Below are positions 1 through 64,000 of a stretch of 64,000 bases of DNA, piece by piece. Every line of letters starts with the position of its first letter. Position 1 is the stretch's first letter. A program made the translations under genes and the position numbers. The notes under the pieces were generated by a model that saw nothing but the letters and a program-made list of their open reading frames with translations, did not search any database and had not been told where the DNA came from. Origin of the DNA: Nostoc sp. HK-01 (GTDB lineage Bacteria > Cyanobacteriota > Cyanobacteriia > Cyanobacteriales > Nostocaceae); contig AP018320.1 in NCBI GenBank assembly GCA_003990705.1, forward strand, positions 124,001 to 188,000. Direction: 5' to 3'.

Positions 1-248
1 TATTTTTAGAATTTATAGTCAACTAGGTATTTTTGTACTTTTTGTATCTATATTTAATCAATTTGCAAAAATAAAAATAATAGCCAAGCTCTTAACCGCA
101 ATATTGCAAGCATTTAAGTATTTATTTAAAATAATACTTAAAACCAAATTTTTTGTAAAAATTTTATAATGTAAAAACTCTAAATTAATTTATTCATTAA
201 AATAAAAAATGGTATTTGCTCCTGACACCCATGCTTAACAGTAGAGGG

Positions 249-1277
249 TTAATACCGCAATGCTTCAATAAAATTAAGAATATCTTGAGTTACCATTTCA
301 GTATTCATTGGAGATACAATATCTCCAATAATAATATGATTGTAAGGATCTTGGCTTTCATTAATATATATCTTTTTTTTATTATAAGTTGCCAATCGTC
401 TAAATATATCTTCTGATTTTTGAGTATTAGTTACCTGATCAAAGGGTGAAAAAATCATTAACACTGGCTGTCTGATATTTTCAACTTTTGCTTCTCTAGC
501 GATCTTTACTGTTCCCATCATAGGCAAAAGAGCTTCAACAGGATAACTAGTCGTCCAGTATTTCCCCTGTTGTGGATTTATAGGTTCCCAACTTCGATTA
601 GAACCTATAATTATTTTTGCTAGAGTTTTTCCCCAAGGCCATAATAGAACATCACTAATAGGTTGTTTTGGACTAAAATTTGGTGATATTAATACTAATG
701 CCACAACATCATCATTCATATTTTGAACTTCAGATGCTAACCACATAGTAAGTGCTGATCCTGTAGAAAAGCTTATAATTATTACTTTTTCTCCTATTAT
801 TTTGCCTATTTCAACAGCCTCAAAAGTGTCATTTATCCAATCGTTTACCGATGCTTCCGCCAAGGCTTTACCGCCACGACCATGACCTGTTAATCGGGTA
901 AGAAAAAGATTAGCTTTTAAATTTTTAGCAACGTTTTCACACAAAGGATATGTATCCTTTCTAGTTGACGAAAACCCGTGTATGTAAACAATTGCTATCT
1001 TTGTCTTTTGCTTTTTTAAGGGATTTGCCCAAATAATAATTTTTTCACTCCCAGAGGTAATATCATCAAATTTTTGCTCTGATTCTTTTAAAAAATTGTC
1101 TAGTTCTTCAGGCTCTTTAGGTAATTTAACTTTTTTTATAGTTTTATCAATAGGAACTTTAGCTCCAATAAAAAATAGCAAACTCATACAAAATATTAAA
1201 TAAATTATAATTATTGGCAACTTCTTCATCAAGTTATTTTTAGTTAATAAAAAACAAGCAATTCTGAACGTTCTCAT
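249..1277 (-). CDS. Membrane-anchored alpha/beta hydrolase
   Basis: Serine hydrolase of the alpha/beta fold. The sequence shows an oxyanion-type HGF near residue 100, GHGRGG near 131-136, a nucleophile elbow S-F-S-T-G with Ser171, a likely catalytic Asp280 (SPFDQ) and His314 (YNHII). The first position of the usual GxSxG is Ser rather than Gly. A hydrophobic segment at about residues 20-38 is a signal anchor or uncleaved signal, so the catalytic domain probably lies outside the cytoplasmic membrane. A second Met (start 1229, residue 17) sits directly before this segment and may be the true start; neither start has a clear ribosome binding site. The substrate cannot be told; carboxylesterase or lipase-like acylhydrolase are options. 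It is isolated in AT-rich sequence, and nothing shows it belongs to the neighbouring effector locus. Confidence 0.75.
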   Translation of the reverse strand: MRTFRIACFLLTKNNLMKKLPIIIIYLIFCMSLLFFIGAKVPIDKTIKKVKLPKEPEELDNFLKESEQKFDDITSGSEKIIIWANPLKKQKTKIAIVYIHGFSSTRKDTYPLCENVAKNLKANLFLTRLTGHGRGGKALAEASVNDWINDTFEAVEIGKIIGEKVIIISFSTGSALTMWLASEVQNMNDDVVALVLISPNFSPKQPISDVLLWPWGKTLAKIIIGSNRSWEPINPQQGKYWTTSYPVEALLPMMGTVKIAREAKVENIRQPVLMIFSPFDQVTNTQKSEDIFRRLATYNKKKIYINESQDPYNHIIIGDIVSPMNTEMVTQDILNFIEALRY

Positions 1278-1446
1278 ATTTTGTAATGCCCGGCAATAAT
1301 TTTGAGTTAACAGCAGTCTTTTTTTTAGAACGGAAAGGGTCGCTTTTAAGTGCTACTGATTGCTGATTAATAAATATATTCACAGTTTGCATAAGAAAAT
1401 TGCTATTTGTTTAATTTTTTATTCTTTTTATTAACCTATTGATAAA

Positions 1447-1622
1447 GTGACTCGGCTTTACGAGCAGGGTGCGGATGTAGAACGCATTGAGACATATATT
1501 CGGCGGTGGTGGCTGTGGGTGAATTGTGGGGTGTTTTTAGGTTGCACGGGTGGGGTGGTTTGGTGGGTTACTTGGTTAACGCACCCTACAAGATCAGGCG
1601 ATCGCACTCAGGGTAGTTTAAC
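1447..1622 (+). pseudogene. Small gene remnant with basic helix and TM segment
   Basis: A GTG-started frame has a plausible charged amphipathic stretch (RLYEQGADVERIETYIRRWW) and a hydrophobic segment (about residues 26-44). After that it runs into DNA complementary to the end of the DUF4157 gene on the other strand. It looks like the 5' part of a small gene cut off by the arrival of the effector gene, but I cannot name the family. There is no clear ribosome binding site, and it could be spurious. Confidence 0.25.
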
Positions 1623-3623
1623 CCAGTATTTCTTCGCTGTCGCGTCTCGCTTTATCCAATCATTCAGCCCCTTCATTATTGATTTTTTCGCAGCCCCGGA
1701 TAACTTGGCAAATGGCGTATCCTTCGCCGTCGAGTTACACAAGGTATGCGCTGTCATGTATTGATGATGGACTTGGGGAAACTCCCAACCCGCATATTTC
1801 TTCAGTTTTTTCCACGTATCGTGTGATCCCCATCTACCCACCCGTTTTTTCGCCGTCGCTCCTAATGCCAACAGTCCGTCTGTTACATATGCAAATGGCA
1901 TTTCACGCGGATGGGCAACGGGCGGTTGGCATTTGACGTTCTTTGACCCCCTCACATAATCCCTCTCCTTTCCACTCCCCTTTTCTACTACTAAACTTTC
2001 ATCGCAATATCCACACTCGTATTCATATCCATTCTGAGATGCCGTTTCTCCTATAAATGCCGTGTTGCCCGGGACTGGAGCATAAGTACTACTACGTATG
2101 TGTCGAGGGGCGGCACCTGTCCGAGATCTTACCCTCTGTCCTGCTAATTCTTCATCGCACGGCTTTCCTTCGGAGTTATCCAATCCCCCACTGAAAATGC
2201 CTTCTATGTACTTTTTGTAAAACTGCGTCTCAGATATTTTGCCGGATATGTCATTCTTCTCCGTTATAAAAGCTTGCCTTAACAGATCGTCATCCTTGTC
2301 CAATTCGTCATACTCCTCATACCCATTTTCAAGCAACCATTCCATGAAGTGATCAATTGTGAAATCAACATCCCTTTGGATTACATCCGAACTTTTACAA
2401 ACTACTCTCTGTGGAATGAGTTGCCCCCCTCCTCCTCTGCAACAGGGGGTATCGGTAATTCTCTCCTCGCTGCTTGCATGGGAGGAGCTTTTTGATGAGA
2501 ACTTGGTTGGGAAGGGCGATGTCATCACCGCCTCCCCATTCTGTTGCACCACATGAGTCAACTCATGCGCCAACAACTCCTGCCCCCCGCGACTCACCGG
2601 CTCATACGCCCCCTGCCGAAAGAACACGTCCTGCCCCGTCGTAAACGCCTTCGCCTGAATCGACTGATTCAACTGGTCTGCCTGAGAATCCGTATGCACA
2701 CGCACGCCACTAAAATCAGCCCCAAACGCCTGTTCCATCGGTTCTCTGATGTTGTCGGCTATGGGTTGTCCACCACTTCTTGCCCGTTGTATTCCTGCTT
2801 CGACATCGGGTGAGGCTGTCATTCCTCCTATATTCACACGCTGTATCAATGGCAATACTGGGGTGTTCGTTTGTTGGTCGAATGTGGGCGCTTGCTCTTC
2901 TCCAGGCTCTCGAATGCTCATCTTCATTTGCAGCCGTGGGGTTTCATGGACTGGTTGATCTTCGGGTCGATGTATTGACATTCTCGCCAACCAGGGATTT
3001 GCTTTTACTAAACTGGTTTCTGCAAGTTTTCTCTGTACATCCTGATTGTCCGTTGAGTTAATTCTTTGAACGACATCTTTAGCAACCCGATCTGCTTCTT
3101 GCTCGTATTTGTCCCCAGGTTGCCCTATCGTCAACTTCATTTGCAGACGTGGGGGTGCTGGAATCGGTTGAAGTGGCAGTCGCTCTATGGACATTCTCGA
3201 TAAAAAATTCGGACTGGCGTTCGCTTGCACTTGCTCTTCAACAGATTTCCCCTGTTCCTCACCCATTTGGCTGTTGTCGTCCTCATGCCCCATCAGCTTC
3301 ATTTGCAGACGTGGGGGAGATGTATCTGGTTGATATAGTGGTTGATAATTTTCCTTACCTCCACCCATGCCCAACTTCATTTGGATGCCTGGGCGCGGAA
3401 GTGGTGGTGCATCTTCAGGTCTTGTTACTGCTATACGCGACAACAAAGATTTACTATCAATATTGCTTGACTTTGGAGCTAATTCTTGATTTTGAATTAC
3501 ATCACTTTCACTCAAGTTTTGTTGAGGTACAGATTCTTCAACTTTGAATGGACGTGGTGCAAATGGGTTTCTTGCAGATGAATTAGTCGTTGATTTACCG
3601 TTTCTTTGAATTCTTGAGTACAT
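1608..3623 (-). CDS. DUF4157 polymorphic effector with HNH-like C-terminus
   Basis: A 671-residue modular protein. Residues about 60-240 carry four spaced QMK(L/M) repeats (81, 107, 161, 232) and three LxR(M/I) motifs (61, 141, 212), the long repetitive leader typical of cyanobacterial DUF4157 proteins. Residues about 283-362 form the DUF4157 domain with the zinc-peptidase-like HELTH motif at 353-357. The C-terminal third (about 410-671) is variable. It has a CxxC pair (537-540) and a later HHQYMTAHTLCN segment (619-630), which resembles a treble-clef HNH nuclease. DUF4157 proteins are known as cargo of extracellular contractile injection systems or related secreted toxins; the nuclease activity here is inferred. 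No injection-system structural genes are in the window. A LuxR-type response regulator lies immediately upstream on the same strand, with a 105-bp gap. No immunity gene is obvious. Confidence 0.8.
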   Translation of the reverse strand: MYSRIQRNGKSTTNSSARNPFAPRPFKVEESVPQQNLSESDVIQNQELAPKSSNIDSKSLLSRIAVTRPEDAPPLPRPGIQMKLGMGGGKENYQPLYQPDTSPPRLQMKLMGHEDDNSQMGEEQGKSVEEQVQANASPNFLSRMSIERLPLQPIPAPPRLQMKLTIGQPGDKYEQEADRVAKDVVQRINSTDNQDVQRKLAETSLVKANPWLARMSIHRPEDQPVHETPRLQMKMSIREPGEEQAPTFDQQTNTPVLPLIQRVNIGGMTASPDVEAGIQRARSGGQPIADNIREPMEQAFGADFSGVRVHTDSQADQLNQSIQAKAFTTGQDVFFRQGAYEPVSRGGQELLAHELTHVVQQNGEAVMTSPFPTKFSSKSSSHASSEERITDTPCCRGGGGQLIPQRVVCKSSDVIQRDVDFTIDHFMEWLLENGYEEYDELDKDDDLLRQAFITEKNDISGKISETQFYKKYIEGIFSGGLDNSEGKPCDEELAGQRVRSRTGAAPRHIRSSTYAPVPGNTAFIGETASQNGYEYECGYCDESLVVEKGSGKERDYVRGSKNVKCQPPVAHPREMPFAYVTDGLLALGATAKKRVGRWGSHDTWKKLKKYAGWEFPQVHHQYMTAHTLCNSTAKDTPFAKLSGAAKKSIMKGLNDWIKRDATAKKYWVKLP

Positions 3624-3728
3624 AATTGGTTTCCTACAATGGGTATTTGTGAATATTGAATTTCAGAATTTATGCAAGCAGGTAATGAGGCTAATTTAAT
3701 TGAGTATGGAAATAATAATCGGAGCATT

Positions 3729-4409
3729 TCATGGGCAAACCAACCCTGATTTAAGAGCTTGCACGATTGCTTGGGTACGACTGGTTACTCCTAGCTTTTT
3801 AAAAATGTTCGTGAGATGAGCTTTGACTGTTGCAACCGTAATATAAAGGTGTTTGGCAATCTGTTCATTGGGTTCTCCTTGTACTAACCAGTTCAATATT
3901 TCCTGCTCTTGTTTAGTTAAATCAATTTTGCTATTGGAGGTTAACGAATTTCCTGAGTAGTATTGGAATAATCGGATGAAATCAGTTGCTACTTCTGGTG
4001 GTAAATAAACTTTATTTTGAATAATAGTCATAATTCCTTCACATAATTGAGTGGCTAATTTGTCTTTTAATATGTAGCCCCATGCACCTGCTTGCATGGC
4101 ACAATATATATACTCATCTTGTTGGTATGCTGACAAAATTAAGCATTTGCCAGCGTAAGATGACTTTTTCAGGTGTTGTAAAACTCTAATTCCATCCTCT
4201 GGAGGCAATTCCAAATCAAGTAATATTAACGTTGGATGTTGTTCTCTACTCAACTTAATGGCTTGCTCAACAGTAGACGCTTCCCCAATAATGTTAAACT
4301 TTACTGAACTGCTAATATTGTAGAAATTTAAAAGTGTACGGACTCCTTGACGAAATTGAGGCTGGTTATCCACAAGTAAGATAGAAACAAACTCTGTTTT
4401 ATGGTTCAT
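3729..4409 (-). CDS. NarL/FixJ-type response regulator
   Basis: Two-domain regulator of 226 residues. The receiver domain shows the acidic residue Asp14, phosphoacceptor Asp65 (LILLDLELP), Ser93 in place of the usual Thr/Ser switch, and Lys115 in GYILKD. The C-terminal LuxR-type helix-turn-helix (about 160-225) contains LTKQEQEILNWLVQG and VATVKAHLTNIFKKLGV. Such proteins bind DNA as dimers after phosphorylation by a sensor kinase. No cognate kinase is in the window. It is co-directional with the DUF4157 effector just downstream and is its best candidate regulator or operon partner, although the 105-bp gap leaves room for a separate promoter. Confidence 0.9.
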   Translation of the reverse strand: MNHKTEFVSILLVDNQPQFRQGVRTLLNFYNISSSVKFNIIGEASTVEQAIKLSREQHPTLILLDLELPPEDGIRVLQHLKKSSYAGKCLILSAYQQDEYIYCAMQAGAWGYILKDKLATQLCEGIMTIIQNKVYLPPEVATDFIRLFQYYSGNSLTSNSKIDLTKQEQEILNWLVQGEPNEQIAKHLYITVATVKAHLTNIFKKLGVTSRTQAIVQALKSGLVCP

Positions 4410-4955
4410 AATTATTTGTTTATCAGATATTCAATAAACTGTTTAATAGCCGCAAAGGCTTGATTTTACAGTTTAAGCATCTAGCAATAATTAGCAAAAA
4501 TACTAATCATATTGATGGCAATTCTCTTGCTTTGCTCAATATTGATTAACTGATGTCTCGTTTTTACAAATATCAATACCTAGGTACAGCTTGTACTTTA
4601 CCTATGGTCTTCTATCGATTTAATAAAATCGGGATTATGTTTGCAACGAATAGTGCCTAAACGTTGAAGCGATGTTTTAAAGAATCGCTACTTACATAAA
4701 TGTTTAGTTTTAAGAGTTTATCAAAACCCAACTAATCACCTTGGAGCATTTATACTCGTTTAGGTTAAACAAGTTGCACTAAAACTTTAAAATTGCAGAA
4801 CAGCTTTAAAATGAATATTAGCAGTCTCAGTAGATTTACGATAGTAGTTCAGCTTAAATGAATTACAACTTTTTATTAACTAAATGCTTGCTCTCTATCC
4901 TTGACCCTTGCAGGTGGGACATTTACTTTAAGTCTGCAAAGCTGCGCGATCTCTT
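4410..4955. other. Non-coding stretch upstream of the response regulator
   Basis: About 550 bp of AT-rich DNA with no convincing frame. It probably holds the promoter of the minus-strand response regulator, but I see no clear -10/-35 pair or operator. Confidence 0.4.
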
Positions 4956-5470
4956 CTATAGCTTCCCACCCGGAAACCGCCGCATCATCTCCCGCAACTC
5001 AACAGCCTCCCCATCCGGTGTATAAACCACATTACACGACATCGCCAGCACAATCCGCTGCCGCCTTGCCCACTCGAACCAAGCACTAATATCTGCGGTA
5101 ACGGTATTCTTCCCTTTAATCCCACTCTTGCAGGAATTGATAAACAGTCCAGTTGGGTTATCACACCACCCTTCTGCGATGTCTACGACAAGCCGCAAAG
5201 CGTCTACGCATCCTTCACCCTAGTGATCGCACCTTGCACATTCTCCCAATGCTTCTTGACTACTCCCAAACAAGGCTGAGGATTGATCCGCAAACGCCTC
5301 AACTCGTTACAAATCTCCGCAATTTCCTGCTTAGGCGCATTAAAATCAGCTTTAGCCGCCGCCTCGGAAAGTTCGTCCTCATGATGGTCTTCCTCGTTAG
5401 TTGAGTAGTCCTGTTCTTGTTCATCAACGAAGTGAGAAATCTGGGGTTGCTCTGGCTCTGGGGTAATGCA
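4956..5470 (-). pseudogene. Decayed C-terminal copy of the Rep-like gene at 15.9-17.0 kb
   Basis: Two minus-strand frames together match the C-terminal half of the protein at 15939-16991. The upstream frame has PEPEQPQISHFVDEQEQDYST (compare PESESPEITHFVENIEQDNST) and ends in GAITRVKDA (compare GAIAYLKEA). The downstream frame ends in AWFEWARRQRIVLAMS...VVYTPDGEAVELREMMRRFPGG, almost identical to the intact copy. The break falls at a 35-bp small dispersed repeat (5176-5210). The N-terminal winged-helix half is missing. This is a truncated, repeat-disrupted paralogue, presumably the relic of another plasmid backbone. Confidence 0.85.
5176..5210. repeat. Small dispersed repeat (copy 1)
   Basis: A 35-bp segment nearly identical to 61175-61210; one base is missing and one is changed. 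It lies exactly where the Rep-like pseudogene loses its frame, so it appears to be a mobile miniature repeat of the kind described in Nostoc genomes. The core GACAAGCCGC(A/G)AAGCGTC has partial dyad symmetry. Confidence 0.8.
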
Positions 5471-5522
5471 GATATGCCACCTGAATTTTCTAATCAAACT
5501 GGGCATCTTAAGAATAGTTGTA

Positions 5523-5888
5523 ATGCCCATGACTATGAAAATCTTGAATTTCCTAAAACCAAAACCAGCTCAACCGACGATTGAAAGCTATGGACAAACG
5601 GGAAGTGGATTAGAGCTTGTCCAGATTCAGCCGATTATGGAATGGCTATTCGCCAGTTTGCTGAATGCAGGGTATTATGGCAAGTCGCATATCATTTGGC
5701 ACAACAGCGATCAACTAGAGCCGAGTTTAGAGCAAATTTTGAAAAAAGCAATGCACCGGGGTGAGCCAGTTTTTCTTTATCGTTGTGGCACAAGGGTATC
5801 GCCATTACCTGAAGCATACTATTGGCGAATGATGGGCGAATATCCTTCAATGCGAATGTATCAACTCGAAGTTAGGGATGGCGAATGA
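5523..5888 (+). CDS. Hypothetical protein, about 121 residues
   Basis: Unrecognised soluble protein. Three in-frame ATGs (5523, 5529, 5535) precede KILNFLKPK; I take the first. Features are a short basic, proline-containing start and then a mixed alpha/beta composition with TIESYGQTGSGLELVQIQPIMEWLF and a C-terminal MYQLEVRDGE. There is no signal peptide or membrane segment. It lies alone between the Rep-like relic and the giant coiled-coil gene, with about 490 bp of non-coding DNA after it. Coding is likely from the composition, but no function can be given. Confidence 0.5.
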   Translation: MPMTMKILNFLKPKPAQPTIESYGQTGSGLELVQIQPIMEWLFASLLNAGYYGKSHIIWHNSDQLEPSLEQILKKAMHRGEPVFLYRCGTRVSPLPEAYYWRMMGEYPSMRMYQLEVRDGE

Positions 5889-6382
5889 TTGGCTGGCTTG
5901 GGCAAATGTACAGTGACCAATTAAATGACGTTGAGACAAATTCGTGTCATCGAGTTAAGCCTTAACCACTTTAGGCTTGCAACAAAGCCGTATTGATATA
6001 GCTTGCAAGTTTCTACTGCTACTTTTAAGCTTAATGCTCTTTGAGTGCAAGCTTTACATCCTTTAATCCATGTTTTGGTTGATTAATATTAATTTTTCAT
6101 AACCCATTTTGAATAATAGAAAATAGATTATAAAGAATTTATTGATTTTATAATTTTGTATATTTAGCTTCCAAAATTTCTATTTAAAAAAGCAGAAAAT
6201 CAAAAAAACATAAGCTATTGATGCTGCAAAGCTTATTTAATAATGGCTATTTTTTAAGTATAGCTAAATCGTGGTAACAATTGTTATGTCATTATTGGGA
6301 ATAGTACCACGGGTTTATGCTAAATTTTAACTCTTAGGGTTAATAGTCATTAAACTTATTCAATTATAACAAGGTGCCAATT
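5889..6382. other. AT-rich leader of the giant gene
   Basis: About 490 bp without a credible frame, very AT-rich between 6090 and 6370. It presumably contains the promoter for the 6.4-kb gene that follows. AAGGTG at 6371-6376 lies 6 bases before the ATG at 6383 and sets that start. Confidence 0.4.
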
Positions 6383-9300
6383 ATGGAAATAACAAAGATT
6401 TTTTCGGAAGCTATTAAGAAAAGAAATGTGAACTCACAAAAAGAAATTGAGCGTGATTTAACTTTTTTACTGACATTAGTTGTAGATCAAGCAAAGTTTA
6501 CGCAAGAAGTAAAAGAATTGTTAACAGGCGATACTCTATCATTAGATTTTTTAAATAAGATTCAAAAATTATCACAAACATCACCTCCCCTTAAATTTGG
6601 GCCAGTATTAGCTACACAAGCTGCTGCTGCGGAGCGGCTTGCTTTATCTGTCAAACTTGATCTGAACAAATGGCAAACAGAAGTTAAAATTTTCGTTGAA
6701 AATTCTAATAGTGATTTACTAGAAATATTTAATGTTGCTAGGCAAACACAAGATTATTTAGATGAGACAACACTAAATGGAACTCGTTGGTCACGAGAAG
6801 CCGTCCCTGCTTTTCTACAGAAAACTCTAGAAAACTCATCAGTTTTATCGGATATAACTATTGCATCTACTGGAGGAGAGCTTCCAGCAAACTGGAGAAA
6901 TGTAGAAAGTTGGATAGAACACTGGGCTAAATTCCGGAAAAAATCTCCTAAAAGTAACCCTGGAGGAGATGGATTTTTTGAACCTCAACATTCTGGCTAC
7001 CAAGTTGCAGCAATACATCCTTTAACACTAAGGGTTTTAAGACAATCATTCCTCAATCAATTAAATAGAGATGGTTCTCAAGAAGATATCAAAGCTTTTT
7101 GCCAGTGGTTACTAGAGAGTACATTTGATAGAATATTATTAACTAATATTAAGCTAGAATCAGTTTTCGCCGCAGGTTCACTGATTTTAACCTTAGCCCA
7201 ACAACAAGGTGTGGTTATTCTAGAAGATGGGCAATTAAATGTTCCAGAAGCTGCTGCCTTTTGGGGGGATTTAAGTGAAAGAGTTCTTCAAACTATTGTT
7301 AACAATAGCCAAAACATCAAAGGGGTTCCCGCCTTTTGGGAAAATGCACAAGTTCAAATTCGCCAGATACTATACTCTTGCCCAGAATGGCACTTCACCC
7401 CTTTAATCACTAATTTAAGAAATAGGGCTTCTAAGCTTTTAGGAGAGCAGTTAGAAAGCCTTAAATCAGTAGTTTTAAGCGATACTTTTAAAATTACAGA
7501 GGAAAATTTTTCTCCCCAATTAGAACTATTTTCTCAGAATATCTTGCCAGAACTTCGTTCTAATAATCCCATTGATACTAATGTTAGTAAAGCACCAGAT
7601 AGACAAGAATATTTCAATAAATTAGATAGCTTTAATAATCAAATCGTTGATATTAGTAGCTTTGATTCAGTTATTCAAGGAATTTCGGCTAATGCTCATC
7701 AAGCAAGAGTGGCATTTGAACAAAGACTGGCAAGTCCTTTAGCACAAACTGCCTTACCTGCCTTGGCTACTTCTAGTTTTGAGCAACCCAATCGCCTAAA
7801 TTTAGCCTTAACAACCTACCTACGCCAACAAATTTCTCAGATATTCTTAAATTCCAAATTAGTTCACTCTAACAAAGAGATTCAAGAATCGCTTGCTAGT
7901 CAATCTGCTTGGAAAAATACAATCAACCAAACAGGTAAAACCGATGAGGAAGTATTATTTAATTGGTCTAAGTTAAGCATCTGGGATGGTTTACGAGGAA
8001 GGCTGTCCCAAAAATCCAATAATGAGGGAGATCAAAATATTACTGTCTATTTGAGTAGGCAACTACCGGAATGGCTGAATCAGGCTGTTGATCTCCCTAA
8101 AGGTCTCGATTTGAATGCAATCAGACCAACTTTAGCAGAGTTCGCACATCTGGGAGTAAGCATCCAGGATGGAACATATAGTAAATTAGCAGATCGGCTT
8201 GAGAAGCTCTTAGAGAAGCCCTTAGATGATAATCTTGATGCTGCGCCTGCGCTTGCGCTCAAAGCTCTTCTTGCTGCTATGAGGTTAGATTTAGGGCTAA
8301 CAGCGATCGCTGTTGGATTGGCTCCTGGTCAAGCATTTGAGCAATTTGGTTCACCAAACACAGAAAATTTAACAAAATTTGCAGGCTGGATTAGCCTAGC
8401 AATAGAGTCTAATAATACATGGGAGTCTTGTGCTGGCATGAATGCGTTAATTTTATTAGCGCGTTTATCTGAAGTGACGGGAGATATTTTGATTGGGAGT
8501 ACTATTCGGACAGTTATGCCATCGAAAGCAGTTCGTGCTTCACGATTAGTATTTCAATCGGTTGAAAAACTGTTCTCTAGTGGTACAAAAGGATCAGGGT
8601 TAGCTTTGGCCTTCGCCGCTTTTGATTTAATAAGATACACACGAGCATCTTTATTGTTTGATACTCCAGATAATTTGATTCCTGTTTGGATACCAGGATC
8701 AGTTTCAGAATATCTTGACAAACTCACAAATCGATGGGGTAGTGAAACTCAGACTCAGATCCAAACAATGATAGCTGAAGGCGGAATTGGGCTGAAAATA
8801 TTTCTATTGTCGTTGCTGCAAATAAAACTAGACGAGTTGAACTGGGAATGCCAATTGATTGTGCAACCTCTACGACGCAATGCTGTAGGCGAAGAAGCTA
8901 ACCTTAAACATAATATAATACTTAAACAGGTAAATGACTTGCAAAAAGCAGTCCGGTTTGTCTTCTGCCGAGAACAACTTTTGCTTAATGATTTGCCTGA
9001 AGTCATCAGTGAGATTAAACCCTGGTGGCAGGTAGGTTATTGGCTAACTTCATCAGAATTTCTGAAGAATACACAATTAAACCCTATTAAAATAGTTAGC
9101 TCCGTATTAGCATCAGACCTCGAAAAACAGGTTATTCCCGCTGAAATTAAAGCTTTTCTTGGGGATATCTCTGTAAACGCGACTGTTATTTCAGTACTAC
9201 AACGGCAGCGTTGGTTGATTACTGTTTCGCAAAGGAACGAAACTTATTTAATCGAACAAAATGAGTCCGCAGACAATTTGCTAATTTATTATATTAATGC

Positions 9301-12300
9301 TCCCTTTTTATTAATTAATTGGATAGCATCATATCCAAACAATATCGAGACAAATTTGCTCAATATAGCGGCTAAGTTAGAATCAAGCATCCCTTTAGTA
9401 TCTGAAAATAATCCACAGGATATTGATGGGCGTTATGAAGGAGAATTCCCTGATTTTAGTTGGCAAGAAAGCACTAATAACTTGCAAAATGCACTTGTTT
9501 GGATTAAGGAAAATGAAAAAAAATATGAATCTGCTTTGAAAGAGCAGATTGAGGGTCAACGTACTGAAGAAATTAAAAACTTACTCACACAATCTTTGTT
9601 ACTAAATACAGCTGATTATCAAGAACAAATTGTGTCTGCAATTGCTCAGGTTAGAGAAGCTGAAGCAGATTTAGAAATGGCAGAGTTTGAATCTTTAGCC
9701 ACTCAGTTTGAAGTTGTTAGCAACCAAATGCTTTATGAAGCGGCGAAGGTAGAAGTTGAACGTGAAAATATTTTTGAAAATATCAGCAACCTAGATAAGG
9801 ATATTGATAAATTAAAACAAAAGGCTGTATCAATTGAGAAAAAACAAGCTCAAAACGAAATTGAAATAAAAAAAAGAGAGTTGGAGATTGCAAAAAATTC
9901 TCTCCAGACAGCTCTTAAAAAATTGGAAAAAACCAAAATATCTATAACAGCTATTGTCAGCGAAATAAACTTATTGAAAATTCTACTTGAAACAGAATTT
10001 GAAGTTGATATTGGTAAGTTTGATGGCACAACAAAAAAAGAAAAGGTATATGGTCAAATTGGTGTGATGGCTGCTAAAGTGCAAAACACTTTGATCAAGC
10101 AGTTGAATAACGAGTTAGAAAAAGCTAAAACAGAACTGAAAAAAGCTAAAAATTTACAAGCAAAACGAAAGAAGAGATCAAGATGGGGTAGGCTAGTTAA
10201 AGGAATTTGTCGTTTTGTCGGTGTATTAACCGGTGTAGTAATCGGAAGTATCTATGGCGGATCTGCTGGTGCTACATTTGGTGCTACATTAGGGTCAGAA
10301 ATAGGAGGAACAATTGGTGAATTAGCTGATGGCATCATTGAAAATAAACCGCTTGAGGAAATTTTAGTTGGTTTAATTGATAATGGATTGGATATTGCTA
10401 AATCTAGTGGATTCGATGTTGAAAAAGAGTTAAGTCTGTTAGATATAAAAGGAAAAAATGAGTTAAACAAATTTTTTGATAAATTGAACCCTAAGTTAGA
10501 GATACTGCTTGACAACTTGCCGAGAATTTTGGATGAACAACTAGTTAAAGATGCAATTGTTGTTCTCGATATTCAAGAAATTCCTGTACTTACTGAAATC
10601 TTAGAAAATTCCTATGAGGATCTGAAGAAAGATATTCCAAAGTTAGGAAAACTAGAGACAACGCTTAAAGCAATTCAGTACGATAGCCCTCGTAGTTTTC
10701 TTCAGCATCTTAGTAAAAACTTATTGAATAATACTAAAGGTAATGTTAAAGCAATCAAAGCTCTTAGTCAGTTAATGGGAAAAGAAATCACAACTGAGGA
10801 TGAGCTAAAAGATGCTATTACACGTTTTGCAAAACTAGTAGTTACCAGCATTGGGCAACAAGCCGTCAATTTCCGTCAAGATTTGATCAGCACATGGATT
10901 CGTAACAAGCGAGACAAAAAGCAATGGTGGAATCAAGATGTAGAAAAAGAAGCAAATGACTTAGTTCAGAAACTATTCCCCAATGAGAAAATTCAAGCTG
11001 AGGTGATGGCAAATTTACAGTTATTTTTGCTAGATCCAAAAAGTATTAGAGGCGAACTCCAGATTTACCTAGATCCCTGGCTGCAAGAGTTAGACAAACG
11101 AATTAATGAAATTACGGCAGTAAAAGACATATCACAACCCAAGTCTGCTGTTGAAGCTGCAAACCAAAATGTAGAATACCTTGAAACTTGTATTGATAAG
11201 TTCAACAAGAGTTTATTTCCCTGGTTGAAAGGTGATGGGAATAATGAGCGTAGCCAATTATTACAAAATTTAAGTGATTTACAGACTCAGAAATTGCCTA
11301 GCAATGATATTGATCTGAAGATAGATAAACTTAATGAAAACATTGCACAGTTAAGTGAAGCCAATGCCAAAGATATTCTAAAAAATATGGAGAATGAGTT
11401 AAGTCGTATAGAGTTACTTTATCAAGCTTCGGATATTCAAGTATCAAAAACAACTTTACTATCTAAAGCGAGTAAATTAGCCAAACTGAAAGCAACGAAT
11501 CTTCAAACTGCTCAAGAGAACGCCCTCCAAGCTTCGGAGAAACGTCAGCTTGCTGCCCAAGCTAAAGTAACAGCGGCACAATTTAATTTAGCCAGTAAGA
11601 AAGCTCAAGAACAAGCGGCAATGCGTCGAGCTGCTGAAGCCAGCCGTATTAGAGGTAATTTAAGCCAACCTCCGCTTCGATTGCCTAATTTGTCAGCAGA
11701 TGCGATTAATAATTTACGTGTAAGTTATACTCAATCCCTGGGAGATGCTTTCAGTGCCTACCGCGAGTTGCTAAGATTTTACTACTCTGCTGGAGCGACG
11801 AATATTCCTAAATTAAAACGTAATTCTTCTACGTGGAGTGAAGTATTAGGTAAGTGGACAGAAGACGCTCAAAAATATTTTAGTACCTCAATTGACCGGG
11901 AAGATCCACAAACTGTGGAATGGGAACTTACGCCAGAACAAATTGTTGCTTTGTTGTCTCCTGATGGTTTTCGAGTTATCTTTGCTCCGGGAATTACAGA
12001 TGCGCCACCATTATTTACTGTTGATATTGAGTTAAAAAGCTATCTTCAGGAAAATAAACTACTTAACAGTCCTTGGATAAAAGCGTTTGCCCAAGTTGGT
12101 ATTAATTTATCAGACGAAGTAAGCGCAGAACTAGAAAGAACAGAACTCGATGGAGATGGTATTTCTATTTGGAAAATTACAGACAAGCAAACAAAACTTA
12201 TTTCTGTTGTCGCTTATAAACGAAATGGTGAGATGTCCCACGTATGGAATATAAATAGTGAGCCTGTTAGTTATACGGTTTTCGTTTTCTCAAAACGTAA

Positions 12301-12775
12301 TATTATAGAAGTTACAAGGCGACAGAAACCCCCTTCTGTTGGCCGCTCTCCTTTTCCCAATCAATACTGGAGACCAATCGACGAAGACGCTGCTAAGACA
12401 GGAAGGCTTATTGGAGTTTTCCTTGATGCCACTATTAAAGGTACCAATACGAAACTTAGGGAAAGTGACTATCGTGTCGAAGTCAAACATTTAGGTGATT
12501 TTTGGTCAGACCAAAAACAGATTCAGCTTCTTCATACAACTAAACTTTTACGAAGTGATAGAACTGTTTTCCTTGAACAAAATGCTACACCTAAGCAAGC
12601 TTTAGAAGCTATTATTAACAGTTCTGAAGGAGAAGGAGATCCTCATCCCTATGCAGTTCAAGGTACTCCCTTATCAGGTACGACTCTTATTCGTTTAGTT
12701 TCTCAGGGAACACAAGAATTTAACAATATAAAACTGATGCTCCTTTATAAATTCAATGCTTCTGCTGGTAAGTAA
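6383..12775 (+). CDS. Giant coiled-coil protein with glycine-zipper segment, unknown family
   Basis: A single frame of 2130 residues; an upstream GTG at 6374 is part of the ribosome binding site region. There is no signal peptide. Residues 1 to about 1060 are mainly helical, globular-looking sequence. From about 1075 to 1270 there is a long charged coiled coil (LKQKAVSIEKKQAQNEIEIKKRELEI), then a basic patch (KRKKRSRWGR). A glycine-rich hydrophobic zipper follows at about 1279-1310 (GVVIGSIYGGSAGATFGATL), then more helical sequence and an alanine-rich coiled coil near 1690-1765. The last 300 residues look beta-rich. Helical shell, coiled coil, membrane-active zipper and beta-rich end recall large pore-forming or translocation proteins such as TcA, but I see no convincing homology and treat this only as an architectural analogy. 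The fibre-like gene follows after 60 bp, and the DUF4157 effector is nearby. Confidence 0.85.
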   Translation: MEITKIFSEAIKKRNVNSQKEIERDLTFLLTLVVDQAKFTQEVKELLTGDTLSLDFLNKIQKLSQTSPPLKFGPVLATQAAAAERLALSVKLDLNKWQTEVKIFVENSNSDLLEIFNVARQTQDYLDETTLNGTRWSREAVPAFLQKTLENSSVLSDITIASTGGELPANWRNVESWIEHWAKFRKKSPKSNPGGDGFFEPQHSGYQVAAIHPLTLRVLRQSFLNQLNRDGSQEDIKAFCQWLLESTFDRILLTNIKLESVFAAGSLILTLAQQQGVVILEDGQLNVPEAAAFWGDLSERVLQTIVNNSQNIKGVPAFWENAQVQIRQILYSCPEWHFTPLITNLRNRASKLLGEQLESLKSVVLSDTFKITEENFSPQLELFSQNILPELRSNNPIDTNVSKAPDRQEYFNKLDSFNNQIVDISSFDSVIQGISANAHQARVAFEQRLASPLAQTALPALATSSFEQPNRLNLALTTYLRQQISQIFLNSKLVHSNKEIQESLASQSAWKNTINQTGKTDEEVLFNWSKLSIWDGLRGRLSQKSNNEGDQNITVYLSRQLPEWLNQAVDLPKGLDLNAIRPTLAEFAHLGVSIQDGTYSKLADRLEKLLEKPLDDNLDAAPALALKALLAAMRLDLGLTAIAVGLAPGQAFEQFGSPNTENLTKFAGWISLAIESNNTWESCAGMNALILLARLSEVTGDILIGSTIRTVMPSKAVRASRLVFQSVEKLFSSGTKGSGLALAFAAFDLIRYTRASLLFDTPDNLIPVWIPGSVSEYLDKLTNRWGSETQTQIQTMIAEGGIGLKIFLLSLLQIKLDELNWECQLIVQPLRRNAVGEEANLKHNIILKQVNDLQKAVRFVFCREQLLLNDLPEVISEIKPWWQVGYWLTSSEFLKNTQLNPIKIVSSVLASDLEKQVIPAEIKAFLGDISVNATVISVLQRQRWLITVSQRNETYLIEQNESADNLLIYYINAPFLLINWIASYPNNIETNLLNIAAKLESSIPLVSENNPQDIDGRYEGEFPDFSWQESTNNLQNALVWIKENEKKYESALKEQIEGQRTEEIKNLLTQSLLLNTADYQEQIVSAIAQVREAEADLEMAEFESLATQFEVVSNQMLYEAAKVEVERENIFENISNLDKDIDKLKQKAVSIEKKQAQNEIEIKKRELEIAKNSLQTALKKLEKTKISITAIVSEINLLKILLETEFEVDIGKFDGTTKKEKVYGQIGVMAAKVQNTLIKQLNNELEKAKTELKKAKNLQAKRKKRSRWGRLVKGICRFVGVLTGVVIGSIYGGSAGATFGATLGSEIGGTIGELADGIIENKPLEEILVGLIDNGLDIAKSSGFDVEKELSLLDIKGKNELNKFFDKLNPKLEILLDNLPRILDEQLVKDAIVVLDIQEIPVLTEILENSYEDLKKDIPKLGKLETTLKAIQYDSPRSFLQHLSKNLLNNTKGNVKAIKALSQLMGKEITTEDELKDAITRFAKLVVTSIGQQAVNFRQDLISTWIRNKRDKKQWWNQDVEKEANDLVQKLFPNEKIQAEVMANLQLFLLDPKSIRGELQIYLDPWLQELDKRINEITAVKDISQPKSAVEAANQNVEYLETCIDKFNKSLFPWLKGDGNNERSQLLQNLSDLQTQKLPSNDIDLKIDKLNENIAQLSEANAKDILKNMENELSRIELLYQASDIQVSKTTLLSKASKLAKLKATNLQTAQENALQASEKRQLAAQAKVTAAQFNLASKKAQEQAAMRRAAEASRIRGNLSQPPLRLPNLSADAINNLRVSYTQSLGDAFSAYRELLRFYYSAGATNIPKLKRNSSTWSEVLGKWTEDAQKYFSTSIDREDPQTVEWELTPEQIVALLSPDGFRVIFAPGITDAPPLFTVDIELKSYLQENKLLNSPWIKAFAQVGINLSDEVSAELERTELDGDGISIWKITDKQTKLISVVAYKRNGEMSHVWNINSEPVSYTVFVFSKRNIIEVTRRQKPPSVGRSPFPNQYWRPIDEDAAKTGRLIGVFLDATIKGTNTKLRESDYRVEVKHLGDFWSDQKQIQLLHTTKLLRSDRTVFLEQNATPKQALEAIINSSEGEGDPHPYAVQGTPLSGTTLIRLVSQGTQEFNNIKLMLLYKFNASAGK

Positions 12776-12835
12776 TAGAAGTTTTGTTTATTAATTTCTA
12801 TTGGCTCTTAATATCACTTATGAAGAGGTAAAAGA

Positions 12836-13471
12836 ATGTCATTAACACTTGATCAATTATCAGAACTAGTAGAAGCTCTACAGGCGAAAGTAGATGAACT
12901 TGAAACGAAAATCAAGCAATCTCTACAATATATTAATGATCTTGAGATTCTTGAGGCAGAAAGAAAGGAAGAATATCAGAAAAATATTAGTAATCTTGAA
13001 GCACAATTAAGACAATCAATTACTACCAAAAATTTAGTTGTAGAAAGCAATGCTGAAATTGCTGGACGAAATGTTGATCAGAAACTAATTTCTCTTGATA
13101 CTACTCTCGCTCAATCTAAAGAGAAACTAGATTCTTATCTTACTCAATCTAAAGAGAAATTAGATTCTTATCTTACTCAATCTAAAGAGAAATTAGATTC
13201 TTATCTCACTCAATCTAAGGCGAAACTAGATTTTCTAGATACTGCTTTCAATAAGCATGAGAAAAAACTAGATACATTTAATAATTTTATAAAAACTTCA
13301 AGTAAGGAGGTTTCTATTGTTAGCAATGAAAATAATAAAACTTTTAAATTAGTAGTTCAAGGTGATTTACTCGTTATTGGAAATATTAGTTATCATGGTA
13401 ATATTAACTCAATTACTGAATCAAATGTAGCAACTAGCGGCAATAAGGTGCCAGGAAAAAATAAGAAGTAG
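12836..13471 (+). CDS. Coiled-coil protein with fibre-like C-terminus
   Basis: A 211-residue protein, almost entirely coiled coil to about residue 155. It includes four 11-residue repeats of the form LTQSKEKLDSY encoded by 33-bp DNA repeats. The end (about 165-195) reads FKLVVQGDLLVIGNISYHGN, which resembles the short beta strands that follow a coiled-coil shaft in phage tail-fibre type proteins. A trimeric or dimeric fibre is an inference. It follows the giant gene by 60 bp with an AAGAGG ribosome binding site, so the two are probably co-transcribed and may work together. No enzymatic motif is present. Confidence 0.75.
   Translation: MSLTLDQLSELVEALQAKVDELETKIKQSLQYINDLEILEAERKEEYQKNISNLEAQLRQSITTKNLVVESNAEIAGRNVDQKLISLDTTLAQSKEKLDSYLTQSKEKLDSYLTQSKEKLDSYLTQSKAKLDFLDTAFNKHEKKLDTFNNFIKTSSKEVSIVSNENNKTFKLVVQGDLLVIGNISYHGNINSITESNVATSGNKVPGKNKK
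13111..13235 (+). repeat. 33-bp tandem repeats inside the fibre-like gene
   Basis: Units begin at 13111, 13144, 13177 and 13210. The first three are nearly identical and the fourth diverges in its last third. Each encodes one 11-residue coiled-coil step, a hendecad, so copy-number change lengthens the shaft without a frameshift. Confidence 0.9.
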
Positions 13472-13737
13472 TCATGAACTGCGTACACCAGAACGCATGA
13501 AAAAAGGATAATGAAAGGAGCATGGTGTTCAACAGAGTTCGTTTGTTCTTAGTGAGTAAAAGCCTATTAAGTAGACACAATCAGATTGACTTGCCCTTTA
13601 ACTTTCAGCACACCTAATTTTTAACAGCACACTTCGTTCTTATTCCGTTAAAAGTCGTAGTCGGTTAGTCTTATGAAAAACTCCACCCACAAGGGGATGG
13701 AATTTCTCACCAACTTCTGAATGAAATATTGTACAGC

Positions 13738-14475
13738 TTAAAACTTGATAATATCTTTTTTTGCTGTGATCTCCATTGGAGGAAATAAAGAATTTGGAGT
13801 ATCACCTGTTGCCCGATGATCATGTGAATATACTAATGTGCCAGCGCCTCCCTCTGCCGTTACATAAGCCTCATAAGCTGGAAAACCATCATGCAGACCA
13901 CTAATAGAAGCTTCACGTTTAGCTGGATTAATTTTGAATGTTATGTTCAAATCAATGGCAGGTGCTTCAGTAACTAGTGGATTTTTTGAAGCTGCGTTAA
14001 AATTGATGAGAATATTACTGCCTGATCTCTCTATTTTGCCATTAATCAGTTGGGCAGTAGAAGCTTTTCCACTCTCCAAAATATGTCCTGTTGAGCAATC
14101 AACTTTATGAGTCGTACCAGTATTTTTCCAATCAATAGTTTTGTTTAGTGTTGCAACATCAAACTCGATTTCTTGATGTGTTCGTGAGGAAGCATGAATA
14201 CTATTAGAGAAACCTCGATTATCTCCTTTAAAGCATCTACCTAAAGGATCTTTAACCGTACCATTAGGAATGAAGGTATTAATCCACACCTTTATTTTTT
14301 TTGGTGTTGCCAATACTAGCTGTTTGTTAGATGAGGCGTTTATTTCTTGAGAAACTTTAGTTAAAGCTTCTGTTTTACCCAACTGCTGATGAGGTTGATG
14401 AGCTAAATTTATTTCATTCAATAATGGAGATATCAGCACAAATACAAAAAGAGTAGTTAAATTTCTCCAACTCAT
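13738..14475 (-). CDS. Secreted DUF3238-like protein
   Basis: A 245-residue protein with an N-terminal hydrophobic segment (TTLFVFVLISPLL) consistent with Sec export. The mature part starts with KIKVWINTFIP, contains GRCFKGDNRGFSNSIHASSRT and ends with SGLHDGFPAYEAYVTAEGG. This is the arrangement I associate with the DUF3238 family of exported proteins of unknown function. Two cysteines (in GRCF and VDCSTGH) could form a disulfide. It is convergent with the fibre-like gene and separated from it by 266 bp. A role in the accessory locus is possible but unsupported. Confidence 0.6.
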   Translation of the reverse strand: MSWRNLTTLFVFVLISPLLNEINLAHQPHQQLGKTEALTKVSQEINASSNKQLVLATPKKIKVWINTFIPNGTVKDPLGRCFKGDNRGFSNSIHASSRTHQEIEFDVATLNKTIDWKNTGTTHKVDCSTGHILESGKASTAQLINGKIERSGSNILINFNAASKNPLVTEAPAIDLNITFKINPAKREASISGLHDGFPAYEAYVTAEGGAGTLVYSHDHRATGDTPNSLFPPMEITAKKDIIKF

Positions 14476-15143
14476 ATTGATATTCCTTGGGGTTATTTAG
14501 ATTTCAAGACAGGCTTAGTTCTTTAGTTTCAAATATCAGAAAACTCTTTAGAAACGAGTGGATCTACGACGTGATAGCTTGTTTTGAGTAGCATTGTTAC
14601 TCAAACTTCGTTTATAGTTAGAGGTTATTTATAAAGTAGAAATACAATTAATGTATGGTGTCTTAGGTGCTGATTTCGATATGATGTTTCATGAAAATAA
14701 CAACTTAAGCAACTAACGTACCGTATTATTTAACGGTGTATTAGACGCTCAGTCTAGACACATAACTACTTAAGATTTACTTTATAAATAGTCTCTTATT
14801 GAACCTTGCTATAGTACTACCTCTCTCTATCCTGGTAATGATCACATGAGCTAATTTATTGCAATTTTAGTAATGTCTCCTGGCTGAAGGTTAGAGGTTT
14901 TCTCGATTCCATAAACACCTGAAATAGCACCTCTAATTTCCAGTTATCAAACATTGACACCTACTAAATTTACAGCTCATAACGAAATAATAAGACATCA
15001 AGAAGTTAAGTCAGTATTTTGATACTGCAATATTTTATCTGACTAAACACTTTATGATGCTATATAAAAATATTTTAGAAGATTTTTTCAACCTTGTCGA
15101 GTCTTATTCATTTTTGTGTTCACCTTACCAAATTAATATTTTA
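14476..15143. other. Non-coding DNA
   Basis: About 670 bp with scattered stops in all frames. Apart from the likely promoter of the secreted-protein gene at its left end I see nothing definite here. Confidence 0.4.
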
Positions 15144-15312
15144 GGGCGCAAAACTCTAATTCGTTCTCTTAATCCCTATGAGGTTGTTCAGGAAATTTAT
15201 GGCTGACTTATAAACAATTATGCAATTAGCACTTTAATTTTTCAAGCCGCTACAGAGGCAGGGATATCTCCATTGCACTTAGATTTTACTGGTGTCTTAA
15301 AGTTAAGTAGTT
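15144..15312 (+). pseudogene. IS4-family transposase remnant
   Basis: Translation of this frame gives RKTLIRSLNPYEVVQEIYG, a TGA, then a stretch ending AATEAGISPLHLDFTGVLK. This corresponds to the C-terminal end of IS4-type transposases (RSKxPxxVxQExxG...GISPxxISFTGxL). The rest of the gene is absent and one codon has become a stop. I could not identify terminal inverted repeats. It marks a past transposition between the accessory region and the plasmid backbone. Confidence 0.7.
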
Positions 15313-15938
15313 AAGCACCTAGTTTGCAGTTTAGACCGCAGGGGAGCAGAGGGGCAGAGGAGAAAGTTTCAGTCATTTATTTACAATTTCAACAGTGCAG
15401 CTTAAATGCTGATTAGCTTATTCGCTGCGCTATTGCTGATTTTTAAGATGCGAATAGTGTCAAATTACATTTTTTTATCCAAACTAATCCTTAAAATTTC
15501 GGAGCAGAAAAATCATTCCATTCCGGGCAGAACACACTCCAAATTTTTAGTCTTAAGATGTTCCATCCCTTGCTAATAAAAAACTTAAGCTGATTCTAAA
15601 TCAGTTGTTTCCATGATTAATATCCTAAAAAAATTACTAATGTAATTTATATATGCGACTGTGTTATGAACTTCATTTGGTAAGGAGATTAGGTTCGTTA
15701 TGTCGATTCTCGCAAAAACTTATTTGATACTCGTCACGTAGTAGTTGTTCACAATCTTCATGTCCTTGCCAGAATTTTTATTAAGACTACTGAGCTTAAC
15801 TTTGCTTCTATCTGATTACTGAATTGCTGTTGTAGCTAAACTATTAATCATATTGAGATATTAATTTTATTCCATATCTGCATTATAGTGCAGAACGATT
15901 TTGGGTGAATGTGCCGCGATCACGCCTCACTTATGGCA
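15313..15938. other. Non-coding DNA
   Basis: About 625 bp following the transposase remnant. No coding frame or clear regulatory structure was recognised; it may contain further decayed insertion-sequence DNA. Confidence 0.35.
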
Positions 15939-16991
15939 TTACTCCCCACCCGGAAACCGCCGCATCATCTCGGCTAACTCAACAGCCTCACCGTCGGGCG
16001 TATACACAACCTCACCCGACATTGCAATCACAATCCTTTCTCGCCTCGCCCACTCAAACCAAGCAGTCACACCAGACTTGGCCTGTTGCGCTTCAGGTTT
16101 CCTGCCTTCCTTACAAGCCGCAACAAAAACAGCCTCCGGTGACTTGATCCCTTTCCAAGTCCGTATCGCTTCTTTGAGATAAGCGATCGCACCCGGCACA
16201 TTCTCCCAACACCGCCTCACTGTACGTTGAATCTCTGCGTTTAATCGAAACTGCGGGGTACAAGGAATGTCTCTCAGTTGTTGCAATACTTCCTGAACCT
16301 CTTGATTACTGGGCTGCACTGATTTTTCTACAGGCTCGGCGTAATCATCATCACCAGAGTCTTCATCTTGAAAATTCGACACCACCGGGGCGGAAAAATT
16401 GTCCTCATGAGTATCTGTCTCGGTAGTCGAGTTATCTTGTTCTATGTTTTCAACGAAGTGAGTAATTTCGGGTGACTCTGATTCTGGAGTATAATAAACT
16501 CCTTCCTGTCCGCATTCCAATATCTCGGTTTTCAGTTCTTCACTTTTTTCAAGCTCAACAGCAGAGTGTTGCTGTGGCTTTGAAACTTCTGGATGGGATC
16601 TGTGGTGTTGTTCTACATTGAATCTTGAAGGTTCAGTTTTGCACCTGCCAAGTTCCAACAGCTTATTTAGTACCTCGAAGTTTAATTTATACTGCCATGT
16701 CCGATCCTGCCCGTTGCCTGGGTTCTTCTGCTTGGAGATAATGCCCATCTCGTCAAGCAGAGCGATCGCACTTCGGATAACGTGAAGGCTATGCTCACCC
16801 ATTAGGTCAAGATATATTTTCTTTAGGGGCTGGTATATCCAAGCAGTACGGTGGTTCTTGAGTTTCCACTTTGTCCAATGCCGGAAATACTCAATCAGCT
16901 TGGCCGCGCAGAAGTTACCAGTGATATCAAGATACTCCCGGCGCAATATTACCAGGATAGAGAATCTCTCAGTAGATGCAATGCTACTCAT
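15939..16991 (-). CDS. Winged-helix plasmid replication-like protein
   Basis: A 350-residue protein. Residues about 25-115 form a winged-helix-like unit (FCAAKLIEYFRHW, then HVIRSAIALLDEMGIISKQ) of the type found in cyanobacterial plasmid Rep-like proteins. A long acidic, low-complexity linker (about 130-235) follows. The conserved C-terminal domain includes VRRCWENVPGAIAYLKEAIRTW and WFEWARRERIVIAMSG, ending at YTPDGEAVELAEMMRRFPGG. A decayed copy of the C-terminal domain lies at 4956-5470. It is the last gene of a minus-strand cluster after the KilA-N and 563-residue DNA-binding genes. Replication initiation is inferred from the fold and context; a transcriptional regulator is the alternative. 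Confidence 0.6.
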   Translation of the reverse strand: MSSIASTERFSILVILRREYLDITGNFCAAKLIEYFRHWTKWKLKNHRTAWIYQPLKKIYLDLMGEHSLHVIRSAIALLDEMGIISKQKNPGNGQDRTWQYKLNFEVLNKLLELGRCKTEPSRFNVEQHHRSHPEVSKPQQHSAVELEKSEELKTEILECGQEGVYYTPESESPEITHFVENIEQDNSTTETDTHEDNFSAPVVSNFQDEDSGDDDYAEPVEKSVQPSNQEVQEVLQQLRDIPCTPQFRLNAEIQRTVRRCWENVPGAIAYLKEAIRTWKGIKSPEAVFVAACKEGRKPEAQQAKSGVTAWFEWARRERIVIAMSGEVVYTPDGEAVELAEMMRRFPGGE

Positions 16992-17025
16992 GTTTCACCT
17001 TCCATAATTTGTAAAAACTGACTCG

Positions 17026-17793
17026 CTAAAACGGCATATTTTTTTGGTCTTCTTCTGGGGCTTGTGACCAAAACTCTCGAAGTTGTTGGCGTTTTGCTGC
17101 CTGGAATTGCTGTTTCTCTTCGGGCGACACTTCACCTATCAGATGCGCTACTTCATCGCGTTGCTTCTGCTTCCAAGCTTCTGTGTCCACAGCAGGTAAG
17201 GCCAAGGGTTCATTTTTGGCAGAAGGTCGAAAACCTCGACGGCGAAACAAGAATTTGAAATGGCGTTGATCCTGTGGTGCAAGACTTCGCCATACCTCGG
17301 TATCCCAACCAGGAGGTATAAACTCAGCCGAGGGAGGCAACAGATTTTGAATTTGAGCTTGTAATTGGGCGATCGCCTCCAATGCAGTTTCTAATTTGTT
17401 CTCCAATTCCAGAACCTTGGAATCAAGCACTGTTGATTGCCCTGTCAGCACCCATTCTTCAACCCATTGCTCAACCTGATAGCCGAACTCATCTGAAAGC
17501 CAAATGTCAAATCTGACTGCCAGCTTCGGATGTATCCAAGTGCCGCCTCCATTCTCAGGAGAGCCTTGAAACACTTGATATAACTCAAACACGGGAATTC
17601 CCGTATTTGAACTTAAATGTGAAAGTGTTTCTTGTGTGCGTTTATTTTCTAGCCAATCGCTAACATCACGCCGTTTTCCTGTGGCCAACTTATAGGCACT
17701 ACTCAAAGCAGTAGCGTTTATATAACCATCGCGTTGACGTTGCTCTACAGGTGAGCCGTGTAGTTGACGTGAAATAATTGTGATTGCATCCAT
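17026..17793 (-). CDS. KilA-N domain protein
   Basis: DNA-binding protein of 255 residues from the ATG at 17793, preceded by GGAG five bases upstream; a longer frame to 17865 lacks such a site. The N-terminal KilA-N domain is clear: QRQRDGYINATALSSAYK, VSDWLENKRTQ, and GGGTWIHPKLAVRFDIWLSDEFGYQVEQWV. A coiled coil follows at about 130-150, then a basic C-terminal half (FKFLFRRRGFRPSAK). KilA-N proteins occur in phages and plasmids as regulators. Its gene sits between the 563-residue plasmid protein and the Rep-like gene on the same strand, so it belongs to that maintenance module. A second KilA-N gene at 60.1-60.9 kb is broken. Confidence 0.85.
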   Translation of the reverse strand: MDAITIISRQLHGSPVEQRQRDGYINATALSSAYKLATGKRRDVSDWLENKRTQETLSHLSSNTGIPVFELYQVFQGSPENGGGTWIHPKLAVRFDIWLSDEFGYQVEQWVEEWVLTGQSTVLDSKVLELENKLETALEAIAQLQAQIQNLLPPSAEFIPPGWDTEVWRSLAPQDQRHFKFLFRRRGFRPSAKNEPLALPAVDTEAWKQKQRDEVAHLIGEVSPEEKQQFQAAKRQQLREFWSQAPEEDQKNMPF

Positions 17794-17881
17794 ATAAACT
17801 CCGATTTTTGGCGCATGAAAATATCGGCAGCAGTTGAGCCATGCTGCATTCAGTTCTTTTGGCAATAAGCGCGAGTTCTAT

Positions 17882-19573
17882 TTACTGGTTTGTTTCTTGC
17901 CAGAACCGCAACTCGTCCTTGAAATATCTGTCAGTCTTTTTGGGCTTGTCTCGCCAATGCTCCCAAGCCACCCAAACTTCATCACCCATGTCTTCGATGA
18001 CTTCACCTTTAGCGTTGTACAAAGCGCAGTAGATATCCGCATGGGCAACAATAGAGCCAAGCTCAATCACTTCGCCGTCAGAAGAACCAGGATCAGCAGA
18101 GGTTTCGTCAGGAACCATTGGTTCCGTAATGAGTGAGGATTCGGCTTGCTCAAGGACAGCAATTAACTCCGTCTCTTGTGGGGTCAACTCTGCCCAGTAG
18201 TCAGCTTTGATAACCTCGTATTCCTGAGCTACTTCTAAATAGTCCCACCAGCTACACCCAGGCTTGGACAACACAGCCCGAACGTCGCTAACTGCTTGCG
18301 GTAGTAGCTGTAGCTGTTCAGCTCGATATGCGATCGCGCTGGGTGTGGGTTCACTACCGAGGATTAACGCCGCAGCTTGCAGGGCTTGGGTGTTATTCAT
18401 AGCTGTGGCCAGATTACCCAAAGCTATACCCATCAACCGTAAGCATTCGGTGGCATTTTCCTTTGGTGGCTCCTCAGCCAGCGATCGCAGGTCTATTGCC
18501 CTATATAGCGATCGCTTGACATTTTTGTTTAGTGCTTTAGTGGCTTGTTTGGTAAAAGTATTATTCCATTCCTGAGCCGGACGTTCTTCTACAGCGTTCT
18601 CTAATTCCTGAATACGTCGTTGTAATCGTTGGTTTTCAAGTTCTAACTGTCTAAGTCCTTCCAACTGGGAAATCCGTTGCTGTAACTGGATATTTTCTTT
18701 CTTCTGCTGCTGAAACAGGTTTTGTAAAGTGGTCAGTTGTTCTTGTACTTGTTGTTCGGCTTTGGTTGTAGCCTCTGACAGTAAGCCAATCCTCAAATCC
18801 TGTTCCAGTCGTTCCAATTCTTGCTGGTACTGCTCCTTCAGTTGTGCGATCGCTTCGGCGTACTCTTTGGGGTAAGTTCTTTCGGCAGTAAATGAGTCGA
18901 TTGTTTCGTTACTCAATGGGGACAAATCAGTATTGTTCACCAGTTCCCTGCTACCATCTTCAAAAGTGACAATCTGTTGCCTTTGATTGGGTGGGTCTGC
19001 TGAGATGGTTCCTGATTGCCCATGTCTTGGATGAGTTGGTGATGTAACCGTGACGGTGGCAGGTTGAGGAACCACTGGTTCCTGAGTTTGGTGAACTATT
19101 GGTTCCTGAATTTGAGGAACCATTGGTTCCTCAGTTTTTTGGAGTGGTAGCCGAGGAAGCACTTTATTTGCAGCTACGGCAAAATCCGATTCGCTTGGGG
19201 AAGGATTATCTTGCAGTGCGATCGCCACAGCAGCCTTGAGTTTTTCTGGTTCCTTGACCAAACGCAGCAGTGAACGGGCTTGGCGTTCATTCTTGATGTG
19301 TTCGCCCAATTCATCGGCTGTGTCCCTAACTTTCTTGGCTCCCAGCAGTTGATTGATTCTGCGATAGCCACCCCAGGAGGATAGTTCTTTTTGGCAGTAT
19401 TCCTCAAAACTTTGATAGCCAGCTTCACGGTAAAGCTGTTGTTCTCGCATTTCGAGGATCTCATCAACAGCTTGCCATTCAAAGCGGTCAATGGCAGTGA
19501 AGGTTTCTTTAATGCTGTCGTTGAGAATGCTGTAGCTGGGTGGTGAAGTTGTTTCGCGGTCTAGTGTCAGCAT
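17882..19573 (-). CDS. Plasmid DNA-binding protein, coiled-coil rich
   Basis: A 563-residue protein. Its N-terminal region (about 10-130) has LYREAGYQSFEEYCQKELSS, RINQLLGAKKV and NERQARSLLRLV, the signature of a plasmid-borne helical DNA-binding family shared with the partial gene at 63409. The middle holds a proline/valine-rich repeat (three versions of EEPMVPQIQEP) and a KOW-like strand pair around GQSGTI...IVTFEDGSRELV. A strong glutamine-rich coiled coil spans about 225-330. The C-terminus (about 345-563) is a globular domain I do not recognise. It heads a minus-strand cluster with KilA-N and Rep-like genes. A role in partition or replication control is inferred. Confidence 0.6.
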   Translation of the reverse strand: MLTLDRETTSPPSYSILNDSIKETFTAIDRFEWQAVDEILEMREQQLYREAGYQSFEEYCQKELSSWGGYRRINQLLGAKKVRDTADELGEHIKNERQARSLLRLVKEPEKLKAAVAIALQDNPSPSESDFAVAANKVLPRLPLQKTEEPMVPQIQEPIVHQTQEPVVPQPATVTVTSPTHPRHGQSGTISADPPNQRQQIVTFEDGSRELVNNTDLSPLSNETIDSFTAERTYPKEYAEAIAQLKEQYQQELERLEQDLRIGLLSEATTKAEQQVQEQLTTLQNLFQQQKKENIQLQQRISQLEGLRQLELENQRLQRRIQELENAVEERPAQEWNNTFTKQATKALNKNVKRSLYRAIDLRSLAEEPPKENATECLRLMGIALGNLATAMNNTQALQAAALILGSEPTPSAIAYRAEQLQLLPQAVSDVRAVLSKPGCSWWDYLEVAQEYEVIKADYWAELTPQETELIAVLEQAESSLITEPMVPDETSADPGSSDGEVIELGSIVAHADIYCALYNAKGEVIEDMGDEVWVAWEHWRDKPKKTDRYFKDELRFWQETNQ

Positions 19574-19748
19574 AATTATTGCCCACTATTGGTAAATGCA
19601 CGAAAACGTGAAAAAAAGCAATTTAACCAAAGTGAGTATTTAGCTGATATTTGGATTTGACCAAAAATTATGTCAGCATTAACTTAGCTCACTTTGCACT
19701 CAAAGGATCGAGCAGGCGATCGCACTTGCTTGGCGGCGGGCGATCGCT

Positions 19749-20081
19749 TTATGCTGCAATATCCTGCGCTGGGGATTGTTCAGCTTTAGATTTTAAATAT
19801 TCCCTCACAGGAATAGGCTTAAATTTACTTGGCGCGTCTTTGGTGGTCGTGCTATCTGTATCGTCATCTGGGATAAAGACAATTAAATCTCCTGGTTGGC
19901 ATTCAAGGGCAATACAAAGCCCATTAAGTCGTTCCGCAGTTAAGCGAGGCATTTCATCTGTTCGTCTCAATCGATGAACAGAATTTTCGTCAATTCCTAA
20001 AGCTGCTGCTAAATCTTTATTCTTGATTCGCCTCTTTGCCATTATTTCGTTTAACCTCCAAGCAATCATTCGCTTGCCCAT
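19749..20081 (-). CDS. XRE-family transcriptional regulator
   Basis: A 110-residue Cro/C1-type protein. The helix-turn-helix is at about residues 8-65 (RLNEIMAKRRIKNKDLAAALGIDENSVHRLRR and LTAERLNGLCIALECQPGDL). A short Thr/Asp-rich tail follows. Its promoter region contains six CTACG/CGTAG elements (20147-20251), including a perfect 14-bp palindrome, which are the obvious candidate operators. The divergent gene at 20572 would be under the same control. This resembles a plasmid or phage immunity-type switch. Confidence 0.9.
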   Translation of the reverse strand: MGKRMIAWRLNEIMAKRRIKNKDLAAALGIDENSVHRLRRTDEMPRLTAERLNGLCIALECQPGDLIVFIPDDDTDSTTTKDAPSKFKPIPVREYLKSKAEQSPAQDIAA

Positions 20082-20146
20082 ATAACACCTCCATTAGTTT
20101 AATCTCCACCTTGCATAGATAAATCGACTTTTGAAATGTAGTTCTT

Positions 20147-20260
20147 CTACGATACCACGCATAAATTAAACTACGCTTATTTTAAAATAAACTACGACAA
20201 ACGTAGTAAAAACTATTTTAAACGCTTGACTTTATCCTACGCCTGACGTAGGATAAAGTC
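20147..20260. promoter_or_regulatory. Operator cluster between XRE gene and 20572 gene
   Basis: Six CTACG/CGTAG pentamers occur at 20147, 20171, 20192, 20202, 20237 and 20247. Two pairs form dyads: ACTACG-acaaa-CGTAGT (20191-20207) and a perfect 14-bp inverted repeat with a 5-base centre (20228-20260). About 0.2 such pentamers would be expected by chance in this length at equal base composition. Binding by the adjacent XRE protein is inferred. Confidence 0.7.
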
Positions 20261-20470
20261 AGAACAGAGGACAATAGTGCAGTGCCTCTGTAATAAATCA
20301 AGACTGCACTTGCTATAGAACCTTGAAAACCTAATCCCAATTAAGGCAACCACCAGATGCAGAAGCAATCAATAGTTAGGCTTTTGCAACCATCCGTGTT
20401 TGCTTTGGTACTACTCAAATGCCACTGGGTTTGAGTTTTAAATACGGCTACGCCAAATTTCCATGAGTGC

Positions 20471-20488
20471 GTTGTGGTCAACCACAAC
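20471..20488. promoter_or_regulatory. Perfect 8-2-8 inverted repeat
   Basis: GTTGTGGT and ACCACAAC flank a CA centre, about 80 bp before the start of the 20572 gene. It could be a second operator or part of an RNA structure in the leader. Confidence 0.5.
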
Positions 20489-20504
20489 GTTAGTCCATAA
20501 AAAT

Positions 20505-20549
20505 AAAGGCGATTGCTGGGCCTGGAAAACTTCGCAATCGCCTTTTATC
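20505..20549 (+). terminator. Leader hairpin or attenuator
   Basis: AAAGGCGATTGC (20505-20516) pairs perfectly with GCAATCGCCTTT (20534-20545) across a 17-base loop, followed by a short T run. It ends 23 bp before the ATG of the 20572 gene, so it would be transcribed as part of that gene's leader and may act as an attenuator. Confidence 0.55.
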
Positions 20550-20571
20550 CAAATTAATTGGAGATTTTATT

Positions 20572-21150
20572 ATGACCTATGTAACGCAGACACAGCAAGC
20601 ACCCAAAAGCTTTAACAGCAACAGAATAGACGAGCAAGCCGAAGCACAAGCAGAATTTTATAACCACCTCGAAACGCAAGCCAAAGAAGCAACCCAAACT
20701 CCCAACCCGCTTACATCTCGTGACCGTCGCATCATTGCCGAGATTATCGAAGTAGACCCCGAATCGATCCGCACTATCTGGATAGAAGCCGGAATCACTG
20801 TATGGGTGCAGTTGGTTGATAATGGACGGCTACCATTTGACCGAGACTGGTTTTATACAAGAGTGCAGGAAGTGAAAGCCACTCTAAGAGAAACCCCCAG
20901 AGAACGCAATGATCGCCTCAGCGATGAATTAGAAGCAGCTTGCCACAGATACGGTTTAACTCACGGAGAGATTGACTGGCTTTCTTTCAGCACCACCCTA
21001 TACTTCAACAACCGACGGGTAGGTTTTATAGGATACAACCGCGCGGATCAATGGTACAGCAGACAAAGACCATTGGGGCAGAGCCGCACAACTGACAGTA
21101 TTGATGCGGCACTCGGCTTGTTGGGAATCAGACAACCTGTAGCGGCGTAG
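20572..21150 (+). CDS. Hypothetical plasmid protein, 192 residues
   Basis: Soluble protein of unknown function. The start is set by TTGGAG about 8 bases upstream. The N-terminus is Gln/Ala-rich and helical (about 1-55); the C-terminal part has RDRRIIAEIIEVDPESIRTIWIEAG and then YFNNRRVGFIGYNRADQWY. No catalytic motif is seen. It is divergent from the XRE regulator and shares its operator-rich promoter, with an attenuator-like hairpin in its leader, so its expression is probably tightly controlled. It heads a run of small co-directional genes to 21986. Confidence 0.6.
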   Translation: MTYVTQTQQAPKSFNSNRIDEQAEAQAEFYNHLETQAKEATQTPNPLTSRDRRIIAEIIEVDPESIRTIWIEAGITVWVQLVDNGRLPFDRDWFYTRVQEVKATLRETPRERNDRLSDELEAACHRYGLTHGEIDWLSFSTTLYFNNRRVGFIGYNRADQWYSRQRPLGQSRTTDSIDAALGLLGIRQPVAA

Positions 21151-21210
21151 TACAGACAGTAAAAAAAGCGATCGCATCCTTCAACAGCGATCCCTCTCTC
21201 ACCACGATGA

Positions 21211-21534
21211 ATGCAAAATACAGCAAATATGTCATTCTTTCAAGATCCTGACTGGGGCGAGTGCTGCGAACCGATACTTTTACCCCCGACTCATCCAAAC
21301 GCAGAGTTAATTGAAATCTCTGGTTACACGCTGGTTTACTGTTCCGGTGCTTGCCCCAAAATCTACCGTGTCTACAAGGGTGAATCAATGCTGGGTTTGG
21401 TGTTTCAACACATCATGTATTGGACAAACGAAGTAGACGAAAACCAGTACACAAAACCGTTAAACGCAGCAGTGGCACTCGATGATTCGGCTGCAAGTAT
21501 GGCTAAAGCAACTGACGAAAACATTGCAGCGTAA
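21211..21534 (+). CDS. Hypothetical protein, about 107 residues
   Basis: Small protein with several cysteines (WGECCEP, VYCSGACPKIYRV). A metal or disulfide role is possible but not shown. The internal Met at 21229 (SFFQDPDW) is an alternative start. The C-terminus is Ala/Asp-rich. It follows the 20572 gene by 60 bp on the same strand. Family unknown. Confidence 0.5.
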   Translation: MQNTANMSFFQDPDWGECCEPILLPPTHPNAELIEISGYTLVYCSGACPKIYRVYKGESMLGLVFQHIMYWTNEVDENQYTKPLNAAVALDDSAASMAKATDENIAA

Positions 21535-21572
21535 TTAAGGCTAATTAACCGCTATTAAAAAAGGTACTGCAA

Positions 21573-21770
21573 ATGGCTAAAGCTCGTAAGAATGCGTCTG
21601 ATCTAACTGCTGCAAATTTATTGCATTCCCTCCGTTGTTGTGGTGGTTCTGTTCCATTGCACAGCATCAGATTTTCTAAAGAAGTCATTCAAGCACTGGT
21701 GGATCGGGAATTGGTGAAAGTGACAAATACTGGCTGCGGGTTTTTATTGCAACTAAAGGAGTGTAATTAA
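21573..21770 (+). CDS. Small hypothetical protein, 65 residues
   Basis: A basic small protein (MAKARKNASDLTAANLLHSL) with a winged-helix-like pattern: a helix, then HSIRFSKEVIQALVDRELVKVTNTGCGFLLQL. A small DNA-binding role is possible. AAAGGT lies upstream of the start. The stop is immediately followed by the ATG of the next gene, implying translational coupling. Confidence 0.5.
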   Translation: MAKARKNASDLTAANLLHSLRCCGGSVPLHSIRFSKEVIQALVDRELVKVTNTGCGFLLQLKECN

Positions 21771-21986
21771 ATGGAACCAACCGAAATGCTGCAACAGTTT
21801 AACGAGTGCTACGCCAAAATTCAGGCGATCGCTCAATCTCAAGAATGGTTGGAATTAGCAAATCGTAATGATGTTGACCCAGAAATGAAAACACATTTGG
21901 GTGATGTGCTGCACTATTTAGAAGGGGCTATGTTTTGTATTGAGCCGTTTGTTGAGGTTAAGGTTGCTCAAGAGCAGGTATCCTAA
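21771..21986 (+). CDS. Small hypothetical protein, 71 residues
   Basis: A mostly helical, acidic protein (MEPTEMLQQFNECYAKIQAIAQSQEW). It starts directly after the stop of the 65-residue gene with GGAG in range. No motif was recognised. It is the last gene of the plus-strand run and converges on the Rpn-type gene. Confidence 0.5.
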   Translation: MEPTEMLQQFNECYAKIQAIAQSQEWLELANRNDVDPEMKTHLGDVLHYLEGAMFCIEPFVEVKVAQEQVS

Positions 21987-21987
21987 G

Positions 21988-22764
21988 TTACTCGTTAGTA
22001 GGCTGCTGCTGTAACTGTTGCACTACTTCTGGGGACAAACCAGTTAGTCGAGTAATTAGGTCAATACTCATGCCCTCTGCCAGCATATTAGCTGCAATTT
22101 CACGGGCTTTTTTGTTACGTCCTTGTTCTTCAGCTTCATTTTGAATCATTTGGTAAATAACTGATTCGCTCATGATATCTTTCCTGAATAAACGCCCAAT
22201 CACTTCTTGATCTAATACTATCCCAGCCAAGATTGCAGCAGCAGCAGAAATATTACTTTGTGTCCGTCTTTCACTAATTTTATCAACAGCCGCCGCCACT
22301 TGTTGTAATGTACTAGCTTTATTCTCGGTCGCACTTAATACAGCAAATGGCAACAATCCTGGGGTTCTCAGAAATATTTCTGGTGATTGTTCCCACAGAC
22401 GAATTACGTCAAACTCATGTCGAAGTTTCCTTGTAGTAAAAGTAGTTTTATAAACTTCTTCAGACTTGGTTTTATCCAAATAAATCACAAATTGGTATAT
22501 TTCTTTATTGGGAAAGCGACGATAGATCCGCAAGTGATAATCTGCCATCCGAAAAGGCATATCTTCATCAGGTTTAGTTTGAAATTCTATGTGTAAAACA
22601 ACTTCATCTGACTGCAACAGAATTAAAGCGTCAGCGCGAATTGGCTCTATGGATAATTCTGTTGGGCTTAACTTAGTTAAAGTGATGGGTTCTCCCAATA
22701 GCCAAGTTGCAAAATCAGGAGAATATAGTTCAGCAATCAGTTTACAAGTATTGTCAAACATCAT
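21988..22764 (-). CDS. Rpn/PDDEXK-type nuclease-transposase family protein
   Basis: A 258-residue protein of the recombination-promoting nuclease (Rpn, formerly putative transposase) family. The N-terminal PD-(D/E)XK core shows TELSIEPIRADALILLQ, then VVLHIEFQT, giving the D...ExQ triad. RMADYHLRIYRRF and IRLWEQSPEIFL are typical later blocks. The C-terminus, IDLITRLTGLSPEVVQQL, matches the short helical tail of cyanobacterial members. These proteins promote DNA breakage and RecA-independent recombination in model members. A paralogue with a different C-terminus lies at 53938-54747. Confidence 0.8.
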   Translation of the reverse strand: MMFDNTCKLIAELYSPDFATWLLGEPITLTKLSPTELSIEPIRADALILLQSDEVVLHIEFQTKPDEDMPFRMADYHLRIYRRFPNKEIYQFVIYLDKTKSEEVYKTTFTTRKLRHEFDVIRLWEQSPEIFLRTPGLLPFAVLSATENKASTLQQVAAAVDKISERRTQSNISAAAAILAGIVLDQEVIGRLFRKDIMSESVIYQMIQNEAEEQGRNKKAREIAANMLAEGMSIDLITRLTGLSPEVVQQLQQQPTNE

Positions 22765-22912
22765 TCATTATTTAGTTAAGTTTGATAGCAAAACTTCATT
22801 ATTTGAAATCAGTTATAATAACCCATTATAAACGATTGTTTTTGATAATTTAATAATTTATCTATTAGAGAATAGCTGTGCTGAAAATCATTGAGAAATT
22901 GAATATATTTGT

Positions 22913-23182
22913 ATGGAAATCAAAACAATCTCTGTAACTTATCACCGAAAATTTAACCTTGGCGATTTTGAATCGGTAGAAGTAGGCTGCTCTCTGTGGG
23001 GGCAGATTGACCCAGAAGAGGACGCATATGGAGCAACACAATTCCTATTTGAGCAAGCGAAAGCATCTGTAAAAGAAGCAGCAATGCCATTAATTAAAGC
23101 TTCTTCTCATCAAATGAACAAAGCCAGAATGTACAAACAATCTGCACAAAACCAAACTACTGATGAACTGGAGAACTTCTAA
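22913..23182 (+). CDS. Hypothetical plasmid protein, 89 residues
   Basis: A small protein with an N-terminal beta block (ISVTYHRKFNLGDFESVEVGCSLWGQI) and a helical lysine-rich C-terminal half. I recognise the beta block as recurrent in cyanobacterial mobile DNA but cannot assign a function. Its stop overlaps the start of the next gene (TAATG), so the two are coupled. Confidence 0.55.
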   Translation: MEIKTISVTYHRKFNLGDFESVEVGCSLWGQIDPEEDAYGATQFLFEQAKASVKEAAMPLIKASSHQMNKARMYKQSAQNQTTDELENF

Positions 23183-24081
23183 TGCACACTGAAATCAAAC
23201 TAGGCTTAGGAAATCCACCACTTCCTATTTACCTGTATGTCAATAAGTTAGAAATTGATGGTCAAGCTTATGGCTGGTACAACTATGATGTTAGCCTTGA
23301 TAAAAAGACTCCAGTAGCCGAAAGAGCATTAACTGGTTATTTGAGTGAGTTAAGAGTGACTGGTAAAGATTTCAAAGGCAAAGACAATATTAAATTAGAT
23401 ATTGTTGTCTTTGCAGATGATTTATATATCGTCAGAAGTGGAATCGAGACTAACTTTACAAAGTCTTTCTTACTCGCCGCATCAGTTGTAGAAGACTTCT
23501 CTAGACCTCTAACAATTGTTGCTACTCCTGGTGAAGAAAATGTCGTTTTCTGCGGTTTATATGATGCTATAACCAAAACCAAAATCCGCCGAGATTGGGA
23601 TGCAAACGCTGACTGGGCAGGACTATTACAGCAGATTCAATCAAGATTATTCACCCGTCCTAAATATGATTTAGACGAGGATGAACGAGATCGCCCCGTT
23701 GTACAACCAACTTCTCCAGCGCCTACGAAAACCAATACAATTCATCCCCAAGATTTGCGAATTAAACAAGTCCGCACTTTGACTAATTATCCAGTGGACT
23801 TAATTAAAGAGTGGCTGCAATTTCAGAATGTCTCATTCCCTCGTGAACTTCCTATAGCTGTAGTCGATAAGCTGGTGAGAGACATTTGTTTGGCTTGGGC
23901 TGCTGACAAGGTTGATTCAAATCATGCCATTAGTTCATATCAGCAGCAGGTGTTGGGTGTTGTTTCCTCTGGCACTTCTGAAATCCAAGCTATTCAAGAA
24001 TGGATGAATTATGTTCTCGGACAGAAGATACCAAACAGGAATGATAGTAGAATTCCTTCGGCCACAACTATAAGAACTTAA
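23182..24081 (+). CDS. Hypothetical protein, 299 residues
   Basis: Soluble protein translationally coupled to the 89-residue gene. The N-terminal part (about 1-125) looks beta-rich (IYLYVNKLEIDGQAYGWYNY, then KLDIVVFADDLYIVRSGIET). A proline/threonine linker occurs near 170-190, and a helical C-terminal half contains VDLIKEWLQFQNVSFPRE and LVRDICLAWAADKVD. No catalytic motif was recognised. The architecture could suit a single-strand-binding or accessory plasmid protein, but that is a guess. A terminator follows at 24113. Confidence 0.5.
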   Translation: MHTEIKLGLGNPPLPIYLYVNKLEIDGQAYGWYNYDVSLDKKTPVAERALTGYLSELRVTGKDFKGKDNIKLDIVVFADDLYIVRSGIETNFTKSFLLAASVVEDFSRPLTIVATPGEENVVFCGLYDAITKTKIRRDWDANADWAGLLQQIQSRLFTRPKYDLDEDERDRPVVQPTSPAPTKTNTIHPQDLRIKQVRTLTNYPVDLIKEWLQFQNVSFPRELPIAVVDKLVRDICLAWAADKVDSNHAISSYQQQVLGVVSSGTSEIQAIQEWMNYVLGQKIPNRNDSRIPSATTIRT

Positions 24082-24112
24082 TCAAGATTTTTGAGCAGAA
24101 ATTTCAGTTTTT

Positions 24113-24137
24113 AGACAGCTTAAAACTGTCTTTTTTT
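24113..24137 (+). terminator. Rho-independent terminator
   Basis: AGACAG and CTGTCT pair across a 7-base loop and are followed by seven Ts. It lies 32 bp after the 299-residue gene. Confidence 0.75.
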
Positions 24138-24178
24138 CTGTGACACAGCCATAAATAAACTATAGAGGAAAGAACCTC

Positions 24179-24859
24179 ATGGATTTAATTTTAGAAATAC
24201 TACCCACTCAACAAACCCAAAGTTGGGAATGCAGTCAAAGTTTGAACACACCTGCTACTCGTTTTAATGCTTATATCAATCGACTGGCTTTATCAGCCGT
24301 CTTACCTTGGCTAGAAGAAAATTGGAACGCCACAACCACAGTACAAAGTTGCTGGGAACTAATCAATGGTACAGCAATCACCATTGATGAAATTCGCATA
24401 GTTTTAGTTCCAAGCGAAGCGATTGATTTAAGCGAAATTCGTGTTCCACAAGAATGGGTTGATGTTCCGAATTGGGCTGCTGATTATTATTTGGCTGTGC
24501 AAGTGAATACTGAGGATGGGCTAGTAAGAATCTGGGGATATACCACTCATCGGCAACTCAAACAGCAAGGCGAATATAACCAGAGCGATTGCACTTATTT
24601 TCTAAACAACGAGCAGATAACGCAAGATATCAATCTACTGTGGTTAACACGCGAACTTTGTCCTAATCCACCAACCAGAAGCGAACTAAAACCACTACCA
24701 AATCTGACAGCAACGCAAGCGAATGTGTTGATTGAACAACTATCAAAATATCAGTTCTTCCCTAGACGAGTGCTTTCGTTCGAGTCCTGGGGTGCGTTGT
24801 TTGAAAATCAGGAGTGGCGCGATCGGTTAGTTCAATCGCGTAATCTTCAGGTCAGCTGA
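24179..24859 (+). CDS. DUF1822 family protein
   Basis: A 226-residue protein of the cyanobacterial DUF1822 family. It contains RFNAYINRLALSAVLPWLEE, IRIVLVPSEAIDLSEIRVPQEWVDVP, and WGYTTHRQLKQQGEYNQSDCTYFLN. The function is unknown; members are cytoplasmic and found almost only in cyanobacteria. A terminator precedes and another follows it, so it is probably a separate transcription unit. Confidence 0.8.
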   Translation: MDLILEILPTQQTQSWECSQSLNTPATRFNAYINRLALSAVLPWLEENWNATTTVQSCWELINGTAITIDEIRIVLVPSEAIDLSEIRVPQEWVDVPNWAADYYLAVQVNTEDGLVRIWGYTTHRQLKQQGEYNQSDCTYFLNNEQITQDINLLWLTRELCPNPPTRSELKPLPNLTATQANVLIEQLSKYQFFPRRVLSFESWGALFENQEWRDRLVQSRNLQVS

Positions 24860-24878
24860 TAATAGCTAATTCATCAAA

Positions 24879-24904
24879 GGCAGCTTCGGCTGTCTTATTT
24901 TTTT
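24879..24904 (+). terminator. Rho-independent terminator with TTCG loop
   Basis: GGCAGC-TTCG-GCTGTC is followed by TTATTTTTTT, 20 bp after the DUF1822 gene. Confidence 0.8.
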
Positions 24905-24915
24905 CAGGAGCTAGT

Positions 24916-25269
24916 ATGAACAACCGCAATCCAAAATTAACCCAGGAATATCAAGCAAAGTACGACGAGACTAGACAAATTGTGATTCGATATCACTACA
25001 TCAAACGTTCGAGGACGAGAGAATTTATGGAGAATGCGTTATTAACAATAGGGATTACCTGCTTGTTAAGTACAGCATTTTTGGGAATTGGTGCATTAGG
25101 CTGTTGGGGTTTTGAAATTATTGGAGCTAATGCAAGCTCTAGCATGATCAGTCAGTACAACTGGCAAGCTCGAAAGAACATCTGCTTGGGCGGAATGTTG
25201 GTCTGTATTTCAGGAGTTTTAGGAAGTGCTTTGTTGAATGGATACCTGGATTTTGATGGAACCCAATAG
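24916..25269 (+). CDS. Small membrane protein, 117 residues
   Basis: Two hydrophobic segments (about 45-70, ALLTIGITCLLSTAFLGIGALG, and about 93-110) follow a charged N-terminal cytoplasmic part rich in Lys and Arg. The start is set by CAGGAG. It is followed after 10 bp by another membrane protein with its own AGGAG site. Family unknown; it is part of the membrane-protein run of 24.9-31.5 kb. Confidence 0.6.
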   Translation: MNNRNPKLTQEYQAKYDETRQIVIRYHYIKRSRTREFMENALLTIGITCLLSTAFLGIGALGCWGFEIIGANASSSMISQYNWQARKNICLGGMLVCISGVLGSALLNGYLDFDGTQ

Positions 25270-25279
25270 GAGAGCCAAA

Positions 25280-25669
25280 ATGTTAAAGCTTAAATATCTA
25301 AACCTTTTTATGGCTGCTTGTGGAGCAATTGTATTAGTCATTGGTAGCATTATCGGTGTTAAAGGAGTAATCAAGGGAGAAGGTGCAAAGACTTGGTTTG
25401 CAGCTATATCTTTCATGCTAGGTGGAACTGTATTGCAAGCCGCAGCCCTCAACCGTTTTTTGAAATATCAATTCGATGAAGAAATAGAGCAAACTTTAAA
25501 GCAACAACTTCAACCAATACCAACACCTTGCAGAGAATGTCGGAATTTTCATGGGATTAAATATGCGGGAGTAATGTTAGTGTGTGCAATTCATCCTCAT
25601 GGAATAGACAGTAACAATTGTTCTGATTATGAAGAATTTGTTCCAGAAATTGACACTCTCCATAATTGA
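25280..25669 (+). CDS. Membrane protein with cysteine-rich tail, 129 residues
   Basis: The start is taken at the ATG at 25280, which has AGGAG eight bases upstream; an earlier in-frame ATG at 25238 lies inside the previous gene. Two hydrophobic segments (FMAACGAIVLVIGSIIGVKGV and FAAISFMLGGTVLQAAAL) are followed by a soluble tail with PCRECRNFHG...LVCAIHP...NNCSDYEEF. This Cys arrangement is common in cyanobacterial small proteins and may bind a metal. Function unknown. Confidence 0.6.
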   Translation: MLKLKYLNLFMAACGAIVLVIGSIIGVKGVIKGEGAKTWFAAISFMLGGTVLQAAALNRFLKYQFDEEIEQTLKQQLQPIPTPCRECRNFHGIKYAGVMLVCAIHPHGIDSNNCSDYEEFVPEIDTLHN

Positions 25670-25710
25670 ACAAATTTTCAAAACTATCCATCATAAAAAA
25701 GTAATAAAAT

Positions 25711-25821
25711 ATGTTTAAAACTTGGCAAGAAATTACAGCATTGCTGCGCGTTAATGCCCCCGGTGGTGAGACACCGAGGGACTTGCACCCACCACAGATG
25801 GAGCCTATGGAGGGCATTTAA
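25711..25821 (+). CDS. Possible 36-residue protein
   Basis: An ATG frame reading MFKTWQEITALLRVNAPGG and ending four bases before the ATG of the next gene. The tight spacing suggests translational coupling. There is no strong ribosome binding site, and it may only be a leader. Confidence 0.3.
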   Translation: MFKTWQEITALLRVNAPGGETPRDLHPPQMEPMEGI

Positions 25822-25825
25822 AAGT

Positions 25826-26032
25826 ATGACACCGCGTGAACTTAAAGAAAAGTGGAATTTGAGCTATACAAAGTTGGCAATCTTTCTTTGTCGTGATCAA
25901 CGAACAGTAGAAAGGTATTGCACCGAAGAGGAAGTGCAAGACATGGTTTTTGGATATTGCTGGTTTCTTGACCAATGGTTTTCGCTACATGGTGTGACAC
26001 CACCACCTTTTATTTTTACTCCGGCAAATTGA
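25826..26032 (+). CDS. Small helix-turn-helix protein, 68 residues
   Basis: The start MTPRELKEKW is preferred over longer upstream frames because GGAGGG lies 11 bases before it. The sequence TPRELKEKWNLSYTKLAIFLCRDQRTVERYC has the pattern of a tri-helical DNA-binding domain with a recognition helix at DQRTVERYC. The rest is aromatic (YCWFLDQWFSLHG). A terminator follows at 26062. Confidence 0.55.
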   Translation: MTPRELKEKWNLSYTKLAIFLCRDQRTVERYCTEEEVQDMVFGYCWFLDQWFSLHGVTPPPFIFTPAN

Positions 26033-26061
26033 CGGTAAATAATTCGTTCAATTAACCGTAG

Positions 26062-26084
26062 ACCCGCACACAGCGGGTTTTTTA
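26062..26084 (+). terminator. Rho-independent terminator
   Basis: ACCCGC and GCGGGT pair across a 5-base loop with a following run of six Ts. Confidence 0.8.
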
Positions 26085-26231
26085 TTATCAAAGAGCAAGG
26101 TTAGGAGACGGTCAATAGCTGGCGATTATGGACATCAATATTGATACAGATATTGACATTGACAGTGATACGGGAAATGCCACTGATATGACACAGATAT
26201 TGACTAACTTTTTGAGACTGTTGATACGGAT

Positions 26232-26663
26232 TTGACTAAGTTCATGAAATCACAATGGAGAGAACAACTTTTTCATCAAAAACCAAGCCAATCGGGAGTC
26301 AATTTTTTGCTTTTACCAATGTCAAAAGCCAAAGCCACCAAAATTTTAGGCATTTGCCCCCGGACATTAGAACGATGGATCGAAGTTGCTCAACTTGTTC
26401 CTGAGTATAGATTAATGCTTGGGCGGATGAAAGCTTTTGCTCAAGAAAAGAAATTACGTGCGCCATTAATGACAACCTACCAAGTATGGGTAGTCGGAAA
26501 GATTGGCGAATTGTTCTCTGACATTGTTCAAGGCATTGATAAAAAACCGCTTGTTGAAGCTATTGTCCAAGCGAATAAAGGTGAATATACTCGCTCCCTT
26601 TTTGAACAGGAACAACTGGGATTTACATCAGATAATTTAGGAGAAACAAATCATGTCCAATAG
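26232..26663 (+). CDS. Helix-turn-helix protein, possibly frameshifted at its start
   Basis: About 143 residues from a TTG (26232) or 139 from the ATG at 26244; neither has a good ribosome binding site. MSKAKATKILGICPRTLERWIEVAQLV is a recognisable helix-turn-helix, followed by a helical domain. An ATG frame starting at 26129 (MDINIDTDIDIDSDTGNATD) ends in a TGA here. One extra T in the TTTTT tract at 26209-26213 would join it to this gene as NFFETVDTDLTKFMKSQW. So the real N-terminus may be about 35 residues longer and acidic. It overlaps the start of the next gene. Confidence 0.5.
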   Translation: MTKFMKSQWREQLFHQKPSQSGVNFLLLPMSKAKATKILGICPRTLERWIEVAQLVPEYRLMLGRMKAFAQEKKLRAPLMTTYQVWVVGKIGELFSDIVQGIDKKPLVEAIVQANKGEYTRSLFEQEQLGFTSDNLGETNHVQ

Positions 26664-27363
26664 CACATTTACTCGCGCAGAACTGTTTGAACTATTAAGT
26701 GCCAGCTACAGTCCACAACAAATTATTGCTGGGTTAGAGCAACTCGCCGCCTCAGATTCAACTATTGATCCGAATGCCGAACAATTTCCTGTAGAAATTA
26801 GCGATCGCTTAGAAAGACTGTTCAACCTAGCGCAGAAAACCCTAGATCAATCGAAGCTATTGGGAGGTGGTAGTAATTTGGTGAATATACAGACCCAAGC
26901 CATAGAAAGTGTGAGTGAACAATTGCAGATAGAAGGAATTAGCCGCGAAACGTTCAAAGCATTCTTGGACATTGTGGCAGGTAAGACTGTTGCTCAAGCA
27001 TTAGCAGTTCATCAATTTGAACAAGAATTATTTGATGAAATAAGGAGTGAGCTTGATGCCCGTTCATTACAGCGACGGACAGAGCAAGGCTTTGATGAAA
27101 TAGCGTTTATTTATCAGTTAGCGAAGAACCCCGAAATCAGACAACGTATCACTCAAGACTACGGGCTGAAAACTGCACAAGAAATTAGGCAAGAAGTTCA
27201 AACGCTCACCAATAGTGCGACCTCTGGTTTTGACCCGAAAGCGTTTTTGGATGAATTAGGATTGCCGACATCCGAAAAAAAGTCGATACAACCAACAACG
27301 ATTCAGGACTTGAAAAATTTGACACGCTCTTTGTTGAGCAAACAACTCCAATCCCCAGCTTAA
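26653..27363 (+). CDS. Hypothetical protein, 236 residues
   Basis: A helical soluble protein overlapping the end of the helix-turn-helix gene by 11 bases. It contains ELFELLSASYSPQQIIAGLEQL, KAFLDIVAGKTVAQALAVHQFEQELF and a C-terminal FDPKAFLDELGLPTSEKK. The IVAGKTVAQALAVHQF segment may be a helix-turn-helix. The overlap indicates co-expression with the preceding DNA-binding protein. No enzymatic motif. Function unknown. Confidence 0.5.
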   Translation: MSNSTFTRAELFELLSASYSPQQIIAGLEQLAASDSTIDPNAEQFPVEISDRLERLFNLAQKTLDQSKLLGGGSNLVNIQTQAIESVSEQLQIEGISRETFKAFLDIVAGKTVAQALAVHQFEQELFDEIRSELDARSLQRRTEQGFDEIAFIYQLAKNPEIRQRITQDYGLKTAQEIRQEVQTLTNSATSGFDPKAFLDELGLPTSEKKSIQPTTIQDLKNLTRSLLSKQLQSPA

Positions 27364-27389
27364 TACAGAAATTATTTCAACAAAATTGG

Positions 27390-27503
27390 TTGGGGTTTTC
27401 AATTATTTTCTTCATGGTGTGTGTTGGATTGTCTGTTTACATTCGTGTGACTAATGCACCGTCAGATAAAACTGATACTTTTCAGATTCAGGTGCAGCAA
27501 TAA
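27390..27503 (+). CDS. Possible small single-pass membrane protein
   Basis: A frame with TTG (27390) or ATG (27414) start encodes a hydrophobic helix (GFSIIFFMVCVGLSVYI) and a short polar tail (VTNAPSDKTDTFQIQVQQ). The frame remains open upstream through the end of the previous gene, so a start elsewhere or a frameshifted fusion is possible. It fits the surrounding membrane-protein run, but evidence for translation is weak. Confidence 0.3.
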   Translation: MGFSIIFFMVCVGLSVYIRVTNAPSDKTDTFQIQVQQ

Positions 27504-27537
27504 AGTATTCAATTTTGTTTTTAGTTGGAGGTGATTT

Positions 27538-27708
27538 ATGTGTTTGGAACGTGAAATACTGAACGCTGTCGGCTTTGAAACTCCTCAATTAGAAACGGAA
27601 GCAACATTAAATCAGGTTGAAGAAATAGTAGTTGAAGACGAGCCAATTGCAAACACCATCGACAACTTCACCAAACTGTTGGACGAATATGCTCCAGTCT
27701 CAAGCTAA
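27538..27708 (+). CDS. Small acidic protein, 56 residues
   Basis: The ATG at 27538 has a strong GGAGG site seven bases upstream. The product begins MCLEREILNAVGFETPQLET and is strongly acidic (EEIVVEDEP). It ends nine bases before the next gene. No family was recognised, but the ribosome binding site and tight spacing support a real gene. Confidence 0.6.
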   Translation: MCLEREILNAVGFETPQLETEATLNQVEEIVVEDEPIANTIDNFTKLLDEYAPVSS

Positions 27709-27716
27709 TTCTGGCG

Positions 27717-28127
27717 ATGAAATACCAAAAGCAAGCACTGTTGGGGTTATTAGGGCTGGGGTTAATCATTAGTCCTTGGTTATCGCAACTGCCAGCCCAA
27801 TTCAAAACTTACAACAGTGGCATCACTATCAGAGAATCAGAGGAATTAGAACGCATTAAAGCCGAACAAAGAGCAGCAACCGCCGACAAAATTAATGAAC
27901 TGGGAGTGATGCCCTCTTTCAAGAAGTTGCGAATCAACGATTACTTAGACTCCACTCGATTTAACCCCAGACCTAACACTACAGGATATTTAGAAGATGA
28001 AACAGTTTTTGTCTATGACTCAACAGGTAAATGCGTTGGGCGAATTGAAGCAAGGAAATGGAAATGGAAATATCAATTTAAGAATGCCTGCAAGAATTCG
28101 CCACTTTATCAAGATTCTTCTAATTGA
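27717..28127 (+). CDS. Membrane-anchored or secreted hypothetical protein
   Basis: A 136-residue protein with a basic start and a hydrophobic segment (ALLGLLGLGLIISPWL, about 7-22) consistent with a signal anchor, leaving most of the chain outside the cytoplasm. The soluble part has RESEELERIKAEQRAATADK and a C-terminal beta-like stretch with VFVYDSTGKCVGRIEARKW. It overlaps the start of the next small gene. Unknown function. Confidence 0.5.
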   Translation: MKYQKQALLGLLGLGLIISPWLSQLPAQFKTYNSGITIRESEELERIKAEQRAATADKINELGVMPSFKKLRINDYLDSTRFNPRPNTTGYLEDETVFVYDSTGKCVGRIEARKWKWKYQFKNACKNSPLYQDSSN

Positions 28128-28266
28128 TTTACCGATTTGTGGACTTAGCAGTGCAATAGCCCATCAAATATTTTCTACAGTGCCAATTCATTTATGCTTT
28201 TTGAGCAATGTAATTGCTGATGTTTTAGAGCAAAAAATCTTTCACTTTATCGACGAGAACTTTTAG
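28084..28266 (+). CDS. Small hydrophobic protein, 60 residues
   Basis: The frame starts within the end of the previous gene (MPARIRHFIKILLIDLPICG) and ends one base before the next ATG. It is strongly hydrophobic over two stretches and probably membrane-bound. The overlap and tail-to-head spacing suggest coupling with its neighbours. The start is uncertain because longer frames exist upstream. Confidence 0.4.
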   Translation: MPARIRHFIKILLIDLPICGLSSAIAHQIFSTVPIHLCFLSNVIADVLEQKIFHFIDENF

Positions 28267-28267
28267 T

Positions 28268-28984
28268 ATGAAATATCTTACTCCGAAGGATACTAATTCA
28301 CAATTTAAAGGGGAGCCAGCACCACAAAGCCAGCCTAAAAAAAATGGAAGTGGCATCTTAGAATTATTAGCTCAATGGATTGTCACTTTCATCTCATTTC
28401 CCGTTATCTTTATTTCGCATATCATTGCTCAATTTGTCACTCCCGGTACATCTGGTTATAAGCTTGTTGGGGCGATTGGTTTTTGGATTGGCACACTGCT
28501 TTCAACTGATAGTATCTGGCAGGTTTTATTTCAAGGGAAACCTTTACTGCCCTGGTTTGAAACCGAATGGGTCGGTTGGATAGGTTGGCTACAACTGCCA
28601 TTTAATGTTTTGTTTTGGATTAGTTTTGGCATCTCTGCACTCGTGCAGGTAATGGAAGCTAGGACATTGCGAGGCAAAGATCCGGCTACTGCCAGGAATG
28701 AATTTGAGGAATCAAAACAATACACACTCGGCACTAAACCTACTGGGAATATTGACCTGACTGTAGCACTTTGGGGCGACTACAAACGCGCTGGTTTGAA
28801 AGAACGCTATACAGGTGGAGCGATCGCATTATTTTTCTGGCTGATCGATATTATTACCACTTTCGTCGGCAGGTGGCCTTTTCAATACACGAACCCACTG
28901 TCAATCATTGCCTGTTTTGGGTACAACATCGTGGCGATGATGGCTGGCGAGATTGGTTACAGCATTTGGAAATTGACTAAGTAA
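28268..28984 (+). CDS. Polytopic membrane protein, 238 residues
   Basis: About five hydrophobic segments: 35-58 (IVTFISFPVIFISHIIAQF), 65-78, 102-124, 180-198 and 207-232. A cytoplasmic N-terminus (about 1-30) and a charged central loop (about 128-170, MEARTLRGKDPATARNEFEE) separate them. No transporter family was recognised. It directly precedes the P-loop ATPase gene by 25 bp, so a membrane partner for that ATPase is a reasonable inference. Confidence 0.6.
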   Translation: MKYLTPKDTNSQFKGEPAPQSQPKKNGSGILELLAQWIVTFISFPVIFISHIIAQFVTPGTSGYKLVGAIGFWIGTLLSTDSIWQVLFQGKPLLPWFETEWVGWIGWLQLPFNVLFWISFGISALVQVMEARTLRGKDPATARNEFEESKQYTLGTKPTGNIDLTVALWGDYKRAGLKERYTGGAIALFFWLIDIITTFVGRWPFQYTNPLSIIACFGYNIVAMMAGEIGYSIWKLTK

Positions 28985-29009
28985 GCATGGAGCAGGGGAA
29001 GCAGGAGAG

Positions 29010-30821
29010 ATGGAACAACCAATACCAATGCTATGTACAAAAGAAACGGTAGAACTTCGCAGTGATTATCCCAGCATTGAGTATTTGGAAGCTGGTAACA
29101 TCGCCTCTTGGTTGCAAGAACGCCAAGACCAGTTGTTAGTTCGTGCCAGAAACGAACGCAACGAGATGAATCTGGCTAAGTTCATCACCCTGGCTACATC
29201 TGCGGTTGGTGCGGTTTGCTATGCCACATCTCCCCTTGCTCCTATTGGTGCGGTTGTTGCCGGAGTTGGTTATCTCTGGTCAATTGTTCAGGACTTAAAC
29301 GATACTCATCAATTTGCACCGATTCCATTCATTCGTGGCGACTTCTTTAGTTTCCTCTCGGCTATGGGTGATAGTGTTGCCAGGGAAGAATATTTTGCTA
29401 ATCAAAATGAACTGGCCGAGTTAATGCTGCACTTAGAGCCAATGGAGAAATACGAATTCGCCATGCTCAAGCAATGTTCTCATTTTTTATGCAAATCCCT
29501 GGCTATTGCTGATCCGGGAAAGCGATTTTACGCTTACCGTTGGCTACTCGATTGGTTTATTCAGCTTAAAGGGCAGTTTCCCACTCATGAACAATTATCT
29601 GGGCATTTGGCGCAAGTTACTATCGACCCCAGAGTTAACTATCAGCAAGTGGAGGCCATTCAGCAATCAGTTCAACCCCAGAATAGAGGTATTCCAGAGG
29701 CGCGATTTGCACAACTACCAACTCCAGGATTACAAACACCCCAAACATCAGCACCACAGATTCACTCTCATGAGGCTTATTCCCTCCCTCCCACTTCACA
29801 GCCATCGTCCTCAGAAACTCCGATTATAAATACCGAAATCTCCACCTACACTTCAAAACCTAATACCAACTATGACTTAATCGCTCACATTGCCAGAAAA
29901 GTTACGAATATGCTGTGGGTTGGTGTCCCTGGTTCTGGCAAGGGCATCACTATTAGCAACGCCATCGATGCCATCAAGCGGCTACATCCTGGCATACACA
30001 TCTTTTATATTGACCCTAAAGGTGACGAGAAAGAAACTGGTTATTTCAATGGTCGTGTTGATACCCTCAAACGCGCCAAGATTGTTGAAATGTCTCCCAC
30101 CGAAGCAGTTAGTTGGGTCAAAGAATGTTTTACCGAGTTCCAGAAAATCAAGGGACCTAAGCTGATCATTCTGGATGAAGGCACGGCTGTTTGTTCCAAA
30201 TTCAAAAATGCTAAGGGTGAAATTGGTTGGCTCAAGGACAAAATCATCTCTTACTGTTCTTGCGGTGATAGCTCTGGCTGGCATTTCTGGATTGTTGTGC
30301 AGAACCCTCACACTGACGACTTGGGCATTTCTGGCGGTCTGCGTTCTCAGTTAACTTCAGTGGCGTTGGTTGCTCCAGATAACGTCCCAGCTTACAGTGC
30401 CATGATCGCCACTCAACTAATTCCCAGCGATCGCAAGATTACTTCCACCCAAATCATGGACATTGCTGCACAATCACCTGTTGGTCGAGCCGTTTATTAC
30501 GGCGGTATTAATGAATGGTTTCCTATGCCAAAGTTAAAGAATTTTTCTGGCTATGACCGGGATACCAACAAGTTTATTGATTCTGTATCAAGTAATCAAC
30601 AATCTACCCCTATTGAAACTAATTCATCAAGCACAGCAACAACACAATCTCAACAGATGTTGGCACTGTTAGAAAAAACCACAGCTTCTTCAATCGATGA
30701 GTTTATCCAAAGTGAGTTGAATTTAGACGGGGTTCCACCAGATTTAATCCGTTTGGGAATCGAAAGATTACTCCAGAATTCTCATCTCAAATATAAATTC
30801 GACGGCTGGAATAATAATTAG
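29010..30821 (+). CDS. Membrane-anchored P-loop ATPase
   Basis: A 603-residue protein. Residues about 53-92 hold two hydrophobic helices (ITLATSAVGAVCYATSPLAP), followed by a helical domain to about 210 and a Pro/Ser/Gln-rich linker to about 285. The ATPase core has Walker A GVPGSGKG (about 305-312), IDPKGD (about 333), and Walker B LIILDEG (about 383-390). The plan (N-terminal membrane anchor plus RecA-like motor) is that of FtsK/HerA/VirD4-type DNA pumps and coupling proteins. It ends SPVGRAVYYGGINEWFPMPKL, matched by the next gene. It is preceded by a run of membrane proteins, and no relaxase is in view. Conjugation or DNA movement is inferred only. Confidence 0.65.
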   Translation: MEQPIPMLCTKETVELRSDYPSIEYLEAGNIASWLQERQDQLLVRARNERNEMNLAKFITLATSAVGAVCYATSPLAPIGAVVAGVGYLWSIVQDLNDTHQFAPIPFIRGDFFSFLSAMGDSVAREEYFANQNELAELMLHLEPMEKYEFAMLKQCSHFLCKSLAIADPGKRFYAYRWLLDWFIQLKGQFPTHEQLSGHLAQVTIDPRVNYQQVEAIQQSVQPQNRGIPEARFAQLPTPGLQTPQTSAPQIHSHEAYSLPPTSQPSSSETPIINTEISTYTSKPNTNYDLIAHIARKVTNMLWVGVPGSGKGITISNAIDAIKRLHPGIHIFYIDPKGDEKETGYFNGRVDTLKRAKIVEMSPTEAVSWVKECFTEFQKIKGPKLIILDEGTAVCSKFKNAKGEIGWLKDKIISYCSCGDSSGWHFWIVVQNPHTDDLGISGGLRSQLTSVALVAPDNVPAYSAMIATQLIPSDRKITSTQIMDIAAQSPVGRAVYYGGINEWFPMPKLKNFSGYDRDTNKFIDSVSSNQQSTPIETNSSSTATTQSQQMLALLEKTTASSIDEFIQSELNLDGVPPDLIRLGIERLLQNSHLKYKFDGWNNN

Positions 30822-30829
30822 GAGAAAAT

Positions 30830-31507
30830 ATGCAAACAGTTCTCAATTTTCCGTCATTACTACAGCATACCTTGATTGTTGGTGCTTACTGTTCTGGTAA
30901 AGATTTGTTAGCAGGTTACGCTATTAAAAACATCAAACAACAGCGACCTTCTCTTAAAGTCTACGTAATCGATATTAAAGGACATCCCAGGGAAAGCCAC
31001 TACTATGCTAATGCTGACTTCTTGCGGATTAAAAAATCTTCTAATGTTGCGTCCCAAGTAGATGTGGAGGGGTTAGTTTCATGGATACAGCATTGTTTTA
31101 ATGAGTTTGAATCTCTTGAGGGTGAAAAATTACTTGTCTTATCAGAAAGTACATTAATTTTTCACTTTTTTGCTCAAAATAAAAGCAATAAAACTTGGCT
31201 GTCTAACAAAATTATCAGTTATTTGTGCTTGGGAAATGCTAGTGGTATTTACATTTGGTTGATTGGCACAAGTTTTAGTTTTCAAGAAACCAGAATTAGC
31301 CGACAGTTTTGGGTATTAGTCAAACTGCTGGCGATTGTACATCAGGAGAGTTTTGCTTCATATAGCTATCTTCTGAGTACAGATTTTCTTCCCAAAAATT
31401 GCCAGCCCAATGCAGAAGAAATTAGGGCGATTGCCTCCCAATCTCCGGTAAAAAGAGCCGTTTATTTCAACGGTGAATGGTTGCCTATGCCAATGCTTGA
31501 TATTTAA
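30830..31507 (+). CDS. Degenerate soluble paralogue of the preceding ATPase
   Basis: A 225-residue protein matching only the ATPase domain of the gene before it (8-bp gap, strong GGAG site). It keeps a Walker A-like GAYCSGKD (18-25), YVIDIKGHPRESHYY (compare YIDPKGDEKETGYF) and the same ending (SQSPVKRAVYFNGEWLPMPML). In the Walker B position it has LLVLSES where the first copy has LIILDEG, so the catalytic acidic pair is altered. It lacks the membrane anchor and the linker. It is probably a regulatory or structural subunit of a mixed ATPase ring, or a copy in decay. Confidence 0.6.
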   Translation: MQTVLNFPSLLQHTLIVGAYCSGKDLLAGYAIKNIKQQRPSLKVYVIDIKGHPRESHYYANADFLRIKKSSNVASQVDVEGLVSWIQHCFNEFESLEGEKLLVLSESTLIFHFFAQNKSNKTWLSNKIISYLCLGNASGIYIWLIGTSFSFQETRISRQFWVLVKLLAIVHQESFASYSYLLSTDFLPKNCQPNAEEIRAIASQSPVKRAVYFNGEWLPMPMLDI

Positions 31508-31565
31508 AGATTCTCTTGAAGTCGGTTGAAAAATTTTACGTTGTTTCAAAAGGGAGAGTATTGTT

Positions 31566-32027
31566 ATGTCGAACTTATCAGTTTTTGTTTTCGAGTCGCA
31601 AGAAGTTCGTTTTGTCGGTACGCCAGAAAACCCGGAGTGGGTGGCTGCGGATGTATGTGCCATCCTTGAAATCAAAAATGTCAGTGATGCTTTAACTTCT
31701 TTCGATCAAGACGAAAGGGGTATCGCTAATGTCTATACCCCTGGTGATGACAACCCTAAAGGACAGGAAATGCTGACTGTGACTGAGACTGGACTTTACC
31801 GCCTCATCTTCAAATCTCGTAAACCTGTTGCCAAGCGATTCCAGCGATGGGTTTTTCATGAAGTCCTTCCCTCTTTGCGTCGTACTGGCTCCTACTCCAT
31901 ACCCAAACCTGAGCAGAAGCATAATGGCAAACTAACTCTAGATGAAATACTCTCTTTTGCACAGAAAGTTCTCGTCCCCACAAGGCTAAGTCCTGAACTG
32001 CAAACCATCACGGTTGGGTGGTGGTAA
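31566..32027 (+). pseudogene. Bro-N domain protein truncated by IS1
   Basis: The first about 150 residues form a Bro-N (prophage antirepressor) domain: VFVFESQEVRFVGTPENPEWVAADVCAILEI, DERGIANVYTP, LTVTETGLYRLIFKSRKPVAKRFQRWV. Native sequence ends at 32020. The last codons and the stop come from the left terminal repeat of the IS1-family element. The missing C-terminal part is not obviously restored beyond the right end, though LPAELLSWNWAA at 32961-33000 could be a scrap. Bro-N proteins are DNA-binding regulators of phages and plasmids; the shortened product may still bind DNA. Confidence 0.8.
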
Positions 32028-32962
32028 ATATGTAGTGATAATAAAATTAGGCGCTACAACAAGAATTATAATGATGAATAAAATACCAGATAGCACCAAT
32101 GTGGTTATCTAGCTTTTTTGAGAATGATAAAGTTTTTCTAACCAAACGTGAAATTCTTTGACGCATTGTATTATTAAAGCGTTCGATATGATTAGTTTTG
32201 CCACTTTCTTTACCGACTGCTTTGTGACGTTTGTTGGGAATAACTTTTGCATAAGCAGCCCAAAAATCTGTATAGCAAACAGCACATTGACGATAAACTG
32301 GTGGCAGAGAATTCCATAATCCTTTAGCACCTTTTTCACTGCGATCACCAATGTAAACGTCGACTATTTCTCTAGTATTTTTGTCTAAAGCTAACCAAAT
32401 CCATTGTTTATTATTTTTACTAGTTACGAATGACCAAGCCTCATCACATTCGATAGTCAATTTCCCTTTAGGTTTCTCTGAGACCTTTACCTCTTGGGAA
32501 ATCTGAGTATATTTATTATTAACGTATTTTTGTAACCAAGTTTCTGAAACAAGAGCGGCACGAGCAATACCTGCCAGAGGTATCTTCTCAAGTAAAAGCC
32601 TATCAATCAGTTCTATAGTATCTTTAGTAATAATTTTATTAGTGGGATTTTCTATAAACTGTCTTTGACAATTTTGACACTGATATTTTGGTTTTTGATT
32701 ATGAATACTGCCATTTTTGACAGTGTGTTGAGAACCGCAACTGGGGCAAATAGGTGTTTTGGCTGACATCGAGGCCGCAATATTCTAATTTCAAAATACT
32801 TGTACTTGATTACTCTTAACATTTAATGGCTAAACGATATATTTAGCAATCTTATATTTGAGAGGCAATTCTATCAGTCAGTTAAATAGAATTCAAAATC
32901 CCAATAGCTAGAAATGAATAATTTTAGTTAGAAATTATCAGGTTTCACTACATATTTACCAC
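32021..32962. mobile_element. IS1-family insertion sequence
   Basis: A 942-bp element bounded by perfect 18-bp inverted repeats (32021-32038 and 32945-32962, outer end GTGGTAAATATGTAGTGA), enclosing one transposase gene on the minus strand. It sits in the Bro-N gene. I find no direct target duplication in the flanks, which suggests a deletion or recombination after insertion. Confidence 0.85.
32047..32769 (-). CDS. IS1-family transposase (single frame)
   Basis: A 240-residue protein fusing the InsA- and InsB-like parts in one frame, without the classic frameshift. The N-terminal zinc ribbon has CPSCGS and CQNCQRQF, then a helix-turn-helix (ARAALVSETWLQKYV). The catalytic part has CDEAWSFVTSKNNKQWIWLAL, CYTDFWAAY and NHIERFNNTMRQRISRLVRKT, which match the DDE region of IS1. 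It appears intact and could be active. Confidence 0.9.
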   Translation of the reverse strand: MSAKTPICPSCGSQHTVKNGSIHNQKPKYQCQNCQRQFIENPTNKIITKDTIELIDRLLLEKIPLAGIARAALVSETWLQKYVNNKYTQISQEVKVSEKPKGKLTIECDEAWSFVTSKNNKQWIWLALDKNTREIVDVYIGDRSEKGAKGLWNSLPPVYRQCAVCYTDFWAAYAKVIPNKRHKAVGKESGKTNHIERFNNTMRQRISRLVRKTLSFSKKLDNHIGAIWYFIHHYNSCCSA

Positions 32963-33073
32963 TACCAGCCGAGTTACTATCTTGGAATTGGGCTGCGTGA
33001 GATTTAATAGCGATCGCCACTTTTTATGCTTTGGATGCAGCAACGAAATAGGGAGAAGTAAGTTTATAAATTT

Positions 33074-34747
33074 TTAGATATTAGTTTGAATCATAAAACT
33101 AAATTTTTTTAAAATTAAATTTTTTCTGGCTTCAATAAATTGCTGATAATTATCTAATTTCCACAGTTCTGGCTCTTTAGGAATTAGATGTAAATCTAAA
33201 TAGCTATCATCTTTGCCACTAAACCATTGTTCAGGGAGAATATCTTTCTTACCTCCAGCACCATTTTCTTTGGCAGTTAGTAGCATACAGTTAGCAATCT
33301 GGTCACGGTCAAATTGCAGATATTTAAGGATGTCTTTGCGTCCTGTATTTGGATTAATTGTTTTAATTTTGCGTAGTACAGATTGAGGAAAAATATGATC
33401 AATCTGTGGTAAGTTAGCATAATAGGCTGGATAATAATCAAAACGTTGATACCACAGATTCAAATATATATGAATATATTTAGAAGAATAATGTTGTCCT
33501 AAAATATTCGATTCTGTAATTTCTAAATTTCTGCCATCAGCACGAATTACACCAAATAACTGCTTGACATCAAAATCTTCAGCTTCTTTGATTTTTTTAG
33601 TTAGTTTATCAATTAATTTATCAGGATTACCACTGAAAGCACCTGTGAGTAAGGTTCTTAAAATATAGGTGTCTAACTGCTGAATACTAGACCACTTTTT
33701 AGGATAATGATAGCGAAAATAAATTATGGGAATTAATGCCAAGTAAGAAGGAACAGCTTTATCAGTTCGTAGGAAAGTTTTACCTACCAAGAAATCTTTG
33801 ACATCTTTGATGGCATTAGCTATGTTACTCCAATTTTTGCTGATTTGCTCCTTAGTTACTCCATCTCTAAACTTTTTAACATCATACTGTGCGCCTTTAT
33901 CAAGTAGAGTAATGCAGGTTTTGAGAATGAAGTCTCTAGTAAAACTATAACCGTTACGATTTAGTTCATCTATTAAATCTTCTAACTCTTCATCAGCATC
34001 ATCCCAGCTGACTGTTAATAAAGAAAAAAGTAAATCAGACTTACCTAATTGAGTTCCACCAGAATTGGCTCTAATAAAAATCTCTACAACATCATCTTCT
34101 TGATATGCTTGTGGGTTATCAATGCTATCTAGTTCTTGATATATTAAAAATTCAGATGAACAAAATTGGTTGATAATTAATGCAATATTATCAAATATTC
34201 TGCTTTTCTCTTCATTAGTTAAATTGCCATCAATATTAATAATTGATTGAGCTATTATATTAAATTTATTGTGATTGAAAATAATATCTTTCAATTTAAC
34301 GAAAGGAAATTTAGCAATGTCAGGATTTAAAAACTTAAATTGATAACGTATATCTTCTGGTGTAACTAAATCTCCACTCAGAACATTAAAAAATAATTCT
34401 TTCTTTTCATAACTACCTTTTAAGCCAATAAACATAGCTTGCAACCGTTGTTGACCATCTAACACAAGTAATTTAACTTGGTCATTTTCAGTAACATAAA
34501 AATCTAAAAGTTTCAAACTTTGTTTATAATGGTCAATAAACTTACGGCACTTAATTTTGGCATTTGTGCGCCACACTAAGAGAGTGCTAATTGGGTATTC
34601 ACGCATAATCGAGTCAAATAGCCGCTCGATTTGTTCTTCTGACCAAACAAAGGGACGTTGAATATTAGGTAGCCAAAAACCACCATCTTTTTCTTCATTG
34701 TTGAGGTAAGTAACGATTTTACGAATAGTTTCTTTTTGAGTTTTCAT
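33074..34747 (-). CDS. DUF262/HNH protein (GmrSD-like type IV restriction)
   Basis: A 557-residue protein. The N-terminal DUF262 domain has NIQRPFVWSEEQIERLFDSIM, LLVLDGQQRLQAMF and IFIRANSGGTQLGKSDLLFSL, which are the NTP-binding ParB-like motifs of GmrS. The C-terminal HNH nuclease has IDHIFPQSVL near residue 450 and NCMLLTAKENGAGG. Fusions of this kind cut modified (for example glucosylated hydroxymethylcytosine) phage DNA in characterised members, or act in other defence systems. It lies in the same stretch as a helicase and the pPIWI-RE operon, consistent with a defence island. Substrate modification is unknown here. Confidence 0.85.
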   Translation of the reverse strand: MKTQKETIRKIVTYLNNEEKDGGFWLPNIQRPFVWSEEQIERLFDSIMREYPISTLLVWRTNAKIKCRKFIDHYKQSLKLLDFYVTENDQVKLLVLDGQQRLQAMFIGLKGSYEKKELFFNVLSGDLVTPEDIRYQFKFLNPDIAKFPFVKLKDIIFNHNKFNIIAQSIINIDGNLTNEEKSRIFDNIALIINQFCSSEFLIYQELDSIDNPQAYQEDDVVEIFIRANSGGTQLGKSDLLFSLLTVSWDDADEELEDLIDELNRNGYSFTRDFILKTCITLLDKGAQYDVKKFRDGVTKEQISKNWSNIANAIKDVKDFLVGKTFLRTDKAVPSYLALIPIIYFRYHYPKKWSSIQQLDTYILRTLLTGAFSGNPDKLIDKLTKKIKEAEDFDVKQLFGVIRADGRNLEITESNILGQHYSSKYIHIYLNLWYQRFDYYPAYYANLPQIDHIFPQSVLRKIKTINPNTGRKDILKYLQFDRDQIANCMLLTAKENGAGGKKDILPEQWFSGKDDSYLDLHLIPKEPELWKLDNYQQFIEARKNLILKKFSFMIQTNI

Positions 34748-34788
34748 AAGTTAATTCATTATGCTTTTTAAATATTAAGCCGCAGTTA
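34748..34788. promoter_or_regulatory. Short gap before the DUF262 gene
   Basis: The gap contains no clear ribosome binding site for the minus-strand gene. Together with the remnant at 34789-34980 and the DNA to 35233, it is the only space for its promoter. Confidence 0.2.
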
Positions 34789-34980
34789 TCATTGTTTAAG
34801 TTGGGGAACTTTTTCACTAAATTTGAAACAGCACAAGCTCTTTAAGACATCAAAATCTTTAGCAACTTTTGCAACTTCTCCTTCTTCGGGAAAGTCTGTG
34901 TAATTACTAAAGACAGGTAAAACTTCTAATATTGCTAACAAAATTCTTTTAGCCAATAATGCTGCTACATCATAACTCTC
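34789..34980 (-). pseudogene. Open remnant of about 63 codons without a start
   Basis: Minus-strand reading gives a continuous peptide with AALLAKRILLAILEVLPVFS and a tail DFDVLKSLCCFKFSEKVPQL. It ends in TGA and begins after a TAA without any start codon. The composition looks coding. It may be the 3' end of a lost gene that once preceded the DUF262 gene. The family was not recognised. Confidence 0.3.
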
Positions 34981-35233
34981 TTATTTCTATGTTATACCTG
35001 TATATTTACTGAAATATCAGTGCAATAACCTGCTATTACTGGAGTTTAATTGTAACAATTATTAGTATGCTCATACTTGTGTTTAAGGATAACTATGTAA
35101 TTGAATTTTTCTGAACTAAACTACTTTAGCTATCTTCAAACAAGTAAAATTATGATTGAGTCGATGAGCTTTCTAGAGAAAATTGAAAAGACCTACTGCA
35201 ATCCTTATGGAAGTGATTTAAGGAAAGCTAACA

Positions 35234-37867
35234 TTAAATCAATGATTCTAACGATGCTGACCAGTTACAGTTTTTCTGTGAACATCCTACATAAATACCT
35301 TTATAACTTTTGTAAGTAATTGCTTGTTGCTTACAACTTGAACAGTTGATTTTCATAAATCTCATTAATAGGGTTGTGTCTTTTTCATTCATTTTCCTTC
35401 GAGAATGGTTAGGATTTTTAGGACAAGTAATATAAGCTCCATATTCAGTGCGGCTATACCAACGAGGTTGTTTACACTCTGGACATTGACCAAACGGATT
35501 TTCACCTTGACTAATTTGAGTAGTTATAGAACCTGTATCTTGTTCAGGCACTAAGCGTAAAAAGTTACATAACAATTTTGTAGTTTGGGGTAAGTCTATC
35601 CGAATAATTGGTGCTAATGATGAATTCGGATTTAAATATATCCATAAACACTTTCCGTCAATACCAACTAACCCAATATTAGTGTTAGCTTTATTATCCC
35701 AAACACGAGTATTTTGTAACCCATTAGCAATAAAATTACGATTTTGACCTGTAATAAAAAATCTAACGCTACGAGAATTACACCGCTTTAATGTGGCAAT
35801 AGAAAATGGATTATTGTTTGTTGAGCTTGACCAAGCTATGGCTATTTCTTCCTTAGCTGTAAGTAAGTCTGACTGTATTTGTTTTAAAGTATCCTGACTC
35901 TTAGAGAAATAAGTTACTCTAGGTAAATTTATGGGAGGTTCCAAAGTCCATGTGAGTGATTGAATATCTGCTTGAGCATATATACGATCAACAAATTTCC
36001 GAAAAATGTTGAAAGAGTTAAGCTTTTGCTGGATATATTGATAGTTAAACAAACCAATAAATTTTCCCTGCGCTCTGCTAACAGCAACATTGGCAAGCCG
36101 CATAGCTGTACTTTGTGTTCCACCTACAACTAGTTTTCCTGCATTAGCTTGAGGTGAACCTTCAACAGCATCAAAAATAATTAAATTCTGTTCAGCCCCT
36201 TGGAAGCGATGAACTGTACTACATCTTATGGACTTATCAGTGAGGGATAAATCCTTCAAGAAACATTGTATTAGACGAGCTTGAGCATTGTAAGGAGCAA
36301 TGATACCAACACTGCAATCATTCCTTTGGCTACTTTGGTAAGCCAAGTTAACTGCTATTAAAGCAGAGATGATATTAAAACGACTATGGGACTGCTGTTC
36401 CTTAAAACAATAAGCCGACAGTTTGCTCAAATCGTACAGTATTAGGGCTGACCCTGGATGTGGATGACTCTGAACAATGGGCATTGTCCTTTGCGCCACA
36501 CCAGAACCATCTTGCAATTGCCCATCGTAAAAAAGCTGATTTGGAATTTTAGAAATAGCTGGATTCATCCGATACTGGGTTTTTAACAGCACCATACGCG
36601 AGTCAGTTTGACCCCTATTTACCTTAAGAGTAATACCAGCTTCGTCAAAAATATCTCTTTCTAACCATTTCTCGGTGTTTTCTGTCTGGGCTTGTGAAAT
36701 AGGCCCTAGCTGCCGAAAGTCTCCGAAAATAGCAATACGCTGATTAGCTCAGGTACTGACATAAACACAGTGGGGAATATAAGCCATACTTGCCTCATCT
36801 ACCACTATTGCATCAAAGCGACGTTGGGAGATTTCTTGAGCGATCGCTGCCTTTGAAAAGGTACAACCAACTACCACTGCTTGTTTAACTAATTGAGATT
36901 CTTTCTGCTTTAGCTGATGTTTTAAGGGATGCAAGGCCCTTTTAACAGTTGCAATATCATTTTGAATTGTTTGGCGTTGCAGTTCGGTTAGCTTTTCAAT
37001 ACGCGATCGCTTGACTAACTCTTTACGTTGTTTTTCTAAACGTTCAATTTCTTCTATTAATTTTGGATTCTGCCGACGTGCCACGCCTCTAACGTGTAGC
37101 TGTGGAAACTCTTTTAAGCTTCCTGGGGTGACAACTCCATAGCGCAACACTAACCCGTTTTCATAAACAGGCGCACCTTGCACATACTTCGCCACACTCT
37201 CCATTGCTGTATCAACAGCTGTGTTACTATGCGCTATTACTAAAACTGATTCACCTGCTTGAACTAATGCGCTTACTGTTAATCCCAAGGTTTTAGTTTT
37301 TCCTGTTCCTGGCGGCCCCCACACAAAGCTGACTTGGCGGCTAATTACCTTATCAACAGCAGACTTTTGGTATTCATTGCACTCTATAGGCTGTTGTAAT
37401 CGCTGCTCAATTTGGTTTATTAACTTCTGGCTATCACTTGTTGGAAAATTTGGTTCATTTTTATCTCCCAGCAATATTTCTGCTAAGTTTCTATTAGCTC
37501 CTTTTAGGTTAGAGCTTTCTAGTAGTCGATTCTTAAGCTCCTCCAATAAAAACCAGGGAGATGTGTAAAGTATTGCTGTAGGAATCGAATCTCCTAAATT
37601 TTTCTCTAGTGCCAGAATAATATCAAAACCTTCAACAGAGACTAAAATCCCTTTATATTTTGTCTTTTTATATTCTAAATCTACAGGTGTATCATCAGGG
37701 AAGCGTATTTCGCTATCTGTCGTAAATGAATATATATAGTAACCGCCGCGTTTACCTAGTAATCTACCATCACTTAAAAATGTTTTTTGTCCACCACTCT
37801 TTCTTAACGCTTTAATTTCATCTTCAAGTGCTTTAGTAAAATGCTTTTGATATTCTAGATAGCTCAT
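35234..37867 (-). pseudogene. SF1 (UPF1/DNA2-like) helicase with in-frame TGA
   Basis: One continuous frame interrupted only by a TGA at 36749-36751. The N-terminal half carries GPPGTGKTKTLGL (Walker A) and VVDEASMAYIPHCV (motif II). After the TGA the frame continues as ANQRIAIFGDFRQLGPISQ (motif III), KTQYRMNPAIS (IV), SVGIIAPYNAQARLI, TVHRFQGAEQNLI (V) and NVAVSRAQGKFI (VI). A C-terminal region of PLD-like look is followed by two zinc ribbons (CPECKQ, CSSCKQ). So the gene is whole except for one codon, perhaps CGA to TGA. Start is taken at the ATG 37867 with AGGGAT upstream; a TTG at 37906 is possible. It is a likely defence-island helicase, now inactivated, unless the stop is read through or is a sequencing error. 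Confidence 0.85.
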
Positions 37868-39084
37868 TGATACATCCCTGAAATTCCTATCATTCGGGTG
37901 GGACAAATAACTTATTTGTTTCTACTTAATCAGTATTATTGAAGCGGTTGCAAAAGCCTCTGCCACAATCTTGTTTAACGCTGCTTGTCATCATTAGTCC
38001 GAACAGTCAGGAAAATCGCTTTCTTCAAGTAAATTGCGATCGCTACTTCCTGATACGAGTCAACCTTGTATAAAATAGTTTACGTGACAGCCTAACATAG
38101 TGTTGCATATAAAAAAGTATTACCACCACAGGGTATTCACTGCCTTGTGGCTTATAAGTGCATGGATGATGTCAGCACAATATCTAAATTTAGAATTCGT
38201 TGATCAACCTAAGTTCCACGCAATCTTATCGGTATAGGTGCTGAGAAATCCAATTCTGTAGATGTCGGTTGTTAATTGCTACGGGCTAGAAGTGACTGTA
38301 GAGATCGCATTATCTTGGTATTGTTTGTAAATTTTCACAGCATAGTTGTCGAAACATCGTGACTTTGCAGGAGTACCTCAACACTCTCTTTGATAGTCCA
38401 GTCAAATTTGACGTTGCTGTGGATGGTTTTACAGACTTGTTACGGGCGATCGCTGGAATTTCGACAGTTCAGCTTACACCAAACTCCAGAAATAAAAAAT
38501 AGGAATAATAAACCTGACTTAACAAAGATAAATGGGTATTGAGCCGAGATACAAGTAAAAAGCAGCAAGATGGTCTGAAAAGCCCTGCTGTATATAAGTT
38601 TGAGCGTTTTTAAGGCGAAAGTAGGATTTTGAGAGAAGATACTTGCAGTTCGAGGGTCAATAATTGCTTTTCGCCTACCACAGAGAATTATAAATACTGT
38701 GTGGTTGAAATGAATATAACCTTTTCCCTGTAAGAGTTTCAGACAATTCATTGTGACAGATATCCATTGTCCAAGCTGTAAAACCTGTAAATAAAGTTAA
38801 TAGATACTCCGGTTTTTGTAGCCATAGATACCCAAGATTTCTACCAGGATGTCAATTTCACTTGAAAATTGCTGAAAGCCTTATCTAGTAAGAGTTTCCA
38901 GACCATCTTGCAGCTTTTTACACATATCTCGGCTCAATACCAAATGCAGTGTAGCTGCCATGTATGGCATTTCTTAATAAAAATGGAAACATCAGAAACA
39001 TTATAGAAACATTGCAAAACTTTCTTGACCATTAGTGAGATAAATGCCAGAATTTATCAAACAAAAACGAGTAGGAGTTACTCG
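37868..39084. other. Long intergenic region before the pPIWI-RE operon
   Basis: About 1.2 kb. A GTG frame at 38359-38502 (MTLQEYLNTLFDSPVKFDVA) looks like a 47-codon gene fragment. The DNA at 38440-38760 has decayed-looking frames that may be old transposase sequence, but I could not match a family. The operon promoter must lie in the last few hundred bases; no clear -10/-35 was identified. The SD of the first operon gene is in a small hairpin loop (39068-39084). Confidence 0.35.
39068..39084 (+). promoter_or_regulatory. Hairpin with the ribosome binding site in its loop
   Basis: CGAGTA and TACTCG pair around GGAGT, immediately before the ATG at 39085. The Shine-Dalgarno sequence is exposed in the loop, which may tune translation of the operon's first gene. 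Confidence 0.45.
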
Positions 39085-40398
39085 ATGAAAGTTACTAGAC
39101 ATCGAGACAAAATTTTGGCAGCACTACAAGAATGGTTTCGCATTCATAAAGAAGCACCTACTTTAGAAGAACTCTGTACTGAGATGGGAATGCAACCTCG
39201 TCAGAAAGCAACATTACAACGCTGGTTGCAGACAATACGAGGTATCGATGTGGAATGGGAAGATAATGCGGCCCGTAGTCTTCGCTTGCTCACCCCTGAC
39301 CCAGAAGCCGACCCTGGACTAGAGATATCTGTAACGGAAACATTGCGGTATTTAGCAACCGGTTTGGCAGAGTGGGAAAAACGAAACCCAGAACAGAGTT
39401 TACATATTCCAAAAGGCCTCCGCTTAGGTATGTCCAGGATGTACTTAACATCTTTGCTCTCAGGGGATGAACAAGCCCCTTCAAACCTTCCAGAGTTTTT
39501 TGATTGGGCGAAAAAACCAGTTGTTCAATGGCAACCCGCAGCAGAAATTAAACACTTATCGCCAGAAGTCACCTTAATAGAAGATGGAATAATTTCTGAT
39601 TTTGCCCTCCAATGGCAAGTTACAGGTTTTGATGTAGAAATGCAGGTGCAAGAGAAAGTCCTGCAAGATGTTCTGGAATATTGTCGGCTAAACCAGTTAG
39701 AAGATGCCTATCGCGCCTTACGGAAACTGGTTATCGAGCGTCCTATCCTTCCCTACTCCGAATACTGCCGTCTTCTATCTTCATCCCAACTTAGACCTCT
39801 ACGCGATTTTTTATTGCAAATTTATGTAGATTTGGTTGAACTAACCAGTGACAGTGCTTATCACTTCTGCCCGCGTTGCAAATATGTAATGCGCCGTCGC
39901 CAAGACGGGACTTATAACTGTCGAAACATGACTTGTGAACAGCTGAGTGCAAAACTTCGTCTCCCGTCCCAATCACCAATTCCCAAACATGAGGCAGAAG
40001 GTTGGAAAGCAGTTACCCCTGGTGTGCATCGGTACGGCACACTACCAGGAATTTGGGAAATTCAGTTAGCCGAAGCCCTCACAAAAATGGGAGTGCGTGT
40101 GACTCTTTGGCCTGAGATTGATAAATTCGACTTACTTGTGGAATTTAGTAAAAAAGTCCGATGGGCGATTGATGTCAAAGATTGGTCGTACCTCGATGAA
40201 CAGCGTTTGAAAGAAGTAAAGTATCGCTTTGATACAACTGAAACCTTTATTGTCTTCCCCGATGAGCGAAATGATGTACTGCGAATTGAGGTGGAACGTC
40301 AAAGACTAGAACCCGAATTAGAAAACGTGCGCTTGAAGCTGGTTAGCGAAATTATCTCCCAAGCTAAAAAAATTCTGGAGAAGAAAAACCATGCGTGA
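39085..40398 (+). CDS. pPIWI-RE-associated REase protein
   Basis: A 437-residue protein, first gene of the pPIWI-RE operon. The start is the ATG at 39085 (GGAG in a hairpin loop) rather than the TTG at 39025. The N-terminus is a winged helix (HRDKILAALQEWFRIHKEAP, then LQRWLQTIRG). A zinc ribbon near 260-285 has FCPRCKYVM and CRNMTCEQL. The C-terminal PD-(D/E)XK nuclease shows WEIQLAEALTKMG, then FDLLVEF (about 347) and WAIDVKDW (about 362-368), giving E, D and DxK. It matches the REase and Y-type component described for these loci. Its stop overlaps the start of the helicase gene, so the products are made together. It probably cleaves target DNA. Confidence 0.75.
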   Translation: MKVTRHRDKILAALQEWFRIHKEAPTLEELCTEMGMQPRQKATLQRWLQTIRGIDVEWEDNAARSLRLLTPDPEADPGLEISVTETLRYLATGLAEWEKRNPEQSLHIPKGLRLGMSRMYLTSLLSGDEQAPSNLPEFFDWAKKPVVQWQPAAEIKHLSPEVTLIEDGIISDFALQWQVTGFDVEMQVQEKVLQDVLEYCRLNQLEDAYRALRKLVIERPILPYSEYCRLLSSSQLRPLRDFLLQIYVDLVELTSDSAYHFCPRCKYVMRRRQDGTYNCRNMTCEQLSAKLRLPSQSPIPKHEAEGWKAVTPGVHRYGTLPGIWEIQLAEALTKMGVRVTLWPEIDKFDLLVEFSKKVRWAIDVKDWSYLDEQRLKEVKYRFDTTETFIVFPDERNDVLRIEVERQRLEPELENVRLKLVSEIISQAKKILEKKNHA

Positions 40399-43300
40399 CA
40401 TTTCTCAATGGGCCAAGCCATTACGTCAAGCCCTTCGCAAATCACAGGAATTAAAAGCTTACATAGAAGAGAAATTGCCTGATGAGGCTAATCTACAGCA
40501 ACGCGAAATAAAACGTCTTGCCCTACTGATTGCTGAGGTGGAACTAGGATTGACTTTATTGATGGAGGTAGCTCCAGAAGAAAGCGCAGCTTCGGTATCA
40601 GCATTGCTTTTAGGATATCGTTTCCCTATCAAAGCACTAGAAAGTAATGAAAACTGGCTGCTTATACAAAAAGCGCGTTTTTACCTAGTACGCCGCAAAG
40701 GAAGGCAATGGCAACGCTCTTTGGCTGAATACATTGATTTACCTGAGATTGTAAGAATATTTAGCCTAACTGATATTAGCGATATTCCCCAGTGTATTCC
40801 ATCTAGCACCTACCCCCAACGTTTGCAACTATATCGCCAAACCCTATCAACTACTCCACAACACGAAAAGCGAAAAGTTAAACTAGCAACTTCTGGATAC
40901 TGGTATACCAAAGTTTCTGACAATGGTCACTCTCCAGTAGAGGTTCCCATCAATATTCCGGAAACTGTTGCTAGGCTTACACCCTCACCACAAATATCTT
41001 TTCAGCGCACGCGTCAGGCTGTTAACCCTAGCTATACCGTTACTTTAAAACAGCTATGGGAAACTGCCCAAGAAATGGATGAAAAATTGGCTCAAGCTGG
41101 GTATGAGCCAGAAAATTATTATCAACGTCTTAAAGGAATTACCTTCAGTTTATATGACTCATCAATAGATGATTTTCAAGCTTCTCAACCAGACACCGAA
41201 TTGAAATTAGAACAACTTGTCCACATTGTCGGTTTATTAAACGTGGGCAAATCTACAATCCTTGAAGTTCTTATTTACCAATCTGCTAAACAAGGGCATC
41301 GCTGTGCATTGCTTGTCAATGATGTTGTCGCAGCAGTGCGTATTGCTTCCCTATTCCGGGATGGGTTGGGAATTCTTGCAGCCCCTGTGTTAGGAAACAG
41401 CGATCGCTTCCATCAGTTAAAAAAAGTTTATGAACCCATTTTGAAAACTAAAGGAGAAGAAATAGAAACAGGAGCAATCCATCCAGCATGGCGCTGGTTT
41501 AGCCCAGTATGTCCACTACTGGCTTTAGTTCAATCAGAGCATAAATGGGAGTTTGGTGACGAACCTTGCCACAACCTTTATCAGAAACAAACTCTTACTA
41601 AAAATGTTACTACCAACGCAGAAGATGAGGAAGAGTTAGAAGATTTGGAGGAAGGAGAGACTGAAGATAAATATACTTGTCCCTTTTACTATAAGTGTCC
41701 ACGTCACCAACTAGAACGAGACATAGCCCAAGCTATGCTATGGGTATTAACTCCCGCCAGCTTTATTCATACTCGTGTTCCTCTTCAAGTTTTGGCAGAA
41801 AAACTAACTTTCGCTGAAGCCGTTTATCGTGAATGTGAGTTTCTTTTTGTTGATGAAGCAGACAGGGTACAGGTGCAGTTTGATGAAGCTTGTGCGCCTG
41901 ACGAAGTTTTAGTGGATGCCTCCGGAAATTCTTTATTAAATAAGTTAGGACTCAAATTTGCTACTACCATTTACAACTCGGATCGCCGAAGCATGGCAGC
42001 AGAATTCGTTGCTGCGGCAAAAAGAGCTAATGATTACGCTCAAATTGCAACAGACCTGATTCTCCCTCGACTCCACAATCAGCCAAAACTTGTGGAATGG
42101 GTGGGACAGAACCCCTTCACAGGTCGTTCGCTGTTCGCCCATATTATCCGCGATATTCTGGAAACACCTGAAACTAACGAAAAAGAATTATCTCCCCAAT
42201 TCAGCCGAGCGGAACGCAGCAAACAAAGGCATCAACGAATCGAGTCTGGTTTACCTCCTGAAGAGGAACGCCAGCGCCGTAAAAAAGTTATGCAAACATT
42301 AGAGGGATTTTTGCAAACTCCCCTTAATCCACGTAAAGGAGGGGAACTTTCAAACCTTGCCTTAAGTCTACTTAGTGCTGAAAATGAAGTATTGGCTTTA
42401 ACTGAGGTTGCTGACTGGTTGCACAGATGGTTGGAATCTTTAGGGATTTTTATTCCAGAAAAAACTAAGTTTGAAAAAGTTAAGCACCATATCCACTTAG
42501 CTATCCTCGTAACGGTACTCAACGACAGATTGGGTTTCCTAGTTGACAATCTCAACGCACTCATGAGGGCGCGAGTCATTGATCTACACGATACTAGTCT
42601 GGCTTTAGTGTATCGCCCACCCCGTGACTATCTCCCAGTTGTGCCATCCTCACCAGTTGGCAATATATTAGGCTTTAGATATACCCGTGAGCGCAGTAAC
42701 AAATCTGGTGGGAAGTTAGAGTATTTCCGCTACGTTGGGATTGGTCGCTATTTACTCCTTAATTTCTCTACTCTGTTTGCTGTTGATGCTTGGCAAGGCC
42801 CCCATACAGTGCTAATTTCAGGTACGAGTTACGCTCCTGGCACACCTGCTTATCACATCAGAACCAAGCCCACTATATTGCTAGAACCTGCTAGTGATAA
42901 TGGCACTGCTGGTGATGCAGGAATTAGCGAAAGTGAATTTTTCTTCAAACCTCAACAAAACACATCAGGACGTTATATTGCTTTGTCAGGACTGCCACCT
43001 GATGAGAGGAAGAAAGCTGCTGATGATATGGTTAAAGCTATTTGTCGCACTACAGGGCAAGCCAAAAGCTTTATTGCTGAATTATTTGAAACATTACAAC
43101 AGAAGGAACAGAAAGACCCAAAACGCTGGGGAGATCGCCAACGCTTGCTGCTAATTACTAACAGCTATAACGAAGCAGAGTTAGTTGAATCAACTTTAAA
43201 ACCCTTTTACCGCATTGAACATCTTGATGGCATTACTACCCTGCGCCGTGACAATGCTCCATCTCACTTGAGTGGTATTCGCCGGGGAAAAATTCGGGAT

Positions 43301-43930
43301 GTTGCCAAACTCCCTATCCAAATTGTCGTTGCTCCTTTAATGGCATTAGAACGTGGCCACAACATCCTCAACGAGAACCGCATCGCTGCATTTGGGGCGG
43401 CGGTATTCTTGAGCCGACCAATGCCAGTTCCAGATGATTGGCAAACCACCGTTCAGCAACTCAATAATTGGGCGTTGGAAAAGTCTGAAGATTTTAGCCT
43501 TTATCAAGCACTGCAAAAACGAGGCGACGATCTCACGCTGACGAATATAGAAAATGAATTCTACCAATATGCAGTCGCAAAGATGCTTGACTTGAACTGT
43601 CGAGCAATGTCCTTCAAACAGTTGACCCGTGATGAACGGTCTGTACTCTGCTGGACTCAATTCGTAAGTATTTGGCAAATTGTTGGGCGCTTAGTACGGG
43701 GTGGTGTCCCCTGCATTGTCCATTTTCTGGATGCCAAGTTTGCACCGCAATCCGTTGACAGCCAACTCGATAGTGAAGTTACCTCACTTTTAGTTGGCAT
43801 TATCCAGGAACTTCAACTTGCTATTGATGCACAGAGCAACCAACCTTGGGAAAAAACATTAGCCAAATCTCTCTATGGTGCTTTCTTCAACGCACTCAAA
43901 CAAACAAAGGATTTACGCTATGACCTTTAA
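40391..43930 (+). CDS. pPIWI-RE-associated DinG/XPD-like helicase
   Basis: An 1179-residue SF2 helicase. Walker A is GLLNVGKST (281-289), an unusual version. Four cysteines between motifs Ia and II (374 in VCPLL, 393 in EPCHN, 430 in YTCPF, 436 in YKCPR) fit the 4Fe-4S cluster of XPD/DinG enzymes. Motif II is VDEAD (487-491). Later blocks are LISGTSYAPGTPAYHI, APLMALERGHNIL, and WQIVGRLVRGGVPCIV (motif VI). The N-terminal 270 residues correspond to the Z-type region of pPIWI-RE loci. It would unwind DNA or R-loops for the nuclease partners. It overlaps the REase gene by 8 bases. Confidence 0.8.
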   Translation: MRDISQWAKPLRQALRKSQELKAYIEEKLPDEANLQQREIKRLALLIAEVELGLTLLMEVAPEESAASVSALLLGYRFPIKALESNENWLLIQKARFYLVRRKGRQWQRSLAEYIDLPEIVRIFSLTDISDIPQCIPSSTYPQRLQLYRQTLSTTPQHEKRKVKLATSGYWYTKVSDNGHSPVEVPINIPETVARLTPSPQISFQRTRQAVNPSYTVTLKQLWETAQEMDEKLAQAGYEPENYYQRLKGITFSLYDSSIDDFQASQPDTELKLEQLVHIVGLLNVGKSTILEVLIYQSAKQGHRCALLVNDVVAAVRIASLFRDGLGILAAPVLGNSDRFHQLKKVYEPILKTKGEEIETGAIHPAWRWFSPVCPLLALVQSEHKWEFGDEPCHNLYQKQTLTKNVTTNAEDEEELEDLEEGETEDKYTCPFYYKCPRHQLERDIAQAMLWVLTPASFIHTRVPLQVLAEKLTFAEAVYRECEFLFVDEADRVQVQFDEACAPDEVLVDASGNSLLNKLGLKFATTIYNSDRRSMAAEFVAAAKRANDYAQIATDLILPRLHNQPKLVEWVGQNPFTGRSLFAHIIRDILETPETNEKELSPQFSRAERSKQRHQRIESGLPPEEERQRRKKVMQTLEGFLQTPLNPRKGGELSNLALSLLSAENEVLALTEVADWLHRWLESLGIFIPEKTKFEKVKHHIHLAILVTVLNDRLGFLVDNLNALMRARVIDLHDTSLALVYRPPRDYLPVVPSSPVGNILGFRYTRERSNKSGGKLEYFRYVGIGRYLLLNFSTLFAVDAWQGPHTVLISGTSYAPGTPAYHIRTKPTILLEPASDNGTAGDAGISESEFFFKPQQNTSGRYIALSGLPPDERKKAADDMVKAICRTTGQAKSFIAELFETLQQKEQKDPKRWGDRQRLLLITNSYNEAELVESTLKPFYRIEHLDGITTLRRDNAPSHLSGIRRGKIRDVAKLPIQIVVAPLMALERGHNILNENRIAAFGAAVFLSRPMPVPDDWQTTVQQLNNWALEKSEDFSLYQALQKRGDDLTLTNIENEFYQYAVAKMLDLNCRAMSFKQLTRDERSVLCWTQFVSIWQIVGRLVRGGVPCIVHFLDAKFAPQSVDSQLDSEVTSLLVGIIQELQLAIDAQSNQPWEKTLAKSLYGAFFNALKQTKDLRYDL

Positions 43931-44041
43931 AATCATTTGGCAATCTTTTTTCTTGGTCACAATCTTAGGGAAAACCCTAGCTGAATCCCTCTAGAGTGCT
44001 TGTTTCGATTTACAGAAAAAATGAAAGATAGGAGTTAAATT

Positions 44042-46876
44042 ATGCCTTTTAAAATCAAAAGCATCCTCCCCGGAGCTTGGGAACTTACTAAGGATGAACA
44101 ATACGAGCTTTTTTCTCTCCAAGTCCCTAGTGCATGGCAGCAAGTCGCTCAATCTCTGGCGCAAAAACGTGTCAATTTGCTAGGTAGAGGTTATCCCTCC
44201 GTTCCCGTCTACTCCCTCGACCCGATTATAGCTGCGAGCTTTCCTAAAATCATTCAGACAGTGCGTAATGGCTGGCAACGTCCCGGTGTACCTTGGATGT
44301 TAGCAACAGAACGCGCTGACCTTTTCAACTTGCCTAACTTGATCAAAGATTGGTTGCGTGAGGAATTTAGCTATTGTTTAGGTGATGATGAAGTCGAATC
44401 TATTCTCAACAACCTCGATGATAATGTTTGGGAATGGGAAGAAAAATCAACAGTTTATCCTTTGCAACTTACACCAAATAACCCATACAAAATAGATATT
44501 CGTTGGAAGGCAATACCTGATTATCTGGCTGTGAAATTTCTCAAGAACCCACAAGTCACTTTTGGTCAAGATAATCTTTATCAACTCACTTTTTACCAAG
44601 TAGTAAACCTGAACCAAGGAGCCGAACTAGTATCGTGGCCTCCTCATCAGATTTCGCTAATTAAAAATAAAAAACAAGTTGGTACAGCCAATATATCATT
44701 TGTCATTAATTTCAAGTTGCAAACAGTTCCTTGGCGCAGCCAGCCAATAATTTATCATCAACTTTCGATTCGGCGATGGCTCACTGAACCTATGGAACGC
44801 TGGCCTTATCGTGGTGCTACCGTTTTTATTGGTCATGAAAGACGGTGGTTGGATGGTCAAAAACAACCATTCTGCTTTATTCCTCTGTTGATAAAGCAAA
44901 TTACAACACAAGAAGGACGAAAACCAAGATGGCCAAGAGCTATTAGTGAATTACTTAAAATTAATAGCTCTCCACTCCCTGACCTTGATAGTTTAACTGG
45001 TGAGCCAGTTTACAATTGGTCTGTGTTCGGTACTCCTCCAACTGGAATACAAGCTGCTATTGCTTATAATTCTCGACATTCAGTTAAGTTTCCTTGTTTT
45101 CCTGGCGTGAGTCCGCTAGATTTAGCTAGTTTAGATAGTGCTATTAAAAATAAGATTGAGCAAGAAAATTTACCATTTCGCCGTCTAGGTGAAGGAATAA
45201 GAAAATCAGGTAAGTATACACCTTTTTGGGAACCAGTAAAATCGCAAAAAGAAGGTAGTCAAAAACCTAACAATCCTGATGATTTATCTACGCCAATGTT
45301 GCGTCCGAAAATTGCTGCCCCCGCTACGTTTCGACACACTGAAAGCTCTCCTCATACCATCCTAATTTTGTGGGAAACCCAAAAATGCCGAGATGCGCTA
45401 ATTGATGAAATTTGTAAATTACTTTCCATCTCCCCCCAAGGAGAAACAATCAATTACGAAACTTTACCTGGGTTAACAGGAAAAGAAACCATTTATCAAA
45501 ATCAGGATGTATATTTGCGGATTATAACTCAGCACGTCTCAGACATAACAGCAAGACTAGATGTTGATAATCCTGAAGTTGAAGGCAATAACCGACAACA
45601 AAAACGTATTAATTTGATAGACAAACGTGTTCATCAGATTCTGTCATATTTACCCGCACCAGAAGGATTAAGTGGTGCTTTAGTGGAAATTAAACCAAAG
45701 AAATATTTCTTCCCACCGGAGTCAGATCCAAAACTTGCTGTGCGAATTGGCGTAATGCAGGCTGGCTATGTTAATCAGCATATTCATGCTTTAACAACAT
45801 CTAAAAAAAATGATGAAGAATACATTACAAACAAATCTCAAAATCGAGTGCAAAGAGCAGTATCAGACTTATTACGACAATTTGGAATTTTACCTGCTCC
45901 TCTCATCGAATTTGGAAAAGATGGCATAGATCCAAATATGTGGCTGACTTGTTTTTATGTTTTACGCCGTACTCGAAAAACAACAGCCAATAATCAAGCT
46001 TCAATTGTAGCATTGATGGTACGAGTCAACCCAATCAAAGGAACGGTACAGGTCACTACTCCTAATTTATTCACTACACAAGGTTGGGTATCGTATTCAG
46101 AAGGATTGGGATATTTACTGGGTGAAAAATGGGAACCTAATACCTATGCTGATGAAACAACTGGTGATACTAGCGATGCACAACAATCTAGTGATACCAA
46201 AAGTGAACAGAAGTTTCTCAATAAATTCGTGACTGATTGCTTGCGTGATTGTTTAAGTACATCAATTGAAGAGAAAACACTTCCCCATGTGCTGTTTATG
46301 GCGGAAGCTATCAATGCCCGTTCAATGCTGACATGGTTAAAAAATCCCCAACTACCAGCTAACAATTTACCCGATGAACTAAAACGGCACATGACAGAAT
46401 CGGAATTAAATCGGCTTTCGGTTGTGCGGTTAAGAGTTCCAGGTGATGGTGAAGTTCCCGTTGCTATTGCTAAGGATTCTCCTGGTAGCAGAACTAATGG
46501 TTTATTCTGCTGGCAGGATGTGTGCGATGATGAGGCGAACGTACTTTATTTCAGCATAAGAAAGCTGTTAAATACTGAGAAAGGTACAAATACATTACAA
46601 CAGAAACAGTCCCGACTTGATAATGGAGCTTTACAAGCAGGCAACCCAAAACCGTTAGAAATAGCTGTTATTCATCACCCAGGTATTGAACACGATCAGT
46701 TAGCTTGCTTTGTGCATAATCTTAGAGATCGATGGCCATATTTTGCTAATGAGGTTTCTTTACCGTTACCTTTTCCGTTTGCAACTTCAGCCAAACAATA
46801 TGCTGTGAGTGCTAAAGATAAAGTGGAATCTGTTGACTTGGAAGAGGAGGAAGATTCAGACGAATCTGTTGATTAA
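44042..46876 (+). CDS. pPIWI-RE family PIWI/Argonaute-like protein
   Basis: A 944-residue protein, third gene of the operon (111-bp gap, AGGAG site). The N-terminal X region (DUF3962-like) includes FPKIIQTVRNGWQRPGVPWM. A MID-like region near 430-500 starts HTILILWETQKCRDALIDEI. The C-terminal RNase H-fold (DUF3893-like) has WLTCFYVLRRTRKTT, ASIVALMVRVNP, and HVLFMAEAINAR. It also has the family's invariant Arg (SVVRLRVPGDG, about 795) and Glu (PLEIAVIHHPGIE, about 872). The tail is acidic. PIWI-RE proteins were defined by comparative genomics as prokaryotic PIWI relatives that probably use a nucleic-acid guide against plasmids and phages. Whether this one cuts is unclear, and the target is unknown. 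Confidence 0.8.
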   Translation: MPFKIKSILPGAWELTKDEQYELFSLQVPSAWQQVAQSLAQKRVNLLGRGYPSVPVYSLDPIIAASFPKIIQTVRNGWQRPGVPWMLATERADLFNLPNLIKDWLREEFSYCLGDDEVESILNNLDDNVWEWEEKSTVYPLQLTPNNPYKIDIRWKAIPDYLAVKFLKNPQVTFGQDNLYQLTFYQVVNLNQGAELVSWPPHQISLIKNKKQVGTANISFVINFKLQTVPWRSQPIIYHQLSIRRWLTEPMERWPYRGATVFIGHERRWLDGQKQPFCFIPLLIKQITTQEGRKPRWPRAISELLKINSSPLPDLDSLTGEPVYNWSVFGTPPTGIQAAIAYNSRHSVKFPCFPGVSPLDLASLDSAIKNKIEQENLPFRRLGEGIRKSGKYTPFWEPVKSQKEGSQKPNNPDDLSTPMLRPKIAAPATFRHTESSPHTILILWETQKCRDALIDEICKLLSISPQGETINYETLPGLTGKETIYQNQDVYLRIITQHVSDITARLDVDNPEVEGNNRQQKRINLIDKRVHQILSYLPAPEGLSGALVEIKPKKYFFPPESDPKLAVRIGVMQAGYVNQHIHALTTSKKNDEEYITNKSQNRVQRAVSDLLRQFGILPAPLIEFGKDGIDPNMWLTCFYVLRRTRKTTANNQASIVALMVRVNPIKGTVQVTTPNLFTTQGWVSYSEGLGYLLGEKWEPNTYADETTGDTSDAQQSSDTKSEQKFLNKFVTDCLRDCLSTSIEEKTLPHVLFMAEAINARSMLTWLKNPQLPANNLPDELKRHMTESELNRLSVVRLRVPGDGEVPVAIAKDSPGSRTNGLFCWQDVCDDEANVLYFSIRKLLNTEKGTNTLQQKQSRLDNGALQAGNPKPLEIAVIHHPGIEHDQLACFVHNLRDRWPYFANEVSLPLPFPFATSAKQYAVSAKDKVESVDLEEEEDSDESVD

Positions 46877-47121
46877 ATTGATTCAGACTGTTCATCATCA
46901 AATCCTTACCTCTATAAGTTCAAGTCTTACTAGAGGTCACAAAATTTACTAATAAGGAATTCAGGAAACGTTTGACCTAGTTTCAGTAACACTACATTGG
47001 CTTTATCTTCAAAGCTATCGGATAACACCTTTAAATTCTTGTAGCCGTTGTCAGAGACTGCCGGGAAATTTTTTTGCCACGCGTGGATGTTCAAAATTAG
47101 GGTTATTGGGGCATAAAATCA

Positions 47122-47238
47122 CCCCCATTTAGATATACCCTAAATGGGTACTATATGACCCCCATTTAGCCCCCATTTAGCTACCTTATTTGGCACAGAA
47201 TTTTTGGGTACTATATGACCCCCATTTGACCCCTATTT
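47122..47238. repeat. Iteron-like array, candidate centromere or origin
   Basis: CCCCCATTT occurs at 47122, 47159, 47170 and 47219, with a variant CCCCTATTT at 47230 and the inverse AAATGGG at 47142. A 22-bp stretch is repeated exactly at 47146-47167 and 47206-47227 (60-bp period; begins GGGTACTATATGACC). Its position beside the ParA/ParB operon suggests a ParB-binding centromere or replication iterons. Confidence 0.7.
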
Positions 47239-47421
47239 GCAATTTTTAATTTTTGACTTCGTTTATTTATTTTTTTAGATTTGAAAAAACTGGCTTAGGG
47301 ATCAACCAACTTTGGATTGCAGCGCGATCGCTCCGGATAAGAGCTTGAAAGTTTAAATTGAAAATGTATCAATCTTTTTCCCAGCGAGAATAATCGCTTC
47401 TTAACCAAGGTTTTGGAATAA

Positions 47422-47443
47422 AAAAGCAGCCTTATATAAGGCT
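47422..47443 (-). terminator. Terminator of the parAB operon
   Basis: The palindrome AGCCTTATATAAGGCT (47428-47443) is followed, in the minus direction, by GC and a T run. It lies 24 bp past the parB stop. Confidence 0.75.
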
Positions 47444-47467
47444 TTGACGACAGAGATTGGGCAGATG

Positions 47468-48415
47468 TTAGACATCTGTAATTAATTGCTCTAGTTCAGT
47501 AAGAAGACTTGCAAGCTTCTGTTGCTTATTTGGATCGTCCCATACTTTAGATTTTTTTATTTTTGAAGTTACTTCCAAAAATTGAGCTTGATAACTATTT
47601 TTGTTACCCTTATTGTTTTTACCGATAATTTCTAGATTAGCTACTCGTTCTTTAATCTCGCTTAAGGACAACTTCTGTGAAATAGCTTCTTCCAGTAAGC
47701 CTTTTCGTTGTTGTTCATTATCAACACGAGCTATTACTTTAGCTTTGGTATATTCCAATCTACCTTGCCTTAAAGCTTCCAAAATATTCACTGGCATATT
47801 AAGTAGTGGTAATCGAGATGTACGAAAGCTATCTGGGGTTAACTTCCCAACCACAGCAAATACACCTTCAATTTGCTCTAATTGACGTAAAACGTTTTTC
47901 GTCAATTCATTACCACGTTTCTTAGCGTTAGCTGCCAAATTCAGTAGGGAGATAACTTCATTCTTTGGCTCCTTCAATTCCAAGGTTAACAATTCTAAAA
48001 TTCCTTCTGTCTCTTCTATGGGATTTAAGTCTTCACGCTGAAGGTTTTCAATCAAAGCGACTTGTATGGCTTCTTTGTCATCAAGTTCACGTACCACTAC
48101 TGGAACTTTTTTCAGAGCTAGTTCTTTAGCAGCACGATAGCGTCTTTCTCCAGCGACTAACTCATACTTCCCCTTTCCTATAGGGCGAACTAATAACGGT
48201 TCGAGAATTCCATGTTCTTGAATAGACAGCTTAAGCTGTTCCATTTTTTGAGCATTAAAATATCGCCTTGGTTGTACTGTAGGTAATGTAATAGCTGTCA
48301 AAGGTAGAAACTCAGCAGCAGTTTCTTCCACTACTGGTTCTTCACTAATAAAGCTGCTAAGAACACTACTACTACTAACTACAAATGGTAAATTGTCTTT
48401 TTTCTTAGTTGTCAT
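47468..48415 (-). CDS. parB: ParB-family partition protein
   Basis: A 315-residue protein. The ParB/Srx-type CTP-binding N-terminal domain shows TVQPRRYFNAQKMEQLKLSIQEHGILEPL, LVAGERRYRAAKELA (GERR motif) and ALIENLQREDLNPIEE. A helix-turn-helix region in the middle carries an extended loop. The C-terminal helices (about 255-315) would dimerise. It pairs with the ParA ATPase and binds a centromere, for which the array at 47122-47238 is the best candidate. Its start overlaps the parA end by 11 bases, so the two are coupled. A terminator follows. Confidence 0.9.
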   Translation of the reverse strand: MTTKKKDNLPFVVSSSSVLSSFISEEPVVEETAAEFLPLTAITLPTVQPRRYFNAQKMEQLKLSIQEHGILEPLLVRPIGKGKYELVAGERRYRAAKELALKKVPVVVRELDDKEAIQVALIENLQREDLNPIEETEGILELLTLELKEPKNEVISLLNLAANAKKRGNELTKNVLRQLEQIEGVFAVVGKLTPDSFRTSRLPLLNMPVNILEALRQGRLEYTKAKVIARVDNEQQRKGLLEEAISQKLSLSEIKERVANLEIIGKNNKGNKNSYQAQFLEVTSKIKKSKVWDDPNKQQKLASLLTELEQLITDV

Positions 48416-49190
48416 TGGAACTGTCTAATTGTTTAGCAATTTGATTAAGTATATTCAACGCACTATTCCCTGGTGAAAAAACGGCTAGGGGTTGGTGTGC
48501 GGCAGAAGCATTAGCAAAGTCAGTTCTTCGAGCAATGGCTGGATATACTTGCGAATTTTGAAAGTTTTTATGTACCTTTAACTGCTCGAAAATAGCCTGT
48601 ATTGCTTGTAAAGCATTTTTTCCCTGCACTGTACGTTCATCGTACATAGTCGGTACTGCACCAAGCACCTGTATGTCACGATTTACCTTTTTCACTAAAT
48701 CTGAAATGGTCTTTAGCAAAAACATTGTTCCTTCAACTGCTTTATATTCAGTTTGTATTGGAATCAAAAGTTGTGTTGCTGCAACTAAGCACATAATACT
48801 TAGTAACCCAAGGCTAGGTGGACAGTCTAACAAAATAAAATCATATAAGTTTTTTACTGGTTCTAATGCGTCTAATAGTCTGTATTCACGTCTAAACTCC
48901 GTAACTAACTGCATCTCTGCCTCACTCAAAAAAATATTCGATGGTACAAGATCCACATCATGGATTTGCCGATAGAGTGGTAAATCCTGTTGGCTAATCA
49001 GGGCATCACGAATTGTATGTTCAAGTTCAAAAGGCTTCAATCCCATAAACGTAGTGAGCGATGCCTGCGGATCTATATCAACCAGTAATACTCGTTTTTT
49101 AAGCATTGCTAGGTGATACCCCAAATTCATCGTTAAAGTTGTTTTACCAACTCCACCAGACTGGTTAAATAAAGCAATAATAGCTGTCAC
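48405..49190 (-). CDS. parA: ParA-family partition ATPase
   Basis: A 261-residue ParA/Soj-type ATPase without an N-terminal DNA-binding extension, so type Ib-like. The P-loop is NQSGGVGKTT (9-18), followed by VDIDPQASLT, LLDCPPSLGL and TMYDERTVQGKNAL. The signature Lys of the deviant Walker A (KGGxxK) is Ser here, although the catalytic GKTT is intact. ParA forms nucleotide-dependent patches on the nucleoid that segregate the ParB-bound plasmid. It is the promoter-proximal gene of a two-gene operon with parB. Upstream is about 850 bp of largely non-coding DNA. Confidence 0.95.
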   Translation of the reverse strand: MTAIIALFNQSGGVGKTTLTMNLGYHLAMLKKRVLLVDIDPQASLTTFMGLKPFELEHTIRDALISQQDLPLYRQIHDVDLVPSNIFLSEAEMQLVTEFRREYRLLDALEPVKNLYDFILLDCPPSLGLLSIMCLVAATQLLIPIQTEYKAVEGTMFLLKTISDLVKKVNRDIQVLGAVPTMYDERTVQGKNALQAIQAIFEQLKVHKNFQNSQVYPAIARRTDFANASAAHQPLAVFSPGNSALNILNQIAKQLDSSNDN

Positions 49191-50046
49191 TTTAGTCGCT
49201 TTGGTTAGAGTAAGAGGCTTATTTGCTGTATTTAGAAGTCTCTACAGCATTAAAAAATATTAGCTCATGATTCGGCTGCTTTAAAAAACGTAGAGAAAAT
49301 TGTATTTAAAATAGTGACGGGAATGACTTCTATTGCAATCTTATGTATCTCTATTGATAGTTAGTAGCGGTTACTGCCAAGGATATCGCTTTAAAAAAAA
49401 TAAGCACATCAAACCAAATACTCTCGCATCTGCGGTTGCTTGCAATGCAACAGCTTAATCGCTCGATTCTGAACTGCCCTGACTTTCGATTCTTTCATGT
49501 TAAACCTCTGAGCAATTTAGTTTGGTTGTCAGTTTCTCAACACTACCCAACCCAAAGCGAAACATCAGTCCTTGCCTTTGCATTGGCTTGAGGTTTACTA
49601 AACTTAAAGCCAACAGCTAGAACTAAAACTCTTCACGCTTGTTCTCGCTCCGCTAAACGGATTTGACCAATTGTAGTTACCTCGCTTCAAACAAGGACAA
49701 GCCCAATGACTATCTATGCAATCAATCGACAATTAATCATCGGCACAAAGTTGATCTGGGTTGTTAGCGAATATTCTTCCTCACCGTTGACTATTCGTAG
49801 CACAGACATTGCTGCCCCATGTTCGCGTCTAAGCTGTTCTGTCTTTGCCAAGAGAGCCTACAGCAAACAAAACTAATCTCACAGCGTTAGTAGTCCACAA
49901 GCAAACTTTTCGCAGGGTGGACTGCTAAGAACTGAATCAATCTTTGATGGACACGCTTCGCTTTCAACCGCAGAAAACGGGTTAACTACCGTTCAAGTTT
50001 CAAAAATTCGACTACGCACAATCACGAGTTTTAAGGACAAATCAAT
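49191..50046. other. Region between parA and the P63C-like gene
   Basis: About 850 bp carrying divergent promoters for parA (minus) and the 50047 gene (plus). Only one possible small gene (49706-49876) is seen. An Rep-independent origin could lie here, but I found no iterons or DnaA-box cluster. Confidence 0.35.
49706..49876 (+). CDS. Possible small protein, 56 residues
   Basis: An ATG frame with AAGGA eight bases upstream, starting MTIYAINRQLIIGTKLIWVV. The remainder is Ser/Cys-rich with a basic end (FAKRAYSKQN). No family was recognised. The beta-like opening and ribosome binding site favour a real gene, but its amino-acid use is not compelling. Confidence 0.4.
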   Translation: MTIYAINRQLIIGTKLIWVVSEYSSSPLTIRSTDIAAPCSRLSCSVFAKRAYSKQN

Positions 50047-50841
50047 ATGTATGACGATATCTTACGCCAAGAAATAGATGGTGTGGAATATTTTACCATC
50101 GCCAGCACTGGTGAATCCGGGATGAGCCAAAGGGGACTGTCGCGGCTGTGTGGAGTGCGGCTGAGTACGGTGCAAAATTTGCTAAAAAACCTGACCGAAA
50201 ATAAAGCGCCATATTGGCTTCAAAACCTTACAGAGAGGGACTTATACCTGACCGATAAAACTGCTGTTAGAGGGGGAGAAACCACACCGATCAAAGCTCA
50301 AGTTTGCTGGGGGATTCTGCGCTACTATGAGCGTAAGGGCAGACCAGAAGCGGCCAAAGCTTTAGATGCGATTGGCGCAATTGGAATCAACAGTTTTATC
50401 CAAGCCAAAACGGGATGGTTGCCAGAGCAATATCAATCATCTCTTAAGCAAAGACAAGAACTCAGCCGCATTCTGGAAACACCTCAACCGTGGACGCGAA
50501 TGTTTGAAACAGAGTTTGAAGAAAACTTGGCAAGGATTACCAAGCTGCACAAAAAGAACATTCGCAATGGCTTGTACTACTGGGAATTTATTTACAGTTG
50601 GATGACACCAGAGGAAAAAGCCAAACTTGATCAAGTCAACCCTGTACTATCAAACGGACGAAGAAAGCACAAAATACATCAGTTGCTTGAGCAGACAACA
50701 AAACAGAGATTGTCGCCGCACATTACATCAATACTAATACTGATGAAGTCGGCCAATTCTGTAGCAGAACTGCGGCGGTTAGTGCAAAGACAGTACGGCG
50801 TAGACCAGCCCAACCTTTTCGATGCTTGGAAGATTGAATAG
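50047..50841 (+). CDS. P63C-like plasmid/phage protein
   Basis: A 264-residue protein. The N-terminal part has a helix-turn-helix (SQRGLSRLCGVRLSTVQNLLKNL). The middle has GINSFIQAKTGWLPEQY. The C-terminal third matches the P63C pattern: PWTRMFETEF, NGLYYWEFIYSWM, QVNPVLSNGRRKHKIHQLL, and HITSILILMKSANSVAELRRLVQ. P63C proteins occur in phages and plasmids with unknown function, and the N-terminal DNA-binding unit suggests regulation. AAGGA lies upstream of the start. It stands alone on the plus strand after the par region. Confidence 0.55.
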   Translation: MYDDILRQEIDGVEYFTIASTGESGMSQRGLSRLCGVRLSTVQNLLKNLTENKAPYWLQNLTERDLYLTDKTAVRGGETTPIKAQVCWGILRYYERKGRPEAAKALDAIGAIGINSFIQAKTGWLPEQYQSSLKQRQELSRILETPQPWTRMFETEFEENLARITKLHKKNIRNGLYYWEFIYSWMTPEEKAKLDQVNPVLSNGRRKHKIHQLLEQTTKQRLSPHITSILILMKSANSVAELRRLVQRQYGVDQPNLFDAWKIE

Positions 50842-50849
50842 GCGTTCCC

Positions 50850-50925
50850 TCTTAGGGTTGCCGTACTCCTACGTCCAAGCAAGCTACGCGGTAGCGTCTC
50901 CCCAAGAGAAGGCATCGCTACGGGT
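50850..50925. repeat. Nostoc-type dispersed repeat
   Basis: A GC-richer block with TACGCGGTAGCGTCTCC and AGAGAAGGCATCGCTACGG, the signature of the repeated GC-rich palindromic elements scattered through Nostoc-like genomes. It lies just after the P63C-like gene. Confidence 0.5.
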
Positions 50926-51048
50926 TAACAAAACACCTGTCTAGTAGTACAATTGTTCTCAGAATCAATTCAATTGCCAAGTGAAATATACTGAATGCTT
51001 CTGGTGATCTCATCCAGAAGCATTTTATTTGCTGCGGCAGCTAGAGCC

Positions 51049-51309
51049 TCAAGAAGACTTCTGAAAATCAACATCACTGCGATAAACCTTAGCCCTGGGC
51101 TTACCCTTCTTAGCGGGTGCAGCAACAGAAGACTTTTTAGATGGCCCTGGAGGACGACAGGTTTCACAGTATAGAGGTCGTGGGCCATAAGTCTCACGAG
51201 AAGTTGACTGATCGCACTGCTTACAAACAAAGTTAAAAACGCGCGTGTGTATTTGACGTTTGTGCGCTCTGACGGTGTACTCTTGGACTTGAATTTCTTT
51301 ACTTGCCAT
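51049..51309 (-). CDS. Small basic zinc-ribbon protein
   Basis: An 86-residue protein with a zinc ribbon ([19 protein letters not shown], then YCETC, four Cys) after a short beta-rich basic start ([15 protein letters not shown]). The tail is Lys/Pro/Ala-rich ([17 protein letters not shown]) and probably binds nucleic acid. No partner gene lies on the same strand. It is a likely RNA- or DNA-binding plasmid protein, family unnamed. Confidence 0.6.
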
Positions 51310-51587
51310 TGTTTAGCTTAGTTGGAAGTTGTTCAGCACCAATCTGAATCTTAGCCTTTCTCATCAGATTTTTTAGCCCTTATGCCCAGTTATCACTACA
51401 GGTCTGTTGGGCATTCTCACCCTTTTGCTACGCCAAATTCCAGCAAGTATCAGGTTCTTACAAATTCAATTCTCCACACCAAATTTGTGACCAAATCTTT
51501 TGCTATTTCTAAATCTCTCAAAAGCCTACAGTTCAAACGCTCCGCTATTCGCCAATGAGAATCTCTCGTAAATTCAGGAGAAAAATT

Positions 51588-52004
51588 ATGGATATTCAAA
51601 TCGCACTCAACTGGTTAATTTCTATCATCGTTATGGGTTTCGTTAGCATCATGGTGATGGATTTCGTAAACGGCTTGTTCTGGCTACCGTATTCATATTC
51701 TGCGATTGCACCTGTCGCTACAACAAATCAAGTAATCGCAGCTTCCCCCATCGCTGTACCAGAACCAGAGGAACAATTACAGTTCGCGCAACTGCCTGAC
51801 CCTTGGGAACTTACAGACATTACACCAAACTCAATACCGCAGCCCGTTGTACTTCAATTCCCTACACTAAAACTGCTACCACCAGTAGCTTCTGTTGTTC
51901 AACCGAAAGCTATGGCAACCACCAAATCTACTAAAACCCGCAAAACCAGTAAGCCCAAAGCTACGGCAACACCTCGGAAGTCTCGTAAGAAATCGGCGGC
52001 TTAA
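51588..52004 (+). CDS. Single-pass membrane protein with basic tail
   Basis: A 138-residue protein; the start is set by CAGGAG before the ATG at 51588, and an upstream ATG (51555) is less likely. A hydrophobic segment (about 6-30, NWLISIIVMGFVSIMVMDFV) is followed by a Pro/Gln-rich spacer and a Lys/Arg/Thr-rich tail (TKTRKTSKPKATATPRKSRK) that could bind DNA. The order membrane anchor, spacer, basic tail suggests tethering nucleic acid at the membrane, but this is inference. Confidence 0.55.
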   Translation: MDIQIALNWLISIIVMGFVSIMVMDFVNGLFWLPYSYSAIAPVATTNQVIAASPIAVPEPEEQLQFAQLPDPWELTDITPNSIPQPVVLQFPTLKLLPPVASVVQPKAMATTKSTKTRKTSKPKATATPRKSRKKSAA

Positions 52005-52032
52005 TTCTACAGTCCAGTTCCCAAGTCGAGCG

Positions 52033-52497
52033 ATGGCTTTGCCAACGCCAAGGGCGAACGCAATTACTACTGGCGCGATCGCTCAAACTGTCGTTTCAAA
52101 ATTCACAACAATGCAAGCGGCGCACTGTGCGTTAGTCGTGGCTCTCCAGTATGCTCCAGACGATCCTCAGTTTGCTGTTGCTAGAGAGCATTTGAAAAAG
52201 GCGATTGCTCTGTCGGGAGAATACCACCAGCTTTTTTGGAGCATTTTTTGGAAAACTTCGCCGGAACGAGTTAAAAGACGAATTCGCTCACAATGCCACC
52301 AACTGGCTTTTGATACTTATTCGCACATGGTTGATTGTGCTGTGTTGGTAAACGAATATGCCAATCTTCAGACATCTCGTGGTATCACCGAACCCAAGCA
52401 GTGGCGAGAATTCTTACTCAACCTAAAATGTGCCTTTGAGTGGCTCGAACGTGAGCATCCACAAGAAATCACATTCAAGCAACTAACTCTACTTTAA
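52033..52497 (+). CDS. Hypothetical protein, 154 residues
   Basis: Helical protein with AAHCALVVALQYAPDDPQFAVA and KSQ-type basic helices (SPERVKRRIRSQCHQLAFDTY). The start is unclear. The ATG at 52033 lies in GCGATGGCTTTGCCAACGCC, which is itself a dispersed-repeat sequence, so the N-terminus may have been replaced by a repeat. A later Met (52111) is an alternative. No motif was recognised. Confidence 0.45.
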   Translation: MALPTPRANAITTGAIAQTVVSKFTTMQAAHCALVVALQYAPDDPQFAVAREHLKKAIALSGEYHQLFWSIFWKTSPERVKRRIRSQCHQLAFDTYSHMVDCAVLVNEYANLQTSRGITEPKQWREFLLNLKCAFEWLEREHPQEITFKQLTLL

Positions 52498-52578
52498 CTG
52501 TCGTAGCAAAGTGCGACTCTTCATGTGCAGCATCGGCTACGCCAAATTTTTGTGAAAATTATATCTATATATATAGTC

Positions 52579-53955
52579 ATGGTCAGCCAATTCGCTACAC
52601 AGGGTTGCCTATTCGACCTGCAAACCGTTTTAGATTATGGGCAGTCAATCTGGGGTGTTGCCCAAGAACTAACTAAATCACTAACTGATCATCGCCCTAT
52701 TGCTACAAAAACTATTCAATCGCAGATGAATCGCCACTTTCACGGCACTGCGGCTGAGGGCAAATGGTTGTGGAAAGATGCTTACGAAGCTGTTGAAGTT
52801 GCATTAATCTTGTATCTACGACAAAAGGGAATACCACAAAACCCCTTAGAACAACTGCAACTGCTTGAGTCACTTTGTCCCACACATACCCGCCGGAGCG
52901 AGGAGCAATTGCAACTCCAGCAATTCTCGACTCCGCTACCGTTGGCGTACTTGATGGCAATGGCGGGACAAATCACTCCTCACGACCTGACTCTTGAACC
53001 ATCTGCGGGGACTGGGATTCTGGCTCAGTTCGCTAAACTGTACGGTGCAAGTCTTATGCTCAACGAACTTTCACCCGACAGAACCAAGATTCTGCGGCGG
53101 CTATTCTCTGGCACACCATTATTCTCAGTTAACGCCGAGCAGATAAATGACTATTTGGCTGGCAAGACTCAGCCTTCAGTTGTGCTGATGAATCCCCCAT
53201 TCTCGTCCTCCCCGAAAATCAGCGATCGCTCACCCGACGCAACACCCAGGCATATCAACTCTGCACTACAAAAACTGTGCGATGGTGGGCGGCTGGTAAC
53301 AATTACAGCCAATTGGTTCTTTCCGGCTAACCCAAGCTGGCAAGAAACTTTCGTTAAGTGGCAGGAGAAGTCCAGCGTAGTGCTTTCGGTCGGGGTCAGT
53401 GGGAAAGCTTACGCCAAACACGGGACAACAATCGAAACCCGAATCACCGTTATCGATAAAGTCCCGGCATCTGAAAGAGGCGACATCCCTTGCATTCGAG
53501 AAACTCTGGAACTACCTGAAATACTGGCACTTATTGAACAATTGCCTGGGCGATCTCTGTGGCAATCCGCACCTGCCAAAGTCGCTACTGCTGCTTTGAA
53601 GGTTGTTAAATTGCCCAAACGTACTACAGTGGTACAACCAGAACCCTCCGCAGAAATTCCCGATGTAGTAGTTTTGGAATATGAGGTTATCGAGTGGTCG
53701 GCTAGTGAAGGTTTGAAAGATACCCTCTATGAAACCTATCGCCCACAACGCATCAGAATCAAGGACGCTTTACCACATCCCTCATTACTTTGTGAAAGTG
53801 CAGTACTGGCTTTGGTATCCCCACCAGCACCAACTTACAAACCACATCTGCCACAAAATATTGTCACACAAGGCTTGTTATCAGAAGCACAGCTTGAGAG
53901 CGAAGGTTGTAATCAGATTACTTCGCTTTTGTTGCTTTTATTGCAGTTGATCTAA
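52579..53955 (+). pseudogene. Strawberry-notch-type methylase, helicase part lost
   Basis: An N-terminal adenine-methyltransferase domain of the large plasmid methylase-helicase (SNO) family: QQFSTPLPLAYLMAMAGQ, then LEPSAGTGILAQF (SAM-binding motif I), and VLMNPPFSSSP (catalytic NPPF). The C-terminal linker typical of the family follows (YRPQRIRIKDALPHPSLLCESAVLALV, then NIVTQGLLSEAQLE). Then the frame runs into unrelated sequence (SEGCNQITSLLLLLLQ) and stops. The expected SF2 helicase (starting near YxGxxH and GTGVGKG) is absent. The remaining domain could still be an active methylase. The ATG at 52579 is preferred to a GTG at 52525 within a repeat-like sequence; neither has a good ribosome binding site. 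Confidence 0.75.
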
Positions 53956-54747
53956 CCATGTTACTAAATCATCAACGGATGCAAAATCTAGAAAGGCTTC
54001 TCCTAGTGCTTCTAGTTGCTCAGTCGATAATGCGCGAATTTGCTCAATAATTGAAGTATCAACTTCTCCAAAGCGTCGATTTAGTTGACGATAGAATAAC
54101 TTGAATTCTCCTTTTTGCAAAATATCTTGATAAATAACAGATTCCTGCATGATGTCCTCCCGTAAAAATTGACGAATTAAGTCCTTTGTAAATCTTAAAC
54201 CAGCAAAAATCTCAGTACACCCAGCAATATTTTGTCTTTCAACCCTATTAGAAATTTTAGCGACACTTTGAGCAACCTGGGATAATAGAGAGGACGGAGA
54301 ATCAGTACGCGCTAAAGGTGCAAAGGGCAATAGAGCCGGATTATTAAGGAACTGTGCCGCATCTTGTTCCCATAAACGCACAACCCGATAGCGGTGAGTT
54401 GTCATTTCATCAGTATATTCTGTGGTGAAAGCAACTTCATCGTCAGTTTCCTGTAAGAAAATTACTACTTGCGTGATTGGCTTACGATACTGCCGCTTCA
54501 GTCTCACATAATAGTCGAGTATGCGTAAGGGAATAGGAGGATTAGACTTAGCTAAAGTTTGGAATTCAAGATGTAAAATGCGACTTTTTGTTTGGAGAAA
54601 TATGACAGAATCAGCCCGAATTGGTTCGATTGAAAGTTCAGTTTTTAAAACAGTAACTTCTTGATTAGGTTGATTTGGTAATAACCAGTTAGCAAAATCG
54701 GCAGGATACAATTCGGCTAAATACTTAGCAGTGTTATCGTAACTCAA
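53938..54747 (-). CDS. Rpn/PDDEXK-type protein with DUF4351 tail
   Basis: A 269-residue paralogue of 21988-22764. The PD-(D/E)XK core shows TELSIEPIRADSVIFLQ and ILHLEFQT. RILDYYVRLKRQY and VVRLWEQDAAQFL follow. The C-terminus (about 215-269) has FYRQLNRRFGEVDTSIIEQIRALSTEQLEALGEAFLDF, which is DUF4351. It sits on the broken SNO methylase, its end overlapping that gene's last 18 bases, so it probably arrived with the event that removed the helicase part. GGAG is present upstream of the start. Confidence 0.85.
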   Translation of the reverse strand: MSYDNTAKYLAELYPADFANWLLPNQPNQEVTVLKTELSIEPIRADSVIFLQTKSRILHLEFQTLAKSNPPIPLRILDYYVRLKRQYRKPITQVVIFLQETDDEVAFTTEYTDEMTTHRYRVVRLWEQDAAQFLNNPALLPFAPLARTDSPSSLLSQVAQSVAKISNRVERQNIAGCTEIFAGLRFTKDLIRQFLREDIMQESVIYQDILQKGEFKLFYRQLNRRFGEVDTSIIEQIRALSTEQLEALGEAFLDFASVDDLVTWLDQLQ

Positions 54748-54823
54748 TTAAGTTCTCCTGTTGAGCAAGATTTAGTTTTTCTAATTCGCTACATAAGTAT
54801 TTACGTAGCGGGCGCATTAATTG
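54748..54823. other. Short spacer with TACGTAGCG palindromic segment
   Basis: Contains the promoter region of the minus-strand Rpn-type gene, and CGCTACATAAGTATTTACGTAGCG, an imperfect inverted repeat at about 54788-54811. Confidence 0.35.
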
Positions 54824-54956
54824 TCAATCCTGAGAATATTCCAATACGTGTTCAGGTTCTTTTAACCATTGTTGTGCAATTGCTTTACTATCAAACTCAG
54901 GGCGTGGGACTTTGTAGCCAGTAATTTCGTCAAAAATAAATTGAGCAGAACGCCAA
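54824..54956 (-). pseudogene. C-terminal gene fragment
   Basis: Minus-strand reading gives TWRSAQFIFDEITGYKVPRP, continuing to a natural-looking end LKEPEHVLEYSQD. No start is present, and the fragment stops being coding exactly where the plus-strand fragment begins (54957). Family not identified. Confidence 0.4.
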
Positions 54957-55052
54957 GTGTTTCAAGAAGAAATTCGGCGGATTTGGGAATACCTGCGTGA
55001 CCGTAATGGTGGTAGTAGTAAAGCCGAATTAGCAGAACACAACTACTTTTAA
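54957..55052 (+). pseudogene. C-terminal gene fragment
   Basis: The plus-strand frame reads VFQEEIRRIWEYLRDRNGGS and continues SKAELAEHNYF before TAA. It may be the lost C-terminal end of the SNO-type methylase-helicase, the rest having been deleted, but this is only a guess from position and strand. Its stop overlaps the dnaB stop region. Confidence 0.35.
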
Positions 55053-56410
55053 AACCCCCGACCACGAGAGAGATTCTTGAAGGAGATAAATTGATGGTCA
55101 AACAAAAGCTTGACTGTACCAGTAGGGCCATTGCGTTGCTTGCGAACAATTAACTCAGCAATGCCACGATCTGGAGTATCTTCGTTGTACATTTCTTCGC
55201 GGTAGAGCATGATCACAACATCGCTGTCTTGCTCAACAGCACCACTGGAGCGCAAATCGCTGAGTATGGGGCGTTTATCGTTGCGGTGTTCAACTTCACG
55301 GCTTAACTGGGATAGAGCCAGGACTGGAACATCCAAATCTTTGGCGAGTTTCTTTAGCCCTCGGCTGATTTCGGCAACACGTTCAGTCATATTTGCCCTG
55401 GAGTCAGCAGCTTCAGCCATCAGTTGCAGATAATCAACAATCACAAGCCCAACACCACCGTAATGAGATGAAATTCGGCGGACTTGGCTACGGATTTCAT
55501 TGAGAGAAGGACAAGATTCGTCATTGATGAAAATCTGTTGTTCACTCAGTTGAGCGATCGCCCCACTCAAGGGTTGCCATTGGCTATCAGAAATAGCTCC
55601 TCTTTCGAGAAAATTGTTTTCAATGCCAGATTCGCTGCTCAAGAATCGTTGCGTGTACTCGTCAATTGACATTTCTAAACTGAAAACGCAAATCGGCAAC
55701 GTTCCAATTTTGGCAACGTTAAGGGCAAGATTACCAGCCAATGCAGATTTACCAACAGAAGGACGAGCAGCCAGCACATACAGCCGCCCTTTACGAAAAC
55801 CACCGCCGAGTATACTGTCCAGGTCATAAAATCCAGTAGACAGTGCTGGAGAAACTGTACCAGCATGACGCGCCTCAATTTCAGTAAAAGTGTTAGCTAA
55901 GGCATGAGAAATGTGAACTAAATCACTCTTGTTCTGTTCTGAAGCAATGCCGTAGACTTTTTGCTCGGCTTGGTCAAGGACATTGGTGAATTCGGCTTCG
56001 GTGGCATAGCCGAGTTGAACAATTTCAGTGCCGGCTTTGATCAACTGCCGCCTTTGGTATTTTTCCATAACCAAATCAGCCAAAGCATCGATGTTCACGG
56101 CTGTGACTGTGCGATCTACCAGTGTGGCCAGTTTATTGCGCCCACCGATGCGGAACAACAACCCATTGTCAGACAACCAGTTGGTGATACAGAGTAAATC
56201 AGTTGGTAGTCCCTGGCTGTACAGCCGTTGTGCGGCTTGATAGATATCCTTGTGGGCATTGACGTAAAAAGCATCTGGTACTAAGCGATCGCTGATTCGG
56301 TTCATAGCAGCAGGGTCAAGCATAATGCCACCGAGAATTGCTTCTTCAGCCTCAATGCTTTGTGGGGGCAAGCGGTCTTGTTGTGATGTGAAGTTTAGTT
56401 CGTGTGTCAT
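55049..56410 (-). CDS. dnaB: Replicative DNA helicase DnaB
   Basis: A full-length 453-residue DnaB. The N-terminal domain (about 10-110) has RLPPQSIEAEEAILGGIMLD and DAFYVNAHKDIYQA. The RecA-like domain has LSTGFYDLDSILGGGFRKG, Walker A ARPSVGKSALA, VFSLEMSIDEYTQR, Walker B LVIVDYLQLM, LALSQLSREVEHRNDKRPILSDLRSSGAVEQDSD and the C-terminal VRKQRNGPTGTVKLLFD. There are no inteins and no missing motifs. It lies directly downstream of the rep-like gene on the same strand, so the plasmid appears to bring its own helicase for loading at its origin. Confidence 0.97.
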   Translation of the reverse strand: MTHELNFTSQQDRLPPQSIEAEEAILGGIMLDPAAMNRISDRLVPDAFYVNAHKDIYQAAQRLYSQGLPTDLLCITNWLSDNGLLFRIGGRNKLATLVDRTVTAVNIDALADLVMEKYQRRQLIKAGTEIVQLGYATEAEFTNVLDQAEQKVYGIASEQNKSDLVHISHALANTFTEIEARHAGTVSPALSTGFYDLDSILGGGFRKGRLYVLAARPSVGKSALAGNLALNVAKIGTLPICVFSLEMSIDEYTQRFLSSESGIENNFLERGAISDSQWQPLSGAIAQLSEQQIFINDESCPSLNEIRSQVRRISSHYGGVGLVIVDYLQLMAEAADSRANMTERVAEISRGLKKLAKDLDVPVLALSQLSREVEHRNDKRPILSDLRSSGAVEQDSDVVIMLYREEMYNEDTPDRGIAELIVRKQRNGPTGTVKLLFDHQFISFKNLSRGRGF

Positions 56411-56546
56411 GATTCACCTCGTGTAAAAGAGCAGGGGTGCAGGAGAGGCAGGGGAGGAAAGAGCTTTCTGAGTGCTGGGTGTTGGGGAAGAATGGATAGT
56501 AAATTCTCCCCCTGCTGCACATCTCCCCCAGCCCCCCCTGCTCTCT

Positions 56547-57959
56547 TTAAGCAGCTTGCGGATGTAAGTACACATACATTTGGGGATGCGTAAGTTTTAA
56601 CCAGTCCAACCATTTGAGTGTTGCACCTGTGTCTTGCTGGTCATAACGGGTGCTGAAAGAAGCGATCGCACTGTCCTTGCCGATTTCATCCATGCGGTCA
56701 AGTAGTTCGTTGAATGTGGCTTTATGCCAATCAAGTGAACGATTCGAGTAGTAGCCGATGGGAGAAAATTCATAACTAGCTGTACTTGCAGTTGATGGCG
56801 TTGTTTGTTTTTCAGCGAGAAATTCGTCCCATAAATCACTAGCTCTCTCGAAGCTATTGCGAATTTCGGCTTTCGCGTCAGAAAGCATTTTCCCTGGTTG
56901 ATTCTTGTAGCGTTTTTCAAACAGCCATTGTGCAAATTCTTCATTAGGCGTATTCGTCGTTTTCATCCAGGGGTCAGACGCATTGGACTTGAGAGTGCCT
57001 TTTACGGGGTTCAATGTTCGATTGTTTAAGAACGGGTCTTGTCGAACTGACTTATTCGGTTGTTCGACTTTATCGAACGGCGGCGGGGTGGTATTTTTTC
57101 CACAAGAGAGATTTTCATGTTGATGAGGAGACTCGGATTTGTTTGACAACGAAATGAGAGATTCGGGAATTAGTTCTTTCTCTTCGTTGTAATTTTTTTC
57201 AACTCCCCCCTCTCCCTCTTGGGTTTTAGGATCTTGCGTTAAGGTTCGTGAAGATGGAGAAATAGTAGTCTCTGAAGTAATCTCTGATGTAATCTCTGTT
57301 TCTATATATGTATTTTCACCTTTTCGGAATTTTAAACTTAACCTTTTCGGAATTTTCAATTTAACCTTTTGGGAAATTCCCTTTTTAGGAAATTCACTTT
57401 TTGGTAAATTAACATTTTCGGAAATTCCCCTTTTGGTAAATTCACTTTTTGGTAAATTACCATTTTCGTCACAACCAGAAGCCGTAAGGGTTTTGACACG
57501 TTCAGGAGCGATAACGGGGTTTTGTACAACTTGCGCCAGAGCAGAAAGAAAATTCTCCCAGTCAATGCGGATATGTTTTGTCGGACTATTATCAAATTTG
57601 TAGATAGTCGTTTTGATTAAATGCTTGGACTCTAACAACCTGATGGCAGAGTCAAACTGTTTGGGAGTAATGCGGCATTCATTCCACCAATCTAAACGTT
57701 TTTTAGCTAACCATTTGTAACCATCACGTTCAATTTTTAACCGGGATTGGCCAGAGTCATCAGGTAAATGCCAATAGATGATTTGGCTCAGTAAAATTCC
57801 GGCTATTAAATCACCACCAACAACATCAACATAACAACGTTTGACCTTCAGTGTATCCCTTGAATGTGCTTCCCAAGCTAGAAAACTAGCTTGATTTTTG
57901 AAGCAATTTGTCCTAGCTTTTGGAGAGGAGAGTTTTGGTGTTTTTAATGCTAAACTCAT
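56547..57959 (-). CDS. Replication initiator-like winged-helix protein
   Basis: A 470-residue protein from the ATG at 57959; a TTG-started extension to 58010 overlaps a hairpin. The N-terminal part (about 35-150) has VVGGDLIAGILLSQIIYWHL, GYKWLAKKRLDWWNECRITPKQFDSAIRLLES and KHIRIDWENF, the winged-helix unit seen in Rep proteins of large cyanobacterial and Gram-positive plasmids. The linker holds two copies of a 14-residue repeat (NLPKSEF(T/P)K(R/K)GIS) and long polar sequence. A C-terminal conserved region has EFAQWLFEKRYKNQPGKML and WHKATFNELLDRMDE. It precedes dnaB by about 135 bp on the same strand, supporting a replication role. Confidence 0.65.
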   Translation of the reverse strand: MSLALKTPKLSSPKARTNCFKNQASFLAWEAHSRDTLKVKRCYVDVVGGDLIAGILLSQIIYWHLPDDSGQSRLKIERDGYKWLAKKRLDWWNECRITPKQFDSAIRLLESKHLIKTTIYKFDNSPTKHIRIDWENFLSALAQVVQNPVIAPERVKTLTASGCDENGNLPKSEFTKRGISENVNLPKSEFPKKGISQKVKLKIPKRLSLKFRKGENTYIETEITSEITSETTISPSSRTLTQDPKTQEGEGGVEKNYNEEKELIPESLISLSNKSESPHQHENLSCGKNTTPPPFDKVEQPNKSVRQDPFLNNRTLNPVKGTLKSNASDPWMKTTNTPNEEFAQWLFEKRYKNQPGKMLSDAKAEIRNSFERASDLWDEFLAEKQTTPSTASTASYEFSPIGYYSNRSLDWHKATFNELLDRMDEIGKDSAIASFSTRYDQQDTGATLKWLDWLKLTHPQMYVYLHPQAA

Positions 57960-57993
57960 AGTTAGATTAACCCCGATTACTTGGTTTTCGTCT

Positions 57994-58021
57994 CCCTCGG
58001 TTTGCGCCAAAAAACCGAGGG
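57994..58021 (+). terminator. Hairpin in the rep leader, terminator-like on the plus strand
   Basis: CCCTCGGTTT and AAACCGAGGG pair across 8 bases, followed on the plus strand by TTTTGCTTTT. It lies 35 bp upstream of the rep-like ATG (minus). It could be the terminator of an antisense RNA controlling rep, or a leader hairpin of the rep mRNA. Confidence 0.55.
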
Positions 58022-58183
58022 TTTTGCTTTTGTTTAGAAGTGAAAATTTTCATTATCTAAAGCTTAAGTATTGGTTGTACGAAGCTAATACCATTGGTTT
58101 TGCAGGTTTTAAACTTATAATCACCAAGCAATTCACCTTTTTTGATATATAAGTAAATTGAAGTTTCACTCTAGATAAAATAC

Positions 58184-58783
58184 TCATCTCTTCCCCCCAA
58201 TGTGCGGTCGAAACGTCAGATTAATTCGTGTACTCACAAACTTATTAGTCTTCGGAACTTGGTGTAGATGAGTAGCCTGGTAACCAGGAAGCATCACCAA
58301 CAAACTGCCATGCTCCAACCAGAAATCAGTCGGCTTCCCTCCGATGGCCTTAATTTGGAATTTCCTCACCGACCCCAAGCTGATGGAAGCGATCGCTGGG
58401 TCAAGTCCCATCGAAGCCTCATTATCGTTGTGCCACCCGATACTGTCTTGTCCACTCCGGTACTGATTGCCGATGACGATGCGGAAGCTGTAACCAGTAG
58501 CAGTAGTAATCCTATCTCGCAGTTTTGCCAGTGGTTCTGTCCAAGGCAGGGGTTTAAGTAAAACACTTTTGGAATAAAGGTAATCGCAGCCCTCATCACC
58601 GTAAATACATTCCAGCCGAGGCACAGGCATAGTTTTACCCAGCATTCTTATTTGATTCTGTTGCCATTGCAGTTCTTGGCAGTGTTGGTAGAGTTCGTCG
58701 GCTTCTTGCTTGGAGAGAAATTCTAGATAGTAACTGACTGGTAAAACTGTAGTTGGTTCATCAAAAAGTGACATCTGTTTCAT
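58184..58783 (-). CDS. AlkB-like 2OG-Fe(II) oxygenase
   Basis: A 199-residue protein of the AlkB family. The iron ligands are visible in GWHNDNEASMG (HxD) and THLHQVPK (distal His), with the 2-oxoglutarate-binding Arg in RINLTFR. FRIVIGNQYRSGQDSIGWHND and SISLGSVRKFQI match the DNA repair AlkB homologues. Such enzymes remove methyl groups from N1-methyladenine or N3-methylcytosine in DNA or RNA. Its start overlaps the stop of the upstream methyltransferase gene by ATGA, so a methylase and a demethylase are co-expressed. It lies in the rep/dnaB operon direction. Protecting plasmid or phage DNA is a plausible role. Confidence 0.9.
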   Translation of the reverse strand: MKQMSLFDEPTTVLPVSYYLEFLSKQEADELYQHCQELQWQQNQIRMLGKTMPVPRLECIYGDEGCDYLYSKSVLLKPLPWTEPLAKLRDRITTATGYSFRIVIGNQYRSGQDSIGWHNDNEASMGLDPAIASISLGSVRKFQIKAIGGKPTDFWLEHGSLLVMLPGYQATHLHQVPKTNKFVSTRINLTFRPHIGGKR

Positions 58784-59466
58784 AATTCTCCTTTGGCAAT
58801 CGCCCGAACAATTTCAATAGCCCGTTCTTGTGAAATCGCTTGTTCTGGATTCTTGTAAAACCCAACAATTTGAGATTTAGGACGCACGATAATGCGTTGT
58901 GTGGTTACACGTTTATCCCACACAAAGCATGAGATAGTGATGTTATCGGTAGCCCAACGAGTACCCCTTTTATCCTTACGAAAACAAAAGCGCGGCAGAA
59001 CCAACACAAGTGACGGCGGATATTGCATTAGAAAATCCGCCCGGTCATCACAAGGTTCAATAAAGCTGGTCAACAAAAATGCGGCAACACCTACATGGGC
59101 TTTATGGTAGGCATTCTTGATAATTGGTGCAGCAAATTCAGCGTAAGGTGGATTTGTGCAGATCCAGTCACATTCGGGAAATTTAGCCCAAGACTCAGAT
59201 AGTGTTGCATCCAAGTGGTAATCAGCCGCCTTCTGTGGATCAATATCGTTTGTCCACAGCTGCTTTGTGTGTGGCCACACAGATAATAATGATGTGATCG
59301 CGCGATGCCCAACGCACGGCTCACCAATCACACCGGATAAGGGGACATGGCGCAGTAGTTCAGTTGTGAACCACGATGGAGACTCGTAGAAGTTTAGAGG
59401 ATGTCGGGTGACGGTGGGAGTAGGAGTAACAGATGTCTGGGGTGTTAATAATGGTGTGACTGTCAT
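58780..59466 (-). CDS. Adenine-specific DNA methyltransferase-like protein
   Basis: A 228-residue protein with catalytic CTNPPYAEF (NPPY, about 112-120) and a possible SAM site in VIGEPCVGHRAITSLL and TNDIDPQKAADYHLDA (acidic residue near 80). Later segments (LVLVLPRFCFRKDKRGTRW) complete the fold. Short, phage-like solitary enzymes of this sort methylate adenine without a restriction partner. Start and stop overlap its neighbours by ATGA, so it is translated with the 73-residue gene upstream and AlkB downstream. Confidence 0.75.
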   Translation of the reverse strand: MTVTPLLTPQTSVTPTPTVTRHPLNFYESPSWFTTELLRHVPLSGVIGEPCVGHRAITSLLSVWPHTKQLWTNDIDPQKAADYHLDATLSESWAKFPECDWICTNPPYAEFAAPIIKNAYHKAHVGVAAFLLTSFIEPCDDRADFLMQYPPSLVLVLPRFCFRKDKRGTRWATDNITISCFVWDKRVTTQRIIVRPKSQIVGFYKNPEQAISQERAIEIVRAIAKGEL

Positions 59467-59684
59467 GCAGCATTCTCTTGAGTATCTACAGATTCTTGAT
59501 TGCTGACAATAGTTGCGCTGATCGATTCAAAGTCAACTTGACAGATATTTAAATCTGTAGTTATTGCTCCACTGTTATAAAGTTCAACAATGTGTTGTTT
59601 AATTGTGTCTTGGCAGAACATATCAGGGATATTAATATGTGCTTCACTCACAATTTTTTCGACTACTTGAAGTATGATTCTCAT
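59463..59684 (-). CDS. Small hypothetical protein, 73 residues
   Basis: A 73-residue acidic protein (MRIILQVVEKIVSEAHINIP) with an alpha/beta look. Its stop overlaps the methylase start by ATGA, which supports it being real and coupled. No family was recognised. It could be a modulator of the methylase. Confidence 0.5.
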   Translation of the reverse strand: MRIILQVVEKIVSEAHINIPDMFCQDTIKQHIVELYNSGAITTDLNICQVDFESISATIVSNQESVDTQENAA

Positions 59685-59766
59685 GTTCGTTATCCTGAAA
59701 TTAAGGAGTGTTTTTGTTTGGCGGTTGTTATTTAATAAAGCAACAATCGCTTTTACCTTTTCTTAG

Positions 59767-60051
59767 TTAATCGTGTTCTTCTTTAGAAATGTCCTCCCAG
59801 AACTGCTCAACAAAATCGTAGGCTTGCTCTAAAATTTTAGGGATTAGAAATAAAGGTACTTCCCAAGCAGCAATTACACCGCCAGCAAAACATTCAGATA
59901 GCTCAATCCGAATACAGTTAGGTAACTTGCTTTCTAGAAATTTGAGTGTGTGGTCTTGATTCTCTGGTAGATGAACAAAGAAAAATTCATCGTACATAGC
60001 AAAAGCTTCAAGACCATATTTATCGGCAACAACCTTTCGTAAACTGTTCAT
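59767..60051 (-). CDS. Hypothetical protein, 94 residues
   Basis: The start is taken as the ATG at 60051 (a TTG at 60063 is the longer option). Contains MNSLRKVVADKYGLEAFAMY and a C-terminal acidic helix (AYDFVEQFWEDISKEEHD). It follows the KilA-N frame closely on the same strand. Family unknown. Confidence 0.5.
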   Translation of the reverse strand: MNSLRKVVADKYGLEAFAMYDEFFFVHLPENQDHTLKFLESKLPNCIRIELSECFAGGVIAAWEVPLFLIPKILEQAYDFVEQFWEDISKEEHD

Positions 60052-60063
60052 AATTTTGACCAA

Positions 60064-60864
60064 TTACTGAGAAATGACTTTTACTATTTCAGGCAACCAG
60101 CGTAGTTGAAATACCGTTTGATTTGATGACCTAGCCAAAGCCGGAACCATTCGCCCCCACTGTTTACCTGACTCTGTTGGTCGATACGGGATTTTCTTAT
60201 CCTGGGTGCGATATTGCAGTCCAGACTGTACCAGCCAGTTGTTAACAGCCCTTGCTGACATTCCGATTACTTCTCCAATTTGTGTTGCATTAAGGAATGC
60301 GTCTTCGGCAGTATTAGTAGAAGCGATCGCTGTCTTGAGTTCATCAGCTGCTGGCTTGAGAGCAGAGTTAACAGCAGTAGCAGCATTAACGGCTAACTGT
60401 GCGGTGAGTGATTTGTCTAAACCAGCAAACTCACCCAGTATCATGGCCAATTGTGCTGCTTCGTGAGATGGGGCTATGGTTTTGGGTGGCTCTGGTTCAG
60501 GTACAGGCTCTACTTGGGTAGAGAGCATCACCTTCATCAGTGTTCTGTTTGCCCAGATGCGAAATTCAAATGACACCCATTGAGCCAAATCAATCGCAAT
60601 TTCTGGGTGAACCTATGTTCCTTGTTGACTGCCGTAAGCTTCAATTTCAATAATCAAAGACGATATCGTCATTCCGATGTCGCTTGAAAGTGCTGCCCAG
60701 TAAGCTCTTGTAGATTTCTTCTCTTTGTAGTGTCCCCACAGTTTACCGTTAGCCTTGCACATTTGGGTTGCATTTACATAGCCTTTGGGGATGGCGTATT
60801 TTCCTATCTGTCCATCCTGAGCCATTTGATTAATTTCCGAGTCGCGCCAAAAGTGTACCAACAT
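60064..60864 (-). pseudogene. KilA-N domain protein with in-frame amber codon
   Basis: One frame of 266 codons interrupted by TAG at 60613-60615. The upstream part begins MLVHFWRDSEINQMAQDGQI (ATG at 60864 with AAGGA upstream) and has the KilA-N core IPKGYVNATQMCKANGKLWGHY. The frame resumes after the stop as VHPEIAIDLAQWVSFEFRIW, where intact relatives have GTWVHPEIA, so the stop replaces the conserved Trp (TGG to TAG). The C-terminal domain (FLNATQIGEVIGMSARAVNNWL, then LQYRTQDKKIPYRPTESG) is a helix-turn-helix/antirepressor-type unit. Translation could restart at a TTG/ATG downstream, giving the C-terminal part alone. Confidence 0.85.
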
Positions 60865-60901
60865 AACAAAGTCCTTTTGGTTGTTCAAAATAGTGAATCA
60901 G

Positions 60902-61387
60902 TCAAACATGAACCCGAATCAAATCTGTTTCGCCCACCAACGGAAAACGCACAGGTGCAGCCAGTGGTCGAACCAAAGCCGGGGACATTAGCTCGACAAC
61001 GTAAAACCAAGCGTTATTCACAAGCACAATCCCCAGAATCAAACGCTGCTTTGTGGCGTGGCTGTCAAAACGGAGCATGACGCGATCGCCCAGAACAAAA
61101 GCAGGTTTTCTCATATAAGCGGACTGAACCCGTCCAGTACCGATAATCTCGTGTTTGGTGACATAGACGATGGAGCGATGTCTAACGACAAGCCGCGAAG
61201 CGTCTACGCACTTCACGGCATAAACCCATTCGCCTGACTGCCAGTGAACCCCACAGCAGTAGCCGAAAGCTTGATTAGTTGTAAGGTAGACCTTCTCGGA
61301 CAAATGAACTTCCAGCGAGGGCATTTGCTGACCCCAAGGCGGCGAGAGATACCAGCTTTTTTCAAGGGTTATGATTGCACAAGTCAT
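60902..61387 (-). CDS. DUF1392 family protein carrying an in-frame dispersed repeat
   Basis: A 161-residue cyanobacterial DUF1392 protein: SWYLSPPWGQQMPSLEVHL, YLTTNQAFGYCCGVHWQSGEWVYAV, KHEIIGTG and RPAFVLGD-like KPAFVLGDRVMLRFD. Between VYAV and VYVTKHE the sequence KCVDASRLVVRHRSI is encoded by a 36-bp small dispersed repeat (61175-61210). It therefore adds about 12 residues without breaking the frame. Function unknown; the family is common on Nostoc plasmids. Confidence 0.8.
   Translation of the reverse strand: MTCAIITLEKSWYLSPPWGQQMPSLEVHLSEKVYLTTNQAFGYCCGVHWQSGEWVYAVKCVDASRLVVRHRSIVYVTKHEIIGTGRVQSAYMRKPAFVLGDRVMLRFDSHATKQRLILGIVLVNNAWFYVVELMSPALVRPLAAPVRFPLVGETDLIRVHV
61175..61210. repeat. 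Small dispersed repeat (copy 2), in frame
   Basis: A 36-bp copy of the element at 5176-5210. Its length is a multiple of three, and it is translated inside the DUF1392 gene; the 35-bp copy breaks its host gene. Confidence 0.8.
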
Positions 61388-61392
61388 AATGA

Positions 61393-61917
61393 TTACCCAA
61401 CCAAACTTTTAATTGCGAGTTGATCCAAAGAGGCAATAAGATTTTTGATTCTTCGGGGCGGATTTTTGAGAAATCGTTTCAAATCCTGACTCTTAACTTG
61501 GTATTGCGTGGCAGAGCGTTGTCTCCCCCGAAGCCAACCACGTTTTACCCAAGCTGCTACAGTCGAGGAATCCACACAAAGGGTTTTGGCAATTTGATTA
61601 CAGCTATAGTTGTCCAGAGTTGTGCGGGTGGAATAGCCCAAGCGATTCAGTTTTTTATTAATCCCCTCGGTTGTACGTTGATAACCGTGTCTTTTGAGCC
61701 GCCTCGCTATTTGTTTAAGGGTGTAAGCTTCTGACATTTCTTCGAGGACTTCTATTTCCTCCGGTTCCCATTTACGCCATTTGGTTTTCATGGTTGAAGC
61801 TGTGTTGATGAATGAAGTTGGTTGGTGAGGCATTGGGACAGAATTACTGAGGTTGTCCCAAATGCAGGTGGTTATATTTGAAACATCAATTTCTTTGGCT
61901 TCAAGGCGAGTGGGCAT
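61393..61917 (-). CDS. Helix-turn-helix DNA-binding protein, 174 residues
   Basis: The start may be the ATG at 61917, which lies in the loop of a GTGGGC/GCCCAC hairpin (61910-61926), or the Met at 61791 (KTKWRKWEPEEIEVLEEM). The sequence has two DNA-binding units: a Myb/SANT-like EPEEIEVLEEMSEAYTLKQIARRLKRHGY, and a helix-turn-helix YSCNQIAKTLCVDSSTVAAWVKRGWLRG near 100-130. It is in the minus-strand series between the DUF1392 gene and the 279-residue gene, and is a likely regulator of the module. Confidence 0.6.
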   Translation of the reverse strand: MPTRLEAKEIDVSNITTCIWDNLSNSVPMPHQPTSFINTASTMKTKWRKWEPEEIEVLEEMSEAYTLKQIARRLKRHGYQRTTEGINKKLNRLGYSTRTTLDNYSCNQIAKTLCVDSSTVAAWVKRGWLRGRQRSATQYQVKSQDLKRFLKNPPRRIKNLIASLDQLAIKSLVG

Positions 61918-61934
61918 CAAAGCCCACTTTTCCC

Positions 61935-62774
61935 CTACACAGCCACTAACGCCGCAGCATCAAACAACCCCTGCAATTCCCCCGAAGTCATTTGCTCCAA
62001 CGGATGATATTGCAGATATTCGTTAGCCGTTGGTAAACCATCCGGGATTTGTAGCAGCCAAACTGCATCCTCGGCAGAGTCACAAAAGATTTTCTCTGGT
62101 TTGGCTTGTGTTGCGCTTGTAAACCACCAATTGCCATTTGTGCAGCCGGCTTGTCCGAGTTTTATGTCTTGTTGGTAAATGCCATCATCAAGCAGTTCTA
62201 AACCGTATTGTTCGCAAGCATTGAAAAGCTGCACCATGATTTCATTACCAGTGGAACAAGCAACGGTGAGATGAGAAGAATTTTCCTCCTCTGCACAAGC
62301 GCCCCCTTGCCCCCCTGCCTCTTCCTGCACTGTCAATGAACCGCGTTTGTAATGCCATCTGATATCGTCAAAGCATTTTTGCCACCAGCTTCGGCGGAAG
62401 ATTTCGACACCGTTCACAATCACTGTCCACCGTTGCGTTACGAAGTTGGAGTGGTCATAGCTAATAGTGGCAATCAATTCTGTACCGCAGTAAATCTCGT
62501 ATTCGTAAAAAGATATCTCTCTTACTGTTAATTCTTCTGGTGCAACCGCCTGAGCTTGGTCTGCGATGTACCTGTCGAACTCACCTTGGGCTATGTCCTG
62601 CTCGTCAATCTTCTGGAGTTTGCTTGCTTGGTATCGAGCGATCGCATTCCTCCACGAATCCTTGCATCGTCTGTCTTGTACTTGGAGTGTACAGCCGATT
62701 TCGCTGTAGATGCGCTTTAGCTGGTCTAGGGATTTGCAGCGCAGCTGTTGTTGGGTGTATGTAACTTGGGTCAT
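61935..62774 (-). CDS. Hypothetical plasmid protein, 279 residues
   Basis: The N-terminus (about 5-60) has QQLRCKSLDQLKRIYSEIGC and SWRNAIARYQASKLQ, resembling a short SAP-like or helical DNA-binding unit. The middle has ISFYEYEIYCGTELIATISYDHSNFVTQRW, a beta-rich stretch. The C-terminus ends PLEQMTSGELQGLFDAA. There is no catalytic motif. It is the first gene of the long minus-strand series. An 11-bp leader hairpin (62801-62840) lies just upstream of its GGAGATT site, and the RHH operator region is beyond it. Confidence 0.55.
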   Translation of the reverse strand: MTQVTYTQQQLRCKSLDQLKRIYSEIGCTLQVQDRRCKDSWRNAIARYQASKLQKIDEQDIAQGEFDRYIADQAQAVAPEELTVREISFYEYEIYCGTELIATISYDHSNFVTQRWTVIVNGVEIFRRSWWQKCFDDIRWHYKRGSLTVQEEAGGQGGACAEEENSSHLTVACSTGNEIMVQLFNACEQYGLELLDDGIYQQDIKLGQAGCTNGNWWFTSATQAKPEKIFCDSAEDAVWLLQIPDGLPTANEYLQYHPLEQMTSGELQGLFDAAALVAV

Positions 62775-62800
62775 AATGGAGATTCCTTGAATATAAGGGC

Positions 62801-62840
62801 AGAGAAAGCACTTTAGATTCGCAGTCGGGGTGCTTTCTCT
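62801..62840 (-). terminator. Leader hairpin or attenuator
   Basis: AGAGAAAGCAC (62801-62811) pairs perfectly with GTGCTTTCTCT (62830-62840) across 18 bases, within the leader of the 62774 gene. On the plus strand it is followed by ATTTTTAT, so it could also stop transcription coming from that side. Confidence 0.55.
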
Positions 62841-62849
62841 ATTTTTATG

Positions 62850-62942
62850 GTAGCACTACTTTAATGCTACTACAACATTTTTACTACGCTAAAGTAGCGT
62901 TACCCTCGTGCTACAATGAAGGGAGTATAGTTTTGGAGTAGC
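62850..62942. promoter_or_regulatory. Operator cluster of the RHH regulator
   Basis: GTAGC/GCTAC occurs at 62850, 62866, 62894, 62910 and 62938, plus the perfect dyad ACGCTA-aag-TAGCGT (62886-62900). A TACAAT at 62912-62917 may be the -10 of the RHH gene. The site pattern suits a ribbon-helix-helix repressor bound cooperatively, controlling both the RHH gene and the minus-strand series. Confidence 0.65.
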
Positions 62943-62945
62943 GTT

Positions 62946-63125
62946 ATGGTGTTATCGGTGGTTACAGCCAAAAAGCGAATCTCGCTTTATTTGGATGAAG
63001 CATTAAAGTCTGACTTGGAACGGTTAGCCAAGATTCGGAAGCGTTCTCTATCAAATTTGATAGAAGTCATTTGCGAAGAAGAAGTAGAACGCGCCAAGAA
63101 GAGTGAAGAACTAAAGGATGCGTAA
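62946..63125 (+). CDS. Ribbon-helix-helix regulator, 59 residues
   Basis: A small CopG/Arc-type DNA-binding protein: the beta strand KKRISLYLDEALKSDLERLAKI is followed by SLSNLIEVICEEEVERAKK, the classic RHH helices (RxSxxL-type). GGAG lies about 5 bases before the ATG. Its own promoter holds five half-sites, so it is probably autoregulated. Such proteins often repress plasmid copy-number or partition genes. Confidence 0.85.
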   Translation: MVLSVVTAKKRISLYLDEALKSDLERLAKIRKRSLSNLIEVICEEEVERAKKSEELKDA

Positions 63126-63408
63126 CCTTCAGCCATCGGTTTTAACGCTTTACCTTCATTTCAGTGGCAACAGAATTTGAAAAAACTGAGTCAGATTTGC
63201 ATAAATTGAGATGGAAGAAATACTAAATGCTTTACTAGGAGACACTTTGAGAAAATTTGAGTTAAATTCGGTGTCTACTTCAAAATCAAGTTTGATCCTC
63301 TGGCTCTGTGTTTCTAGCTTCTGATAAAAATTGATTGCAACGATCCGCAAAACTTGGAATCTCTTGCACTTAACTCTAAGCAAATACCAATAAACGGAAA
63401 GAGGTGGA

Positions 63409-64000
63409 ATGATGAACACCCCACCCCATAAGCGAAAGAAAGCCACCTCTACCTCATCACCCAACTCAGACATTGCCCCTTCAGAAAATCCAGCTTCAGC
63501 AATCATTGACGTTCCTGCTGTTGAAGTTCCTGAACTAACCGAGCAAGAGCAGAGCGATCGCTTGCACTTGGAACGGAAGGTCGAGAGGGCGTTTTTTGAA
63601 GCGGGTAAGGCTTTGGCAGAATTGCGGGATCGTAGACTCTATCGCTCCACTCACCGCACATTTGAGGAATACTGCCGTGATAGATTTGGGCATAGTCGGC
63701 AACAGTCAAATTATCTGATTGCCGCAGCTGGTGTTTACGAAAATCTGACAACCAATGGTTGTCAAATTCTGCCAACGAGTGAACGAGAAGTTAGACCCTT
63801 GGTTCCTTTGACAGTGGAGGAACAACTTACCTGTTGGCAGTCCGCAGTCAAAGAAGCGGGTGGTAAAGTGCCAACTGGCCGCATCGTTAAGGACGTTGTG
63901 CAAAAAATTATGGAGCGTACCAAATTACCTAACAGCTACCATATACTCCCGGTTCGCCCATTTTTTCCTGAGTTAGAAGAAAGGCTACTCAGGGGTAAAA
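63409..64000 (+). CDS. Plasmid DNA-binding protein (partial, runs off the window)
   Basis: The start ATG-ATG (63409/63412) has GAGGTGG just upstream. The first 40 residues are Lys/Pro/Ser-rich. The family region has LHLERKVERAFFEAGKALAEL, LYRSTHRTFEEYCRDRFGHS, SNYLIAAAGVYENL, LPTSEREVRPLVPL and WQSAVKEAGGKVPTGRIVKDVV. This is related in its LYRxxxxxFEEYC part to the 563-residue protein at 17882-19573. The order is that of plasmid ParB-type accessory DNA-binding proteins. The C-terminus is beyond the window. It is co-directional with the RHH gene, so it may be in the same operon. Confidence 0.65.
   Translation, partial: MMNTPPHKRKKATSTSSPNSDIAPSENPASAIIDVPAVEVPELTEQEQSDRLHLERKVERAFFEAGKALAELRDRRLYRSTHRTFEEYCRDRFGHSRQQSNYLIAAAGVYENLTTNGCQILPTSEREVRPLVPLTVEEQLTCWQSAVKEAGGKVPTGRIVKDVVQKIMERTKLPNSYHILPVRPFFPELEERLLRGK

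Follow-up and report, generated by a model that had tools for sequence, protein, structure and literature searches.

A complete pPIWI-RE operon of mosaic ancestry on a Nostoc plasmid, with a PIWI protein that appears unable to cut

In this study, we found that a plasmid of Nostoc sp. HK-01 contains a complete three-gene pPIWI-RE (Ppr) operon, which is a fresh example of the type of system described in 2013. The genes for a REase, a DinG-type helicase and a pPIWI-RE protein follow each other in the published order at positions 39085-46876 of the window (the whole 64,000-nucleotide stretch analysed, positions 124,001 to 188,000 of contig AP018320.1; Table 1), and all three reading frames are intact. 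Judging from conserved residues, the PIWI protein appears unable to cut, and the partner REase is the likely cutter. By its nearest relatives the operon is a mosaic, in which the PIWI gene comes from a different relative than the helicase gene. pPIWI-RE systems bring a helicase and a restriction nuclease together with a relative of Argonaute, and in the literature searched experiments on them were found in one study only.

Table 1. Features of the operon and its surroundings (window positions)
Feature	Position	Strand	Details
GmrSD/HEC-05-type gene	33074-34747		4.3 kb from operon
SF1 helicase, adjoining	35234-37906		broken by one in-frame stop
Promoter, sigma-70-like, conserved (predicted)	39025..39053	+	TTGACC, 17-bp spacer, extended -10 TGCCAGAAT
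REase gene (PprRE)	39085..40398	+	ATG start, 437 aa; PF18156, PF18154, PADLOC PprRE
DinG/XPD-type SF2 helicase with Z domain	40391..43930	+	1179 aa; PF18155, PprDinG
Linker, 111 bp	43931..44041	+	decayed second copy of helicase 3' end
pPIWI-RE gene, X domain + MID + RNase H/PIWI	44042..46876	+	944 aa; PF13111, PF18157, PF13032, PprPIWI
ParB partition protein	47468..48415	-	PF02195 6e-32
ParA partition ATPase	48405..49190	-	PF13614 1.3e-51

The family identity and the three-gene completeness had been proposed in an earlier note on this DNA, and both were borne out by profile searches, in which the PIWI-RE X, Y, Z, MID and RNase H families all matched above the curated Pfam cut-offs. The REase matched pPIWI_RE_Y (7e-15) and pPIWI_RE_REase (2.7e-22), the helicase pPIWI_RE_Z (2.3e-23), and the PIWI protein pPIWI_RE_X (9.9e-72), MID_pPIWI_RE (6.2e-25) and RNaseH_pPIWI_RE (4.3e-43), along with PADLOC matches to PprRE (2e-28), PprDinG (8.3e-148) and PprPIWI (4e-114). 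The REase and helicase genes overlap by 8 bp, as had been noted, and the linker fills the gap between the helicase and PIWI genes. The same gene order was seen in every locus where all three genes were found; beside five relative loci (L034, L063, L097, L109, and L110), the REase gene was not found. The TTG start called by the ORF tool at 39025 coincides with the predicted promoter's -35 hexamer, and the ATG at 39085 was taken as the REase start. A consensus promoter scan alone proves nothing, because it gave 18 promoter-like matches versus 18.2 in shuffles; of the 23 listed rows, window included, 20 have TTGAC 5' of the REase gene (it is absent in L031 and L053, and the L062 row begins only at TGAC). 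A palindrome over the ribosome-binding site was dismissed, as it is not conserved among relatives.

The census of conserved residues covered distinct near full-length relatives only (REase, 93; helicase, 92; PIWI, 85). The first catalytic aspartate of the RNase H fold was found in none of the 85 PIWI relatives, and the window protein has Tyr639 at this position. Profile alignment places Tyr639 on the catalytic Asp of prokaryotic Argonaute (pAgo), and all 12 cyanobacterial pAgo compared contain a GLD or GFD catalytic motif. In the same kind of comparison, the MID-PIWI half matched a cyanobacterial pAgo with a probability of 78% (E 1.8e-5) in local and 95% (1e-8) in global mode, for one pair; with E up to 0.1, the Piwi domain PF02171 did not match the window protein. 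Because the first aspartate is missing, the PIWI protein should not itself slice. Some residual metal site is possible, since the second catalytic position (E755 in the window) is Glu or Asp in 64/85 relatives. The earlier note had also pointed to a conserved Arg/Glu pair, which is indeed present: in ungapped rows of the RNase H extension, R796 is kept in 80/82, R798 in 76/82 and E873 in 79/81, the named Arg of the family being R796 or R798. Active guide-directed cutting by the PIWI protein through metal ligands of a non-canonical kind, which would make it a counterpart of PsPIWI-RE from Pseudomonas stutzeri, is very unlikely. Although PsPIWI-RE, encoded beside dinG, is inactive as D525A and D610A according to the part available of Huang et al. 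2022 (PMC10991935), and although the second acidic position is retained here, Asp at the first position in 0/85 relatives versus 12/12 cyanobacterial pAgo argues against such a counterpart. Given this census, the published catalytic PsPIWI-RE merits a re-check against the 85 relatives.

The REase, in contrast to the PIWI protein, retains its catalytic residues E325, D349, D363, and K365 in 93/93 relatives. Its layout comprises an N-terminal HTH-like stretch, the Y domain, a zinc ribbon and a PD-(D/E)xK nuclease, and the zinc-ribbon cysteines are kept in 93, 87, 77, and 87 of the 93. Thus, the zinc ribbon and the DxK motif described before stand, but the winged helix was not recognised by profile search in the window REase itself; the REase of relative L031 gave LexA_DNA_bind at E 0.0015, below the Pfam cut-off, and that of the more distant L013 a different HTH (MerR, 1e-12). 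In the helicase, Walker A (G281-K287), Walker B (D488-E489, within VDEAD), R1100/R1103 and the four Fe-S cysteines (C374, C393, C430, and C436) are all present in 92/92 relatives, an invariance that is partly built in because a two-pattern scan, with one pattern over Walker A, supplied 77 of the 104 loci. General Pfam helicase families gave no match to this protein up to E 0.1, and therefore the XPD/DinG-like assignment, previously made from the cysteines and VDEAD, is based on the PprDinG match, the sequence motifs and the Z domain. Against solved structures, profile searches gave no credible match for the REase or the PIWI protein, and only short Walker-region matches for the helicase. With REase and helicase motifs intact in all of these distinct relatives and the first PIWI aspartate in none, the REase is the one protein of the three with clear nuclease potential, and it is there, rather than in the PIWI protein, that the nuclease should be sought.

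We consider it somewhat probable that the operon combines a non-cutting PIWI reader of guides or hybrids, an Fe-S helicase and a PD-(D/E)xK cutter, by which the plasmid excludes competing plasmids or phages. This model follows Burroughs, Iyer and Aravind 2013 (PMC3702460), who, in the part of the paper available, put forward guide-dependent restriction of invading DNA as a hypothesis. In this model, the MID pocket of the PIWI protein would grip the 5' end of a short guide, or else the protein would read an RNA-DNA hybrid; in neither case would it cut. When invading DNA presents a hybrid or R-loop that matches, its recognition would load the Fe-S helicase, which would unwind or translocate on this DNA, with the REase cleaving it, and the gain to the plasmid would be that competing plasmids or phages are kept out of its host. 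Guide use, complex formation, the type of target and the defence role are inferred parts of the model. The conservation of Gln579 (78/85) and Arg612 (74/85) in the MID domain is consistent with a guide held by its 5' end. Alternatively, PIWI may sense RNA-DNA hybrids or R-loops directly and without a guide, so that targeting would depend on the mode of transcription or replication, not on sequence. A hybrid sensor was proposed in the available part of Burroughs 2013 (PMC3702460), the catalytic Asp is missing in 85/85, and Rfam gave no match at E up to 1 in 28-52 kb; we nevertheless find guide-free sensing quite doubtful in view of the two conserved MID residues and of the short RNA guides that PsPIWI-RE uses in vitro, as given in the part available of PMC10991935.

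The plasmid location proposed before is well supported: AP018320.1 is an apparently circular replicon of 311,696 bp that bears ParAB, and a 297-codon frame bridges the end and the start of the contig. Relatives were found on 21 plasmid records in PLSDB, and copies are also present on chromosome-sized contigs (6.4-7.1 Mb) of G125, G042, and G167, the G042 copy being broken. The system occurs in 9/292 cyanobacterial, 1/369 gammaproteobacterial and 4/246 actinomycete genomes, centre genomes counted. This patchy spread, together with other defence systems on the plasmid, was counted in favour of the defence model, and carriage on the 21 plasmids fits, without proving, use against competing elements; plasmid-plasmid conflict thereby becomes a concrete hypothesis. 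No experiment showing defence by pPIWI-RE was found in a literature search that left aside preprints and most subscription journals. The window PIWI protein had no match in phage records at E 1e-5, and no TrwC relaxase was found in its own genome.

Rather than defence, the operon may serve plasmid housekeeping of R-loops or replication intermediates (maintenance, decatenation, or copy control), a role that we regard as unlikely. PsPIWI-RE affects ciprofloxacin survival, with a knock-out about 15-fold more sensitive and filamentous under the drug (PMC10991935, in part), and R-loops are a substrate of DinG-type helicases (PMC3702460, in part). The operon lies 0.6 kb from ParAB; on Fremyella plasmid08, genes for ParB and for a ParA-type protein (annotated as cobyrinate synthase) lie 1-3 kb downstream, and a ParA-family gene lies upstream on the Nostoc TCL26-01 plasmid. 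However, on a small plasmid closeness to ParAB is to be expected by chance, the distribution is patchy and includes the chromosome-sized contigs, no neighbour is fixed, and the PD-(D/E)xK nuclease is conserved.

The surroundings had been described as defence-type genes, which holds for the GmrSD/HEC-05-type gene and for a type I Zorya system elsewhere on the plasmid, where a CRISPR-like array is also found, but less so for the adjoining SF1 helicase with its stop. The window neighbours are mostly not common to relatives, which was counted against the defence model. For a comparison of defence genes among the nearest neighbours of relatives, a single ORF (150 aa or longer) was taken per side where present, giving 140 proteins from 77 loci, of which 130 were scanned (the ten left out are from L087, L096, L097, L106, L110, and L111); as a control, 110/110 ORFs of this kind were taken from the part of C3 that lies outside the window (L015-L027). 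Defence-type families were present both among the relatives' 130 neighbours and among the 110 control ORFs, the control plasmid itself being defence-rich. A MITE-like element of 412 bp, bounded on both sides by AAATG and with long inverted ends, is found just upstream of the operon; upstream sequence common to many plasmids, considered as an origin or guide RNA, was dismissed as this element. That the operon is decaying, non-functional cargo is extremely unlikely. Broken relatives exist (among them L032, L037, L064, and L111), and the MITE-like element and the interrupted helicase lie close by, but the promoter 3' of the element is intact, as are the three frames, which seem to evolve under purifying selection (dN/dS 0.09-0.28 versus close relatives with unsaturated dS). 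The operon, called intact in the earlier note, is so in its reading frames, though its PIWI protein is without the first catalytic aspartate.

Nearest to the window helicase gene is that of an Aulosira plasmid (89% DNA identity), whereas the PIWI gene is nearest to a Nostoc group (89-90%, versus 77% to Aulosira). The switch of ancestry sits at the helicase/PIWI boundary, adjoining the decayed duplicate. In each of 6 loci, the linker resembles the helicase 3' end of its own locus above 500/500 mononucleotide shuffles, and the duplicate was also read from peptide comparison; the linker folds no better than shuffles. Relatives from Aulosira and Calothrix are without it, their helicase and PIWI genes overlapping by 11 bp. 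The REase groups with Aulosira like the helicase, with weak support and the alternative not rejected (AU p 0.18). Gene trees of 24 loci of the clade mostly agree: helicase versus PIWI trees contradict 2/12 supported splits for the C-half and 1/11 for the N-half, REase versus helicase N-half trees contradict 1/7, and no split is contradicted when the two halves of the same gene, or REase and PIWI, are compared. Discordant helicase/PIWI ancestry was seen in the window and in a second case within the Nostoc group. Restriction systems swap specificity subunits. By a parallel that we hold to be improbable, the PIWI gene may be an exchangeable recognition cassette beside a resident effector (the helicase, probably with the REase); if so, a PIWI swap at the boundary would alter what the system recognises. 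The mosaic operon provides naturally occurring alleles, several of them in cyanobacteria that are in culture, for asking if PIWI sets specificity.

In the available part of Burroughs 2013 (PMC3702460), the system shares with ours the three proteins, their order and close spacing, the X, Y, Z, MID and RNase H domains, the zinc ribbon, the Fe-S-type helicase and the conserved R and E. Catalytic RNase H residues are retained there in a subset of pPIWI-RE, unlike the 0/85 first Asp here; plasmid carriage (sequenced plasmids) and PIWI gene exchange were not found in that part of the paper. PsPIWI-RE, of the same family and encoded with a DinG helicase and an RNase, is reported in the part available of PMC10991935 to cut alone via D525 and D610, using RNA guides on DNA and DNA guides on RNA; compared by description only, it differs from the window protein with Tyr at the first position. 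Classical pAgo are remote homologues of the MID-PIWI half, which probably binds guide 5' ends as they do, but the window protein is without a PF02171 match and the GLD motif, and its system differs by an N-terminal X domain and by helicase and REase operon partners. Short pAgo systems, and RsAgo with a neighbouring nuclease, combine an inactive pAgo with a separate effector nuclease. The Nostoc operon may work in a parallel way, with a non-cutting PIWI sensor and a separate effector, although the protein families are different and its operon includes a helicase.

The operon on plasmid C3 of Nostoc sp. HK-01 joins a helicase gene and a PIWI gene with different nearest relatives. For the helicase, DNA identity is 88.8% to the copy on an Aulosira plasmid (L010) and 80.7-81.6% to five loci of the Nostoc group (L036, L037, L038, L040 filed as Trichormus, and L051 filed as Nodularia); for PIWI it is 77.3% to Aulosira and 88.6-90.2% to the four intact Nostoc-group copies. 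Sliding identity places the changeover at ~43.7-44.1 kb, and the Aulosira megablast match stops at 43,937. In AU tests, where the clade-test p-values, here and below, are optimistic because clades were named after the identity tables were seen, the helicase data rejected the window with the Nostoc group (p 9e-6) and the PIWI data rejected the window with Aulosira (p 4e-8). A second helicase/PIWI discordance is found inside the Nostoc group: L051 pairs with L040 in the helicase tree, where its pairing with L036 is rejected (p 5.5e-4), and with L036 in the PIWI tree, where its pairing with L040 is rejected (p 7e-35). The REase DNA (86.3% to Aulosira, 82.7-84.7% to the Nostoc group) places the window with Aulosira with support of only 68/87, the alternative not being rejected (p 0.18). 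Gene trees are otherwise largely concordant across 24 loci.

The junction between the two genes bears a scar. Aulosira and two Calothrix plasmids have helicase and PIWI genes that share 11 bp. In the window, as in the Nostoc group, the two genes stand 111-255 bp apart, and the linker holds a second, decayed copy of the helicase 3' end. This copy still reads AKSLYxACFNVQ...KDKELNYA in L036 and L037, the gene itself reading AKSLYGAFFNALKQTKDL.YD, and in each of six loci the similarity exceeds that of 500/500 mononucleotide shuffles. Unequal crossover between one helicase gene and the tail of another helicase with its PIWI would leave exactly this linker; simple tandem duplication would equally leave the decayed copy.

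The earlier note had proposed a three-gene pPIWI-RE operon on a plasmid, and both points were borne out. Three same-strand genes fill 39085-46876, and Pfam and PADLOC assign all three proteins to the pPIWI-RE system; RNaseH_pPIWI_RE occurs once in this genome (7.5 Mb, 8 contigs). On C3 (311,696 bp; window, C3:124001-188000), ParA and ParB are encoded 0.6 kb beyond the operon's 3' end, and a 297-codon frame joins the end of the contig to its start. Against the nearest relatives, dN/dS is 0.09-0.13 for REase (two of seven pairs dS-saturated), 0.09-0.12 for helicase, and 0.15-0.28 for PIWI. This locus is a further example of an already described kind. No report of PIWI gene exchange or of a comparable active-site census was found in the full-text literature, a search outside which most subscription journals and all preprints lie.

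Features of the operon and its surroundings (window positions)
Feature	Position	Strand	Remarks
eCIS core domain protein	1608-3623	-	PF13699 1e-33
2133-aa protein	6374-12775	+	no Pfam match up to E 0.01
GmrSD-type protein (GmrSD_N + GmrSD_C)	33074-34747	-	PADLOC HEC-05 E 2e-100
SF1 AAA_11/AAA_12 helicase gene, MkoA-type PADLOC match	35234-37906	-	interrupted by one in-frame stop
MITE-like element, 412 bp	38531-38942		~43-bp inverted ends, AAATG both sides; 142 bp upstream of REase ATG
Predicted promoter TTGACC, 17 bp, TGCCAGAAT	39025-39053		downstream of MITE; common to most of the 23 rows printed
REase, 437 aa	within 39085-46876, first gene	same as other two
Helicase, 1179 aa	within 39085-46876, second gene	same
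PIWI, 944 aa	within 39085-46876, third gene	same

A 691-bp query spanning the MITE-like element matched 94 places in 32 plasmid records, one of which, Aulosira, matched only in the operon's own upstream region; partial copies lie on two other contigs of the genome (C6, C7). Aulosira plasmid AP018308 has one 2.6-kb match (83%) to the SF1 helicase gene, annotated there as a single 'superfamily I DNA/RNA helicase'. Window 47-64 kb gave piecewise matches to 17 plasmid records and 28-47 kb to 21, nearly all of them from Nostocales, with no record matching >80% of either query; a plasmid-borne dnaB gene (55049-56410) is one common piece. The whole genome yielded no TrwC relaxase. C3 also carries a type I Zorya system (ZorA at C3:96909-98888, with ZorB and ZorC also encoded on C3) and a 17-repeat CRISPR-like array (C3:102249-103414). 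Cas6 and RT/Cas1-type matches were seen among C3 proteins. The families most often adjoining relatives' operons were Phage_integrase tyrosine recombinases and IrrE-like M78 peptidases (8/130 each), neither being among the 25 families shown for 110 control proteins.

RNaseH_pPIWI_RE is rare, being found in 9/292 cyanobacterial, 1/369 gammaproteobacterial and 4/246 actinomycete genomes, the centre genome (here the window's own for cyanobacteria) counted in each. A PLSDB tblastn with four query proteins gave 21 distinct plasmid records from Nostocales, Azospirillum, Bradyrhizobium, Microvirga, Cupriavidus, Streptomyces and Hymenobacter. Phage records gave no match to the window PIWI. Gene layout was inspected in 15 of the 21, one without features in the stretch. 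In 12 of the 14 with a feature table, a REase-sized gene is followed by a helicase-sized and then a PIWI gene. Azospirillum ramasamyi has its PIWI gene divided between two features, and that of Hymenobacter is fragmented. PIWI or helicase genes also lie in pieces at L032, L037, L055, L064, L082, L097, L111 and L140, so the system seems to be lost frequently. Tolypothrix plasmid NZ_CP050443 holds a 105-bp orphan PIWI-gene 3' end (L150:8001-8105, 93% identity) and no other PIWI-gene match. At three alphaproteobacterial loci (L120:2426-12196, L136:6899-16778, L139:5828-15130; Azospirillum, Microvirga, Bradyrhizobium) the PIWI frame runs on to give a giant protein (~3100-3400 aa), and inspection of L120 by eye picks out a P-loop-like stretch. 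Plasmid copies L136, L138 and L139 have a WYL regulator nearby.

Scanning genome contigs with a helicase alignment gave 77 loci, and with plasmid and genome loci added 104 were examined; with a near full-length frame required, 93 distinct REases, 92 helicases and 85 PIWI proteins remained, the last not all seen within a three-gene operon since no REase gene was detected at L034, L063, L097, L109 and L110. E325, D349, D363 and K365 are invariant in the REases. The helicases all keep Walker A, DE, four cysteines and two arginines, partly by construction because one of two search patterns spanned Walker A. The first RNase H position of PIWI (Tyr639 in the window), located through a profile alignment with 12 cyanobacterial pAgo, all with GLD or GFD there, is Tyr in 26, Trp 24, Thr 11, His 6, Cys 6, Ser 6, Phe 3, Arg 2 and Ala 1, and Asp in none of the 85; L075 has an Asp a few columns beyond. 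The second (E755) is Glu in 42, Asp in 22 and His in 11, plus others. The MID-pocket residues Q579 and R612 are found in 78/85 and 74/85.

The simplest, albeit unproved, reading of these residues is that PIWI, keeping its MID pocket and not its slicer site, would act as a non-cutting sensor directing the helicase, with its motor and cysteine site kept, and the REase, with its nuclease site kept, to hybrids or guided targets on foreign DNA. The main rival is R-loop or replication maintenance instead of defence, as suggested by the ciprofloxacin phenotype described for the Pseudomonas stutzeri member PsPIWI-RE (Huang et al., PMC10991935). The same paper describes D525 and D610 as catalytic, in apparent conflict with the lack of a first-position Asp here. 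Burroughs et al. (PMC3702460) describe the catalytic residues as kept in a subset of the family. Compared with their 2013 model, the proposed non-cutting sensor scheme is the same, except that the catalytic role would be narrowed to the REase.
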